Origin: Candidatus Dormiibacterota bacterium
GTDB lineage: Bacteria > Chloroflexota > Dormibacteria > Aeolococcales > Aeolococcaceae
Assembly: GCA_036495095.1 (NCBI GenBank)
Contig: DASXNK010000085.1
Span: 1-46,353 of the forward strand
Reading direction: 5' to 3'
Length of the DNA stretch: 46,353 nt
The translations under genes were made by a program, and so were the position numbers. Below, in pieces: positions 1-46,353 of this stretch (its first letter is position 1; the number at the start of each line of letters is the position of its first letter). The notes below the pieces were generated by a model that was given only the letters and a program-made list of their open reading frames with translations, was not told the DNA's origin and did not search any database.

Positions 1-99
1 CCCCCCAGCGCCGGCCCGGCCATGGCGGCGCGGCAGCGACCATGTCCCCTCCTGGCGAACCTTCCTGAAGCTGCCCGACCCTTCTGACCGTCAGGGCGG

Positions 100-131
100 G
101 TCCCGCCGCACGCCGCCACGTGCGGCGGGAC
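100..131 (-). terminator. Stem-loop downstream of the substrate-binding lipoprotein gene
   Basis: A perfect 12-bp inverted repeat (100-111 and 120-131) encloses an 8-nt loop, about 110 nt past the stop of the minus-strand gene ending at 240. No T-run follows on either strand, so it is a terminator-like or mRNA-stabilising hairpin rather than a textbook intrinsic terminator. I see no gene in bases 1-239. Confidence 0.4.
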
Positions 132-239
132 GCTGATGCTACCGCGCCCGCCGAGTTTCTGCCAGATTCGGCGTGGTCAGGCGTTCAGCGAGCGCGAAGT
201 GCTCGCCGCCGTCCGGTGCCGGCGAGCCGGCGTGGGCGA

Positions 240-1688
240 TCAGGGTTGGAAGGTCTGCCCCAGGGGCGACGCGAAGAGGGTCTGGACCACCTTGAGGCCG
301 CCCGGTGACTGGGCGTCGGGCTGGGTGATGAAGACCTGCCGCGCCGGCGGCTGGCCGGGCTGGCTGTAGTTCAGGGGCGCGATCAGGCCCTCGGTGTCGA
401 CGGCGCTGAGGCTGCGGAAGGCCCTGAGCAGCGCCGGCCGCTCCAGCGACCCGCTCTTGCAGGCGGCGTCGAGGATCCGGTACATGATCTCGGCCTGGCC
501 GTATCCGTAGCCCGGGCTGCTGGCGCTCACCGGCTGGTTGGGATAGGCGGCGGCGTACTCGCCGCGGACCGTCGAGGGGCCGACGCCGTCGCCGGAGTAG
601 GGCGCGTACGACTGCACCACGTAGAAGCTGTGGGAGAGCGCCGGCCCCGCCGGCCCGGTGAGCACCGAGGGGTCGAAGGTCGGGTTGGAGCCGAGGATGG
701 TGAGGTCGTAGTGCAGCGCCTCGGCCGCGGTGGCGACCGCCGCCACCTGTCCGGGGGTGGCGGTGATCGCCGTGAAGTGGGCCCCCGCCGCCTTGAGCGC
801 CTGCACCGGTGCGGTCATGTCCTTGTCGGTGGAGTGGATCCGCTGCTCGACCACGGTGAGGTGGTTGGCCGACGCCGCCGCCCGGGTGCCCGCCAGGGCG
901 TTCTCGCCGAACTCGCCCTCGAGGTAGATGTCGCCGATCCTGTCGCCGCTGTGCAGCCCCTTGTTGCGCATCAGCCACTCGACCCCGTTGATCATCTCGA
1001 GGTCGTAGGTGGTGCCGCTGATCACCATGTAGGGGTTGGTGAGCAGCCTCGACGACCACGCGACCGCCTCGGTGAGCACCTGGTCGGTGGTGATGTTCGC
1101 CAGCACCGCCTGGATCTCGGGCGAGCCCAGCAGCTCCTGGAAGGCGAGCACCTTGGGCTGCATCGCGAGGTAGAGGCCGACGGTGTTCTGGACGTTGTAG
1201 CCGTGGTCCTTGACCAGCAGGTCGACCTTGCGGCCGCAGACCCCGCCCTTCCTGTTCTGGTCCTGCCAGAAGAGCTGGCTGCCCCGGGAGACGGTCTTGC
1301 CGAAGTCGGCGAAGATGCCGGTCAGGTCGGTGAGGACCCCGAGGGTGATGGTGTCGGATGTGACCCCCGGGCCCACCGGGATCGCCAGGCTGGGCGACAC
1401 CGCCTGCTCGCAGGAGGTGACCACCTTCTGGGCCTGGGCGCGATCGAGCGCGTCCTGGGCCGCGTCGGGCTGCTTGAGGATGCCGGCGCGGGCGTCGGCG
1501 AAGCCGACGTCGAGGTTGTGGTCGGCGGAGCCGTCGACCCCGGTGCGCAGGTAGTCGTAGACCGCCTGGCCGCGGGGGCCGCACTGCGGGTAGCGCGACG
1601 TGAAGGCGGCCAGCGAGCCGCCGTTGCCGCCGCAGCCGGCGAGCACGCTGATCACGGCGACGAGGAGCATGGCCCTCGACGGCTTCAT
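240..1688 (-). CDS. ABC transporter substrate-binding lipoprotein, LivK/Peripla_BP_6 type
   Basis: 482 aa. The N-terminus has a short basic stretch, a hydrophobic segment and a lipobox (VLAGC, Cys near residue 19), so it should be an exported lipoprotein. From about residue 107 the sequence reads like a branched-chain amino acid/amide-binding type I periplasmic protein (ITLGVLTDLTGIFADFGK, then a second lobe with YGYGQAEIMYRILDAAC). An extra region of about 80 residues lies between the lipobox and this domain. The ATG at 1688 has a good AGGAGG-type ribosome site about 7 nt upstream. No permease or ATPase gene is adjacent, so it is an orphan binding protein. It may feed a transporter encoded elsewhere or act as an extracytoplasmic sensor. 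The ligand cannot be predicted. The fold is fairly certain and the role uncertain. Confidence 0.8.
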   Translation of the reverse strand: MKPSRAMLLVAVISVLAGCGGNGGSLAAFTSRYPQCGPRGQAVYDYLRTGVDGSADHNLDVGFADARAGILKQPDAAQDALDRAQAQKVVTSCEQAVSPSLAIPVGPGVTSDTITLGVLTDLTGIFADFGKTVSRGSQLFWQDQNRKGGVCGRKVDLLVKDHGYNVQNTVGLYLAMQPKVLAFQELLGSPEIQAVLANITTDQVLTEAVAWSSRLLTNPYMVISGTTYDLEMINGVEWLMRNKGLHSGDRIGDIYLEGEFGENALAGTRAAASANHLTVVEQRIHSTDKDMTAPVQALKAAGAHFTAITATPGQVAAVATAAEALHYDLTILGSNPTFDPSVLTGPAGPALSHSFYVVQSYAPYSGDGVGPSTVRGEYAAAYPNQPVSASSPGYGYGQAEIMYRILDAACKSGSLERPALLRAFRSLSAVDTEGLIAPLNYSQPGQPPARQVFITQPDAQSPGGLKVVQTLFASPLGQTFQP

Positions 1689-1808
1689 GGCGACACCTCC
1701 TCCTCGGTCGTCCGACGCGCCGGCGGGGGACCCTCCCGGGCCATGACCGCCCTCCCCCCTGGGTCCAAGGGTCGCGCGAGCAGCCTCGGGCGACGCGTGG
1801 GCCGCTGG

Positions 1809-1814
1809 AGTCTA
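1809..1814 (-). promoter_or_regulatory. Candidate -10 element for the lipoprotein gene
   Basis: The minus strand reads TAGACT at 1814-1809, about 120 nt upstream of the ATG at 1688. A convincing -35 hexamer is lacking at the expected distance. The same TAnAnT pattern recurs upstream of other genes in this window. The rest of the 1689-1959 gap shows nothing else I can name. Confidence 0.25.
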
Positions 1815-1959
1815 GGGCCTGAGGGGCACATTGGACAGCGCGATGGCGGCGGCTGACGCGTGTGTGGCAAATAGGGTCTCGACGGGCATGGCCCGCGGAT
1901 GCCACCATCCCCCCCTGCCCCGCGTTCAGGCACGGCCACAGGAGGGTGGGTCCGGCGAT

Positions 1960-2433
1960 GTGCTCGTGGTGATGGCGGGGATGGCCGCCGCCCCCCGGTT
2001 CGACGAGGTCCGGCAACTGTACGGCGCGGCCGTCCACCGCTTCTGCCTCGTCGTCCTCGGCGACGGCGACGCCGCCGAGTCGGCGGCCAACCGCACCCTG
2101 GAGGCGGCCCAGGCGGCCTACCCGGTCGACCACCCGGAGGCCTCCATGGTGCCGGTCTGGCTGCTCGGGATCGCCTGCGAGGTGGCGGGGGAGGCCCGCC
2201 GGCGCCGCCGCGCGCCCCGCCGCACCGGCTCGGCCTCGGGCGAGCTCGACGCCGCCCTCTCCGCCGCCGCCGCGCTGCCCGACCAGGAGCTCTTCGCCGC
2301 GGCGTTGCGCGGCGCCGCCGGCCTCGGCTATGCGGAGATCGGCAGCCTCCTGGGCACCTCTCCCGAGGCGGCGCGGATGGCCTGCGGCTGGGCGATGCGC
2401 CGGATCCGCACCGGAGCGGGGAGGATCGGCTGA
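1960..2433 (+). CDS. Degenerate ECF-type RNA polymerase sigma factor
   Basis: About 157 aa. An N-terminal region-2-like helix set (LYGAAVHRFCLVVLGDGDAA, then a VPVWLLGIACEVAGEARRR segment) precedes a region-4 helix-turn-helix (LGYAEIGSLLGTSPEAARM). This matches the layout of a short ECF sigma factor, but many conserved acidic and aromatic positions of region 2 are replaced, so promoter melting ability is uncertain. The GTG at 1960 lies 13 nt after an AGGAGGG site; the in-frame ATG codons at 1972 and 1981 are alternatives. Its stop overlaps the start of the next gene (TGATG at 2431-2435), so the two are translationally coupled. That next gene encodes a membrane protein with a short cytoplasmic N-terminus, which suggests a sigma/anti-sigma-like pair. 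Confidence 0.6.
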   Translation: MLVVMAGMAAAPRFDEVRQLYGAAVHRFCLVVLGDGDAAESAANRTLEAAQAAYPVDHPEASMVPVWLLGIACEVAGEARRRRRAPRRTGSASGELDAALSAAAALPDQELFAAALRGAAGLGYAEIGSLLGTSPEAARMACGWAMRRIRTGAGRIG

Positions 2434-3584
2434 TGAGCGACGCGTTCGACGCGGACGAGCTGTGGTTCGCCCATCTCCTCGCCTCGGTGCCCACCCCCGG
2501 CTCGCTGGAGCGGCCCGCCGCCCGTCCCGCCCGGGCCCGGTCCCGTGGCCGCCGCCGCTACCGCACCCTGGCGATGGCCGGCGGCCTCGCCCTGCTGGTG
2601 GGCGTCCTCGGCGGTCTCGGCCTGGGGCTGACCCGCGCCGGCGACCACAACGCCGGCGCACCGGCCACCGGTTCGCCCGCGCCCACCGCCCGGGTCCAGC
2701 CCGCCCTGGCCGGCGACGACATCCGCCAGGACGTGGTGCTCTTCGGCGGCCGCGGCCCCGGCGGCGCGGTCCTCGCCGACACCTGGACCTGGGACGGGAA
2801 GGCCTGGTCCGCGCAGCATCCGCTGCACAGCCCCCCGCCGCGGCGCGCCGCGGTGATGTCCTCCGACCCTCGCGGCGGCGGGGTCCTGCTGTACGGCGGG
2901 ATCGGAACCGATGCCGACAAGCTCGCCGACACCTGGGAGTGGGACGGCACCGACTGGCGGCAGGTCGGCCCCCCCGTGGAACAGGGACCGGGACCGCGTG
3001 CCGGCGCCCTCCTGGTGGAGGACCCGGTGCACCGTCACCTCGTCCTCTTCGGCGGCCAGGGCGCCTCCGCCCCCCGGGGCTCGACCTGGAGCTGGAACGG
3101 CACCACCTGGACCGAGGAGAGGCCGGTGGACGCACCCCCCGACTGCGCCGGGGCCTCGATGGCCTACGACGACTCCTACCGGCGGGCGGTGCTGGTGACC
3201 GGCGCCGGCTGCACCGCCGCCGGCGCCGCCGGGGCGACGTGGACCTGGGACTGGCACAACTGGACCCGGCTGAGCCCGGCCGCCTCGCCGCCCCCGGGCA
3301 ACGGCCAGACCATGGCCTACGACGACGCCAGCCAGCTGCTGGTGCTCACCGTCCCCCAGGCCGGGCGCGGCTGCGGCCTGGTCACCTGGACCTGGGACGA
3401 CACCGGCTGGACCCTTCGCCCCGGCGCCGGCTCGCCGGTGGGGCCGGCCGCCGCGGTCCGCGACCCCGCCACCCGCAGGCCGCTGCTGCTGCCCGCCAGC
3501 GGCGAGACCTGGCTCTGGTCCGGCGGCGCCTGGACGGTGGTGGCCGGCGTGGCGCCGCCACCGGGCAGCTGCCCGACCCCGTAG
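2433..3584 (+). CDS. Single-pass membrane protein with extracytoplasmic Kelch propeller
   Basis: 383 aa. Residues 1-45 are cytoplasmic and basic near the membrane, residues about 49-66 form one transmembrane helix ([17 protein letters not shown]), and a Pro/Ala/Thr linker follows. From about residue 95 there are five to six Kelch-like blades with the repeated pattern VLFGG ... DTWTWDG..W. The topology is that of a membrane-bound sensor or anti-sigma factor whose outside domain is a beta-propeller. Coupling to the upstream ECF-like gene supports this, but no classical anti-sigma (ZAS) zinc motif is visible. A second Kelch protein, a lipoprotein, lies at 25245-26261. The fold is well supported and the function inferred. 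Confidence 0.75.
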
Positions 3585-3692
3585 ACGGCCGCGGGACTGC
3601 AGCCGCGCGGTCATCACGGTTCGCGATGGGTCGATCAGGAACTGTGTGGTCAGACTGCGGGCGATCGCCGGAAAACCGCTCCGGCGCCCCGC

Positions 3693-3712
3693 TAGACTGG
3701 CTGCAACGTTGC
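3693..3712 (+). promoter_or_regulatory. Candidate promoter and palindrome before the sat-apr-qmo operon
   Basis: TAGACT at 3693-3698 could be a -10 box for the operon starting at 3731. Directly after it, where transcription would begin, is the perfect 10-bp palindrome GCAACGTTGC (3703-3712), which could be an operator. No good -35 hexamer is present, so an activator or an alternative sigma factor may be needed. Confidence 0.35.
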
Positions 3713-3730
3713 GGCCAGCCGGCGGGGGAC

Positions 3731-4480
3731 ATGGTGAGGCTCTGCGTCCTTTCGGACATCCACGGCAATCTCCACGCGCTCGAGGCGGTGCTGGAGGACG
3801 TCCGCAGCGCCGGCGGCGACATGCTGGTGGTCGCCGGCGACCTGGTGCACCAGGGGCCGCGACCGGCCGAGACCGTCGACCTGCTGCGCAGCCTCGACGG
3901 CAGCGGCCTCGGCGCCGTGCACATGATCCGGGGCAACACCGACCGCCACGTCCTCGGCGAGCCGCCGCCGCCGCCCCCGGGCCCCGACGCCGCCGGGCGG
4001 GGGGCCGGGGTGGAGTGGACTCGGGCGCAGCTCGGCGAGGAGCGGCTGAGCTGGCTGGCCTCCCTGCCCGCCGAGCTGGTGGTCGGCGGGAGGCTGGTGG
4101 TGCACGGCTCGCCCCGGGCCGACGACCACGGCATCTGGCCGGAGACCCCGGTGGCGGACTTCGACAGCCCGCTCTGGGCCGACCTGCTGCTCTGCGGCCA
4201 CACCCACCACTCCATGCACCGCCGCGAGGGGCGGCGTCACATCGTCAACGGAGGCAGCGTGGCCTGGCCGCTGGACGGCGATCCCCGCCCCGGGTACGCG
4301 GTGGTCGAGGAGGCGGAGAGCGGCGCCGAGGGGGTGCGGGTCGAGCTGCGCCGGGTCGAGTACGACCGCGCCCGCACCGTCGCCGAGCTCGAGGAGCGGC
4401 GCGTCCCCCGGCGGGAGGTGGTGCGGCGCTACATCGAGACCGCCACCTGGCGCACCCGGACCGAGGAGCCGGTGCGATGA
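3731..4480 (+). CDS. Calcineurin-like metallophosphoesterase (YfcE/MJ0936-type)
   Basis: 249 aa. All metal-binding motifs of the family are present: SDIHGN (Asp9, His11), GDLVHQGP (Asp37), GNTDRH (Asn69, Asp71), VVHGSPR and CGHTHH. A metal-dependent phosphodiesterase or nucleotidase activity is therefore expected in the cytoplasm. The ATG at 3731 is preceded by GGGGG. The gene overlaps sat by 4 bp (ATGA at 4477-4480), so it is translationally coupled to sulfate adenylyltransferase and is the first gene of the sat-apr-qmo operon. The substrate is unknown; the location makes adenine nucleotide by-products such as APS or dinucleotides worth testing, which is inference only. The family is broad, so a housekeeping role is also possible. 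Confidence 0.85.
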
Positions 4481-5679
4481 GCCTGGTCAGGCCGCACGGC
4501 CCGGCGCGGCGCCTCCAGCCGCTGCTGGTGCCCCCGGCGGAGCGCGAGGCCGAGATCGCCCGCGCCGGCTCGCTGCGGCGGCTGCCGATGACCTCGCGGG
4601 AGACCTCCGACCTGCTCATGCTCGGCATCGGCGCCTTCACGCCGCTGCGCGGCTTCATGGGCGCCGCGGACTGGGGGACCGTCTGCGACCAGATGCGCCT
4701 GGCCGACGGCACCTTCTGGCCCATCCCCATCACCCTCTCGGCGACCGACGAGCAGGCCTCCGCCCTCGCCCCCGACGAGGAGGTGGCGCTGGTCGACGGC
4801 GAGAGCGGAGAGCTGCTGGGCACGCTGCGGGTGGAGGAGCGGTACGCCATCGACCGGCTCCACGAGTGCCGCGAGGTCTTCCGCACCGTCGATCCCCAGC
4901 ATCCCGGCGTCGCCAAGGTGCTGGAGCAGGGCCCGGTGAACCTCGCGGGACCGGTCCGCGTGCTCGGAGAGGGGCAATTCCCGGAGCGCTACCCGGACAT
5001 CTACCTGCGGCCGCACCAGACCCGGGCCCTCTTCGAGTCCCGGGGCTGGTCGACGGTGGCCGCCTTCCAGACCCGCAACCCGATGCACCGCGCCCACGAG
5101 TACCTCGCCAAGGTCGCCATCGAGGTGTGCGACGGCCTGCTCGTCCACCAGCTGCTGGGACGGCTGAAGGCGGGCGACATCCCCGCCGAGGTGCGGGTGC
5201 GCTGCATCGACGCGCTCGTCGAGGGCTACTTCGTGCCCGGCACCTGCGTCCAGGCCGGCTACCCGATGGAGATGCGCTACGCCGGCCCGCGGGAGGCGCT
5301 GCTGCATGCGGTGTTCCGCCAGAACTACGGCTGCAGCCACCTGGTGATCGGACGTGACCACGCCGGCGTCGGCAGCTACTACGGCCCCCTCGACGCCCAG
5401 CGGATCTTCGACGAGCTCCCCGCCGGCGCCCTCGAGCTGCGGCCGCTGAAGATCGACTGGACCTTCTTCTGCTCCGGGTGCGACGGCATGGCCTCGGCGA
5501 GGACGTGCCCCCACGGACCCGAGCAGCGCCTGCTCATCAGCGGCACCCGGGTGCGCGAGATGCTCGCCTCGGGCGAGGCCGTCGACGAGCACTTCAGCCG
5601 TCCGGAGGTCCTGGCGATCCTCCGCGAGTACTACTCCGGGCTCGACGCGAGGGTCGAGGCCGGGCTCCACTCCCACTGA
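4477..5679 (+). CDS. sat: Sulfate adenylyltransferase (dissimilatory-type ATP sulfurylase)
   Basis: 400 aa, the normal length of single-chain Sat. It catalyses APS + PPi = ATP + sulfate, and in sulfur oxidisers runs in the ATP-forming direction. The N-terminal PUA-like domain (about 1-180) is followed by the catalytic domain with [11 protein letters not shown] (198-208), [12 protein letters not shown] (292-303) and [10 protein letters not shown] (354-363). A Cys cluster (C332, C335, C344, with H346) resembles the zinc site of the Thermus/Archaeoglobus-type enzymes. There is no APS-kinase domain, so this is not a fused assimilatory form. It is coupled to the upstream phosphoesterase and followed after 9 nt by aprB, the standard sat-aprBA order of Chlorobium and sulfate reducers. 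Confidence 0.95.
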
Positions 5680-5688
5680 GGACCAAGC

Positions 5689-6159
5689 GTGCCCACCTAT
5701 GTCAACCCGGACAAGTGCGACGGCTGCAAGGCGCTCGACAAACCGGCGTGCGCGTACATCTGTCCCAACGACCTGATGATCCTCGACATGGTGCAGGGCA
5801 AGTCCTTCAACCAGGAGCCCGACCAGTGCTGGGAGTGCTACTCCTGCGTCAAGGTCTGCCCCCAGTCGGCGATCGCGATGCGCGGCTACAGCGACGTGAT
5901 GCCGCTCGGCGCCAGCCTGACGCCGCTGCGCGGCACCGACTCGATCATGTGGACGGTGCAGTTCCGCGACAAGCGGGTGAAGCGGTTCAAGTTCCCGATC
6001 CGGTCCACCGCCTGGGGGACCATCGAGCCGTACGAGGGGATGCCCGCGCCCGACTCCGCGCGGCTCGGCGATCCCCACCTGTGCGGCGAGGACGCCTGGC
6101 TGGGGGTCGACACCCTGCCCGTCCCCGCCGAGGCCGCGACCGCCGGGCCGAGGGGGTAG
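5689..6159 (+). CDS. aprB: Adenylylsulfate reductase, beta (iron-sulfur) subunit
   Basis: 156 aa with a GTG start. Two [4Fe-4S] sites are formed by Cys10, 13, 21, 25 (CDGCKALDKPACAYIC) and Cys47, 50, 53, 57 (CWECYSCVKVC). The long insertion inside the first motif is the hallmark of AprB. The C-terminal tail (from about residue 85: DSIMWTVQFRDKRVKRFKFP) is the arm that wraps around AprA in known structures. The subunit carries electrons between the AprA flavin and the Qmo complex. It lies 4 nt upstream of aprA and 9 nt downstream of sat. It appears complete; no substituted ligands were seen. Confidence 0.95.
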   Translation: MPTYVNPDKCDGCKALDKPACAYICPNDLMILDMVQGKSFNQEPDQCWECYSCVKVCPQSAIAMRGYSDVMPLGASLTPLRGTDSIMWTVQFRDKRVKRFKFPIRSTAWGTIEPYEGMPAPDSARLGDPHLCGEDAWLGVDTLPVPAEAATAGPRG

Positions 6160-6163
6160 AGAG

Positions 6164-8029
6164 ATGGAGGCGCCCGCGCTGGAGGTGGTCGACACCGACC
6201 TGCTGATCCTCGGCGGTGGCATGGCGGGCTGCGGCGCCGCCTTCGAGGCCGGCTACTGGGGCCGCGACAAGGGCCTCCGGGTGACCCTGGTCGAGAAGGC
6301 GGCGGTGGAGCGGAGCGGCGCGGTGGCCATGGGCCTCAGCGCGATCAACTGCTACATGGGGATGCGGCACGGCGAGAACCAGCCCGAGGACTTCGTGCGC
6401 TACGTGCGCAACGACCTGATGGGCCTCTGCCGCGAGGACCTCGTCTACGACATCGCGCGCCACGTCGACTCGACCGTCCACATGTTCGAGAAGTGGGGCC
6501 TGCCGATCTTCAAGACCGAGGACGGGCGCTACAAGCGCGAGGGCCGCTGGCAGATCATGATCCACGGCGAGTCCTACAAGCCGATCGTCGCCGAGGCGGC
6601 GAAGAAGGCGATCGGGGCGGAGAACGTCTACGAGCGCCTCTTCGTCTCCCACGTGCTCACCGACGAGGCCACCGGGCGGGCGACCGGCGCGGTCGCGTTC
6701 AGCGTCCGCGAGCACAAGGTCTACGTCTTCCGGGCGCGGGCGGTGATCTCCAGCGCCGGGGGCGCCACCGGCGTGTTCCGTCCCCATGCGGTGGGGGAGG
6801 GTCTGGGGCGGATCTGGTACGCCCCCTGGAACACGGGGTCGGCGTACTCGCTGGCGATCAAGGCCGGCGCCACCATGACCCAGATGGAGCACCGGCTGGT
6901 GGTCACCCGCTTCAAGGACGGGTACGGGCCGGTGGGGATGTGGTTCCTGCTCTTCAAGGGGAAGGTGAAGAACGCCTACGGCGAGCTCTACGAGGACACC
7001 CAGCAGAAGGCGATCGCCCCCTACGCGCCCTACGACAAGGTGCGGCCGATCCCCACGCCGCTGCGCAACCACCAGATGCTCACCGACCGCGCCGAGGGCA
7101 GGGGCCCGCACTACATGCGCACCGACGAGGCCCTGCAGGCGCTCACCATGGGGCTCGACCCCAAGGCGGTGCGCGAGATCGAGAGCGACGCCTGGGAGGA
7201 CTTCCTCGACATGACGATGTCCCAGGCGCTGCTCTGGGCGTCGCAGAACATCGACCCCGCCAAGGTCCCCTCGGAGCTCACCCTCACCGAGCCCTACCTG
7301 ATGGGCTCGCACTCGTCGGCGACCGGCGCCTGGGTGAGCGGTCCCGAGGACCTCGCCCGCGACGGCTACTTCTGGGGCTACAACCGCATGACCACGGTGC
7401 CGGGGCTCTTCGCCGCCGGGGACGGCGTCGGCGGCTCGGCGCACAAGTTCTCCTCGGGCTCGTACACCGAGGGACGGCTGGCCGCCAAGGGCGCGATCTC
7501 GTACATGACCGACAACCCCGGCAGCTTCGAGCACGACCCCGCCCGGGTGGAGGAGATCACCGGCGAGCTGTTCCAGCCCTACCGGGTCTTCGAGGAGGCG
7601 CACGGCTCCTCCACGAAGGAGGACATCAACCCGAACTACTTCTATCCGAAGCAGGGTCTCCACCGGCTGCAGAAGATCATGGACGAGTACTGCGCCGGGG
7701 TTGGGGCCAACTACATCACCAACGAGCCGACCCTGCGCCGCGGCATGGAGCTGATGGAGGTCTTCAAGGAGGACATGGCGAAGGTCGCCGCCCGCGACCG
7801 CCACGAGCTGCTGCGCTGCTGGGAGCTGCGCGACCGCATCTGGTGCGCCGAGGCCCACATGCGCCACATCCTCCACCGCGAGGAGACCCGCTGGCCCGGC
7901 TACTACTACCGGATGGACCATCCGAAGATCGACGACGAGAACTGGAAGGTGTTCGTCAACTCACGGTTCGACGCCGGCAACGGCGGGTGGAAGATGTCGA
8001 CTCATCCCTGCCACACCCTGGTGCCGTGA
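6164..8029 (+). CDS. aprA: Adenylylsulfate reductase, alpha (flavin) subunit
   Basis: 621 aa, the usual AprA length. It interconverts APS and sulfite + AMP using FAD. The N-terminal Rossmann motif is TDLLILGGGMAGCGAAFEAG (11-30). Other family features include KAAVERSGAVAMGLSAINCY, an active-site region around MEHRLVVTRFKDGYGPVGMW, and GSHSSATGAWVSGPED with the histidine conserved in AprA. The C-terminal portion (EEAHGSSTKEDINPNYFYPK, YYRMDHPKIDDENW) is also typical. The gene follows aprB by 4 nt and overlaps qmoA by 4 bp (GTGA), so stoichiometric expression with the electron-transfer partners is likely. Whether the enzyme is of the oxidising or reducing phylogenetic branch needs a tree; the operon context favours oxidation of sulfite. 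Confidence 0.95.
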   Translation: MEAPALEVVDTDLLILGGGMAGCGAAFEAGYWGRDKGLRVTLVEKAAVERSGAVAMGLSAINCYMGMRHGENQPEDFVRYVRNDLMGLCREDLVYDIARHVDSTVHMFEKWGLPIFKTEDGRYKREGRWQIMIHGESYKPIVAEAAKKAIGAENVYERLFVSHVLTDEATGRATGAVAFSVREHKVYVFRARAVISSAGGATGVFRPHAVGEGLGRIWYAPWNTGSAYSLAIKAGATMTQMEHRLVVTRFKDGYGPVGMWFLLFKGKVKNAYGELYEDTQQKAIAPYAPYDKVRPIPTPLRNHQMLTDRAEGRGPHYMRTDEALQALTMGLDPKAVREIESDAWEDFLDMTMSQALLWASQNIDPAKVPSELTLTEPYLMGSHSSATGAWVSGPEDLARDGYFWGYNRMTTVPGLFAAGDGVGGSAHKFSSGSYTEGRLAAKGAISYMTDNPGSFEHDPARVEEITGELFQPYRVFEEAHGSSTKEDINPNYFYPKQGLHRLQKIMDEYCAGVGANYITNEPTLRRGMELMEVFKEDMAKVAARDRHELLRCWELRDRIWCAEAHMRHILHREETRWPGYYYRMDHPKIDDENWKVFVNSRFDAGNGGWKMSTHPCHTLVP

Positions 8030-9363
8030 GCAGCGTCGCCGAGGTCGCGGCCGGGCCGGACGTCTCCGGCTCGGGCCACGACGCCGTCCTCGTCGTGGGC
8101 GGCGGGATCGCGGGGATCACCGCCGCCCTCGAGGCCGCCGAGGCGGGGATGTCCGTCTACCTGGTCGAGCGCGCCCCCCAGCTCGGCGGCCGGGTGGCGC
8201 AGCTGGCCCGGTACTTCCCCAAGCTCTGCCCCCCCACCTGCGGGCTGGAGATCAACTACCAGCGGCTGCGCGACAACCGCGCCGTCCGCCTGCTCACCAC
8301 CACCGAGGTGGAGTCGATCTCGGGAGGGCCGGGCGCGTACGCGGTGCGGCTGCGGGTCGAGCCGCGCTTCGTCACCGACCGCTGCACGATGTGCAACGCC
8401 TGCGCCGAGGTCTGCCCCGTCGACCGGCCCAACGCCTTCGACTACGGGATGAGCACCACCAAAACGGCCTACCTGCCCCACGAGGCCGCCTACCCGGCGA
8501 GGTACGCGATCGACGCCTCGACCTGCCTCTTCGACGAGTGCGCGAAATGCGTCGACGCCTGCGCCTACGGGGCCATCGACCTCCACATGCAGCCCGAGAT
8601 CGTGGAGCTGCGGGTGGGCGCGGTGATCATCGCCACCGGCTGGCGCCCCTACGACGCCCGGGCGATCACCAATCTCGCCTTCGGCCACTCGCCCAACGTG
8701 ATCACCAACGTGATGATGGAGCGGATGGCGGCGGAGAGCGGACCGACCGGGGGCCGCATCGTCCGCCCCTCCGACGGCGCACCGGTGCGCAGCGTCGCCT
8801 TCATCCAGTGCGCCGGGTCGCGCGACCGTCTCCACCTGCGCTACTGCTCGAGCATCTGCTGTCTCGCATCGCTGAAGGAGGCGAGCCTGGTGCTCGATCG
8901 GAACCCCGACGCCCAGGTGCACGTCTTCTACATCGACCTGCGCACCCCGGGCACCTACGAGGCCTTCGCCGCGGGGGTGCTCGGCCATCCCCAGGTGCAC
9001 GCGGTCAAGGGCAAGGTCGCCGACATCCTCGAGGACCCCGCGACCGGCGAGCTCGTCGTCGTCGCCGACGACATGGTCGGGGCGGGGATGAGCCGCACCC
9101 GTGTCGACCTCGTCGTGCTCGCGACCGGGATGGCGCCGAGCCTCGGCGACGCCCCCACCGCCGGCGTCGACCTCGACGAGGACGGCTTCGTCGTCGAGGG
9201 AACCGACGCCGATGGCATCCTCGTCGCCGGCTGCGCCCGCGCCCCGGTCGACGTCGCCACCGCCACCGTCGACGCCACCGCGGCGGCGATGCGCGCGATC
9301 GCCCTGGTGCGGCGCAGCCCGGCGGGGGTGAGCGGGGGCGTCCCCCGCCGGAGGGAGAGCTGA
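8026..9363 (+). CDS. qmoA: QmoA/HdrA-like FAD and iron-sulfur protein
   Basis: 445 aa, GTG start overlapping the aprA stop. The FAD-binding motif AVLVVGGGIAGITAALEAAE starts at about residue 20 and is followed by GGRVAQLARYFPKLCPPTC, an HdrA-type signature with Cys68 and Cys72. Two ferredoxin-like sites are C120/123/126/130 (CTMCNACAEVC) and C167/172/175/179. The protein belongs to the HdrA family and in Qmo complexes accepts or donates electrons next to AprBA. Its place between aprA and qmoB and its length identify QmoA rather than a methanogen-type HdrA, which is longer. It should form a cytoplasmic complex with the next two products. Confidence 0.9.
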   Translation: MSSVAEVAAGPDVSGSGHDAVLVVGGGIAGITAALEAAEAGMSVYLVERAPQLGGRVAQLARYFPKLCPPTCGLEINYQRLRDNRAVRLLTTTEVESISGGPGAYAVRLRVEPRFVTDRCTMCNACAEVCPVDRPNAFDYGMSTTKTAYLPHEAAYPARYAIDASTCLFDECAKCVDACAYGAIDLHMQPEIVELRVGAVIIATGWRPYDARAITNLAFGHSPNVITNVMMERMAAESGPTGGRIVRPSDGAPVRSVAFIQCAGSRDRLHLRYCSSICCLASLKEASLVLDRNPDAQVHVFYIDLRTPGTYEAFAAGVLGHPQVHAVKGKVADILEDPATGELVVVADDMVGAGMSRTRVDLVVLATGMAPSLGDAPTAGVDLDEDGFVVEGTDADGILVAGCARAPVDVATATVDATAAAMRAIALVRRSPAGVSGGVPRRRES

Positions 9364-9365
9364 CG

Positions 9366-11513
9366 ATGGCGGCGCGGAAGACGGGCGTCTACGTCTGCGA
9401 GGGCTGCGGCATCGGCGAGTGCGTGAGCAGCGCGGCGCTGCTCGAGAGCGCCGCCGGCGAGGCCGGGGTCGCGGTGACCCGCACCTCACGGGCGTTCTGC
9501 CTCGAGGACTCGGCGCGGATCCGCGAGGACATCGAGAGCGAGGGGCTGGAGGCGGTCGTCATCGCCGCCTGCTCGCCGCGGGTCAACCGGCAGGTGTTCG
9601 ACCTCCGGCCGGCGATGGTGCGGCGGGTCAACCTCCGCGAGCACGTCGCCTGGAGCCAGGCGCCGCAGGACGAGGCCACCCAGGAGCTGGCCGACGACCT
9701 GCTGCGGATGGGGATCGCCGCCGCGCAGCACACCACCCCCCCGGTGGCCCGCATCGAGGACTGCGAGCGCCGCGTGCTCGTCGTCGGCGCCGGGCCGGCG
9801 GGGTTGAGCGCCGCGCTCAGCGCCGCCGAGGGTGGCTACGCGGTGACCCTGGTGGAGCGCGAGGCAGAGGCCGGCGGCTTCCTCCGCCGCCTCCACCGCG
9901 GCTGGGCGGCCCGCGGGTCGCTCGAGCCGGTCGACGTCGACGGCCTCGTCGCCCGGGTGCTCGACCACCCCTCGGTCACCCTGCGGACGGGCACCACCGT
10001 CGGCGGCGTCGAGGGCCAGCCGGGGCGGTTCGTGGCGACTCTCGAGGGCCCCGACGGCGCCGAGACCGTCGAGGCCGGCTCGGTGGTGATGGCCACCGGT
10101 TTCGAGCCGGTCGCCGCCGCGAGCTTCGCCGCCTACGGGCTCGGCGAGAACCCCGACGTCATCTCCTCGGTGGAGATGGAGGACCTCTGCCGCGGCGGCG
10201 GGCTGCTCCGCCCCTCCGACGGCCGGCCGGCGCGACGGGTGGCCATCCTCGCCTGCGACGGCCCTGCCGACACCGCCAACCTCCCCTACACCGGCAACGT
10301 CACCAGCATGACCGCGCTGAAGCAGGCGATGTACGTCCGCGAGCGCGATCCGGAGGCCGAGGTCTACCTGGTCTACGAGGACATGCAGACCCCGGGGCGC
10401 GACGAGCTGTACTACCGGCGGGTCCAGGAGGACCACGGCGTCTTCCTGATCCGCGGTCAGGTGCGCGCGGTCGAGCCGGCCGGGATGAACGGCGACGCCC
10501 ACCTGCGGGTGACCGCGCGGAACACCGTGCTCGCCGGCGACGTCACCCTCGAGGCCGACCTGGTCGTCGTCCAGCAGGGCATGGTGCCGGCCTCGGCGCT
10601 GCCGGCGGGGAGCGCGGCGCTCTCGCTCGGCTACCTCCAGGGCGGCGCGATGCCGACCGGCCGGGCCGGCTTCGCCGACTCGAACTTCCTCTGCTTCCCC
10701 TACGAGACCCGCCGCACCGGCATCTACTCGGCGGGCTGCGTCCACCGCGCCCAGGACATCGGCCAGAGCCGCCGCGACGGCGCCGCCGCCGCCCTCAAGG
10801 CGATCCAGGTGGTGGAGAAGGCGGCGTCCGGGCAGGCGGTGCACCCCCGGGTCGGCGAGCTCGGCTACCCGCAGTTCCTGATGAGCCGCTGCACCGCGTG
10901 CGGCCGGTGCACCCAGGAGTGCCCGTTCGGCGCCCTCGAGCTCGACGCTCTGCGCCACCCGGAGATCAACACCAACCGCTGCCGCCGCTGCGGCATCTGC
11001 ATGGGCGCGTGCCCGGTGCAGGTGATCTCGTTCCCCGACTACTCGGTGGAGCAGATCTCGGCGATGCAGAAGGTCATCAGCCTTCCCGAGGATGACGAGG
11101 ACCGGCTGCGCGTCCTGGTCTTCGCGTGCGAGAACGATGCCTACCCCGCGCTCGACATGGCGGGCATCAACCGGCTGCGGCTGCCGGTCGAGCTCCGGGT
11201 GGTCCCGGTGCGCTGCCTCGGCTCGGTGAACGCCGTGGTGGTCGCCGACGCGGTCCAGCGCGGCTTCGACGGCGTCGCCCTGCTCGGCTGCCGGTCGGGC
11301 CCCGACTACCAGTGCCACTTCATCCAGGGCAGCGAGCTGCTCGGCAAGCGCATGGACAACGTGCGCGAGACCCTGGGGCGGCTGGCCCTGGAGGAGGAGC
11401 GGGTGCAGGTGCTCGAGACCTCGATCGCCGACGCCCGCCGGCTGCCGGGGGTGCTCGGGGGCTTCGTCGAGCAGATCCGCGCGCTCGGCGCCAACCCGAT
11501 GAAGGGGTTCTGA
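9366..11513 (+). CDS. qmoB: QmoB: HdrA-like flavoprotein fused to MvhD domain
   Basis: 715 aa. Domain order: an N-terminal Cys-rich HdrA segment (CEGCGIGEC, Cys11/14/19, then AACSPRVNRQ), an FAD domain (RVLVVGAGPAGLSAALSAAE near residue 138), two [4Fe-4S] ferredoxin motifs (CTACGRCTQEC and CRRCGICMGAC, about 507-548) and a C-terminal MvhD/FlpD-like domain (RVLVFACENDAYPALDMAGI, then DGVALLGCRSGPDYQCHFIQ). This architecture and length are those of QmoB. The start codon lies 2 nt after the qmoA stop. It probably links QmoA to the HdrCB-like third subunit. No odd residues were seen in the cluster motifs. Confidence 0.92.
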   Translation: MAARKTGVYVCEGCGIGECVSSAALLESAAGEAGVAVTRTSRAFCLEDSARIREDIESEGLEAVVIAACSPRVNRQVFDLRPAMVRRVNLREHVAWSQAPQDEATQELADDLLRMGIAAAQHTTPPVARIEDCERRVLVVGAGPAGLSAALSAAEGGYAVTLVEREAEAGGFLRRLHRGWAARGSLEPVDVDGLVARVLDHPSVTLRTGTTVGGVEGQPGRFVATLEGPDGAETVEAGSVVMATGFEPVAAASFAAYGLGENPDVISSVEMEDLCRGGGLLRPSDGRPARRVAILACDGPADTANLPYTGNVTSMTALKQAMYVRERDPEAEVYLVYEDMQTPGRDELYYRRVQEDHGVFLIRGQVRAVEPAGMNGDAHLRVTARNTVLAGDVTLEADLVVVQQGMVPASALPAGSAALSLGYLQGGAMPTGRAGFADSNFLCFPYETRRTGIYSAGCVHRAQDIGQSRRDGAAAALKAIQVVEKAASGQAVHPRVGELGYPQFLMSRCTACGRCTQECPFGALELDALRHPEINTNRCRRCGICMGACPVQVISFPDYSVEQISAMQKVISLPEDDEDRLRVLVFACENDAYPALDMAGINRLRLPVELRVVPVRCLGSVNAVVVADAVQRGFDGVALLGCRSGPDYQCHFIQGSELLGKRMDNVRETLGRLALEEERVQVLETSIADARRLPGVLGGFVEQIRALGANPMKGF

Positions 11514-11515
11514 GC

Positions 11516-12727
11516 ATGAGCACCGTGGAACGCCCGGCGCCCGCCCCCATGGCCCTGCGTCCCGACGGCGGGTTCCTGCGCGACCTGATCGAGCGCGCCG
11601 GCGACTCCTTCAAGCGCTGCTACCAGTGCGGCACCTGCTCGGTGGTCTGCCCCTTCGCGTTCGCGGGCACCGGGCTGCCCCGGCAGGAGATGGCGCTGGC
11701 GCAGTGGGGGCTGAAGGACGCGCTGCTCGACAGCCCCAACCTCTGGCTGTGCACCACCTGCGGAAACTGCGCGCGGCTCTGCCCCCGCGAGGTCGACATC
11801 CCCGGCACCATCCGGGCGGCGCGCGAGCTCCAGGTGCTCGAGCGGGGCACCACCCCCGAGCTCACCACCGCGTTCGAGAACACCAGCCGCCACGGCAACC
11901 CGCTGGGGCTGCCGGCGCGGCGGCGGGCCGACTGGGCCGGGGGCGCCGGCGTCGCGGTGCCGGTCATCTCCAGGGATCGACGTCCGGTCGACGTGCTCCT
12001 CTGGGTCGAGTGCTACTGGGCGTACCACCCCCGCGGCAACAGTGCCGCGCAGGCGACGGCACGGATCCTCACCGCGCTCGGCGTCGACTTCGGCATCCTC
12101 GGCGTCGAGGAGCGCTGCGTCGCCGACTCCCAGCGGCTCGCCGGCGAGACCGGCATCTTCGAGGAGGCGGCGGAGCGGAACCTCGAGACCCTGCGCGGCC
12201 ACGAGTTCTCGATGCTCGTCACCCCGGATCCCCACGCGTACAACGCCTTCCGCAACCTCTACCCGGCGCTCAACGGCGGCGTCGCCCTGCCCGTCCAGCA
12301 CTACACCCAGTTCCTGGCGGGACGGATCGGCGATCTCGAGCTCCGGCCGGTGGCGCCGCGGCGGGTCACGTTCCACGACCCCTGCTACCTGGGACGTCAC
12401 AACGGCGAGTTCGAGTCGCCGCGCCGGCTGATCGAGGCCATCCCCGGGCTGACCCTGACGGAGATGGCCCACTGCCGGGCCAACGGCTACTGCTGCGGCG
12501 GCGGCGGCGGCGGGATGTGGAACAGCTCGTTCGTCAGGGAGCACGCCGAGGAGCGGCTCGCCGAGGTGCGGGTTCGCGAGGCGGTCGCCACCGGCGCCGA
12601 GGTGCTGGCGGTGTGCTGCCCGTTCGAGGTGTCGCTGTTCGAGGATGCGGTGAAGAGCACGGGCAACGAGGGGGCCCTGCTGGTGCGGGACATCGCGGAA
12701 CTGCTGGACGAGTCGCTCGCAGGCTGA
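11516..12727 (+). CDS. Soluble HdrC-HdrB fusion in the position of qmoC
   Basis: 403 aa. The N-terminal HdrC-like part carries two [4Fe-4S] motifs (CYQCGTCSVVC and CTTCGNCARLC). The C-terminal HdrB-like part has a degenerate first CCG domain (VECYWAYHP ... EERCVADSQRLAGETG) and a fuller second one (FHDPCYLGRHNGEF ... GYCCGGGGGGMW ... VCCPFE). Classical QmoC fuses HdrC to a cytochrome b-like HdrE membrane domain; here there is no hydrophobic segment and the catalytic-type HdrB module replaces it. Gram-positive sulfate reducers are known to have separate hdrBC genes after qmoAB, and this looks like the fused counterpart. The start is 2 nt after qmoB. Electrons could therefore go to a soluble thiol/disulfide or other carrier instead of directly to quinone. 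Confidence 0.85.
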   Translation: MSTVERPAPAPMALRPDGGFLRDLIERAGDSFKRCYQCGTCSVVCPFAFAGTGLPRQEMALAQWGLKDALLDSPNLWLCTTCGNCARLCPREVDIPGTIRAARELQVLERGTTPELTTAFENTSRHGNPLGLPARRRADWAGGAGVAVPVISRDRRPVDVLLWVECYWAYHPRGNSAAQATARILTALGVDFGILGVEERCVADSQRLAGETGIFEEAAERNLETLRGHEFSMLVTPDPHAYNAFRNLYPALNGGVALPVQHYTQFLAGRIGDLELRPVAPRRVTFHDPCYLGRHNGEFESPRRLIEAIPGLTLTEMAHCRANGYCCGGGGGGMWNSSFVREHAEERLAEVRVREAVATGAEVLAVCCPFEVSLFEDAVKSTGNEGALLVRDIAELLDESLAG

Positions 12728-12754
12728 GGGCGGCGGCACCGTCCGGAGGTGCGG

Positions 12755-13759
12755 TTACGCCTCCCCGTCCTGGATGAGCCTCAGCAGGTGATACAGCAGC
12801 ACCAGCTGGGTCAGGGCCAGGGGCTCGCTGCGCTGGGCGCCCTCGAGCTGGCCGAGCGAGGTGGGCACCGGGTCCTCCTCACCGAGGAGGTTCCAGATGT
12901 GCCGCTCGACCTCGGCGCTGTGCTCCTTGGGCGCATGCCCGTGGACGTGCAGGGCGTCGACCGGCTTGCCGTCCTCGTCACGCACCAGCTTGAGGTGGAT
13001 GGCGCGGCGGTTGTCGTCGGTGAGCACCGTGGAGAGGTCGGGGTGGCGGATGGTCGGCCGCAGCAGCAGCGTGGCGCTGAGCGGATGGTCGCTGCCGCCG
13101 GTGGCGGGGCGGCCGGGATGGGTGTGCCCGTTGGCGCCGTTCGAGTTGTGCTGGAGCGGGGCGAACTGCACCACCACGTCGGCGTCCCGGCGCTGGGGGC
13201 GGATGAACTGCGCCGACTCGGGCTCGCGGCGGGTCAGCTCGGCGAGCACCTGGCCCACCGAGTAGCCGCGCTTCCGGCAGTCGCGGTCGATCTTCCAGCC
13301 CTGGCGGATCTCCTCGGGCGGGTCCATGTAGACGGTGACGTCGAAGCAGGCGCGGGCCAGCTTGGTGGAGATCGGCAGCAGGCCCTCGACGATGACGATG
13401 TCGCTGGGCTCGATCAGCTCGGGGCGTCCGAAGGTGCCGCTGCGGTGGTTGTAGACCGGCTTGAGGATCGGCTGGCCGGTGGCGAGCAGCTGCAGGTGCT
13501 GCTCCATGATGTCGATGTGGTTGCAGTCGGGGTGGAGGGGGGTGAAGGGGAGGTGCTTGCGCTCCTCCCGGTCGTAGCGGTGGTAGTCGTCGGCGCACAC
13601 CGCGGTCACCCGGAGGTGCCGGAGTGCCTCGACCAGGCCCGCGGTCAGCGTGGTCTTGCCCGAGGCGCTGTCCCCGGCGATGGCCAGCATGACGGGGCGA
13701 CGGGTGCGCACCGTCGTAGCGCTCCGCGCACGCCGCATGGCCATCAGCTTCTCGGGCAT
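12755..13759 (-). CDS. prk: Phosphoribulokinase
   Basis: 334 aa. It makes ribulose-1,5-bisphosphate from ribulose-5-phosphate and ATP, the step that feeds RuBisCO. The P-loop is IAGDSASGKTTL (about 27-38). PRK-family features include ADDYHRYDREERKHLPFTPL, HPDCNHIDIMEQHLQLLATG, KPVYNHRSGTF and IVIVEGLLPISTKLAR. The ATG at 13759 has AGGAGG 7 nt upstream; the in-frame GTG at 13765 is too close to that site. The gene converges on the hdrCB gene with a 27-bp gap and is transcribed away from the response regulator gene. It is monocistronic here, separated from cbbLS by about 6 kb but within the same Calvin-cycle block. Confidence 0.93.
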   Translation of the reverse strand: MPEKLMAMRRARSATTVRTRRPVMLAIAGDSASGKTTLTAGLVEALRHLRVTAVCADDYHRYDREERKHLPFTPLHPDCNHIDIMEQHLQLLATGQPILKPVYNHRSGTFGRPELIEPSDIVIVEGLLPISTKLARACFDVTVYMDPPEEIRQGWKIDRDCRKRGYSVGQVLAELTRREPESAQFIRPQRRDADVVVQFAPLQHNSNGANGHTHPGRPATGGSDHPLSATLLLRPTIRHPDLSTVLTDDNRRAIHLKLVRDEDGKPVDALHVHGHAPKEHSAEVERHIWNLLGEEDPVPTSLGQLEGAQRSEPLALTQLVLLYHLLRLIQDGEA

Positions 13760-13905
13760 ACCCACTCCTCCTCAGCCTGTGCTGACGACGTTACCGCCGC
13801 GCTCCCGTCGAATCCTCCCCCACAGGGGGGAATGAGGCGGGGATGCCGTGGAGCCCCATCGTCGCACGCCGTCGGGGCGCCGTCGACGGCGCCCGTCGGG
13901 AGAGC

Positions 13906-13911
13906 TACAGT
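13906..13911 (+). promoter_or_regulatory. Candidate -10 box of the two-component operon
   Basis: TACAGT at 13906-13911 sits 41 nt before the ATG at 13953. A GTG at 13920 is in frame and lies 8 nt after the box, so a leaderless start there (11 extra residues) cannot be excluded. No -35 hexamer is clear. Confidence 0.35.
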
Positions 13912-13952
13912 GGACTCGCGTGGCCGCCCTCGCGGCACGTCAGGGGAGCTTG

Positions 13953-14669
13953 ATGTCGGGGACGGTGGAACAGCCTGCCGCCACGCCGGAGGCGGCGGCG
14001 CCGGCGCCCGCGCCACGGGTGCGGCTGCGCGTGCTGCTGGTCGACGACCACCAGATGGTGATCGACGGCCTGCGTGCCATGCTCGCCAACTACCCAGGCC
14101 GGGTCGAGGTCATCGGCGACTGCAGCACCCTCGAGGGGGTGCTCGCCCGGCTCCGCACCGACCCGCCCGACGTGGTCCTGCTCGACGTCCGGCTGCGCGG
14201 CCAGAGCGGCCTGGACATCTGCAGCGAGGTGGTCCGCGCCCGTCCCCAGACCAAGGTGGTGTTCCTCACCGTCTACGACTACGAGCAGTACCTCTTCCAG
14301 GCGCTGCGGCTGGGGGCGGCGGGCTTCCTGCTCAAGCGGGTGACCGGTGCCGAGCTGGTCGACCACCTGGAGCGAGCCCGGGACGGCGAGATCGTCATCG
14401 ACCCCTCGATGGCGGGGCGGGTGGCCCTCGCCGCGGCCCGGCTCCAGAGCGGCGAGTTCTGGCCCGGTGCCCACCTCGGGCTCAGCCAGCGCGAGAGCGA
14501 GGTGCTCCAGCTCATGGTCGGCGGGCTCAGCAACCGGGCGATCGCCCAGCGCCTCTTCGTCGGCGAGGAGACGGTGAAGAGCCACACCCGCTCCATCTAC
14601 CGCAAGCTCGAGGTCGGCGAGCGCGCCCAGGCGGTCGCCGTGGCATTGCGCGAGGGCCTCTTCCACTGA
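13953..14669 (+). CDS. NarL/FixJ-family response regulator
   Basis: 238 aa. The receiver domain occupies about 25-145, with the acidic pair Asp31-Asp32, phospho-acceptor Asp78 (VVLLDVRL) and the conserved Lys in FLLKRVTG. A LuxR-type helix-turn-helix lies at the C-terminus (LSQRESEVLQLMVGGLSNRA, then GEETVKSHTRSIYRKL). The first 24 residues are an Ala/Pro-rich leader. The ATG at 13953 has AGGGGA 5 nt upstream. The gene is followed after 14 nt by a histidine kinase that is almost certainly its partner. Lying between prk and rpe, the pair may adjust carbon fixation or sulfur oxidation to redox or energy state. That target is inferred from position only. Confidence 0.9.
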   Translation: MSGTVEQPAATPEAAAPAPAPRVRLRVLLVDDHQMVIDGLRAMLANYPGRVEVIGDCSTLEGVLARLRTDPPDVVLLDVRLRGQSGLDICSEVVRARPQTKVVFLTVYDYEQYLFQALRLGAAGFLLKRVTGAELVDHLERARDGEIVIDPSMAGRVALAAARLQSGEFWPGAHLGLSQRESEVLQLMVGGLSNRAIAQRLFVGEETVKSHTRSIYRKLEVGERAQAVAVALREGLFH

Positions 14670-14683
14670 GCGTCGAGGAGGCC

Positions 14684-15880
14684 GTGCCGGAGCTCCCCTC
14701 CCCCGAAGCGCAGGAGGAGAACGAGCTGCTGCGGCGGATCATCGCCACCTTCTCGGCCGGGCTCGACCTCGAGGGCACGGTGCGCCGGCTGGCCCGGCTG
14801 ATGATCGAGGTGACCGCCGCCGACGTCTGCTTCGTCCACGTCCTCGACGAGACCGGCCGGCGGCTGGTGCTCGCCGGCGGCACCCCGCCCTTCGACGAGC
14901 TCGCCGGCACCATCGAGCTCGCCGTCGGCGAGGGGGTGGCCGGCTGGGTGGCGCTGCACGGCGAGCCCGCCGTCGTCGAGGACAAGTGGAACGATCCCCG
15001 CTATCGGTACTTCCCCGAGCTGCGCGGCGAGAACTACGCCTCGCTGCTCTCGGTGCCGATGATCAGCCGCCCCGGCCACCTCGTCGGGGTGCTCAACGTC
15101 CACTCCGAGAGCCGCCGCCATTTCTCACCGGACAAGGTGATCCTGGTCGGCCACGTCGCCAACCTGATGGCCGGCGCGGTCGAGAACGCCCGCCTCTACA
15201 CCCGGCTCGCCGAGCGCGAGGAGGCGGTGGAGCGCTTCGCCCAGCACACCCTCGAGCTCCAGGAGGCCGAGCGCCAGCGGCTCGCCGCGGAGATCCACGA
15301 CGGCATCAGCCAGCGGATCGTCAGCCTCCACTACCACCTCTGCGCGGCCGCCGAGACGCTGCCGCCGGAGAGCGCCCGGGTCGCCACCCAGATCAGCGCC
15401 GCCCGCGACCTCGCCGCCGCCGCCCTCGACGAGGCCCGCTCGGCGATCGGCGGGCTGCGGCCGCCGCTGCTCGACGACCTCGGCCTCGGCGCCTGCCTCC
15501 GCGGGCTGGCCCGGGACCTGCCCCCGGGGATCTCCGCCGACGTCGAGGTGGACACCTCCGACCTCGACGCCCACGTGGAGACCGCGATCTACCGGATGGC
15601 CCAGGAGGCGCTCCAGAACGTGATCAAGCACGCCGGGGCGAGCCACGTGCGCATCGAGCTGCGCTCGCTCCCCCACGTGGTGCGGGTGCTGGTGGTCGAC
15701 GACGGGGTGGGCTTCGCTCCCGAGGCGGTGGTGGGGCAGCCGGGGGGCACCCGCTACGGGCTCACCGGCATGCAGGCGCGCGCCGACCTGGTGGGGGCGG
15801 AGCTGCGAATCGACTCCACGCCGGGCAGGGGCACCCGGGTCAGCATCACCGTGCCGGTCAGCGAACCGCTGCGTCGGTGA
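14684..15880 (+). CDS. GAF-domain sensor histidine kinase (NarL-partner type)
   Basis: About 398 aa. A GAF domain (about 20-172) is followed by a coiled-coil linker, a HisKA_3 domain with phospho-acceptor His205 (RLAAEIHDGISQRI) and a HATPase_c domain (AQEALQNVIKHAGASH, VVDDGVGF, YGLTGMQARADLVGAELRI). No transmembrane segment is present, so it should sense a cytoplasmic signal through GAF; no heme-binding Cys or His pattern is obvious. The start is uncertain: the GTG at 14684 has AGGAGG only 2 nt upstream, and a CTG overlapping the previous stop at 14666 is the alternative. Its 3' end overlaps the convergent rpe gene by 23 bp. Confidence 0.88.
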   Translation: MPELPSPEAQEENELLRRIIATFSAGLDLEGTVRRLARLMIEVTAADVCFVHVLDETGRRLVLAGGTPPFDELAGTIELAVGEGVAGWVALHGEPAVVEDKWNDPRYRYFPELRGENYASLLSVPMISRPGHLVGVLNVHSESRRHFSPDKVILVGHVANLMAGAVENARLYTRLAEREEAVERFAQHTLELQEAERQRLAAEIHDGISQRIVSLHYHLCAAAETLPPESARVATQISAARDLAAAALDEARSAIGGLRPPLLDDLGLGACLRGLARDLPPGISADVEVDTSDLDAHVETAIYRMAQEALQNVIKHAGASHVRIELRSLPHVVRVLVVDDGVGFAPEAVVGQPGGTRYGLTGMQARADLVGAELRIDSTPGRGTRVSITVPVSEPLRR

Positions 15881-16565
15881 GCCCGGCGCCGGCGCTCAGC
15901 ACCGCCTGACCCCCGGCCGCGGGGCCGTCGGGATGGCCGAACACCGCGGTGCCGGCGACCAGCACGTTGGCTCCCGCCTCCACGCAGGCGCGGGCGTTGG
16001 ACGCGTCGACGCCGCCGTCGACCTCGATCTCGGTGTCCAGCCCCTGGCGGTCGATCTCGGCGCGGACCCGCTCGACCTTGAGCAGGGTGCGGGGGATCAG
16101 CTTCTGGCCGCCGTAGCCGGGGTTGATCGTCATCACCAGCGCCAGGTCGCAGACCTCGAGGATGTCGTCGAGGTTGGAGGCCGGGGTGCTGGGATTGATG
16201 GCGGCGCCGCTGCGGCAGTCGAGGGCGCGGATCGCGGTGAGGGTGCGGTGGAGGTGCGGGCACACCTCGTAGTGGACCGTGATCGCGTCGGCGCCGGCCC
16301 GGGCGAAGGTCTCGAGGTGGCGGTCGGGCTCGATGATCATCAGGTGGAGCTCGAGCGGCAGGGTGGTGATCCTCCTCAGCGCCCGCACCGTGTCGGTGCC
16401 GAAGGTGAAGTTGGGGACGAACACGCCATCCATGACATCGACGTGGAGCCGCTCGGTGCCGCTGCCCTCCAGCGACCGCACCGAGTCGGCGAGGTGGGCG
16501 AAGTCGGAGGCGAGCAGGCTCGGGGCGAGGTGGATGGCGTCCCTGCAGGGTGTCCAGCGCGGCAT
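15858..16565 (-). CDS. rpe: Ribulose-phosphate 3-epimerase
   Basis: 235 aa, the usual length. It interconverts ribulose-5-phosphate and xylulose-5-phosphate in the Calvin and pentose phosphate cycles. The TIM-barrel signatures are complete: LAPSLLASDFAHL, HVDVMDGVFVPNFTFG, ELHLMI, NPSTP, INPGYGGQKLI and EVDGGV, including the metal-binding His and Asp residues. The ATG at 16565 is chosen because the conserved core begins about 12 residues later. It is the last gene of the minus-strand run cbbR, histidine phosphatase, FAD oxidoreductase, rpe, starting 26 nt after its upstream neighbour, so co-regulation with carbon fixation genes is likely. Confidence 0.93.
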   Translation of the reverse strand: MPRWTPCRDAIHLAPSLLASDFAHLADSVRSLEGSGTERLHVDVMDGVFVPNFTFGTDTVRALRRITTLPLELHLMIIEPDRHLETFARAGADAITVHYEVCPHLHRTLTAIRALDCRSGAAINPSTPASNLDDILEVCDLALVMTINPGYGGQKLIPRTLLKVERVRAEIDRQGLDTEIEVDGGVDASNARACVEAGANVLVAGTAVFGHPDGPAAGGQAVLSAGAGLTDAAVR

Positions 16566-16591
16566 CCGCCGATCATCACAGAGTCGGAGGC

Positions 16592-18154
16592 TCACCCGCG
16601 GGGGATCCGCGGGAGGAGCCGGCTCCCCCGGGCGTCGCGGAGCAGGGCCATCGCGGACTGGCGGCCGGGGGTGCCGGCGACCCCGCCGGTGGGGCTGGTG
16701 CCCGCCCCGGAGACGTAGAGACCCGCCACCGGGGTGCGGTGGCCGGCCAGGGTCCGGGTGGGGCGGAGCGGTCCGAGCTGGTCGAGGGTGATGTCGAGGT
16801 GCATGGGATGGGCGCCCGGCCAGCGCTCCTGCTCCTCCATCAGGTCGGGGGTCCGGGGAGCCACCCCGGTCACGCTCGCCCGGAACCCCGGCGCCCGCGA
16901 CTCCACCGTCGCCAGGCACGCCTCGACGAACTCCTCACTGCGCGCCGCCCAGCCGCCCTCGACCCGGGCCGGGGCGGCGGGGCAGGCGAGGTACACGGTG
17001 TGCGCCCCCGCCGGCGCCAGGCCGGCGTCGATCGCCGAGGTGGTGAAGGCGTAGAGCGGCACCGGGTCGGGGAGCATCCCCGCCTCCGCCCTCAGCCAGC
17101 CGTCGCGGAGGTCGTCGAGGCGGTCGACGAAGCTCTGCAGCCCGTGGTGGTCACCGGGGCGGCGGTCCGGGTACTCGGGCAGCCGGTCGGTGGCGACGTG
17201 GACCAGCGCCTGCACCACGTTGCTGCGCCGGGTGGCCGCGAGCTCGGCCCCGGCCTCGCCGCCGAGCGGTGGGTGGAGGAGCTCGAGCAGCGCCCGCCGG
17301 GGGTCGAGCGCGGTGGTGACGGTGGCCGCCGCGATCCGCTCGCCGCCCTCCAGGACGACGGCGCGGACCCGGCCGTCCGGGGCCTCGATGCGCTCCACCG
17401 GCGCCGCGCAGCGCAGCTCGCCGCCGAGCGCGCGCAGCCGGACGGCCAGGGCGTCGACCAGGCCCTGGGCGCCGCCCTGGGCGTGCCACTGGCCGACGAG
17501 GTGGTAGGCGGCCTGCCAGAAGGCGAAGATCGCGCCGCCGGGGCTGCTCGGCCCCACCCCGGCGTGGGCGGCGAAGGCGGCCACCGGTCCCCGCACCAGG
17601 TCACCCCGGAGGTGGCGGCGGAGCAGCTGGTCGTAGGCGCCGAGGAGGTCGCTGGCACGGGCCAGAGGGTCGTGGCGGAGCAGGCGCAGCAGGGCGAGGC
17701 CGCGCCCGGGCAGCGCCGCCAGGCTCGACTCGCCGCGGATCGCCGGCAGCACCGAGTGCACCACCGGCAGGGCCGCCTCGATGAACGCGCGGTAGGCGCG
17801 GGCCTCCTCGCGGTCGTGCTCCGCGATCGAGGCGACGGTGCGCTCGACCGAGCGGTGGAAGCGCACCCGGCGGCCGTCCTCGTGGATCGCGACCGAGAAG
17901 GGGTCCATCTCGAGGTAGCGCAATCCCGCCCCGGCGAGGTCGAGCTCGGCGGGGATCGAGGTCATGTTGATGAGGTTGTGGGCCACCGAATGGAGGTCGA
18001 AGCGATGACCGGGGACGGTCTCCTCGGTGCGCGAGCCGCCGCCGGGGCGGTCGAGCGCCTCGAGGACCAGCACCTCGCGGCCCGCCCGGGCGAGGTAGCA
18101 GGCGGCGACCAGGCCGTTGTGGCCACCGCCGACGACGACGTCGGGGAGGGTCAC
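16592..18154 (-). CDS. FAD-dependent oxidoreductase, phytoene-desaturase/PYROXD2-like
   Basis: 520 aa with a GTG start that overlaps the upstream stop by 4 bp. The N-terminal dinucleotide motif is DVVVGGGHNGLVAACYLARA followed by VLVLEALDRPGGGSRTEE. The C-terminal FAD/substrate signature is GLYVSGAGTSPTGGVAGTPG. This pattern fits the PYROXD2/CrtI-related NAD(P)/FAD amine-oxidase superfamily, but carotenoid desaturase activity cannot be claimed: no other carotenoid genes are nearby. It is embedded in an apparent operon between a histidine phosphatase and rpe, downstream of cbbR. The substrate is unknown. Confidence 0.8.
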   Translation of the reverse strand: MTLPDVVVGGGHNGLVAACYLARAGREVLVLEALDRPGGGSRTEETVPGHRFDLHSVAHNLINMTSIPAELDLAGAGLRYLEMDPFSVAIHEDGRRVRFHRSVERTVASIAEHDREEARAYRAFIEAALPVVHSVLPAIRGESSLAALPGRGLALLRLLRHDPLARASDLLGAYDQLLRRHLRGDLVRGPVAAFAAHAGVGPSSPGGAIFAFWQAAYHLVGQWHAQGGAQGLVDALAVRLRALGGELRCAAPVERIEAPDGRVRAVVLEGGERIAAATVTTALDPRRALLELLHPPLGGEAGAELAATRRSNVVQALVHVATDRLPEYPDRRPGDHHGLQSFVDRLDDLRDGWLRAEAGMLPDPVPLYAFTTSAIDAGLAPAGAHTVYLACPAAPARVEGGWAARSEEFVEACLATVESRAPGFRASVTGVAPRTPDLMEEQERWPGAHPMHLDITLDQLGPLRPTRTLAGHRTPVAGLYVSGAGTSPTGGVAGTPGRQSAMALLRDARGSRLLPRIPRG

Positions 18155-18840
18155 GTGCCGGGATGCCGGCCGCCGGGCCGGGCCAGCACCTCGAGCACGG
18201 TGTCGGGGGCTCCGTGGATGCGCAGACCGGTGCCGTTGCCCCCGGGGACGATCTCCACCGCGCTCCCCGGGGGCGGGAGGAAGCGGTGGAAGCCGTCGAG
18301 GGCGAGCAGCCCGAGCAGCACCGCCGCCGCCCGGATCACCCCCTCGTGGGTGACCACGACGAGCGGCTCCGACCCCTCGCCCCAGCGCTCGCGGAGGAAC
18401 TCGGTGAGCCGTTCGAACAGCGAGGCAACCGGCTCGCCGCCGGGTGGGGTGCCGCCGAGGACGTCCTCGTGGTGGCGGGCGTGGGCCTCGGGGTCGGCGG
18501 CGCGGACCTCCGCGTGGCTGCGCCCCTCCCAGCTCCCGAAGCTCAGCTCCATCAGCCGGGGATCGGGCCGGCAGGGCGCCCCGGTTGCGGCGGCGATCGC
18601 CTCCGCGGTCTCCCGGGTGCGGCTGAGCGGGCTGTGCCACACCGCCGCCGCGGGACGCTCGCGCAGCTCGGCGGCGAGCCGCCGCGCCTGGGTCCTGCCC
18701 AGCTCGGAGAGGGGCACGTCGATGTGTCCCTGGTAGAGGCGGACCGGGTCGGTCCAGGGGGTCGCGCCGTGGCGGACCAGCAGCAGCGGCGGCCGGCCCG
18801 CGATCGGGAGTGGGTCGGCGCTGGCGGGGGTCGGCGGCAC
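18151..18840 (-). CDS. Histidine phosphatase superfamily (phosphoglycerate-mutase-like)
   Basis: About 229 aa. The catalytic motif is LLLVRHGATPWT (His as phosphohistidine), with SPLSRTRETAEAI, the acid LMELSFGSWEGRS and VVVTHEGVIRA supplying the second His. This is the cofactor-independent-looking phosphatase branch rather than a full dPGM. The start at GTG 18840 keeps it clear of the cbbR stop; an in-frame GTG at 18867 would overlap cbbR by 16 bp. It is coupled to the downstream FAD oxidoreductase by a GTGA overlap. Position between cbbR and rpe suggests a sugar-phosphate or phosphoglycolate-type substrate in carbon fixation, but sequence alone does not specify it. Confidence 0.85.
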   Translation of the reverse strand: MPPTPASADPLPIAGRPPLLLVRHGATPWTDPVRLYQGHIDVPLSELGRTQARRLAAELRERPAAAVWHSPLSRTRETAEAIAAATGAPCRPDPRLMELSFGSWEGRSHAEVRAADPEAHARHHEDVLGGTPPGGEPVASLFERLTEFLRERWGEGSEPLVVVTHEGVIRAAAVLLGLLALDGFHRFLPPPGSAVEIVPGGNGTGLRIHGAPDTVLEVLARPGGRHPGT

Positions 18841-18851
18841 GGACTCCCAGC

Positions 18852-19781
18852 CTACCGGCGCGCCCACCGGGCGTCGTCACCCCGGCGCGGGACCGCGGGT
18901 GGGAGGTGGAACTCACCGGCGCTCAGCAGGTGGTCGATGAAGAGCTCGGCGGTGGCGCTGAGGGCGTCGTCGCCGCGGGTGATGAGGTGCCAGGCGCGGT
19001 GCAGCGGCATCCCGGCGACCCGCAGCTGGACCAGCGTGCCCCGGGCGAGCTCGTCGCCGACCGCGTCGAGGGAGAGCAGGGTGATCCCCAGCCCGACGGC
19101 GAGCGCCTCGCGGATGGCGCCGTTGGAGCCCAGGGTCAGGGTGGGGGGCGAGAGGCCGGCGGCGGCGAGGTACTCGTCGGTGGTGGCGCGGGTGCCGGAG
19201 CCGGGCTCGCGCAGCAGCCAGGTCCTGCGGGCGAGCTCGTCGGGCCGGGGCGAGCGCGGCAGCATCCCCGGGGGCGCCACCAGCACCAGCGTGTTGGGCC
19301 GGACCGCGCGGGTGCGCAGCGGCGACGGATCCGGGGGACGGCCGCCGATGACCAGGTCGACCTCGTGGTGCTCGAGCAGCGAGAAGACCCGTGGCCGGTT
19401 GGCCACCTCCAGGCTGATCTCCGCCGAGGGGTGCTTCGTCCGGAAACCGGCGATGAGGCGGGGGAGGAGCTGCTCGCCGGCGGTGGTGACCCCGGCGAGG
19501 CGCACCCGCCCGCGCTCGGGGGCGGCGGCGCCGGCGGTCGCCACCGCCGCCTCCTCGAGCAGGCCCAGGACCCGGCGGGCGTAGCCGGCCAGCACCGTGC
19601 CCGCCGGGGTGAGGCGCAGGCCGCGGCCGTCGCGGGCCACCAGGCGCACCCCCAGCTCCTTCTGCAGGGCGGCGATCTGGGAGGAGACCGCGGGCTGGGT
19701 GACGAAGAGCCGCTCCGCCGCCGCGCGCACCGATCCGGTCGACGCGACCTCGAGGAGGGTGCGGAGCTGTCCCAATGTCAT
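18852..19781 (-). CDS. cbbR: LysR-type regulator CbbR
   Basis: 309 aa. The N-terminal winged helix-turn-helix is canonical (TLGQLRTLLEVASTGSVRAA, then LFVTQPAVSSQIAALQKELG). The C-terminal effector-binding domain includes LAGVTTAGEQLLPRLIAGF and LGITLLSLDAVGDELARGTL. The start at ATG 19781 places the HTH at residue 2, as usual for LysR proteins. It is divergent from cbbL with 134 bp between the starts, the arrangement of most cbb operons, where CbbR binds the intergenic region and activates transcription in response to metabolites such as RuBP or NADPH. It is the first gene of a minus-strand operon running to rpe. Confidence 0.92.
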   Translation of the reverse strand: MTLGQLRTLLEVASTGSVRAAAERLFVTQPAVSSQIAALQKELGVRLVARDGRGLRLTPAGTVLAGYARRVLGLLEEAAVATAGAAAPERGRVRLAGVTTAGEQLLPRLIAGFRTKHPSAEISLEVANRPRVFSLLEHHEVDLVIGGRPPDPSPLRTRAVRPNTLVLVAPPGMLPRSPRPDELARRTWLLREPGSGTRATTDEYLAAAGLSPPTLTLGSNGAIREALAVGLGITLLSLDAVGDELARGTLVQLRVAGMPLHRAWHLITRGDDALSATAELFIDHLLSAGEFHLPPAVPRRGDDARWARR

Positions 19782-19783
19782 AA

Positions 19784-21412
<1,629 letters not shown>

Positions 21413-21426
21413 CAGGAGAAGCGAAC

Positions 21427-21849
21427 ATGTACGTCACCCAGGGAACCTTCTCCTACCTGCCGCCGCTGACCGACGATCAGATCAAGCTGCAGGTGCAGTA
21501 CTGCCTGGACCAGGGCTGGGCCGTCTCCGTCGAGTACACCGACGATCCCCATCCCCGCAACTTCCTGTGGGACATGTGGGGGCTGCCGATGTTCGACATG
21601 AAGGACCCGGCCGCGATCCTGCTCGAGATCAACCGCTGCCGTGAGGCCAACCCCCAGAAGTACGTCCGGGTGAACGCCTACGACGCCACCCTCGGCCGGC
21701 AGACCACCGCGCTCCAGTACATCGTCCAGCGGCCCGACAACGAGCCCGGCTTCCGGCTCGAGCGGCAGGAGAGCCACGACCGCCAGATCCGCTACACCCT
21801 GCATCCGTACGCGCTCGACCGCCCCGCGGGTGAGCGCTACCAGAAGTAG
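21427..21849 (+). CDS. cbbS: RuBisCO small subunit, red type
   Basis: 140 aa. The opening [18 protein letters not shown], the signature [15 protein letters not shown] and the C-terminal [15 protein letters not shown]...[17 protein letters not shown] are characteristic of red-type small subunits. These carry the C-terminal beta-hairpin extension that lines the central pore of the L8S8 enzyme. Length and motifs match form IC/ID/IE and exclude a green-type carboxysomal subunit. No carboxysome genes are in the window. It starts 14 nt after cbbL with a GGAG ribosome site and lies 6 nt before cbbX. Confidence 0.96.
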
Positions 21850-21855
21850 GCAGGG

Positions 21856-22899
21856 ATGAGCGATCAGCCTCCGTCCTTCCAGATGCCTCGCGGCGGCGCG
21901 CGGCAGGGACCTCCGTCCCTGCCCGCGCCGGACGAGGAGAAGGCGCCGCCGCGGCTCGGCGAGAACGACCTCGTCGACCTCGAGGCCGAGCTCCGGGGCT
22001 CACAGGTCTTCGACGTGCTCGAGCAGCTCGACCGCGAGCTGATCGGCCTGGTGCCGGTGAAGACGCGCATCCGCGAGGTCGCCTCGCTGCTGCTGGTCGA
22101 CCGGATGCGTCGCAACTACGGGCTCGACTCCGAGCGGCCCACGCTGCACATGTGCTTCACCGGCAGCCCGGGGACGGGCAAGACCACGATCGCGATGCGC
22201 ATGGCCGAGGTGCTCCACCGGCTCGGGTACCTGGGCAAGGGGCACCTGGTCACGGTCACCCGCGACGACCTCGTCGGCCAGTACATCGGCCACACCGCGC
22301 CCAAGACCCGCGAGGTGTTGAAGCGGGCGATGGGCGGGGTGCTCTTCATCGACGAGGCCTACTACCTGTACCGGCAGGAGAACGAGCGCGACTACGGGCA
22401 GGAGACCATCGAGATCCTCCTCCAGGTGATGGAGAACCAGCGCGACGACATCGTCGTCATCCTGGCCGGCTACAAGGACCGGATGGACACGTTCTTCCAG
22501 AGCAATCCCGGGATGAGCTCGCGGATCGCCCACCACATCGACTTCCCCGACTACACCATCGACGAGCTGATGGGGATCGCCGGGCTGATCCTCGAGCGCC
22601 AGAACTACCGCCTCAGCGAGGACGGTGAGAGCTCCTTCCGCGAGCTGATGGAGCGGCGGATGCGCCAGCCGCGCTTCGCCAACGGGCGCAGCGTGCGCAA
22701 CGGGCTGGAGCGGGCGCGGCTCCGCCAGGCGAGCCGGCTGATCAGCGCCGGGGGCTCGATCGGCCGCGACGACCTGATGCGGATCGAGGGCGAGGACATC
22801 CGCAAGAGCCGTCTCTTCGACGTCGACGACATCAGCGGCGAGGAGCCCACCGGGGACGCGGAGGCGCCGGCCGCCGGGAACGGTCACCGCTCCTCCTGA
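21856..22899 (+). CDS. cbbX: CbbX, AAA+ RuBisCO activase
   Basis: 347 aa. It remodels inhibited red-type RuBisCO by pulling on the large-subunit C-terminus. Walker A is GSPGTGKT (103-110), the pore-loop region [11 protein letters not shown] (141-151) and Walker B VLFIDEA (162-168), with sensor and arginine-finger helices following ([20 protein letters not shown]). The first 50 residues are a Pro-rich extension before the conserved core. It is the third gene of cbbLSX, 6 nt after cbbS. Its last 68 bp overlap, in antisense, the 3' end of the convergent LivM-like gene, so the C-terminal tail is less constrained. Confidence 0.95.
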
Positions 22900-23926
22900 G
22901 CGGCTGACGCTCGAGCAGGGCGCGGGCGCGGGGGCCGCCGAGCAGCTCGCCGCCGACCACGGTCGCGAGCAGCAGCGCCCCGACGGCGAGATCGAGGTGG
23001 GCGGGCCGGTACCCGGCGAGCGGGCGGTACCGGGCCATCACCTCGGGGAGGGCGCCGGCCGCCGCCCCGGCGGCGAGGGCGGCGACCACCCGCCCGCGCC
23101 CGAGCAGCAGCACCAGGCCGACGAGCAGCAGCGACCGGGCGACCGAGAAGCTCTCCGGGCCCACCCTCCCGGAGTACAGCGCCAGGGCGCAGCCCGCCAG
23201 CGCGCCGAGCACGGCGGCGATCAGGTACGCGGCGAAGCGGGTGGCGGTGACGTCGATGCCGCGCACCTCGGCCGGGTTCTCCCCCGCCGCCGCCGCCCGC
23301 AGCAGCGTGGCGAAGCGCGACTCGCGGAGCACCAGCACGGCCAGGACGCAGACCACCAGGAGAAGGAGCAGGCCGTAGTAGAGCACCACGCCGGCCTCGA
23401 CCTGGTAGCCGCCCATCCGCAGCGGCTGGGAGACGGCGGGGGTGAGCCGCCGGGTCCCGCCGATCGCGTGGCTGCGGAAGACGGCGGCGTCGAGCACCGC
23501 CGCCACCCCCAGGCTGACCACCGCGACCACCTCACCGCGCCGCTGCACCGCGCACACCGCGCCCACCAGCGCCCCCAGGATCAGCGCCAGCGCCAGCGCG
23601 TAGGTGACGGCGATGACCAGCGGCTGCCCCTGGTCGCCGGCGAACCAGGCGGTGGCGTAGGCGGCCAGCCCGGTGGTCGCCAGCGGGGCGAGGAACAGCT
23701 GCCCCCCCCACCCGTCCACCACCACCACCCCCAGTGCCGCGATCGCGAGGGCGATCCCGACCGCCGCCGGCTCCAGCCGTCCGCCCACCGGCGTGAGCGG
23801 CAGCAGCATCGCCCCCAGCAGCCCGATCAGCGCCAGCGCCAGGGTGAGCACCCGCCGGGTGCCGACCGCCGCGACGATCATCACCAGGCCGGCCAGGAAG
23901 GTGAGCACCAGGGTGCTCCGGCTCAT
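22832..23926 (-). CDS. Orphan LivM-like ABC transporter permease
   Basis: 364 aa with about ten hydrophobic segments and the branched-chain-type permease region [20 protein letters not shown] ... [36 protein letters not shown]. The EAA-like loop motif and its position agree with the LivM family. ATG 23926 has AGGAGG 6 nt upstream. The LivM core ends before the overlap with cbbX; the last ~25 residues are a basic Arg/Pro tail of the kind produced when a reading frame runs through an opposing gene. No ATPase, LivH or binding protein is adjacent, so either partners are elsewhere or the gene is a remnant of a larger operon. Confidence 0.75.
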
Positions 23927-24033
23927 CTATCGCCTCCTGGTGACCGGTACGTCTCCTGTCGCGCAGTGTGGATGAACCCTCTCAGCCCCTGCGAGCCGTG
24001 ATCGACGGCGTGTCACCCGACGCAGCGGGGGGA

Positions 24034-24143
24034 CGGGCGATGGCGCCCGGCGGGGCGTATCGAGCGCCATACCCCAGGCGCGAGATCCGAGGCGAGTCGA
24101 TCGCGAAGCGATCGCCGCCGTCCCCGCCGGGCGCCGTCGCCCG
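24034..24143. repeat. Long structured inverted repeat (22-nt arms) with internal hairpin
   Basis: Arms 24034-24055 and 24122-24143 are complementary over 22 positions with a single G-U-type mismatch. They enclose 66 nt containing a second perfect 7-bp stem (24098-24104 with 24108-24114, 3-nt loop). It lies in the 272-bp gap between the stop of the secreted-protein gene (24199) and the LivM-like start (23926), with no coding potential I can support. It could be a terminator/attenuator, a small structured RNA or a miniature inverted-repeat element. Confidence 0.7.
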
Positions 24144-24198
24144 GCCCACCGCGCCCTCGGAGCGACACAGGGGACGGAGCAGCCCGAGCGAGCTCTCC

Positions 24199-25122
24199 TC
24201 AGTGCTGATCGGTCGGGGCGTTTGCCGAGGTGGCGACGACGCCGGCGGCCTGGTTGGAGCTGCCGTCCTGGACGCCGCCGACGACGGCGCCGTCGGGGCC
24301 GTTGCGGAGCAGGCTGATGGTGGCGACCCGGGGGATGACCAGCGGCGTCGCGCCGCCGAGCTGCTCGGCCGAGGCCACCTCGCGGTCGTTGACCTGGACC
24401 AGGTACACGTGCCCGGGAGCGCTGCTCGAGGAGTCGGAGTGGAGCACGACGACCGCCATCTGGCCGCCGTTCAGACCGAGGTTCAGCGCGCTGGAGCTGG
24501 CGTCGCGGTGCACCCCGCCGGCCGCGCTGTGGCTCGCGTTGCTGTGCGACTGCAGGATGGCGACGCTCGCCACCGAGCCGTCGACCAGGCGGAGGTCGGC
24601 GAAGGTGGCGTGCGAGTGGGCCTCCGACGAGCCGTGGTCGGCATGGTTGTCCAGCTGGTAGTAGCCGAGCGCCACCGCGAGCAGCGAGTTCGGCGGCAGC
24701 GAGAGCGCGCTGCCCCCGGTGTAGCCGTTGGCCGGGCCCTGGCCCTCGGAGATGGACTCGTCGGCGACCTTGAGCTCACGCGAGTCCGACGCCGAGGAGT
24801 CCTTCCCGGCGCTGGCGCTGGTGCAGCTGATGCAGGTGCCGAGGGGGTCGAGGTTCACCCCGTCACCCCTGCCGACGCGGCTCTCCGAGGGCGGCGGCCC
24901 GGCGCTCCCCTGCCGCGCCGAGGGCTGCGGGTTGACGCCCGCGGGACGGTGGGCGACGGCGCTGCGCTCGGCCGAGCCGGCGGTGACGGGGATCACGCTC
25001 CAGGGCGTCAGCTCCTCGGTCTGGGGCGCGGGGGGCGTCAGCGCCGCCGCGGAGACGCCCACGGGGCCCGCGATCGCGAGCATCGAGAGGGAGGTCGCGA
25101 ACGCGACCACTGCCCTGGCCAA
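24199..25122 (-). CDS. Secreted protein of unknown function
   Basis: About 307 aa from a TTG at 25122, chosen because GGAGGG lies 7 nt upstream and a clean signal peptide follows (ARAVVAFATSLSMLAIAGPV, cleavage near VSAAA). The mature protein starts with a Pro/Ser/Arg-rich low-complexity region (about 25-100) containing CISC. The C-terminal half repeats hydrophobic strands separated by Ser/His/Asp runs (LALGYYQLDNHADHGSSEAH, ATFADLRLVDGSVASVAIL, MAVVVLHSDSSSSAPGHVYL), suggesting a beta-rich fold. I do not recognise a named family. It is the last gene of a minus-strand run of exported proteins, 122 bp after the Kelch lipoprotein. Confidence 0.6.
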   Translation of the reverse strand: MARAVVAFATSLSMLAIAGPVGVSAAALTPPAPQTEELTPWSVIPVTAGSAERSAVAHRPAGVNPQPSARQGSAGPPPSESRVGRGDGVNLDPLGTCISCTSASAGKDSSASDSRELKVADESISEGQGPANGYTGGSALSLPPNSLLAVALGYYQLDNHADHGSSEAHSHATFADLRLVDGSVASVAILQSHSNASHSAAGGVHRDASSSALNLGLNGGQMAVVVLHSDSSSSAPGHVYLVQVNDREVASAEQLGGATPLVIPRVATISLLRNGPDGAVVGGVQDGSSNQAAGVVATSANAPTDQH

Positions 25123-25244
25123 TGGTGGACCCTCCGCCTTCGGGACCGATTGGGGACAGCCTGCCTCGATCGCGTGCGGTGCACCCCGGGGCAGCGAAGC
25201 GTGATTCGGATGGCGGCTGCTGATCGAGATTCTGAGGCATTTCC

Positions 25245-26261
25245 TCACAATGGTGTCGTTCCCCAGGTCCCCGATCGCCAGACCCAGGCGTCGCCGAGCG
25301 CACCGGCGGTGCCCTGGCCGCCGAAGAGCAGCACCGTCCCGCTCGACGGATCGGCGGCGACCGCGGGGAAGGCGCGCGCCGGAGGCGGCCCGGGGGGGGC
25401 CGCCGCCGCCCAGTCGCTGCCGTCCCACAGCCAGGTGTCGTTCTGCGGCTGCCCGGCGACGACCCCGCCGAAGAGGACGATCCTGCCCGTGGACGCGTCC
25501 CAGGCCATCGCCGCACCGCTGCGGGGTGTGGGCGACGTTGCGGGATGGAGGGGATGCCAGCTCCCCGACGCCCATGCCCAGGTGTCCCCGAGGTCGCCGC
25601 TCGCGCCCGCCCCGCCGAACAGCAGCAGCTGCCCGCGGACCGGGTCGTAGGCCATCGCCGCCGCCGAACGCGCCGGGGGCGACGCCGGCGGCCGTGCCTC
25701 GGCCCAGCGGCCGGCGGCGAACAGCCAGGTGTCGGCGGTGCGCCCGTCGACCCCGGCGCCGCCGAAGAGCAGCACCTGGCGGGAGCCGGCGTCGTACCCC
25801 ATCGCCACCGCGCTGCGGCGCGACGGGCCGGGGGCGGCGGCCGCCCGGGTCCAGGCGGTCCCGTCCCAGATCCAGGTGTCGTCGAGGGTGCGGGCGCCGC
25901 CCTGCTCGCCCCCGAAGAGCACCACCCGCCCGGCGCCGTCCTCGGCGAGACCGGCGAGGCCTCGCGGGGGCGGCACCGGGAACGCCTCGGACTGGGTCCA
26001 GCGGCCGTCCGCCCAGGTCCAGGTGTCGTCGAGGTCGCCGGCCTGGGTGCCGCCGCCGAAGAGCAGCACGTCGCGGTGTGCGCTGTCGGTCGTCATCGAG
26101 GCGTAGAGGCGGAGGGCGGGGCGGGGCACCAGGCGGTGCGCTGACGCCGCCGGGGAGGGTCCGGCGGGGGGCGGCGTCGCCGTCGGCGTGGGCGCCGCGG
26201 CCGGCGTGCCGCAGCCGATCAGCAGCAGCGCGGCGGCGAGCAGCAGGGCGGCCCGGTTCAC
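25245..26261 (-). CDS. Kelch-repeat lipoprotein
   Basis: 338 aa, GTG start overlapping the upstream stop by 4 bp. The lipobox LLLIGC puts the lipidated Cys near residue 17, followed by a Pro/Thr/Ala linker. Six blades then repeat the pattern R.LLFGG ... DTW.W..G.W at about 50-residue spacing, forming a galactose-oxidase-like beta-propeller on the outer face of the membrane. No catalytic Tyr/His/Cys set of galactose oxidase is evident, so a binding role is more likely. It ends a chain of overlapping genes that begins with the CopC-CopD fusion. It resembles the propeller of the membrane protein at 2433-3584. Confidence 0.82.
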   Translation of the reverse strand: MNRAALLLAAALLLIGCGTPAAAPTPTATPPPAGPSPAASAHRLVPRPALRLYASMTTDSAHRDVLLFGGGTQAGDLDDTWTWADGRWTQSEAFPVPPPRGLAGLAEDGAGRVVLFGGEQGGARTLDDTWIWDGTAWTRAAAAPGPSRRSAVAMGYDAGSRQVLLFGGAGVDGRTADTWLFAAGRWAEARPPASPPARSAAAMAYDPVRGQLLLFGGAGASGDLGDTWAWASGSWHPLHPATSPTPRSGAAMAWDASTGRIVLFGGVVAGQPQNDTWLWDGSDWAAAAPPGPPPARAFPAVAADPSSGTVLLFGGQGTAGALGDAWVWRSGTWGTTPL

Positions 26262-26857
26262 CGCTTGTTGTCGACGCCGCTGGTCCAGTACCAGGTCTGG
26301 TTCTGGGGGTTGTAGTCGAGGAAGATCGTGAACGCCTGCGTCGCCGGCCCCGGCAGCCCCTGGTCGACCACCTGGTTGGTGGTGGTGTCGACGAAGTGGT
26401 TGTCGGTGGTGTGGTCGGTGAGGTTGAAGACCACCCGCTGCGGGCTGCTCGAGGTGATCGAGAGCGAGTCGAACTGGACGTGGAAGATGTTGCGCAGGTG
26501 CCGGGAGTTGAGCTGCTGGATGGTCGCCCTGTGGCCGGTCAGCTCGACCCCGGCCAGGAAGGTGTCGAGGTGGCCGGGGTCGCCGGCGGCATAGGCCTGG
26601 GACAGGCGCTCGTCGAAGTCGATGATCAGCGCCCGGCAGGCGGTGGCGTCGAGCTCTCCCGGCGGCCGGGTGTTGATGCCCGGGGTGGGCGCGGGTCCGG
26701 ACGGGGTGGCCGCTCCCGAGGCGGGGGCCCGCGTCGCCGGCAACGCCGAGGCCGAGCCCGGGGACGCGGCGGTGCCGCTGCCGTCGCAGCCCGCGAGCAG
26801 CGCGGCGGCGAGCAGCAGGCCGCCGCCGCCCCCCAGGGCGCGCGTCCGCCGCGTCAT
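26258..26857 (-). CDS. Lipoprotein of unknown function, possibly NTF2-like
   Basis: 199 aa. An Arg-rich start, a hydrophobic stretch and the lipobox LLAGC (Cys near 24) are followed by a Ser/Ala/Pro linker. The mature domain (about 65-199) has an alpha-helical start (CRALIIDFDERLSQAYAAGD) and later beta strands ending FTIFLDYNPQNQTWYWTSG. This alternation and the terminal Trp-rich strand resemble NTF2-like or ARC6-type domains, but the match is by pattern only. ATG 26857 overlaps the upstream stop (ATGA) and the stop overlaps the Kelch gene start, so it is co-translated with its neighbours. Confidence 0.7.
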   Translation of the reverse strand: MTRRTRALGGGGGLLLAAALLAGCDGSGTAASPGSASALPATRAPASGAATPSGPAPTPGINTRPPGELDATACRALIIDFDERLSQAYAAGDPGHLDTFLAGVELTGHRATIQQLNSRHLRNIFHVQFDSLSITSSSPQRVVFNLTDHTTDNHFVDTTTNQVVDQGLPGPATQAFTIFLDYNPQNQTWYWTSGVDNKR

Positions 26858-27549
26858 CGGGCCGGCCCGAGCATGCTCTGGAGGATCGCGGTGGCGGTCT
26901 GCAGGGTGGGGGAGGGGCCGAAGACCGAGACCGAGTAGAAGCGGTTCCCCCGGGTGGCGGCGATCTCGGCCCCGCTCGCCCCGTGGATCGGGTAGCCGGC
27001 GAAGTCCTGCCCCTGGTCGCTGAAGGCGGCACGGGTGTCGCCGACCGCCGGCGCGGCGACCTCCTGCTGCTTGGCGTCGCGGCGCAGCTGGCGGAAGGCG
27101 CCGAGGAAGCCCTGGGCGCCGTCCGCGGCGGCGAACTCGATGGCGTCGCAGGTGATCAGCTGGTCGTGGGCGGGGGTCTGCGGGCCGGCCGCCCCCGGTG
27201 GCGACGTCGCCGCGGCCGTGGCCGGCAGGTTGGTGAACACCTGGCGGACGCCGTTCTCGAAGTGGAAGAAGACCAGGGCCGCCTGCATGTCGCCGTTGGG
27301 GCTGTACCCGCCCACCGACAGCGGGCCGGAGTGCGCCGGGTCGGGCACGAAGCCGGTCTCGGTGATCGAGGGCGCGGTGCAGGCCTGAACCGGCGCCGCC
27401 GCCGCGGTGGCGGTGGGCGTGCCCGCCGCCGGGCTCTCGCCGCATCCGCTGAGGGCGAGGAGCAGCCCGGCGGCGAGCGCGACCGCGGCCCGGAGGGCGG
27501 GGGCGCTGGTGGCCCGGAGGGCGGGGGTGGGGGGGAGGCTGGATGGCAT
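26854..27549 (-). CDS. Lipoprotein of unknown function
   Basis: 231 aa. The signal peptide ends in the lipobox LLALSGC (Cys near 36) and is followed by an Ala/Thr linker. The mature part contains two or three Cys residues (ACTAPSITETGF, LITCDAIEF) that could form a disulfide outside the cell, and a strand-rich middle (QAALVFFHFENGVRQVFTNL). I recognise no family. It overlaps the CopC-CopD-LivK fusion gene upstream by the stop/start ATGA at 27549 and the next lipoprotein gene downstream, so the three probably act together at the cell surface. Confidence 0.7.
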   Translation of the reverse strand: MPSSLPPTPALRATSAPALRAAVALAAGLLLALSGCGESPAAGTPTATAAAAPVQACTAPSITETGFVPDPAHSGPLSVGGYSPNGDMQAALVFFHFENGVRQVFTNLPATAAATSPPGAAGPQTPAHDQLITCDAIEFAAADGAQGFLGAFRQLRRDAKQQEVAAPAVGDTRAAFSDQGQDFAGYPIHGASGAEIAATRGNRFYSVSVFGPSPTLQTATAILQSMLGPAR

Positions 27550-30311
27550 CAGCTCTGCACCTGTGCGTAGGGGCTGAGGCGCACATAGGCGCCCGCCTTG
27601 AGGAAGATGCCGGCGTGGCTCGTCGAGGGGGCCGCGCCGAGCTGGGTGAGGGGGTTGATGAACACGGTGGTGAAGACGGCGAGCTGACCGGCGCCGCCGC
27701 CGCCGCTCCCCCACCGCAGCCGGTACGAGGAGCCGAAGGCGAAGTCGGCGAACCGGGTCTCGAGGGTACCGACCAGGTTCTGCGCCGAGCGGTCCTGGCC
27801 GGCGCCGCGGAGCGCATTGTTCATCACCCAGCCCGCGATGTACCCGCGCACCCCGTCGAAGGAGGGGCGGCGGCCGCCGTACCACTGCTCGAGCCGGCCG
27901 GCGTAGGCGATCGCCGCGGTGTCGTCGGGATCGACCTCGCTGACGAAGCCGATCCGCCCCTTCACCACCCACTCGCCGCCGGCGCTGGCCAGCGAGTTCG
28001 ACATCAGCCCGGAGGCGGCGAGCGCCCCGGAGAGCGGCGACCAGGCGGGGGCGAGGTCGCCGAGGGCGCGGATCACGGGCAGCGCCGCCTCCGGCGAGGC
28101 GAGCAGGATCACCGTCCCCGGGTTGAGCGCCCGGACCCGCTCGGCCAGGGTGGCGGGCGGCTCGGCGTCGACGGCGAGGCGCCGGGTGGGGATGCCGAGG
28201 ACGTCGAGGCGGGCCGCGGTCGCGTCGGTCTCGCGGCGGTCGTGGAGCTCGTGACCGGTGAGCAGCATCGCGCTCAGGGCGTGGTGCGAGGCGGCCTGGT
28301 CGGCGAGCGCCGCGCCCTCGCCGGCGGCGCGCAGCCCGGTGGTCCAGGCCAGCGGCGCGGCGGCGAGCTCCTCGGGGACTCCCACCACCGGCAGGCCGGC
28401 GTGCCGGGCCGCGGCCACCACCGCCGCGGTGGTGGTCTCGTCGCCGCAGGGCACCGCGAGGGCGGCGACGTGGATCGCCCGCAGCCGTTCGACCGCCGCC
28501 GCCACACCCTCCGCGCCGGTGTCGGCGGCGATCACGCGCACGGTGTCGCCGCCCAGCAGCGCCCCCTGGTTGGCCTCGACCGCAGCCGCCTGGAGGCCCA
28601 CGGCGCGGTCCTGGCAGGCCCGGCCCCCGGGTCCCGACAGGTCGGCGGCGACCCCCACCAGCACCTGGTCGGGCGCCGCCGCGGGCTGGATGTCGGCGCT
28701 CTCGGCGGCGGCGTCCTCCAGGATCCCGGCCACCCGGGGTCGCACCGTCAGCGTCCAGGTGCCGGGGCTGGCGAGCACCACCTCGCCGGTGAACCAGGGG
28801 CTGCCCGGCAGCCGCCGCATCGTCACCTGCCGGGCGCCGCCGGGGCAGGGGCAGCTGGCGGCCACCTCGATGCCGTCGACGCCGTCGACCGGGACCGGCA
28901 GGTCGTTGCCGTCGGTGCGGTCGACCCCGGCGATGATCCGGTTGGCGCCGACCACCCCGGGGGCGACGGTGAGCGGGAGCAGGTGGGTGCCGTTCGAGGC
29001 GGCGAGCAGGGGCGTCCCCGCCGGCCGGGCGTGGAGCTGCGAGGGGAAGGGGAACGAGACCGGATTGGGGGTCTGGGCCAGCACCCCCGCCATCGTCAGC
29101 ACCGCCACCGCGACCGCGGCCTCCGCGGCGCGGACGCGGCGGCCGCCGATCCGCCGGCTGGCGAGCAGGCCCGCGGCCACCATCGCCACCACCAGGCCCA
29201 CCTTGACGTCGAGCACCCGGCCGTAGGTCGAGCTCGCCAGCTCGGCGAGCGACCGGAGGTTGACGTGGGCGTTGTAGAGGCCGGTCATGAGCATCACGGC
29301 GACGCTCACCGCCACCGGCGGGGCGAGGCGCCGCGCTCCCCGGCCCGAGGCGGCGACCACGGCGGCGATCGCGCCCACCCAGATGCTGACGGCGAGCAGG
29401 TGGACGCCGAGCACGGTGAGCTGGGGGACGCGGTCGGCCTCGGCGAGGGCGTGCCCGGAGAGGGCGAGGGCGCCGAGCAGCGCGCCGGCCACCGCCACGC
29501 CGTAGGCGCCGGTGCGCCGGGACGGCGACCGGCCCGCGGCCAGGGCCCCGCCATCGAAGACCGCCGGGGCCAGCGCCAGGGTGAGCAGGAGCCGGAGCAG
29601 GACCAGCTTGCCGGTGAGCGCGCTGGGCAGCGCCGAGGCCCCGTACTCGCCGACCAGCACGCCGGCGAGGCCGGCGGCGACCCCCACCTGCAGCGTCCAC
29701 ACCGCGGTGCGCAGCCGGGCCAGCCGCCGGCCGGCGGCGGCGCGCAGGGCGGGGTCGGAGGGGAGGATCACGAAGCCGAGGACGAGCAGGCCGCAGAGCA
29801 GCACGGTGAGCACCGCCAGCAGGGCGCGGCCCACCAGCTCGACCGGGCTGACGTCGCTGGCGGTGTCGTAGCCGGGCGGGCCGGCGGCGGCGGCGAGGGC
29901 GGCGGGGTTGCCCGAGGCCCGCTGCACGTTGAAGGCGAAGTCGCCGACCACCCGGTGGCCGTCCTCGCCGACCACCGTCCAGCGCACCACCCAGGTGCCC
30001 GGCCCGAGCGCCGGCGGCGCCGCGGTGAGCCGCGTCCCCGAGGCGGTCACCGGCATGGTGCGCTCGCTGCCGTCGGGCGCCACCAGCACCACCGAGCAGT
30101 AGGGCGCGTCGAGGCCCTCGGTGTAGAGGATCGTGACCTGCTCGGGGGACGCGTGCAGGGTGGCCCCGGCGGCGGGCTCGGCGCTCACCAGGTAGGGATG
30201 CGCCGCGGCGGCGGTGGGCAGCAGCGCCCCCACCACGGCGGCGAGGGCGGCGAGCAGCAGCCGGGCCGGCCGGGGGAGGAGCGCGAGGCGGTGGCGGTGG
30301 GGCATGGGCAT
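27549..30311 (-). CDS. CopC-CopD-LivK three-domain fusion membrane protein
   Basis: About 920 aa. The signal peptide (LLLAALAAVVGALLPTAAAA) exposes His38 as the mature N-terminus. The CopC domain (about 38-135) retains the copper-site pattern: N-terminal His and EDGHRVVGDFAF. A CopD-like membrane domain of about eight segments follows (roughly 160-430), then a short beta domain with CPCPGG (about 470-545). The C-terminal 350 residues read as a LivK-type periplasmic binding protein (VLVGVAADLSGPGGRACQDR ... ARHAGLPVVGVPEELAAAPL). The start at ATG 30311 (or 30305) is preferred because an ATG at 30383 lies beyond a terminator hairpin. Copper binding or import with a second ligand-binding module is likely; CopC-CopD fusions are known, the LivK addition is unfamiliar to me. 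Confidence 0.8.
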   Translation of the reverse strand: MPMPHRHRLALLPRPARLLLAALAAVVGALLPTAAAAHPYLVSAEPAAGATLHASPEQVTILYTEGLDAPYCSVVLVAPDGSERTMPVTASGTRLTAAPPALGPGTWVVRWTVVGEDGHRVVGDFAFNVQRASGNPAALAAAAGPPGYDTASDVSPVELVGRALLAVLTVLLCGLLVLGFVILPSDPALRAAAGRRLARLRTAVWTLQVGVAAGLAGVLVGEYGASALPSALTGKLVLLRLLLTLALAPAVFDGGALAAGRSPSRRTGAYGVAVAGALLGALALSGHALAEADRVPQLTVLGVHLLAVSIWVGAIAAVVAASGRGARRLAPPVAVSVAVMLMTGLYNAHVNLRSLAELASSTYGRVLDVKVGLVVAMVAAGLLASRRIGGRRVRAAEAAVAVAVLTMAGVLAQTPNPVSFPFPSQLHARPAGTPLLAASNGTHLLPLTVAPGVVGANRIIAGVDRTDGNDLPVPVDGVDGIEVAASCPCPGGARQVTMRRLPGSPWFTGEVVLASPGTWTLTVRPRVAGILEDAAAESADIQPAAAPDQVLVGVAADLSGPGGRACQDRAVGLQAAAVEANQGALLGGDTVRVIAADTGAEGVAAAVERLRAIHVAALAVPCGDETTTAAVVAAARHAGLPVVGVPEELAAAPLAWTTGLRAAGEGAALADQAASHHALSAMLLTGHELHDRRETDATAARLDVLGIPTRRLAVDAEPPATLAERVRALNPGTVILLASPEAALPVIRALGDLAPAWSPLSGALAASGLMSNSLASAGGEWVVKGRIGFVSEVDPDDTAAIAYAGRLEQWYGGRRPSFDGVRGYIAGWVMNNALRGAGQDRSAQNLVGTLETRFADFAFGSSYRLRWGSGGGGAGQLAVFTTVFINPLTQLGAAPSTSHAGIFLKAGAYVRLSPYAQVQS

Positions 30312-30350
30312 CAGGGCGGCGACATCGGTGCACCGGCGGACCCCGGGCGA

Positions 30351-30378
30351 AGAAAGGGGGCCGGACGTTCCGGCCCCC
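30351..30378 (-). terminator. Intrinsic terminator after the SBP56-like gene
   Basis: A perfect 10-bp GC-rich stem (30356-30365 with 30369-30378, 3-nt loop) is followed on the minus strand by TTTCTTC. It lies about 32 nt past the stop at 30410, ends that transcription unit and separates it from the CopC-CopD fusion gene. Confidence 0.75.
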
Positions 30379-30409
30379 GTCATTCAGCCGTGGTGAGCGG
30401 TCTCCGCGC

Positions 30410-32470
30410 CTACTGGGAGTAGGGGAAGCCGCCGGTGTTCTGGCCGCCGTTGATCTCCGAGCCCCAGTAGCCGGTCACGTTGCCGGCGGCGTCCCTGGTG
30501 GCTCCGGTCTGTGGCGGGCTGTTCTCCACGAAGAGCATGGAGTGCGGCTTGTAGTAGCCCGTGGTCGCCCCACCCGGCCAGGAGTGCCGGTTGAAGTTGA
30601 CGCAGGGCGTGCCCTCCTTCTCGTCGATGAAGGCGTTGTCGTAGGAGACGTCACCGGTCACCGGGTTCACGTTCACCACGCAGAGCTTGTGGTTGCCGTC
30701 CACGCCGGTGCGCGCCACGAAGTAGTTCGCGAACGCCATCCGGGTGAGCCCATGGGTGTCGTTGAAGCCGTTGATGTTGACCGGGGTCAGGGTGAAGTTG
30801 TCGAAGCTGCCCCAGTGGGGGCCGCCGGTGCTGGTGTCGTTGACGGGCACGATGCCGGCCACGGTCGGGCAGTCGGCCCCGCCCTGGCTCGGGTCCATCA
30901 CCGCGCGGATGTTGTTGACGTTGCAGTTGTAGCCGGTCCCGGCCTCGAGCAGCCGCTCGACATTGACGACGTACACCATCTTCGGGCTGCCGGCGTCGGC
31001 GAAGTCGTTCTGGTTGGTGTAGCGGCCGTTCACCGAGTGGAAGACGAAGCGGTTGTCGGGCGAGACGTTGATCCACGCCGCGCCGTTGCAGCCGCCGCCC
31101 TCGGTGATCTGCGAGTTGGGTCCGCCGTTGGCCACCTGGCCGCTGTACGCGGTCTGGTCCTTGCTCGAGAACACCGCGGCGGTGGAGTCGAAGACCTCGT
31201 GCCAGGGATTGGTCGCGGTGGCGGTGATGTCCGGGGTGTAGAAGATGGCGCCGCCGCACATGCTCTCGGAGAAGAAGCCCTTGGGCACCTTCCCGTTGGG
31301 CAGCGGATAGTCCCAGGTCTTGCCGACCTCCATGATCCCCAGGTTCTCCTGGTGACCCGGGTTGGCGTCGTCACGCGGACCCTTCGGCATCACGTCGACC
31401 TTGGTGATCTTGGGATGGTTGGTGTCGCTGATGTCCCAGACGCGCACCGTCCGCCGGAACACGTTGTAGTTCTCCGGCTTGCCCGGATCCTCGACCAGGC
31501 GCGCCGGCTCGGCGTAGTCCGAGGTGACCAGCGTGTGCAGGTCGGCGCGGGCCTGGATGCCGTGCGGGTTGGCGCAGCTGCCCAGGTCGGGGCAGGTGGG
31601 CAGGCCGTTGACGTCGGTGGGGGGCAGGCCCTCCGCCGCGGTCGCCGGGAACTCACCCAGGATCTGGCCCTTGGAGCCGATGTGCACCACCTCGCCCGGG
31701 GTCATCCCGTAGACGTTGAGCGGGCCGCCCATCAGGGTGCCATAGGCGGTGCCGTCGGGCAGCGCGTCGAAGGCGTCCCAGATCGAGCCACCCGGGGTGG
31801 CGAAGGGCTCCTGGGTGCTGATCAGGGTCACCTTCGGGAGCGCGCTGGTGTCCCAGGTGAAGAGCCGCGAGGTGAACAGCCCACCGGCCCAGAGCGGCTG
31901 CCCCGGGAACCAGACGTACTGCATGTGGTGCGGCTCGTTCTCGACCCCGTCAGCGCCGGGCACGATGGCCACGTTGACCACGTTGCCGTAGGTGTTGCAC
32001 CCGCGCTCGGCGTCGATGGTGGCGATCATGTCCTGTCCGGGAAGCGTCTCCTGGGGGAGGACGTCCCGGATCGACTGCGGGTTCACCGCGCCGCCGTTGG
32101 CGAAGATCAGCGCGTCCTTGCCGGTGAGGTCACCGGCGTTCATCTTGCCGGCCCACACCACCAGGTACTCGTGACCTGCACCGGCCCCCGGGCAGCTGGT
32201 GCCGGCCGGGCTGTTCTTCACCGTCGTGGCCACCGGGGCTGCCGCCGCCGCGAGGGCGGGACGCGCCACCGCCTTCGGCTGGGTCTGCACCGTGTAGTTG
32301 ATGACGTTCTTGACCCCTCCGGGGGTCTCAACGGGGGAAACGCTCCTGACCACCTTCACCGCCGAGGAGTGACTGAGCAGGTCCGGGATGACCGTGCTCG
32401 TCGCCACCAGGGCCGAGGGGACCAGAAGCGCCGCACCCCCGCCTGCCAAGAGTGCTCGTCGTATCCTCAT
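30410..32470 (-). CDS. Exported SBP56/methanethiol-oxidase-like beta-propeller protein
   Basis: About 686 aa. The ATG at 32470 has GGAAGG 3 nt upstream and begins a basic, then hydrophobic, export signal (RIRRALLAGGGAALLVPSAL). The body shows scattered similarity to selenium-binding protein 56/methanethiol oxidase: MIATIDAE near the start, NEPHHMQYVWFPGQPLWAGG, FTSRLFTWDTS, CANPHGIQARADLHTLVTSD, a VRVWDISDTNHPKI strand and YKPHSMLF. Several conserved histidines could bind copper. A methanethiol oxidase would yield sulfide, formaldehyde and peroxide, which fits a sulfur oxidiser, but at about 690 aa it is longer than typical MTO and identity is low. It stands alone between a promoter (32629-32656) and a terminator. 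A periplasmic copper protein is the alternative. Confidence 0.6.
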   Translation of the reverse strand: MRIRRALLAGGGAALLVPSALVATSTVIPDLLSHSSAVKVVRSVSPVETPGGVKNVINYTVQTQPKAVARPALAAAAAPVATTVKNSPAGTSCPGAGAGHEYLVVWAGKMNAGDLTGKDALIFANGGAVNPQSIRDVLPQETLPGQDMIATIDAERGCNTYGNVVNVAIVPGADGVENEPHHMQYVWFPGQPLWAGGLFTSRLFTWDTSALPKVTLISTQEPFATPGGSIWDAFDALPDGTAYGTLMGGPLNVYGMTPGEVVHIGSKGQILGEFPATAAEGLPPTDVNGLPTCPDLGSCANPHGIQARADLHTLVTSDYAEPARLVEDPGKPENYNVFRRTVRVWDISDTNHPKITKVDVMPKGPRDDANPGHQENLGIMEVGKTWDYPLPNGKVPKGFFSESMCGGAIFYTPDITATATNPWHEVFDSTAAVFSSKDQTAYSGQVANGGPNSQITEGGGCNGAAWINVSPDNRFVFHSVNGRYTNQNDFADAGSPKMVYVVNVERLLEAGTGYNCNVNNIRAVMDPSQGGADCPTVAGIVPVNDTSTGGPHWGSFDNFTLTPVNINGFNDTHGLTRMAFANYFVARTGVDGNHKLCVVNVNPVTGDVSYDNAFIDEKEGTPCVNFNRHSWPGGATTGYYKPHSMLFVENSPPQTGATRDAAGNVTGYWGSEINGGQNTGGFPYSQ

Positions 32471-32628
32471 TCGCCTTCCGTCCAATCCGCGTTATGGCCG
32501 CCCCGGTCCGCGTCGTACCCCCGTCGAGAGCCACCGGTGAGCGGTTCTTCAGAATTCCCCAACACGTCGAGTGCGCTCGAGTTCGTCCCTGTCGCTACCT
32601 CCCCGCAAAGTTGATAAACTGGATCGAC

Positions 32629-32656
32629 ATTATCAGGAAGACCGCGGCGCAGTCGA
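32629..32656 (-). promoter_or_regulatory. Promoter of the SBP56-like gene with overlapping operator
   Basis: The minus strand reads TCGACT (32656-32651), 16 nt, GATAAT (32634-32629), a good match to a housekeeping promoter, giving a leader of about 150 nt. The -10 overlaps one arm of the inverted repeat TGATAA-N12-TTATCA (32612-32617 and 32630-32635), positioned for a repressor. Confidence 0.5.
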
Positions 32657-32865
32657 GGCGGCGCTTCGAGAGAGCCGGGTGCGGCACCGTCGGTCGCGCT
32701 CACCGGCCGGGGCGAGCGGCGACGGAACGCGGCACCATCCTCGCTTCACCCACTCTCCTCCTCACCGGCGGACCTGACGGCCCTGACCCGTAAGACCCGG
32801 GACGGGGAGAGCGTGTATCACCGCGAGGGTGATGTACACGGCAAATTGCAGGTTTTCCGGAAATT

Positions 32866-32907
32866 TCACCCGACGGGGTGACGCCGGGTGACGCCGAGGG
32901 CTCACCC
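32866..32907. repeat. Cluster of four GGGTGA units, including a tandem 10-bp repeat
   Basis: GGGTGACGCC is repeated head to tail at 32876-32885 and 32886-32895, flanked by the reverse-complement TCACCC at 32866-32871 and 32902-32907. The first inverted pair forms a 6-bp hairpin with a 4-nt loop, about 55 nt past the stop of the STAS-like gene; it could serve as that gene's terminator or as a binding site. Confidence 0.55.
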
Positions 32908-32936
32908 CGCCGGAGAGTGCCTCCCGGCGGCTCCGG

Positions 32937-33428
32937 TCAGCCGGTGGTGCGGGCCGACGCCCACTCCACCGCCGTCTCCTCGCTGTCGAAGAAGCGGAAC
33001 TCGGGGAAGCGCCCGAGGGTGAGCACCGTCGAGGCGAAGGCGCGCATGAACCGGTTGCCGCGGAGCAGGGCGATGCGGCGCAGCGGCAGGTTTCGGAGCC
33101 GGCCCATCGCGTAGAGGCCGGCCCGCGGCGTCGCCTTGGAGAGCGAGCTCATGTCCATGACCAGGGCGTCGGCGCCGTCCCGCCGTGCCAGCTCCTCGAT
33201 GCGCTCGCAGAACGGCTTGGCGACCGGGTAGCGGAGCAGGCTGACGGTCACCGACCCGCGCACCACCGCCGGCGCGGCCAGGCGCACGTCGAGGCGGGGG
33301 TCGTCGGCGTCGACCACCTCCGCGGCGGTGCCGGCGCGGCGCCGCAGCGCCCCCCCGGCGACGCTCGCCGTCGCACCGGCGACGAGCAGGGTTGCCAGGA
33401 GCCGGAGCCGGCGAGGGAGAGACCGCAT
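32937..33428 (-). CDS. Membrane-anchored STAS/SpoIIAA-like protein
   Basis: 163 aa. ATG 33428 begins an Arg-rich start and a hydrophobic segment (LLATLLVAGATASVAGGAL), an uncleaved anchor or signal. The remainder reads like a SpoIIAA-like/STAS domain: a strand-rich first part (VTVSLLRYPVAKPF), the helix-strand core ADALVMDMSSLSKATPRAGL, LRRIALLRGNRFMRAF and the terminal FFDSEETAVEWA, typical of these domains. Function is unknown; STAS domains often bind nucleotides, lipids or partner proteins. It is divergent from the peroxiredoxin gene with 45 bp between starts. The family call rests on pattern recognition. Confidence 0.6.
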   Translation of the reverse strand: MRSLPRRLRLLATLLVAGATASVAGGALRRRAGTAAEVVDADDPRLDVRLAAPAVVRGSVTVSLLRYPVAKPFCERIEELARRDGADALVMDMSSLSKATPRAGLYAMGRLRNLPLRRIALLRGNRFMRAFASTVLTLGRFPEFRFFDSEETAVEWASARTTG

Positions 33429-33461
33429 GTGACGGATTGTAGGGACCGGCACCCGTCGGGC

Positions 33462-33467
33462 TACACT
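33462..33467 (+). promoter_or_regulatory. -10 box for a probably leaderless peroxiredoxin mRNA
   Basis: TACACT lies 6 nt before the GTG start at 33474 and no ribosome site is present, so transcription would begin at or next to the start codon. A weak TTGTAG -35 sits at 33437-33442 with 19-nt spacing. Confidence 0.45.
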
Positions 33468-33473
33468 CCCGCC

Positions 33474-33926
33474 GTGCTCGACCAGCCGGCACCCGACTTT
33501 CGCTGCGCGGTCGCGGGCGGTGGAACCCTGGGCCGGGACGACCTCGCCGGCACCACCACCGTGCTGCTCTTCTACCTCGAGGCGGCCACCCCGGACTGCC
33601 GGCAGCAGCTGGTCACCTTCGCCGCCGAGGCGGAGTCGCTGGAGGCGCTCGGCGCCCGGGTGGTGGCGATCAGCGCCGACCCCCCGGAGCGGCTGGCGGA
33701 GTGGGCGGGGAAGCTCGGCGAGCCCTTCCCGCTGCTCTCCGACCCCACCGGCGAGGCGGCCCGCGCCTTCGGGGTCTGGGACGCGGAGCAGCGCCGGGCC
33801 CGCCGCGCCGCCTTCATCCTCGACGCCGCCGGGATGGTGCGGCTCGCCAACCTCCGCTACTCGGTGGGCCGGACCGGCGACGTCCTCGAGGTCTTCGAGG
33901 TCCTCGAGCGGCTCGCCGGCGGCTGA
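33474..33926 (+). CDS. Peroxiredoxin, BCP/AhpC-TSA-like
   Basis: 150 aa, GTG start. The thioredoxin-fold pattern is clear: PAPDFRCAVAGGGTL, LLFYLEAATPDCRQQL with the peroxidatic Cys in a TPxC context, ARVVAISADPPERLAEWAGK, FPLLSDPTGEAARAFGVWD and AAFILDAAGMVRLANLRY. The only other Cys is near residue 11, so it is probably a 1-Cys type or uses an external thiol. It would remove hydrogen peroxide or organic hydroperoxides in the cytoplasm. It converges on the DUF202 gene with a 3-bp gap. Confidence 0.85.
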   Translation: MLDQPAPDFRCAVAGGGTLGRDDLAGTTTVLLFYLEAATPDCRQQLVTFAAEAESLEALGARVVAISADPPERLAEWAGKLGEPFPLLSDPTGEAARAFGVWDAEQRRARRAAFILDAAGMVRLANLRYSVGRTGDVLEVFEVLERLAGG

Positions 33927-33929
33927 CCC

Positions 33930-34292
33930 TCAGCCCCGCAGCAGCAGGTAGGTGACCACGCCCACCCCCAGCGCCGCGGTGAGCAGCGCGAGCAGCCCCT
34001 CGGGCCAGAGCTCGGCCCGGAAGCGGCCGGCGCCGATCTGCGCCCGGGCCCGGACGAAGCGCAGCAGGCTGAGGGCGGTCGCGGCCACCCCGGCGCCGAC
34101 GAGGGCGACGCCGATCAGGGTGGGGACGCCCAGGCTCGTCGCCGACGCCGACCGCTCGTCGACGAAGGCGCCGAAGCGGGCCATCGCGAACCCCAGGGCG
34201 ATCAGGGTGACCCCGGTGCGGATCCAGGCGAGCAGGGTGCGCTCGTTGGCGAGGTGCTCGCGGGTGGCACCTGGGGGTGGTGGTCTGCGCAC
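33930..34292 (-). CDS. DUF202/YidH-family small membrane protein
   Basis: 120 aa, GTG start with GGAGGT 5 nt upstream. The family signature LANERTLLAWIRTGVTLIALGFAMARFG is at the N-terminus (covering about 14-40), followed by two more hydrophobic segments (PTLIGVALVGAGVAATAL and LLALLTAALGVGVVTYLLL). Three transmembrane helices are expected. Family function is not established. It is divergent from the lipoate-ligase-like gene, 63 bp apart. Confidence 0.88.
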   Translation of the reverse strand: MRRPPPPGATREHLANERTLLAWIRTGVTLIALGFAMARFGAFVDERSASATSLGVPTLIGVALVGAGVAATALSLLRFVRARAQIGAGRFRAELWPEGLLALLTAALGVGVVTYLLLRG

Positions 34293-34355
34293 CGCCGACC
34301 TCCGTTGATGACGGGTTCGGCGGGGATTGTGCGCCGCCGGCACGGGTCGACCACG

Positions 34356-35369
34356 ATGCGGCTGCTGGACCTGGGCACGGTGCCCTGGATCCGCTCGCAG
34401 AGCGTCCACCACGCCGTCGCCGCCTGCTTCGGCGAGGACAGCCCCGACACCGTGGTGCTGGTGCGGCCCGACCGCTCCTACCTCTGCGTCGGCCAGCATG
34501 CCCTCGGCCCGGCGCCCTCGCCCGCGGCGCTCCGCCGCATCGGCCTGCCGGTGGTGCGCCGCCGGCTGGGCGGGGGCACCGTGCTGATCACCCCGGCGCA
34601 GACCTTCTACGTGCTCGTGGTCCACCGCCGCCGCCTCCCGCTGCCCGACGCCGGGGCGTTGCGCTGGTGCCTCGGCCCCGCGGTGGCCGCCTACGCCCGG
34701 CTCGGCGTGCCCGCGGAGGTCGGCCCCGGGACCGACGTCACCGGGACGGGTCGCAAGCTCTGCGGCAGCGGCGCCGCCAGCGTGGGCGAGGCCTCGGTCT
34801 TCGGCGGCAACGTGCTCGCCGACTTCGACCCCGACCTCTTCCTCGCGGCGCTGCGCCTGCCCTCGGGGGCGGTACGCCGGCTGATGGCGGAGGAGCTGCG
34901 CGCCCAGATGGGATCGGTGCGTCAGGCCACCGGCGCCGTCCCCGGAGCCGGCGCGGTGGCGGTGGCGCTGCGGGAGGCCGTCGAGGAGGCGTGCCAGACC
35001 CGGCTGCTCCCCGGCCACCTCACCGCCGCGGAGACGGCCGCCCTGCCCGGGGTGGAGCGCTGGCTGCGCCGCGTCCCCGGGGGCGCGCCGGCGGCGGCCT
35101 CCGGCTGCTGGAAGGTGCGCGCCGGCTGCGGCCTGGTCCGGGTGGTGCTGAGCCGGCCGCGGCGGGTCGTGGTGCTGGTGACGGTGCGCGGCGGGGCCGT
35201 GGCCGGGGTGACCGCCGAGCGCCCCGAGGGCCGCGCCGCCGCCGCCCGGCTCGCCGCCGTCCTCGAGGGCCGGCGGCTCGATGCCCCGCTGCCGCCCGGT
35301 GCGGTGGACCCGGAGGCGGCGGTCGCGGTCGGCGCCGCCCTCGCCGCCGCCCGCCGGCTCTTCGGGTAG
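34356..35369 (+). CDS. Lipoate-protein ligase A / BPL-LplA family protein
   Basis: 337 aa. The catalytic fold is visible in VVRRRLGGGTVLITPAQTFY (67-86, the RRxxGGG motif) and TGRKLCGSGAASVGE, whose Lys134 corresponds to the conserved catalytic lysine, followed by VFGGNVLADFDPDLF. It should activate or transfer lipoate or octanoate to a carrier. No lipoyl-domain protein is visible in the window. sHdr sulfur-oxidation systems depend on a lipoate-binding protein and dedicated LplA-like ligases, so with the hdr genes at 44.8 kb this is a candidate for that role, though a housekeeping enzyme is equally possible. ATG 34308 is an alternative start. The C-terminal 110 residues are less conserved. 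Confidence 0.8.
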   Translation: MRLLDLGTVPWIRSQSVHHAVAACFGEDSPDTVVLVRPDRSYLCVGQHALGPAPSPAALRRIGLPVVRRRLGGGTVLITPAQTFYVLVVHRRRLPLPDAGALRWCLGPAVAAYARLGVPAEVGPGTDVTGTGRKLCGSGAASVGEASVFGGNVLADFDPDLFLAALRLPSGAVRRLMAEELRAQMGSVRQATGAVPGAGAVAVALREAVEEACQTRLLPGHLTAAETAALPGVERWLRRVPGGAPAAASGCWKVRAGCGLVRVVLSRPRRVVVLVTVRGGAVAGVTAERPEGRAAAARLAAVLEGRRLDAPLPPGAVDPEAAVAVGAALAAARRLFG

Positions 35370-35404
35370 CCAGCCTTCCCCCTCCGGCAGCCTGCCGCGG
35401 CCCC

Positions 35405-35410
35405 TACACT
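35405..35410 (+). promoter_or_regulatory. -10 box of the PQQ-type propeller gene
   Basis: TACACT lies 8 nt before the ATG at 35419 and there is no ribosome site, suggesting a leaderless or near-leaderless transcript, the same layout as at 33462. No -35 match. Confidence 0.4.
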
Positions 35411-35418
35411 GCCCCACC

Positions 35419-36618
35419 ATGCCTGGCCGGCGGCGCCTGCCGCTCCCCGCGCGCGTCACCGCGGCCATCGGCGCCGCGATCGTCGTGGTCGCCGTCGCCG
35501 TCATCGCCACCCTCCTCATCATCTCCCGGGGCTCCTCCTGCGGCTCCCCGGTCTGGGGGCAGCTCCAGGGCGACGCCGCCCACTCCGGCCAGGGCGCCGG
35601 CGGCAGCGGCACCCTGGCGGTGCGCTGGACCCGCCCGGGGAAGGCCTCGGGGGGCGCGGTGCTGGTGGGCGACGACCTGCTCGTCGGGCAGCAGGGCGGG
35701 GTCGCCGACCTGTCACCCGCCGACGGAATCGAGCGCTGGCACTGGTCGACCCCCGACCAGAGGGGCAACAACGTCGGCCCGCCGGCGGTGAGCGGCTGCT
35801 CGGTCGGGGTCGTGGAGTCGCGGCCCGACCAGCCCACCAGCGGCGTCCACGCCATCCTCCACGTGGTCTCGATGACCGCCCACGACCTCGCGGGCAAGGG
35901 GCTCGACATCCCCTCGGCCTCGGCCGGCGGCCTGCTCTCCACCGGCTCGCGGTTCGAGCTGGTCGGCGGTCGCGCCGAGTCCGGGGCGATCCGGTGGGGG
36001 CTCTACGCCATCGACGCCGGCAACGCCAGGGCCAGCTCGCTCGCCCCCCTCGCCGCCTTCACGCCGGGGCCGCCGGCCGCCGACGGCGACACCAGCTACG
36101 TCGCCGCCTGGGACAACGGGATGCAGGCGGTGAGCGGCGCCGGCCGCCAGCTCTGGAGGACGGCCACCACCGGGCTGCCGCTGACCGCCCCGGTGCTCAG
36201 CGGCGGCAGGGTGATGGTCGGGACCATCGGCGGCGCCGACGCCTTCGACGCGGGCGGCGGGAGGGTGCTGTGGACCACCACCATCGCGTCGGGCGTGGTC
36301 GCGGCGCCGCTGCCCGCCGGCGACGGCGTCCTCGTCCTCGACCGCAGCTTCCACAAGCTCCACCGCCTCGACCTCGCCACCGGCCGCGAGCTCTGGGCGG
36401 TGCAGCTGGGCACCACCCTGGCGCCGCCGGTGCTGGTGGGCTCGCGGGTGATCACCGCCGACGAGCAGGGTCAGCTGCTCGCCCTCGACGCCAGCAGCGG
36501 CAGGGTGCTGCAGAAGCTCACCCTGAGGAGCGGGGTGCGCAGCCCGCTCGCGGTCGGCGGCGGCAGCGTCTACGCGGTCGGCAACGACGGACGGGTCACC
36601 GCGGTCTCGCTGGGCTGA
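35419..36618 (+). CDS. Membrane-anchored PQQ-like beta-propeller protein
   Basis: 399 aa. An N-terminal helix (about 14-37: AAIGAAIVVVAVAVIATLLI) anchors the protein with the bulk outside. The rest is built of PQQ-type blades: VLVGDDLLVGQQGGVADLSP, GRQLWRTATTGLPLTAPVLS, GRVLWTTTIASGVVAAPL, LDLATGRELWAVQLGTTLAP and LALDASSGRVLQKLTL, each with the typical W and alternating G/A pattern. No PQQ-binding catalytic residues are evident, so it is more like BamB-type scaffold or sensor proteins than a dehydrogenase. It is the third propeller class in the window after the Kelch proteins and the SBP56-like protein. Function unknown. Confidence 0.8.
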   Translation: MPGRRRLPLPARVTAAIGAAIVVVAVAVIATLLIISRGSSCGSPVWGQLQGDAAHSGQGAGGSGTLAVRWTRPGKASGGAVLVGDDLLVGQQGGVADLSPADGIERWHWSTPDQRGNNVGPPAVSGCSVGVVESRPDQPTSGVHAILHVVSMTAHDLAGKGLDIPSASAGGLLSTGSRFELVGGRAESGAIRWGLYAIDAGNARASSLAPLAAFTPGPPAADGDTSYVAAWDNGMQAVSGAGRQLWRTATTGLPLTAPVLSGGRVMVGTIGGADAFDAGGGRVLWTTTIASGVVAAPLPAGDGVLVLDRSFHKLHRLDLATGRELWAVQLGTTLAPPVLVGSRVITADEQGQLLALDASSGRVLQKLTLRSGVRSPLAVGGGSVYAVGNDGRVTAVSLG

Positions 36619-36620
36619 CA

Positions 36621-36660
36621 CCGGTCATATTTGACATACCAGACCGGCCAGGTCAAGAAT
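36621..36660 (+). promoter_or_regulatory. Promoter and operator of the liv operon
   Basis: A perfect -35 TTGACA (36631-36636), 18 nt and AAGAAT (36655-36660) precede the operon, giving a leader of about 140 nt to the ATG at 36809. The -35 is flanked by inverted arms CCGGTC (36621-36626) and GACCGG (36642-36647), a likely repressor site. This lies immediately after the stop of the propeller gene. Confidence 0.5.
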
Positions 36661-36709
36661 TGGGCGGGGGGCATCGGTGCGAGGCGATCGCGTCCAACGT
36701 CCCCGGGGT

Positions 36710-36728
36710 GGGTGAGCGGCGCTCACCC
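36710..36728 (+). promoter_or_regulatory. Hairpin in the liv operon leader
   Basis: An 8-bp perfect inverted repeat (36710-36717 with 36721-36728, 3-nt loop) is followed 7 nt later by a second short stem (GGGAC/GTCCC, about 36735-36747). Both lie in the untranslated leader. They lack a T-run and so are not simple terminators; TAGATT at 36752 could alternatively mark a second promoter. Confidence 0.4.
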
Positions 36729-36808
36729 CGAGGGGGGACGGCGTCCCTCTCCTTAAAGCGGTAGATTCGCACACAAATCCGTGGGGGAGGGGGCGAGGAG
36801 ACGACGGG

Positions 36809-38287
36809 ATGCTGCTGACCCGGGTCGAGAAGCTGTTCATCGCGGCCGCGGTGCTCGCCATCGTGCTCACCGTCGGCTTCGGCGCGGGCCTCTACCACGC
36901 CCTCACCACCCGCGAGCAGACCAGCGTCGCCGCCAACGTCCAGGGCGGTGGCGCCACCGGCTCCGCCCCGCTGCCCGACACCGGGCCGGCGGCGGGCGCG
37001 TCGGGCGCCTCCCAGCAGGCGCCGGGGGGCGCGGCCAGCTCGGTCACCTCCGGGGGCGGCGTCACCCGGGGCACCGCCCCCGTGGCCGGCGGCGGCGCCC
37101 CCCCGGCCCGGCGGCCGGCCGTACCCAACGCGGTCGCCCCCTCGGTCTGCCCCTTCCCCAACGGGGTGATGACCCTGGGCAGCATCGTCTCGCTGTCGGG
37201 CTTCTTCCAGTTCCCCGAGGCCAAGAACGCCGCCAGCGCCTACTTCCAGGACGCCAACGCCCACGGCGGCGTGCACGGCTGCCGGGTGCAGTACCAGGTG
37301 CTCGACGACGCCACCAGCAACACCAGCGCGCTCGCCGACGCCAAGCAGCTGGTGGCCGACGACCACGTGCTCGCCATCGTCTCGATGGTCTCGCCGTTCG
37401 GGCAGGACACCATCGACCCCTACCTCGCCGGCCCGGGGGCCGACAACGGCGGTCAGGCGGTTCCGCTGATCGGCATCGACCCCTACGAGGAGACCGCCTT
37501 CAAGTTCCCCAACCAGGTGAGCGTCGACGTGCCCATCAAGGACGCGGGGGCGATCATGGCCCAGTACGCCAAGGACCACGTCGCCTTCACCCATCCGGGG
37601 ATCTTCGGCTACAACGTCTCGCAGCTCACCGCCGCCGAGGCGGGAGCGGTCGGGCAGTTCAAGAAGCTCGGCTACAGCAACGTGTCCGTCCAGACCGTCG
37701 ACCCCTCCGCCTCGCAGTACGACCAGATCGTCCAGAAGTTCGCCGCCGACAAGGTCGACCTGATGATGTGGTTCTGCGACATCGGCTGCGGCGACCGCTT
37801 CGTCCAGGCGGCGCAGAGCATCAACTACCACCCCAAGTGGGTGAACTACGAGATCGGCTACGACCGCCGCTACGCGGCCCAGTTCGGGCAGCCCGGCGGC
37901 GAGCAGGACGGTTCGGTGGCGCTGTCGCCCTTCCTCCCCTACGAGGCGGGCGGGGCCGCGGCCAGCCTGCTCAGCACCGTCGAGCACTACTTCCCGGGGA
38001 CGTCGCCCGACTCGGTCCTGGAGCAGGGCTGGCTGGGCGCCCAGCTCTTCGCCCGGGTGGTCGACAGCCTCCCCCTGTCCGCCGACCTCCACGCCGACCA
38101 GGCGGCGATCATCCAGGCGCTGAACGGCATCACCAACCTCGACCTGGGGCTCACCCCGCCGCTCGACCTGCGCCCCGGCGTCGATCCCGACTACCCGGGG
38201 CACGCCCCCCACCGCTGCGCCCAGTTCGTGACCATCAGCGGCGGCTCGCTGCACTGGAACGACCACAGCTGGCATTGCCCGCCGTGA
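36809..38287 (+). CDS. ABC transporter substrate-binding protein of the liv-type operon
   Basis: 492 aa. An N-terminal hydrophobic segment (about 8-28: LFIAAAVLAIVLTVGFGAGL) without a lipobox anchors it to the membrane, followed by a ~90-residue Gly/Ala/Pro-rich linker. The binding domain begins about residue 110 (GVMTLGSIVSLSGFFQFPEA) and includes LVADDHVLAIVSMVSPFGQD and DKVDLMMWFCDIGCGDRF. It is a type I binding protein of the branched-chain amino acid/urea class, but the ligand is unknown. The ATG at 36809 has GAGGAG 8 nt upstream. It is the first gene of a five-gene transporter operon and overlaps the LivH gene by 4 bp (GTGA). Confidence 0.88.
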   Translation: MLLTRVEKLFIAAAVLAIVLTVGFGAGLYHALTTREQTSVAANVQGGGATGSAPLPDTGPAAGASGASQQAPGGAASSVTSGGGVTRGTAPVAGGGAPPARRPAVPNAVAPSVCPFPNGVMTLGSIVSLSGFFQFPEAKNAASAYFQDANAHGGVHGCRVQYQVLDDATSNTSALADAKQLVADDHVLAIVSMVSPFGQDTIDPYLAGPGADNGGQAVPLIGIDPYEETAFKFPNQVSVDVPIKDAGAIMAQYAKDHVAFTHPGIFGYNVSQLTAAEAGAVGQFKKLGYSNVSVQTVDPSASQYDQIVQKFAADKVDLMMWFCDIGCGDRFVQAAQSINYHPKWVNYEIGYDRRYAAQFGQPGGEQDGSVALSPFLPYEAGGAAASLLSTVEHYFPGTSPDSVLEQGWLGAQLFARVVDSLPLSADLHADQAAIIQALNGITNLDLGLTPPLDLRPGVDPDYPGHAPHRCAQFVTISGGSLHWNDHSWHCPP

Positions 38288-39180
38288 TCCTCCCGGTCGC
38301 GGCGTCGCTCGCGACGTACGCCACCGACGCCGTCCTCGGGCTGATCCAGGGGGCGGTGTACGGGCTGCTCGCCATGGGGGTGGTGGCCATCTACAGGACC
38401 ACCCGCACCCTCAACCTCGCCCAGGGCGGGATGGCGACGCTCGGTGCCTTCACCTACATCGCGCTTCGCGAGCACGGCCTTCCCACCCCGGTGGCGGTGG
38501 TCGCGGTGGTGGCGCTCGGCGCCGCCCTCGGCCTCGGCATCGGCCAGCTCATCGGCTGGCCGCTGCGCCGCGCCAGCCCGACGGTGAAGCTGGTGTCGAG
38601 CCTCGGCGTGCTGCTGGTGGTGCAGAGCGTGGTGGGGATCGTCTTCGGCAACGTGCCCCGCTCGGCGCCGCCGCTGGTGTCGCCGGACAGCGTGAGCCTG
38701 CTCGGGATCACCGTGCCCCTGGACGGGCTGGTGGTGCTCGCCGTCGCCGCCGGCTCGGCGGTGCTGCTCAACCGGCTGCTCACCTCCACCCGCCTGGGGC
38801 TGCACATGCGCGCGGTCGCCGCCGACCCCGAGGTTGCGGCCCTGCAGGGCGTGAACGTCCGGCTGGTGACCGTGGGCAGCTGGATGCTGGGGGTGGCGAT
38901 CGCCCTCGGCGGCGGCATCCTGCTCGGCCCGGTGATCCGCACCGTCGCCCCGTTCCTGCTGACCCTGATCGCCCTGCAGGCGCTGGGCGCGACCCTGCTC
39001 GGCCGCATCGACAGCCTCTCCGGGGCGCTGGTCGGCGGGCTGATCCTCGGCGAGCTGGTGACCTTCGCCCAGGAGTTCTTTCCCACCACCCAGGGAAGCG
39101 CCGACGTCGCCGTGTTCGTGTTCATCCTCGCCGTGCTGCTGCTCCAGCGGCGGGGCGGGCTGGTGGTGGAGCGGGCGTGA
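38284..39180 (+). CDS. livH: LivH-type ABC transporter permease
   Basis: 298 aa, GTG start overlapping the binding-protein stop. About eight transmembrane segments and the LivH signature regions are present: LIQGAVYGLLAMGVVAIYRT, TLNLAQGGMATLGAFTYIAL and the EAA-like loop GLHMRAVAADPEVAALQGVN, followed by GGGILLGPVIRTVAPFLLTL. It forms half of the translocation channel with the next product. It is coupled by a GTGA overlap to livM. Confidence 0.92.
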   Translation: MILPVAASLATYATDAVLGLIQGAVYGLLAMGVVAIYRTTRTLNLAQGGMATLGAFTYIALREHGLPTPVAVVAVVALGAALGLGIGQLIGWPLRRASPTVKLVSSLGVLLVVQSVVGIVFGNVPRSAPPLVSPDSVSLLGITVPLDGLVVLAVAAGSAVLLNRLLTSTRLGLHMRAVAADPEVAALQGVNVRLVTVGSWMLGVAIALGGGILLGPVIRTVAPFLLTLIALQALGATLLGRIDSLSGALVGGLILGELVTFAQEFFPTTQGSADVAVFVFILAVLLLQRRGGLVVERA

Positions 39181-40190
39181 GCCGCCGCCAGACCGGCTCG
39201 CTCGCCGCCCTCGCCGCCTTCACCGCCGCCGCGGCGACGATGCCCTCGATGCTCGGCTCGGCCCGGCTGCTCTCGATGTCGCTCGCGCTGATCTTCGCGG
39301 TCGCCGCCCTCAGCGTGGTGGTGCTCACCGGCTGGACCGGCCAGACCTCGCTGGCCCAGGTCACCTTCATGGGGGTCGGGGCCTTCGTCGCCGCCCGGCT
39401 GATGGCCCCGGGGGTGGGGCTGCCGCTGTACCTCGCCGGCCCGGTCGCGGTGCTCGCCGCCGCCGCGGTCAGCGTCGTGGTGGGGCTGCCCGCGCTGCGC
39501 CTGCGCGGCGTCTACCTGGCGGTGGTCACCCTCGGCTTCGCCCAGGTGATGCAGGACGCGGTCTTCAACAACTCCACGCTCACCGGGAGCCAGAACGGCG
39601 TGAACGTGGCCCGCCCGGTGCTCGGCGGCCTCGACCTCACCTCCGAGCACACCCTCTACTACCTGCTGCTCGGCGTGCTGGTGGGCTGCTGCCTGCTGGT
39701 TGCCGGCCTGCGCCGCTCGTCGCTGGGCCGCCGGATGATCGCGCTGCGCACCACCGAGGTCGGGGCCAGCGTCCGCGGCATCGACCTGGTCAGCACCAAG
39801 TTGCTGGCCTTCTCGCTGAGCGCCGCTCTCGCCGGGCTCGCCGGCGTGCTCTACGCCCTCGAGCTGCAGAGCGTCGGCCCCGCCCCCTTCCATCCGCTGC
39901 AGTCGATCTTCCTGCTCGGGCTGGTGGTCATCGCCGGCCAGCGCAGCGTCGCCGCGGCGCTCGCCGCCGGGCTGCTCTACGGCTGGATGCCCCCCGAGCT
40001 GACCCGGCACTTCGCCGACAGCAGCATCGGCCCCAACGCCACCAACCTGGTCGCCGGGGTGGGGCTGCTGCTGGTGCTGATCGGGCGCGAGCAGCTCGCC
40101 GGCCTGTCGGGACGGCTGCCGCGCAGGCTGTGGCCGTCGCCGCGGCCCCTCGCCGCCACCTCGGAGATCACCCGCAATGTTCCTGCTTGA
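39177..40190 (+). CDS. livM: LivM-type ABC transporter permease
   Basis: 337 aa, GTG start overlapping livH by 4 bp. Eight to ten hydrophobic segments with family motifs LTGWTGQTSLAQVTFMGVGA, GLPALRLRGVYLAVVTLGFA, NGVNVARP and the coupling loop SLGRRMIALRTTEVGASVRG. Its 3' end overlaps livG by 14 bp. Unlike the orphan LivM-like gene at 22832-23926, this copy is in a complete transporter operon. Confidence 0.93.
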   Translation: MSRRQTGSLAALAAFTAAAATMPSMLGSARLLSMSLALIFAVAALSVVVLTGWTGQTSLAQVTFMGVGAFVAARLMAPGVGLPLYLAGPVAVLAAAAVSVVVGLPALRLRGVYLAVVTLGFAQVMQDAVFNNSTLTGSQNGVNVARPVLGGLDLTSEHTLYYLLLGVLVGCCLLVAGLRRSSLGRRMIALRTTEVGASVRGIDLVSTKLLAFSLSAALAGLAGVLYALELQSVGPAPFHPLQSIFLLGLVVIAGQRSVAAALAAGLLYGWMPPELTRHFADSSIGPNATNLVAGVGLLLVLIGREQLAGLSGRLPRRLWPSPRPLAATSEITRNVPA

Positions 40191-41058
40191 GGCCCGCGGG
40201 GTCGGGGTCCGCTACGGCGGGGTCCAGGCCCTCGACGGGGTGACCTGCGGGGTCGACGCCGGCGAGATCGCCGCGGTCATCGGCCCCAACGGGGCGGGCA
40301 AGACCACCCTGCTCAACGTCATCAGCGGCCTGACCCCGGTGCAGCGGGGGGAGGTGCTCTTCGAGGGCCGCGACCTGGCCCCCCACAGCGCCCACCGCCG
40401 CGCCCGGCTGGGGCTGGCCCGCACCCTCCAGGGCGTCGACCTCTTCGAGGGGCTCACGGTGCGTGAGAACCTGATGCTGATGGCCCGGATCAGCGAGAGC
40501 AGCCGGCGGCCGGGCACGGCCACGGCCCCGGCGGCCGAGCGGGTGACCGCCGCCGCCGGCTTCCTCGGCGTCGAGGACGAGCTCGAGCGGCAGGTGACCG
40601 ACCTGCCCGGCGGCCGGCAGCGGCTCGTCGACATCGCCGCCGCGCTCTGCCTGCGGCCGCGCTGCCTGCTCCTCGACGAGCCCGCGGCCGGTGCCGGCCC
40701 GTCGGAGTCGGCCTCCCTCGGCCGGCTGCTGCTGCGGATCCGCGAGGTGCTCGGGCTCGGCATCCTGCTGGTCGAGCACGACGTCCAGATGGTGCTCGAC
40801 ATCGCCGACTACATCTACGTGCTCGACTTCGGGCGGCTGATCGCCGAGGGCACCCCCGCGGAGATCCGGCGCGACCCGGTGGTGATCGCCGCCTACCTCG
40901 GCCGCGAGGCCGGCGAGCCGCTCCCCGCCGTCACCGCCGCCCCCGCCCCGGCCGCAGCGGCGTCCGCGCCGGTCGCGGACCGTCCGGGCCCGCGCCCGCC
41001 GGGGCCGGAGTGGGGGTCGCCCGAGGCTCTCCGGGGAGGCGGCGGTGCTTCGCGCTGA
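40177..41058 (+). CDS. livG: LivG-type ABC transporter ATPase
   Basis: 293 aa. Walker A is VIGPNGAGKTTLL (about 35-47), the Q-loop region follows, and Walker B is CLLLDEPAAGAGPSE with the switch His in LLVEHDVQMV. The ABC signature is altered to LPGGRQRLVDIAAAL in place of the canonical LSxGxQ, so ATP hydrolysis at one of the two sites may be weakened. A 45-residue Ala/Pro-rich tail follows the conserved C-terminus (AAYLGRE). The livF start lies inside its 3' end (14-bp overlap). Confidence 0.92.
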   Translation: MFLLEARGVGVRYGGVQALDGVTCGVDAGEIAAVIGPNGAGKTTLLNVISGLTPVQRGEVLFEGRDLAPHSAHRRARLGLARTLQGVDLFEGLTVRENLMLMARISESSRRPGTATAPAAERVTAAAGFLGVEDELERQVTDLPGGRQRLVDIAAALCLRPRCLLLDEPAAGAGPSESASLGRLLLRIREVLGLGILLVEHDVQMVLDIADYIYVLDFGRLIAEGTPAEIRRDPVVIAAYLGREAGEPLPAVTAAPAPAAAASAPVADRPGPRPPGPEWGSPEALRGGGGASR

Positions 41059-42022
41059 GCGGCTGGAGGTCGCCTACGGCGGCGTGATCGCGCTCCAGGA
41101 GTGCAGCCTCGAGGTCGGCGTGGGCGAGTGCCTCGCCGTCCTCGGCGCCAACGGGGCGGGCAAGAGCACGCTGCTGCGGACCCTCGCCCGTGGCATCCGC
41201 CAGCGCAGCGGCCACCTCTGGTGGGACGGCACCCGGATCGACCGCTGGGCCGCCGACCGCGCCGCCCGCCACGGCATCGCCCTGGTGCCGGAGGGGCGGC
41301 GGCTGTTCGGCGGGCTCACGGTGCGTGAGAACCTGCTGGTGGGCGCCGCCCCCCTGCCGCAGCCGGAGGCGGCGGGCCGCCTCGCCGAGGTGCTGGGCTG
41401 GTTCCCCGAGCTCGGCCAGCGCCTCGACGTCGCCGCCGGCCGGCTCAGCGGCGGCGAGCAGCAGATGGCCGGGATCGGCCGCGCCCTGATGGGCCGGCCC
41501 CGCCTCCTGCTGGTCGACGAGCTGTCGCTGGGGCTGGCGCCGCTGGTCACCCGCCGGATCTACGAGATCCTCGGCCGGATCGCCGCCGGCGGCATCGCCG
41601 TCGTCCTCGTCGAGCAGTACACCGATCTCGCCCTCGCCGCCGCCGGCCGTGCCCTGGTCCTGGAGAAGGGCCGGGTCGCCTTCAGCGGCACCGCCGACGA
41701 GCTGCGCCGCAGGCCGGAGCTGCTCGAGAACGCATACTTGGGCCGCGAGCTGCTGGCGCGGGCGCCCGAGGGGGCGCGCAGTGGCGAGCCTGCGGTGGCG
41801 GGAGGCCGCCGCTCGGGGACGCGAGGCGCGGGGGATGGCCGGCGGTGGCCGGCGGTGGCCGAGGTGCTGCTCCACCTCGAGGCGCCGGAGAAGCGGCGCA
41901 TCGAGGAGCAGGCCCGGGCCGCCGGCGTGGACGTCGACGAGTGGATCCGGCGGATGATCCGGGGGTCGGGGGAGGCCCCCCACATCGGGCGTCAGCGCCC
42001 GGAGCAGAGGGAGACGTGGTGA
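41045..42022 (+). CDS. livF: LivF-type ABC transporter ATPase with C-terminal extension
   Basis: 325 aa, GTG start. Walker A VLGANGAGKSTLL, canonical signature LSGGEQQMAGIGRALM, Walker B LLLVDELSLGLAP and VLVEQYTDLAL are intact. Standard LivF proteins end near AYLGRE, here about residue 235. The additional ~85 residues contain a low-complexity linker and a compact segment (EVLLHLEAPEKRRIEEQARA, then GVDVDEWIRRMIRGSG) that resembles a ribbon-helix-helix or small coiled module. The stop overlaps the next start (ATGA-type at 42020-42024). Confidence 0.9.
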   Translation: MLRAERLEVAYGGVIALQECSLEVGVGECLAVLGANGAGKSTLLRTLARGIRQRSGHLWWDGTRIDRWAADRAARHGIALVPEGRRLFGGLTVRENLLVGAAPLPQPEAAGRLAEVLGWFPELGQRLDVAAGRLSGGEQQMAGIGRALMGRPRLLLVDELSLGLAPLVTRRIYEILGRIAAGGIAVVLVEQYTDLALAAAGRALVLEKGRVAFSGTADELRRRPELLENAYLGRELLARAPEGARSGEPAVAGGRRSGTRGAGDGRRWPAVAEVLLHLEAPEKRRIEEQARAAGVDVDEWIRRMIRGSGEAPHIGRQRPEQRETW

Positions 42023-43758
42023 TGGCCCGCAGAGGACTGACCGCACTGTCCGGGGGGGTCGGCCTGGCCGGCCTCGCGCTCGCCGCCGCCACCGTGCTCG
42101 CGCCCACCGGGGCGCTCGCCGGGTATCAGCCCGACCTCCGACCCACCCCGGTGGCGGCGCCGCCGAGCGTCATCGCCTACAGCGGCAGCAGCGCCGGCCT
42201 CGAGTTCCACCTCGTCCCCGGCCAGTACCACCCCACCTTCGACCAGGCCTTCGTCGAGTCCTTCCCCTACGCCGCGACCTCGGCGGACAGCAACCCGTCG
42301 GCGACGGCGACGGCGACCCCCGCCGAGCTCGGGCTGTTCCTCGACAACTACCCGACGGCGGCGTGCCTGATCAGCACCTTCTCGCCCTACTGCGACCAGA
42401 TCCAGAAATTCCCGGTCGACGCCTTCTTCGCCCGGGCCACGTCGGACAGCGCCAAGTCCCGCGACGCCCGCACCGCCTTCCCCTGCGAGCCCGGGGCGGC
42501 GCAGCCGAAGTCGGTGGCGCTGGCCCCGCCGGCGTGCCCCCAGGCGCCGCCGAGGCAGATCACCCTGGGTGACGGGGTCGCCCACGCCGACGCCACCCCC
42601 GACGCCAGCGCCGAGGCGCACCTCGCCGCCTTCGACGTCTCACCTCCGACCCAGGCGCAGCCGGGCTACCTGGCGCGGCTGCGGCAGGCCCGGGCGCTGC
42701 TCGCCTACTTCCACCGTCCCACCGCGGGTGTCGACCGCGCGATCGCCTCGTCGTCGATCCTGGGCACCTCCGGGGTCACCACCCTGTCCCAGTTCCACTC
42801 CGGCTCGGACGGCATCCCCCGGGCCCACAACCAGGTGGTGTTCGGGAGCATCGACGCCCTCGGCGGCACCGTCCACGCCGACGGCCTGGTGCTCGACCTC
42901 GCCGCCGCCACCCTGGGGCAGGCGAAGCCGCCGGTGCGAGCCGAGCAGACCCGCTTCCTCCACCTCACCGTCATGGGCAAGGACTACGGCGACGTCGACA
43001 GCTCCAACTGCAACCAGGTCGCCAGCCAGATCAACACCGCCGCACCGAGCATGGTGCCCGGCGGCCAGCAGTTCAGCCTCGGCGCCTTCGGCTTCCGGCT
43101 CAGCTGCTCGGTGGTGAGCTCGAGCGTGGTCACCGACCCGGCGAAGGGGTTCGGGCTCAACCCCGTCGCCCAGGAGCTGACCGGGCCGGGGCTCGACTTC
43201 GTCCAGCTGCAGAACCCGCTCGACTACCTCCAGGCCGCCGGGTTGCCGATCCCCCAGGCCTGCTATCCGGGGAGCAACCTGCCCCCGCCGCCGGCGCTGC
43301 CCGCCGCCCCCAAGCCGGTGCCGCCGCCTCCCGGACCGACCTCGACCTGCCAGTTCGCCTCCACCAACTCCTTCGCGAACAACGGCTTCAGCCTCCACCT
43401 CGGCCACGCGGTGCAGAGCCTCGCCGCCCAGCCGCCGGTCCCCGACCTGGGGCTCCTCCCCGGCACCGGCAGCCTCGGCGGCGACGGCCTCGGCGGCGGC
43501 CTGACCATCGGGTCGGGGCTCGACTTCGGCAGCACCGGGGGGGGCGGCGCCGCCTCCGGCTTCGGGGCGACCCACGCGCCCGCCGGGCTGGTGCCGGGGA
43601 GCGTGGCGACGGTGCCGGCGCCGGCCCTGGTGCTCGCCGGGGTGCCGTACCGCGACTGGCTGGTGTTCGGCTACGGCGCCTGGGGCTGTGCGGTGCTCGC
43701 CGCCCTCTGCCTCTGGGGGCTGGCAATCCACCGCCGGCGGCTCAGCGGGCTGCTCTGA
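42022..43758 (+). CDS. Large secreted, C-terminally anchored protein of unknown function
   Basis: 578 aa. An N-terminal signal peptide (GLAGLALAAATVLAPTGALA) and a C-terminal transmembrane helix (GYGAWGCAVLAALCLWGLAI) followed by Arg-rich residues give a surface-anchored topology. The exterior part has several Cys (ACLISTFSPYC, FPCEPG, APPACP, SSNCNQ, LSCSV), a Pro-rich stretch near 430-450 and a Gly-rich repeat region near 490-520. I do not recognise the fold. The ATG at 42022 (GTG 42019 is an alternative) has GAGGGAG 8 nt upstream. It ends with the next gene's ATG overlapping its stop. It is co-transcribed with the liv genes, so it may be an accessory of that transporter. Confidence 0.7.
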   Translation: MARRGLTALSGGVGLAGLALAAATVLAPTGALAGYQPDLRPTPVAAPPSVIAYSGSSAGLEFHLVPGQYHPTFDQAFVESFPYAATSADSNPSATATATPAELGLFLDNYPTAACLISTFSPYCDQIQKFPVDAFFARATSDSAKSRDARTAFPCEPGAAQPKSVALAPPACPQAPPRQITLGDGVAHADATPDASAEAHLAAFDVSPPTQAQPGYLARLRQARALLAYFHRPTAGVDRAIASSSILGTSGVTTLSQFHSGSDGIPRAHNQVVFGSIDALGGTVHADGLVLDLAAATLGQAKPPVRAEQTRFLHLTVMGKDYGDVDSSNCNQVASQINTAAPSMVPGGQQFSLGAFGFRLSCSVVSSSVVTDPAKGFGLNPVAQELTGPGLDFVQLQNPLDYLQAAGLPIPQACYPGSNLPPPPALPAAPKPVPPPPGPTSTCQFASTNSFANNGFSLHLGHAVQSLAAQPPVPDLGLLPGTGSLGGDGLGGGLTIGSGLDFGSTGGGGAASGFGATHAPAGLVPGSVATVPAPALVLAGVPYRDWLVFGYGAWGCAVLAALCLWGLAIHRRRLSGLL

Positions 43759-44033
43759 TGTCCGCCAGAGCAGCGGGGCTGGTGGCTCCGATCCTTCAGC
43801 TGCTGCGCGGCCTGCGGCTGCCGCAGCGCCGTCCCCCGAGCGCCTGCCCGCGCTGCGCCACCCCGGTGCGGGTGGGCCTCAGCGCCTGCCCGCTCTGCGG
43901 CGAGGTGATGGCCGCCGCCCTCGACAGCCGGCTGGCGGTCTGGCGGCGCCGCGGCCTGCTCGAGGTCTCGGTGGTCGCGGTGGTGCTGCTGGTCTTCCTG
44001 GTCTGCTTCCTCATCGTCGTCTCCCACCGGTAG
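43758..44033 (+). CDS. Small zinc-ribbon single-pass membrane protein
   Basis: 91 aa. Two CxxC pairs (CPRCATPVRV and CPLCGEVM, about 30-50) form a zinc ribbon in the cytoplasmic N-terminal half, followed by a transmembrane helix near the C-terminus (VSVVAVVLLVFLVCFLIVV). The start overlaps the preceding stop by 1 bp. It is the last gene of the liv-type operon, 103 bp before tusA. Function unknown; conserved small zinc-ribbon membrane proteins often serve as regulators or assembly factors. Confidence 0.75.
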   Translation: MSARAAGLVAPILQLLRGLRLPQRRPPSACPRCATPVRVGLSACPLCGEVMAAALDSRLAVWRRRGLLEVSVVAVVLLVFLVCFLIVVSHR

Positions 44034-44045
44034 CGGGGTGCGGGG

Positions 44046-44063
44046 TCCCCCGCCTCCGGGGGA
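44046..44063. other. Hairpin between the liv operon and the tusA operon
   Basis: A 7-bp perfect stem (44046-44052 with 44057-44063, 4-nt loop) sits 13 nt after the zinc-ribbon stop. It is followed by an A-run, not a T-run, on the plus strand, so it is at best a weak terminator. A possible -10 for tusA (AATACT, 44107-44112) lies downstream. Confidence 0.4.
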
Positions 44064-44136
44064 AAATCACCCGGGCCGGGGGACGACATCGCCATCGTCC
44101 GCGGCGAATACTGCGACCAGCGAGGAGGACATCTCT

Positions 44137-44376
44137 GTGGGTTCCGAGACGGCCGACGTCACGCTCGACTGCCTGGGCAAGCTGTGCCCCATCCCCGTCA
44201 TCGAGGTGTCGAAGGCGGTGCGAAGGATGGATTCGGGACAGACCCTGCTCATGCTCGCCGACGATCCGGGCAGCGACCCCGACATGCACGCGTGGTGTGA
44301 CGAGACGGGCAACGAGCTCGTCCGCATGGAGAAGGACGGCAGGGTCTACAAGTTCTGGATCCGCCGGGAGGGCTGA
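44137..44376 (+). CDS. tusA: TusA sulfur-carrier protein
   Basis: 79 aa, GTG start with AGGAGG 8 nt upstream; upstream in-frame codons give an unrelated-looking extension. The signature VTLDCLGKLCPIPVIEVSKA contains the sulfur-accepting Cys17 in the CPxP motif, with Cys12 before it. TusA carries persulfide sulfur between enzymes; in sulfur oxidisers it hands sulfane sulfur to sHdr or Dsr. It is the first gene of a four-gene overlapping unit tusA-dsrE-hdrC-hdrB, whose order supports the dissimilatory rather than the tRNA-thiolation role. Confidence 0.93.
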   Translation: MGSETADVTLDCLGKLCPIPVIEVSKAVRRMDSGQTLLMLADDPGSDPDMHAWCDETGNELVRMEKDGRVYKFWIRREG

Positions 44377-44768
44377 TGCCCATGGCCGACGACGACGAGA
44401 ACAAGCGCGTCGTCTACGTGCAGTCGAGCGGGGTGGACACCCCGCAGCGTGCCGCCACCCCGTTCTTCCTCGCCGCCACCGCGGCGGCGATGGAGTGGGA
44501 CGTGAAGATCTACTTCACGATCAACGGCCCGACCCTGCTGAAGAAGGGGGTCGCCGAGACCCTCTACGTCAAGAAGGACGGCACCGGGGCGCCGCTCAGC
44601 CACTTCATCGACCAGGCCCGCGACCTCGGCGTCGAGCTGCTCTGCTGCCAGCCCAGCCTCGACCTCAACGGCCTCGACTACGAGGAGCTGATCGACGGCG
44701 TGAAGATGATCGGGGGCGCGGCGTTCAACAGCCTGGCGGCGAAGGCATCGGCGGTGGTCTGCTTCTGA
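44376..44768 (+). CDS. DsrE-family sulfurtransferase
   Basis: 130 aa. The DsrE/DsrF-like fold is indicated by RVVYVQSSGVDTPQRAATPF, the hydrophobic AAAMEWDVKIYFTINGPTLL and the strand LGVELLCCQPSLDLNGL with the Cys90-Cys91 pair, followed by GVKMIGGAAFNSLA. Members next to TusA and Hdr accept persulfide from a rhodanese and pass it on; the vicinal Cys near residue 90 is the probable acceptor. Which DsrE subgroup it belongs to needs a tree. The ATG at 44376 overlaps the tusA stop; a second ATG at 44382 is possible. The stop overlaps hdrC. Confidence 0.88.
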   Translation: MPMADDDENKRVVYVQSSGVDTPQRAATPFFLAATAAAMEWDVKIYFTINGPTLLKKGVAETLYVKKDGTGAPLSHFIDQARDLGVELLCCQPSLDLNGLDYEELIDGVKMIGGAAFNSLAAKASAVVCF

Positions 44769-45454
44769 TGACCGTCCCGGTCGCGCCCCAGGCGACGCCG
44801 GAGCTCAAGGCCGAGATCTTCGCCAAGGTCGTGGCCGACACCCGTTTCCACGACTACGTCCACGGCTGCTACGAGTGCGGCATCTGCGTGGCCGCCTGCC
44901 CCTCCGCGCGGTTCTACGACTTCAGCCCGCGGAAGATCACCCAGACGGTCTGCCGGGAGGACCTGGACACCTTCTGGGAGCACGTCAACGTCGACGTCTG
45001 GAACTGCTCGCAGTGCTTCAGCTGCGACCGCTGCCCCCGGGGCAACTCGCCGGGGGGGCTGATCACGATCATGCGCGAGGTCGCCGTCACCAGCGGCCTG
45101 CGCTCTGCCAAGCAGGCGCTCGAGGGCGGCGAGCGGGTGGTCTACAAGATCATGTCGACGGGCACCCAGGTGTCCCCCGACATGCTCCAGCCCGAGGCCT
45201 TCCCCGACTGGGGGCCGGAGGTGCAGGAGGTCTCCAACAACCTGGACCTGTGGCGTCGGGCGCTGCCCCCGGAGACGCTGCACACCACCACCACCGCGTG
45301 GGAGATCAACGACGAGACCCTGGTCGAGCTGTACCTGATCTGGCACATGACCGGGGTCCTGGACATGATCAAGGCGGTGGACGAGGGCCTCCACATGATC
45401 CTCAACGACGTCATGGAAGAGCTGCTGGAGGACCACGACATTGTCGTCCCCTGA
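44768..45454 (+). CDS. hdrC: HdrC-like iron-sulfur subunit of the sHdr type
   Basis: 228 aa. Two [4Fe-4S] motifs: Cys34/37/40/44 (CYECGICVAAC) and Cys80/83/86/89 (CSQCFSCDRC). The C-terminal half continues with helices (TVELYLIWHMTGVLDMIKAV-like region near 190) not seen in a plain ferredoxin. It is an HdrC-type electron carrier subunit, and immediate neighbours tusA, dsrE and hdrB make it the sHdr form (sHdrC1) rather than a methanogenic or Qmo partner. The ATG at 44768 overlaps the DsrE stop. No transmembrane segment is present. It ends 14 bp inside the hdrB coding sequence. Confidence 0.88.
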   Translation: MTVPVAPQATPELKAEIFAKVVADTRFHDYVHGCYECGICVAACPSARFYDFSPRKITQTVCREDLDTFWEHVNVDVWNCSQCFSCDRCPRGNSPGGLITIMREVAVTSGLRSAKQALEGGERVVYKIMSTGTQVSPDMLQPEAFPDWGPEVQEVSNNLDLWRRALPPETLHTTTTAWEINDETLVELYLIWHMTGVLDMIKAVDEGLHMILNDVMEELLEDHDIVVP

Positions 45455-46353
45455 CCCGAACCGCGGCGGTCCCAGCGCTCCCTCGGCGCTGACCGCGGGC
45501 ACCATCCCGCTCGAGGTGGTCCACGCCCGCAGCTTCACCCGCAACCCCGACCTCGCCCCCATCGAGGACATCCGCGAGGAGATCCTCAAGCTGGAGGCGG
45601 AGGGCGAGTGGATCGTCCAGCGCGTGCCCGACGACCACACCGAGGTGACCACCAAGTACGGCCGGGTCAAGAAGATCCCCAACCGGCACACCTGGCATCA
45701 CAAGAGCTGCGGCCAGTGCGGCCACATCCCCGGCTACTCGACGGCGATCTTCTGGCTGAACCGCGAGCTGGGGACCGAGTACAACGACCCCCGCGACCAG
45801 ACCTCCTGCACCGCCTGGAACTACTACGCCTCGGCCACCTCGAACGCGCCCGCCCAGGCCGCGGTGGCGATGCGCAACTTCGCGGCGGCGTACGCCACCG
45901 GCTTCTACCCGGTGATCCACTGCGGCACCAGCTACGGGCACTACAAGGAGGTGCGCGAGGAGCTGGTGCGGCATCCGGAGATGCGCGCCCAGGTGCGCGA
46001 CATCCTCGCCCGGATGGGCAAGCCGCTGGTGATGCCCGAGGAGATGATCCACTACAGCGAGTGGATCCACGTGATGCGCCACGAGATCAGGAAGCGCACC
46101 GTGTTCGACCTCTCGAACATCACCTGCGTGGTCCATCCCGCCTGCCACTACTACAAGCTGGTGGCCGAGGACGCCATCTACGACGAGGAGATCTACGGCG
46201 GCCAGCGCACCGCGATCATGACCTCGCTGCTGGAGGCGCTGGGAGCGAAGGTCGCCGACTACTCGACCTGGTTCGACTGCTGCGGCTTCGGCTTCCGCCA
46301 CGTGCTGGTGCAGCGCGACTTCACCCGCTCCTTCGCGACCCTGCGGAAGATCG
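45441..46353 (+). CDS. hdrB: HdrB-like subunit of the sHdr type, truncated by window edge
   Basis: The reading frame runs open from the TTG at 45441 past the window end (about 304 codons seen). GGAGG lies 9 nt upstream of the TTG and the gene overlaps hdrC by 14 bp, so TTG is the best start. HdrB features: HKSCGQCGHIPGYSTAIFWL, TSCTAWNYY, VIHCGTSYGHYKEV, then VVHPACHYYKLVAE and FDCCGFGFRHV, the CCG-type pattern that in HdrB binds the noncubane [4Fe-4S] clusters. Spacing differs from methanogenic HdrB and resembles the sHdr subunit. The C-terminal Cys pair, if any, lies beyond the window. An hdrA-like gene is predicted next. Confidence 0.85.
   Translation, partial: MSSPDPNRGGPSAPSALTAGTIPLEVVHARSFTRNPDLAPIEDIREEILKLEAEGEWIVQRVPDDHTEVTTKYGRVKKIPNRHTWHHKSCGQCGHIPGYSTAIFWLNRELGTEYNDPRDQTSCTAWNYYASATSNAPAQAAVAMRNFAAAYATGFYPVIHCGTSYGHYKEVREELVRHPEMRAQVRDILARMGKPLVMPEEMIHYSEWIHVMRHEIRKRTVFDLSNITCVVHPACHYYKLVAEDAIYDEEIYGGQRTAIMTSLLEALGAKVADYSTWFDCCGFGFRHVLVQRDFTRSFATLRKI

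Follow-up and report, generated by a model that had tools for sequence, protein, structure and literature searches.

Among the sulfur-oxidizing Hdr-like (sHdr) systems, type I is better studied than type II, and work on Hyphomicrobium denitrificans has dealt with sulfur delivery, lipoyl-bound sulfur and sulfite as the product (PMC6067878, PMC10332631). Type II has been defined by the occurrence of shdrC1B1AHB3 along with etfAB in one syntenic cluster, while in type I systems such as that of H. denitrificans, C2 and B2 are separate and etfAB is not required (PMC11582611). The so-called Group III arrangement, in which etfBA is accompanied by two or three lbpA genes, has been reported in Actinobacteria and Firmicutes (PMC6067878), and the "hdr gene cluster II" of Sulfobacillus represents the same type of cluster with a six-TM CCG protein (PMC4378227). 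In the main text of the open-access literature searched, no description of sHdr was found for the lineage considered here.

The DNA analyzed (hereafter, the window) is a whole contig of 46,353 bp, C85, from a Chloroflexota genome of 4.4 Mb in 216 contigs. The completeness of this genome is estimated at 96.6%, and absences reported below are read against that figure. It is highly likely that the window ends with the first genes of a type II sHdr operon which oxidizes sulfane sulfur to sulfite. A sequence-only reading of this DNA had described four overlapping genes at this place, tusA-dsrE-hdrC-hdrB, and the coordinates, the overlaps (1, 1 and 14 bp) and Pfam and NCBIfam scans all agree with it. 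On the forward strand, a 103-bp gap (44034..44136), the sole sizeable one adjoining the operon and the likely site of its promoter, is followed by tusA (44137..44376, GTG start), which codes for a sulfur carrier of 79 aa (PF01206, E 3.7e-22). For this protein, pieces sharing 90-97% identity occur in a genome of the same genus, and its alignment was left out because the score threshold admitted just two relatives. The next gene, dsrE (44376..44768, forward strand, ATG start), encodes a DsrE-type sulfurtransferase of 130 aa (PF02635, E 7.2e-15; DrsE_2, PF13686, E 7.9e-19), whose closest PDB relative is 3mc3 and whose Cys91 is invariant in the alignment columns of 39 relatives. It is followed by shdrC1 (hdrC; 44768..45454, forward strand, ATG start, 228 aa; NF041779, E 1.6e-21), with eight invariant cysteine residues for two 4Fe-4S clusters, and by the 5' part of shdrB1 (hdrB; 45441..46353, forward strand; NF041780, E 1.8e-24; CCG domain, PF02754), which comprises 304 of about 414 aa.

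The TTG start codon assigned to hdrB in the same reading is supported by a GGAGG motif directly upstream and by the corresponding locus of the same-genus genome (L048, i.e. G002:C130; public record VBHE01000315.1, a Chloroflexi MAG), where the equivalent TTG is the sole start codon found ahead of the conserved core and the 14-bp overlap recurs. A later start, GTG at 45516, was considered and rejected because this relative has no start codon at that position. The 14-bp overlap of hdrC and hdrB may be a sign of strong coupling; elsewhere in the Chloroflexota, hdrB1 frequently begins just past the stop codon of hdrC1.

Cut by the end of C85, shdrB1 finishes at position 552 of another contig of the genome, C160, on which it is followed by hdrA (542-1612, 356 aa), hyp (1609-2367), shdrB3 (2370-3650, 426 aa), etfB (3654-4427), etfA (4442-5398) and a gene for an EMO-like CCG protein of 752 aa (5407-7665). 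In shdrB3, HdrC2 and HdrB2 are fused, a 4Fe-4S dicluster domain and CCG domains lying in one frame. The EMO-like protein contains two 4Fe-4S motifs and CCG domains and, from its hydrophobic N-terminal half, is taken as membrane-bound. Three lbpA genes come next (lbpA_a, 7643-8077; lbpA_b, 8091-8552; lbpA_c, 8549-8977) and then lipS2 (8974-10071), lipS1 (10068-11036) and a lipoate ligase gene (11041 to the contig end; LplA-B_cat, E 1.8e-40). LipS2 and LipS1 are best hits which score under the NCBIfam cut-offs (208 bits versus 270 and 204 bits versus 230, respectively). The end of C85 and the start of C160 thus hold an operon of 16 genes whose internal gaps never exceed 14 bp. The sequence-only reading had anticipated hdrA, further copies of hdrC and hdrB and a lipoate-binding protein downstream: hdrA and lbpA, the latter in three copies, are in place, and a second HdrC and HdrB do occur, although as the fused shdrB3 rather than as separate genes. 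Conversely, dsr genes had been named as the outcome that would speak against sHdr, and the genome yields no sulfite reductase of the dsrA type at the family threshold, its best DsrA match reaching 39 bits for a cut-off of 392.85, so that the dsrAB of an rDsr pathway is not recovered.

These features place the operon in an already known kind of system. Its membership in sHdr is near certain, and the fused shdrB3, etfBA and the EMO-like gene identify it as type II and not type I. The shdrC1-B1-A-H-B3 core and etfAB are encoded by the end of C85 and the start of C160, as they are on a single contig in L048; the short sHdrA has a FAD site and a cysteine motif; the linked LbpA_a and LbpA_b contain the lipoyl lysine and two conserved cysteines; and a dedicated lipoate assembly set (LipS1, LipS2, sLpl) is present, with the scores given above for LipS1 and LipS2. 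The presence of the genes that define type II, along with the HdrC1 tree and the match of HdrA to 6TJR described below, supports the initial interpretation of the locus as a sulfur-oxidizing sHdr operon. With the described type II systems (Group III and Sulfobacillus cluster II), it shares the core genes, the fused B3, etfBA, the membrane CCG protein, LbpA, TusA/DsrE and a lipoate ligase. In contrast to other type II clusters, it opens with tusA-dsrE, has three LbpA genes and ends directly with lipS2-lipS1-lpl; in Bacillota, tusA-dsrE is found further downstream and lipS outside the stretches read. The type I system of H. denitrificans has in common with it sHdrC1, B1, A, Hyp, LbpA, LipS1/S2 and sLpl.

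The gene content, gene order, protein families and conserved residues of the operon can be connected to a mechanism proposed largely by analogy with H. denitrificans. TusA and DsrE would carry sulfane sulfur as persulfide to a cytoplasmic sHdrC1-B1-A-Hyp-B3 complex, where the sulfur, attached to lipoyl arms that LipS1, LipS2 and lipoate ligases make on LbpA, would be oxidized to sulfite. Electrons would pass from the Fe-S and FAD subunits to EtfAB, then to the membrane CCG/b-type EMO-like protein and to the quinone pool. Sulfite may then be converted to sulfate by AprBA-QmoABC-Sat, encoded 32-40 kb upstream on C85, and CO2 would be fixed by RuBisCO, encoded between the apr/qmo genes and the sHdr operon. 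On this analogy, the operon very probably serves the intracellular oxidation of sulfur to sulfite. The arrangement predicts a full sulfur-lithoautotrophic pathway from S0 or thiosulfate to sulfate, which most relatives do not have. It also contributes a complete type II sHdr operon, accompanied on the same DNA by the Calvin cycle and by a branch from sulfite to sulfate, from a Chloroflexota lineage for which the name of the relative's record (a sample from 12-20 cm depth) suggests a soil habitat. In addition, the compact operon would be a convenient object to test electron uptake by EtfAB and the membrane protein in type II sHdr.

The origin of the sulfur can be considered in light of the upstream genes. 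A liv-type ABC transporter is encoded at 36809-42022 (a binding protein at 36809-38287, two permeases and two ATPases), and its substrate is possibly a sulfur compound. Between it and the gap preceding tusA, the region 42022-44033 encodes a 578-aa protein without Pfam match, which by eye has a signal-like N-terminus and a C-terminal membrane helix, and a zinc-ribbon-like membrane protein of 91 aa; both genes also precede tusA in the same-genus genome. Farther away, a 583-aa open frame of coding-like composition on the minus strand (30410-32161) has no Pfam or NCBIfam match. The system might serve mainly to degrade an organosulfur compound imported by the liv-type transporter, sHdr taking over the released sulfur, as the sHdr of H. 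denitrificans serves dimethylsulfide degradation (PMC6067878). We regard this alternative as unlikely: both of the genomes from this genus have livG and livF ahead of the operon, but other type II loci have no adjoining transporter genes, apart from weak single ATPase hits. As other potential sources of sulfur, a Sox system and a SoxT/YeeE importer were searched for, and neither SoxB nor SoxT/YeeE was found in the source genome (about 96.6% complete).

Returning to the oxidation of sulfane sulfur to sulfite, the next step is likely provided by sat-aprB-aprA-qmoA-qmoB-qmoC (4477..12727, forward strand). In the NCBIfam scan, sat, aprB and aprA are above the cut-offs, qmoA and qmoB are HdrA-like and qmoC is below its cut-off. 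QmoC is a short form of 392 aa with a C-terminal CCG domain in place of the usual membrane part. Among 61 relatives, sHdrC1 and AprA occur in the same six genomes and in no others, which suggests that they were gained or lost together. These genomes come from four genera in two families, and most other members of those groups have neither protein; they are partly dependent, yet common descent alone is insufficient to account for the match. Wherever more of the surrounding DNA was readable, apr or qmo adjoins the sHdr genes. In the sister family (L044-L047), the cluster is permuted to hdrB1-A-hyp-B3-etfBA-emo-lbpA-lbpA-tusA-hdrC1, with qmoC just upstream in L044, L046 and L047 and sat-aprBA downstream in L045. 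The Calvin-cycle genes (phosphoribulokinase, ribulose-phosphate epimerase, a LysR regulator, cbbL, cbbS and cbbX) are located at 12755-22899. An inheritance of sHdr and RuBisCO as a single unit was rejected on the distribution of cbbL: some relatives that lack sHdr have it, and for four of the six genomes with sHdr the search did not find it.

The direction of the pathway also has to be weighed, as enzymes of the Hdr and Etf types can in principle work both ways. The complex could run in reverse and reduce disulfides or sulfur compounds, with quinol or EtfAB as the electron source, or it could take part in sulfur disproportionation, a process proposed for some Sulfobacillus (PMC4378227), and no type II biochemistry was found in the open-access literature searched. 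This is nevertheless improbable: as no DsrA of the genome passes the family threshold, Apr and Sat most likely run towards sulfate, AprA accompanies sHdrC1 in six out of six genomes, and RuBisCO on the same contig fits the use of sulfur as electron donor.

While sulfur oxidation by sHdr is the reading retained, in the source genome itself the operon is split over two contigs. C160 was recognized in a CCG-domain search of the same genome, which gave a match at its base 7, and the final 220 bp of C85, inside hdrB, match C160:1-220 at 210 of 220 bases. The two contigs are identical over the initial 51 and the final 67 bp of this overlap, a pattern which looks like a strain bubble, that is, an unresolved strain difference. 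The 10 mismatches raised the possibility of a second copy of the locus, which was rejected because hdrC1 occurs once in the genome. The join is safe since L048 carries the whole order on one unbroken contig, from livG-livF and the two upstream genes to tusA-dsrE-hdrC1-hdrB1-hdrA-hyp-hdrB3-etfB-etfA-emo-lbpA-lbpA-lbpA-lipS2. With 10 mismatches in the overlap and an assembly as fragmented as this one, C160 might derive from another strain or a contaminant and the operon of the window itself be different; the single hdrC1 copy, the identical ends of the overlap and the unbroken order in L048, upstream genes included, make two loci or two organisms very improbable.

Relatives of HdrC1 were fetched from public genomes (n = 52; Chloroflexota, Actinomycetota, Gemmatimonadota, Bacillota and two Sulfolobales). 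A supported clade of type II (bacterial) sHdrC1 takes in the window protein in the HdrC1 tree; Sulfolobales sHdrC1 is its neighbor, and the remaining HdrC-like proteins from related genomes lie elsewhere. Grouping of HdrB or HdrC with methanogen types had been set as a refuting outcome; HdrC1 groups with sHdrC1 in this tree, and methanogens were compared outside it, by pairwise scores to solved structures (PDB). HdrC scores 43 bits against the methanogen structure and 370-498 bits against sHdrC1 of related genomes. HdrA matches over its full length 6TJR, the 349-aa HdrA-like structure from H. denitrificans (E 1.5e-84). Its match to methanogen HdrA, a protein of about 650 aa, is confined to part of the length. 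In the short HdrA of the operon, Cys168, Cys181, Cys185 and Cys186 are invariant across the 52 relatives. In HdrB1, eight cysteine positions are kept in practically all 52 relatives, and both halves lack the complete CCG motif, with five cysteines, that methanogen HdrB has, so that its chemistry is not simply readable from methanogen Hdr. Methanogen HdrABC-MvhAGD shares with the operon the HdrB and HdrC fold families and the CCG and 4Fe-4S motifs but has no LbpA and no Etf. The weak HdrB and HdrC matches to methanogen models and structures could point to an HdrABC complex like that of methanogens with Mvh, or to a relative of Qmo/Hdr lacking an LbpA function. Either is extremely improbable given an HdrA of just 356 aa with 6TJR as best solved relative, the placement of HdrC1 with sHdr, the lbpA and lip genes, the lack of an MvhD-like gene among the called genes of the operon and the existence of a separate qmoABC (8026-12727).

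Within the type II sHdr operon, the three LbpA proteins are not equivalent. LbpA_a and LbpA_b have kept the lipoyl lysine along with the N-terminal and C-terminal cysteines, while lbpA_c retains the lysine and misses both cysteines. An LbpA without the cysteine pair is found in the same locus as lipS in all four distinct loci having lipS in reach (L048, L054, L084 and L098); it adjoins the lip genes in three of them and is about 2 kb away in L098. This weakly suggests a role of the cysteine-poor LbpA in the making of the lipoyl group. In some Gram-positive bacteria, GcvH is a lipoyl relay, and lbpA_c (C160:8549-8977) might likewise be an assembly carrier of lipoyl groups instead of a substrate carrier of the sulfur-oxidizing complex, a proposal that we advance as doubtful. 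In that case, octanoate would be attached to lbpA_c, LipS2 and LipS1 would insert sulfur there, and one of two ligases would hand the finished lipoyl group over to LbpA_a and LbpA_b. In the LbpA tree, lbpA_c is found with the GcvH of the genome and other odd copies, a placement not relied on because long branches meet there.

The second lipoate-protein ligase, lpl2, is encoded in the window at 34329..35369 on the forward strand (PF21948, E 1.7e-18). It shares 32-37% identity with ligases in L044, L045, L079, L084, L090, L092 and L094, and from this kinship with ligases inside other type II clusters, lpl2 is probably an sHdr maturation gene despite its distance of 9 kb upstream of the operon. 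In L048, lbpA_a seems to shift frame near its end (near 13472-13746), where tblastn returns two pieces and the C-terminal cysteine is lost; this frame change is probably a sequencing error.
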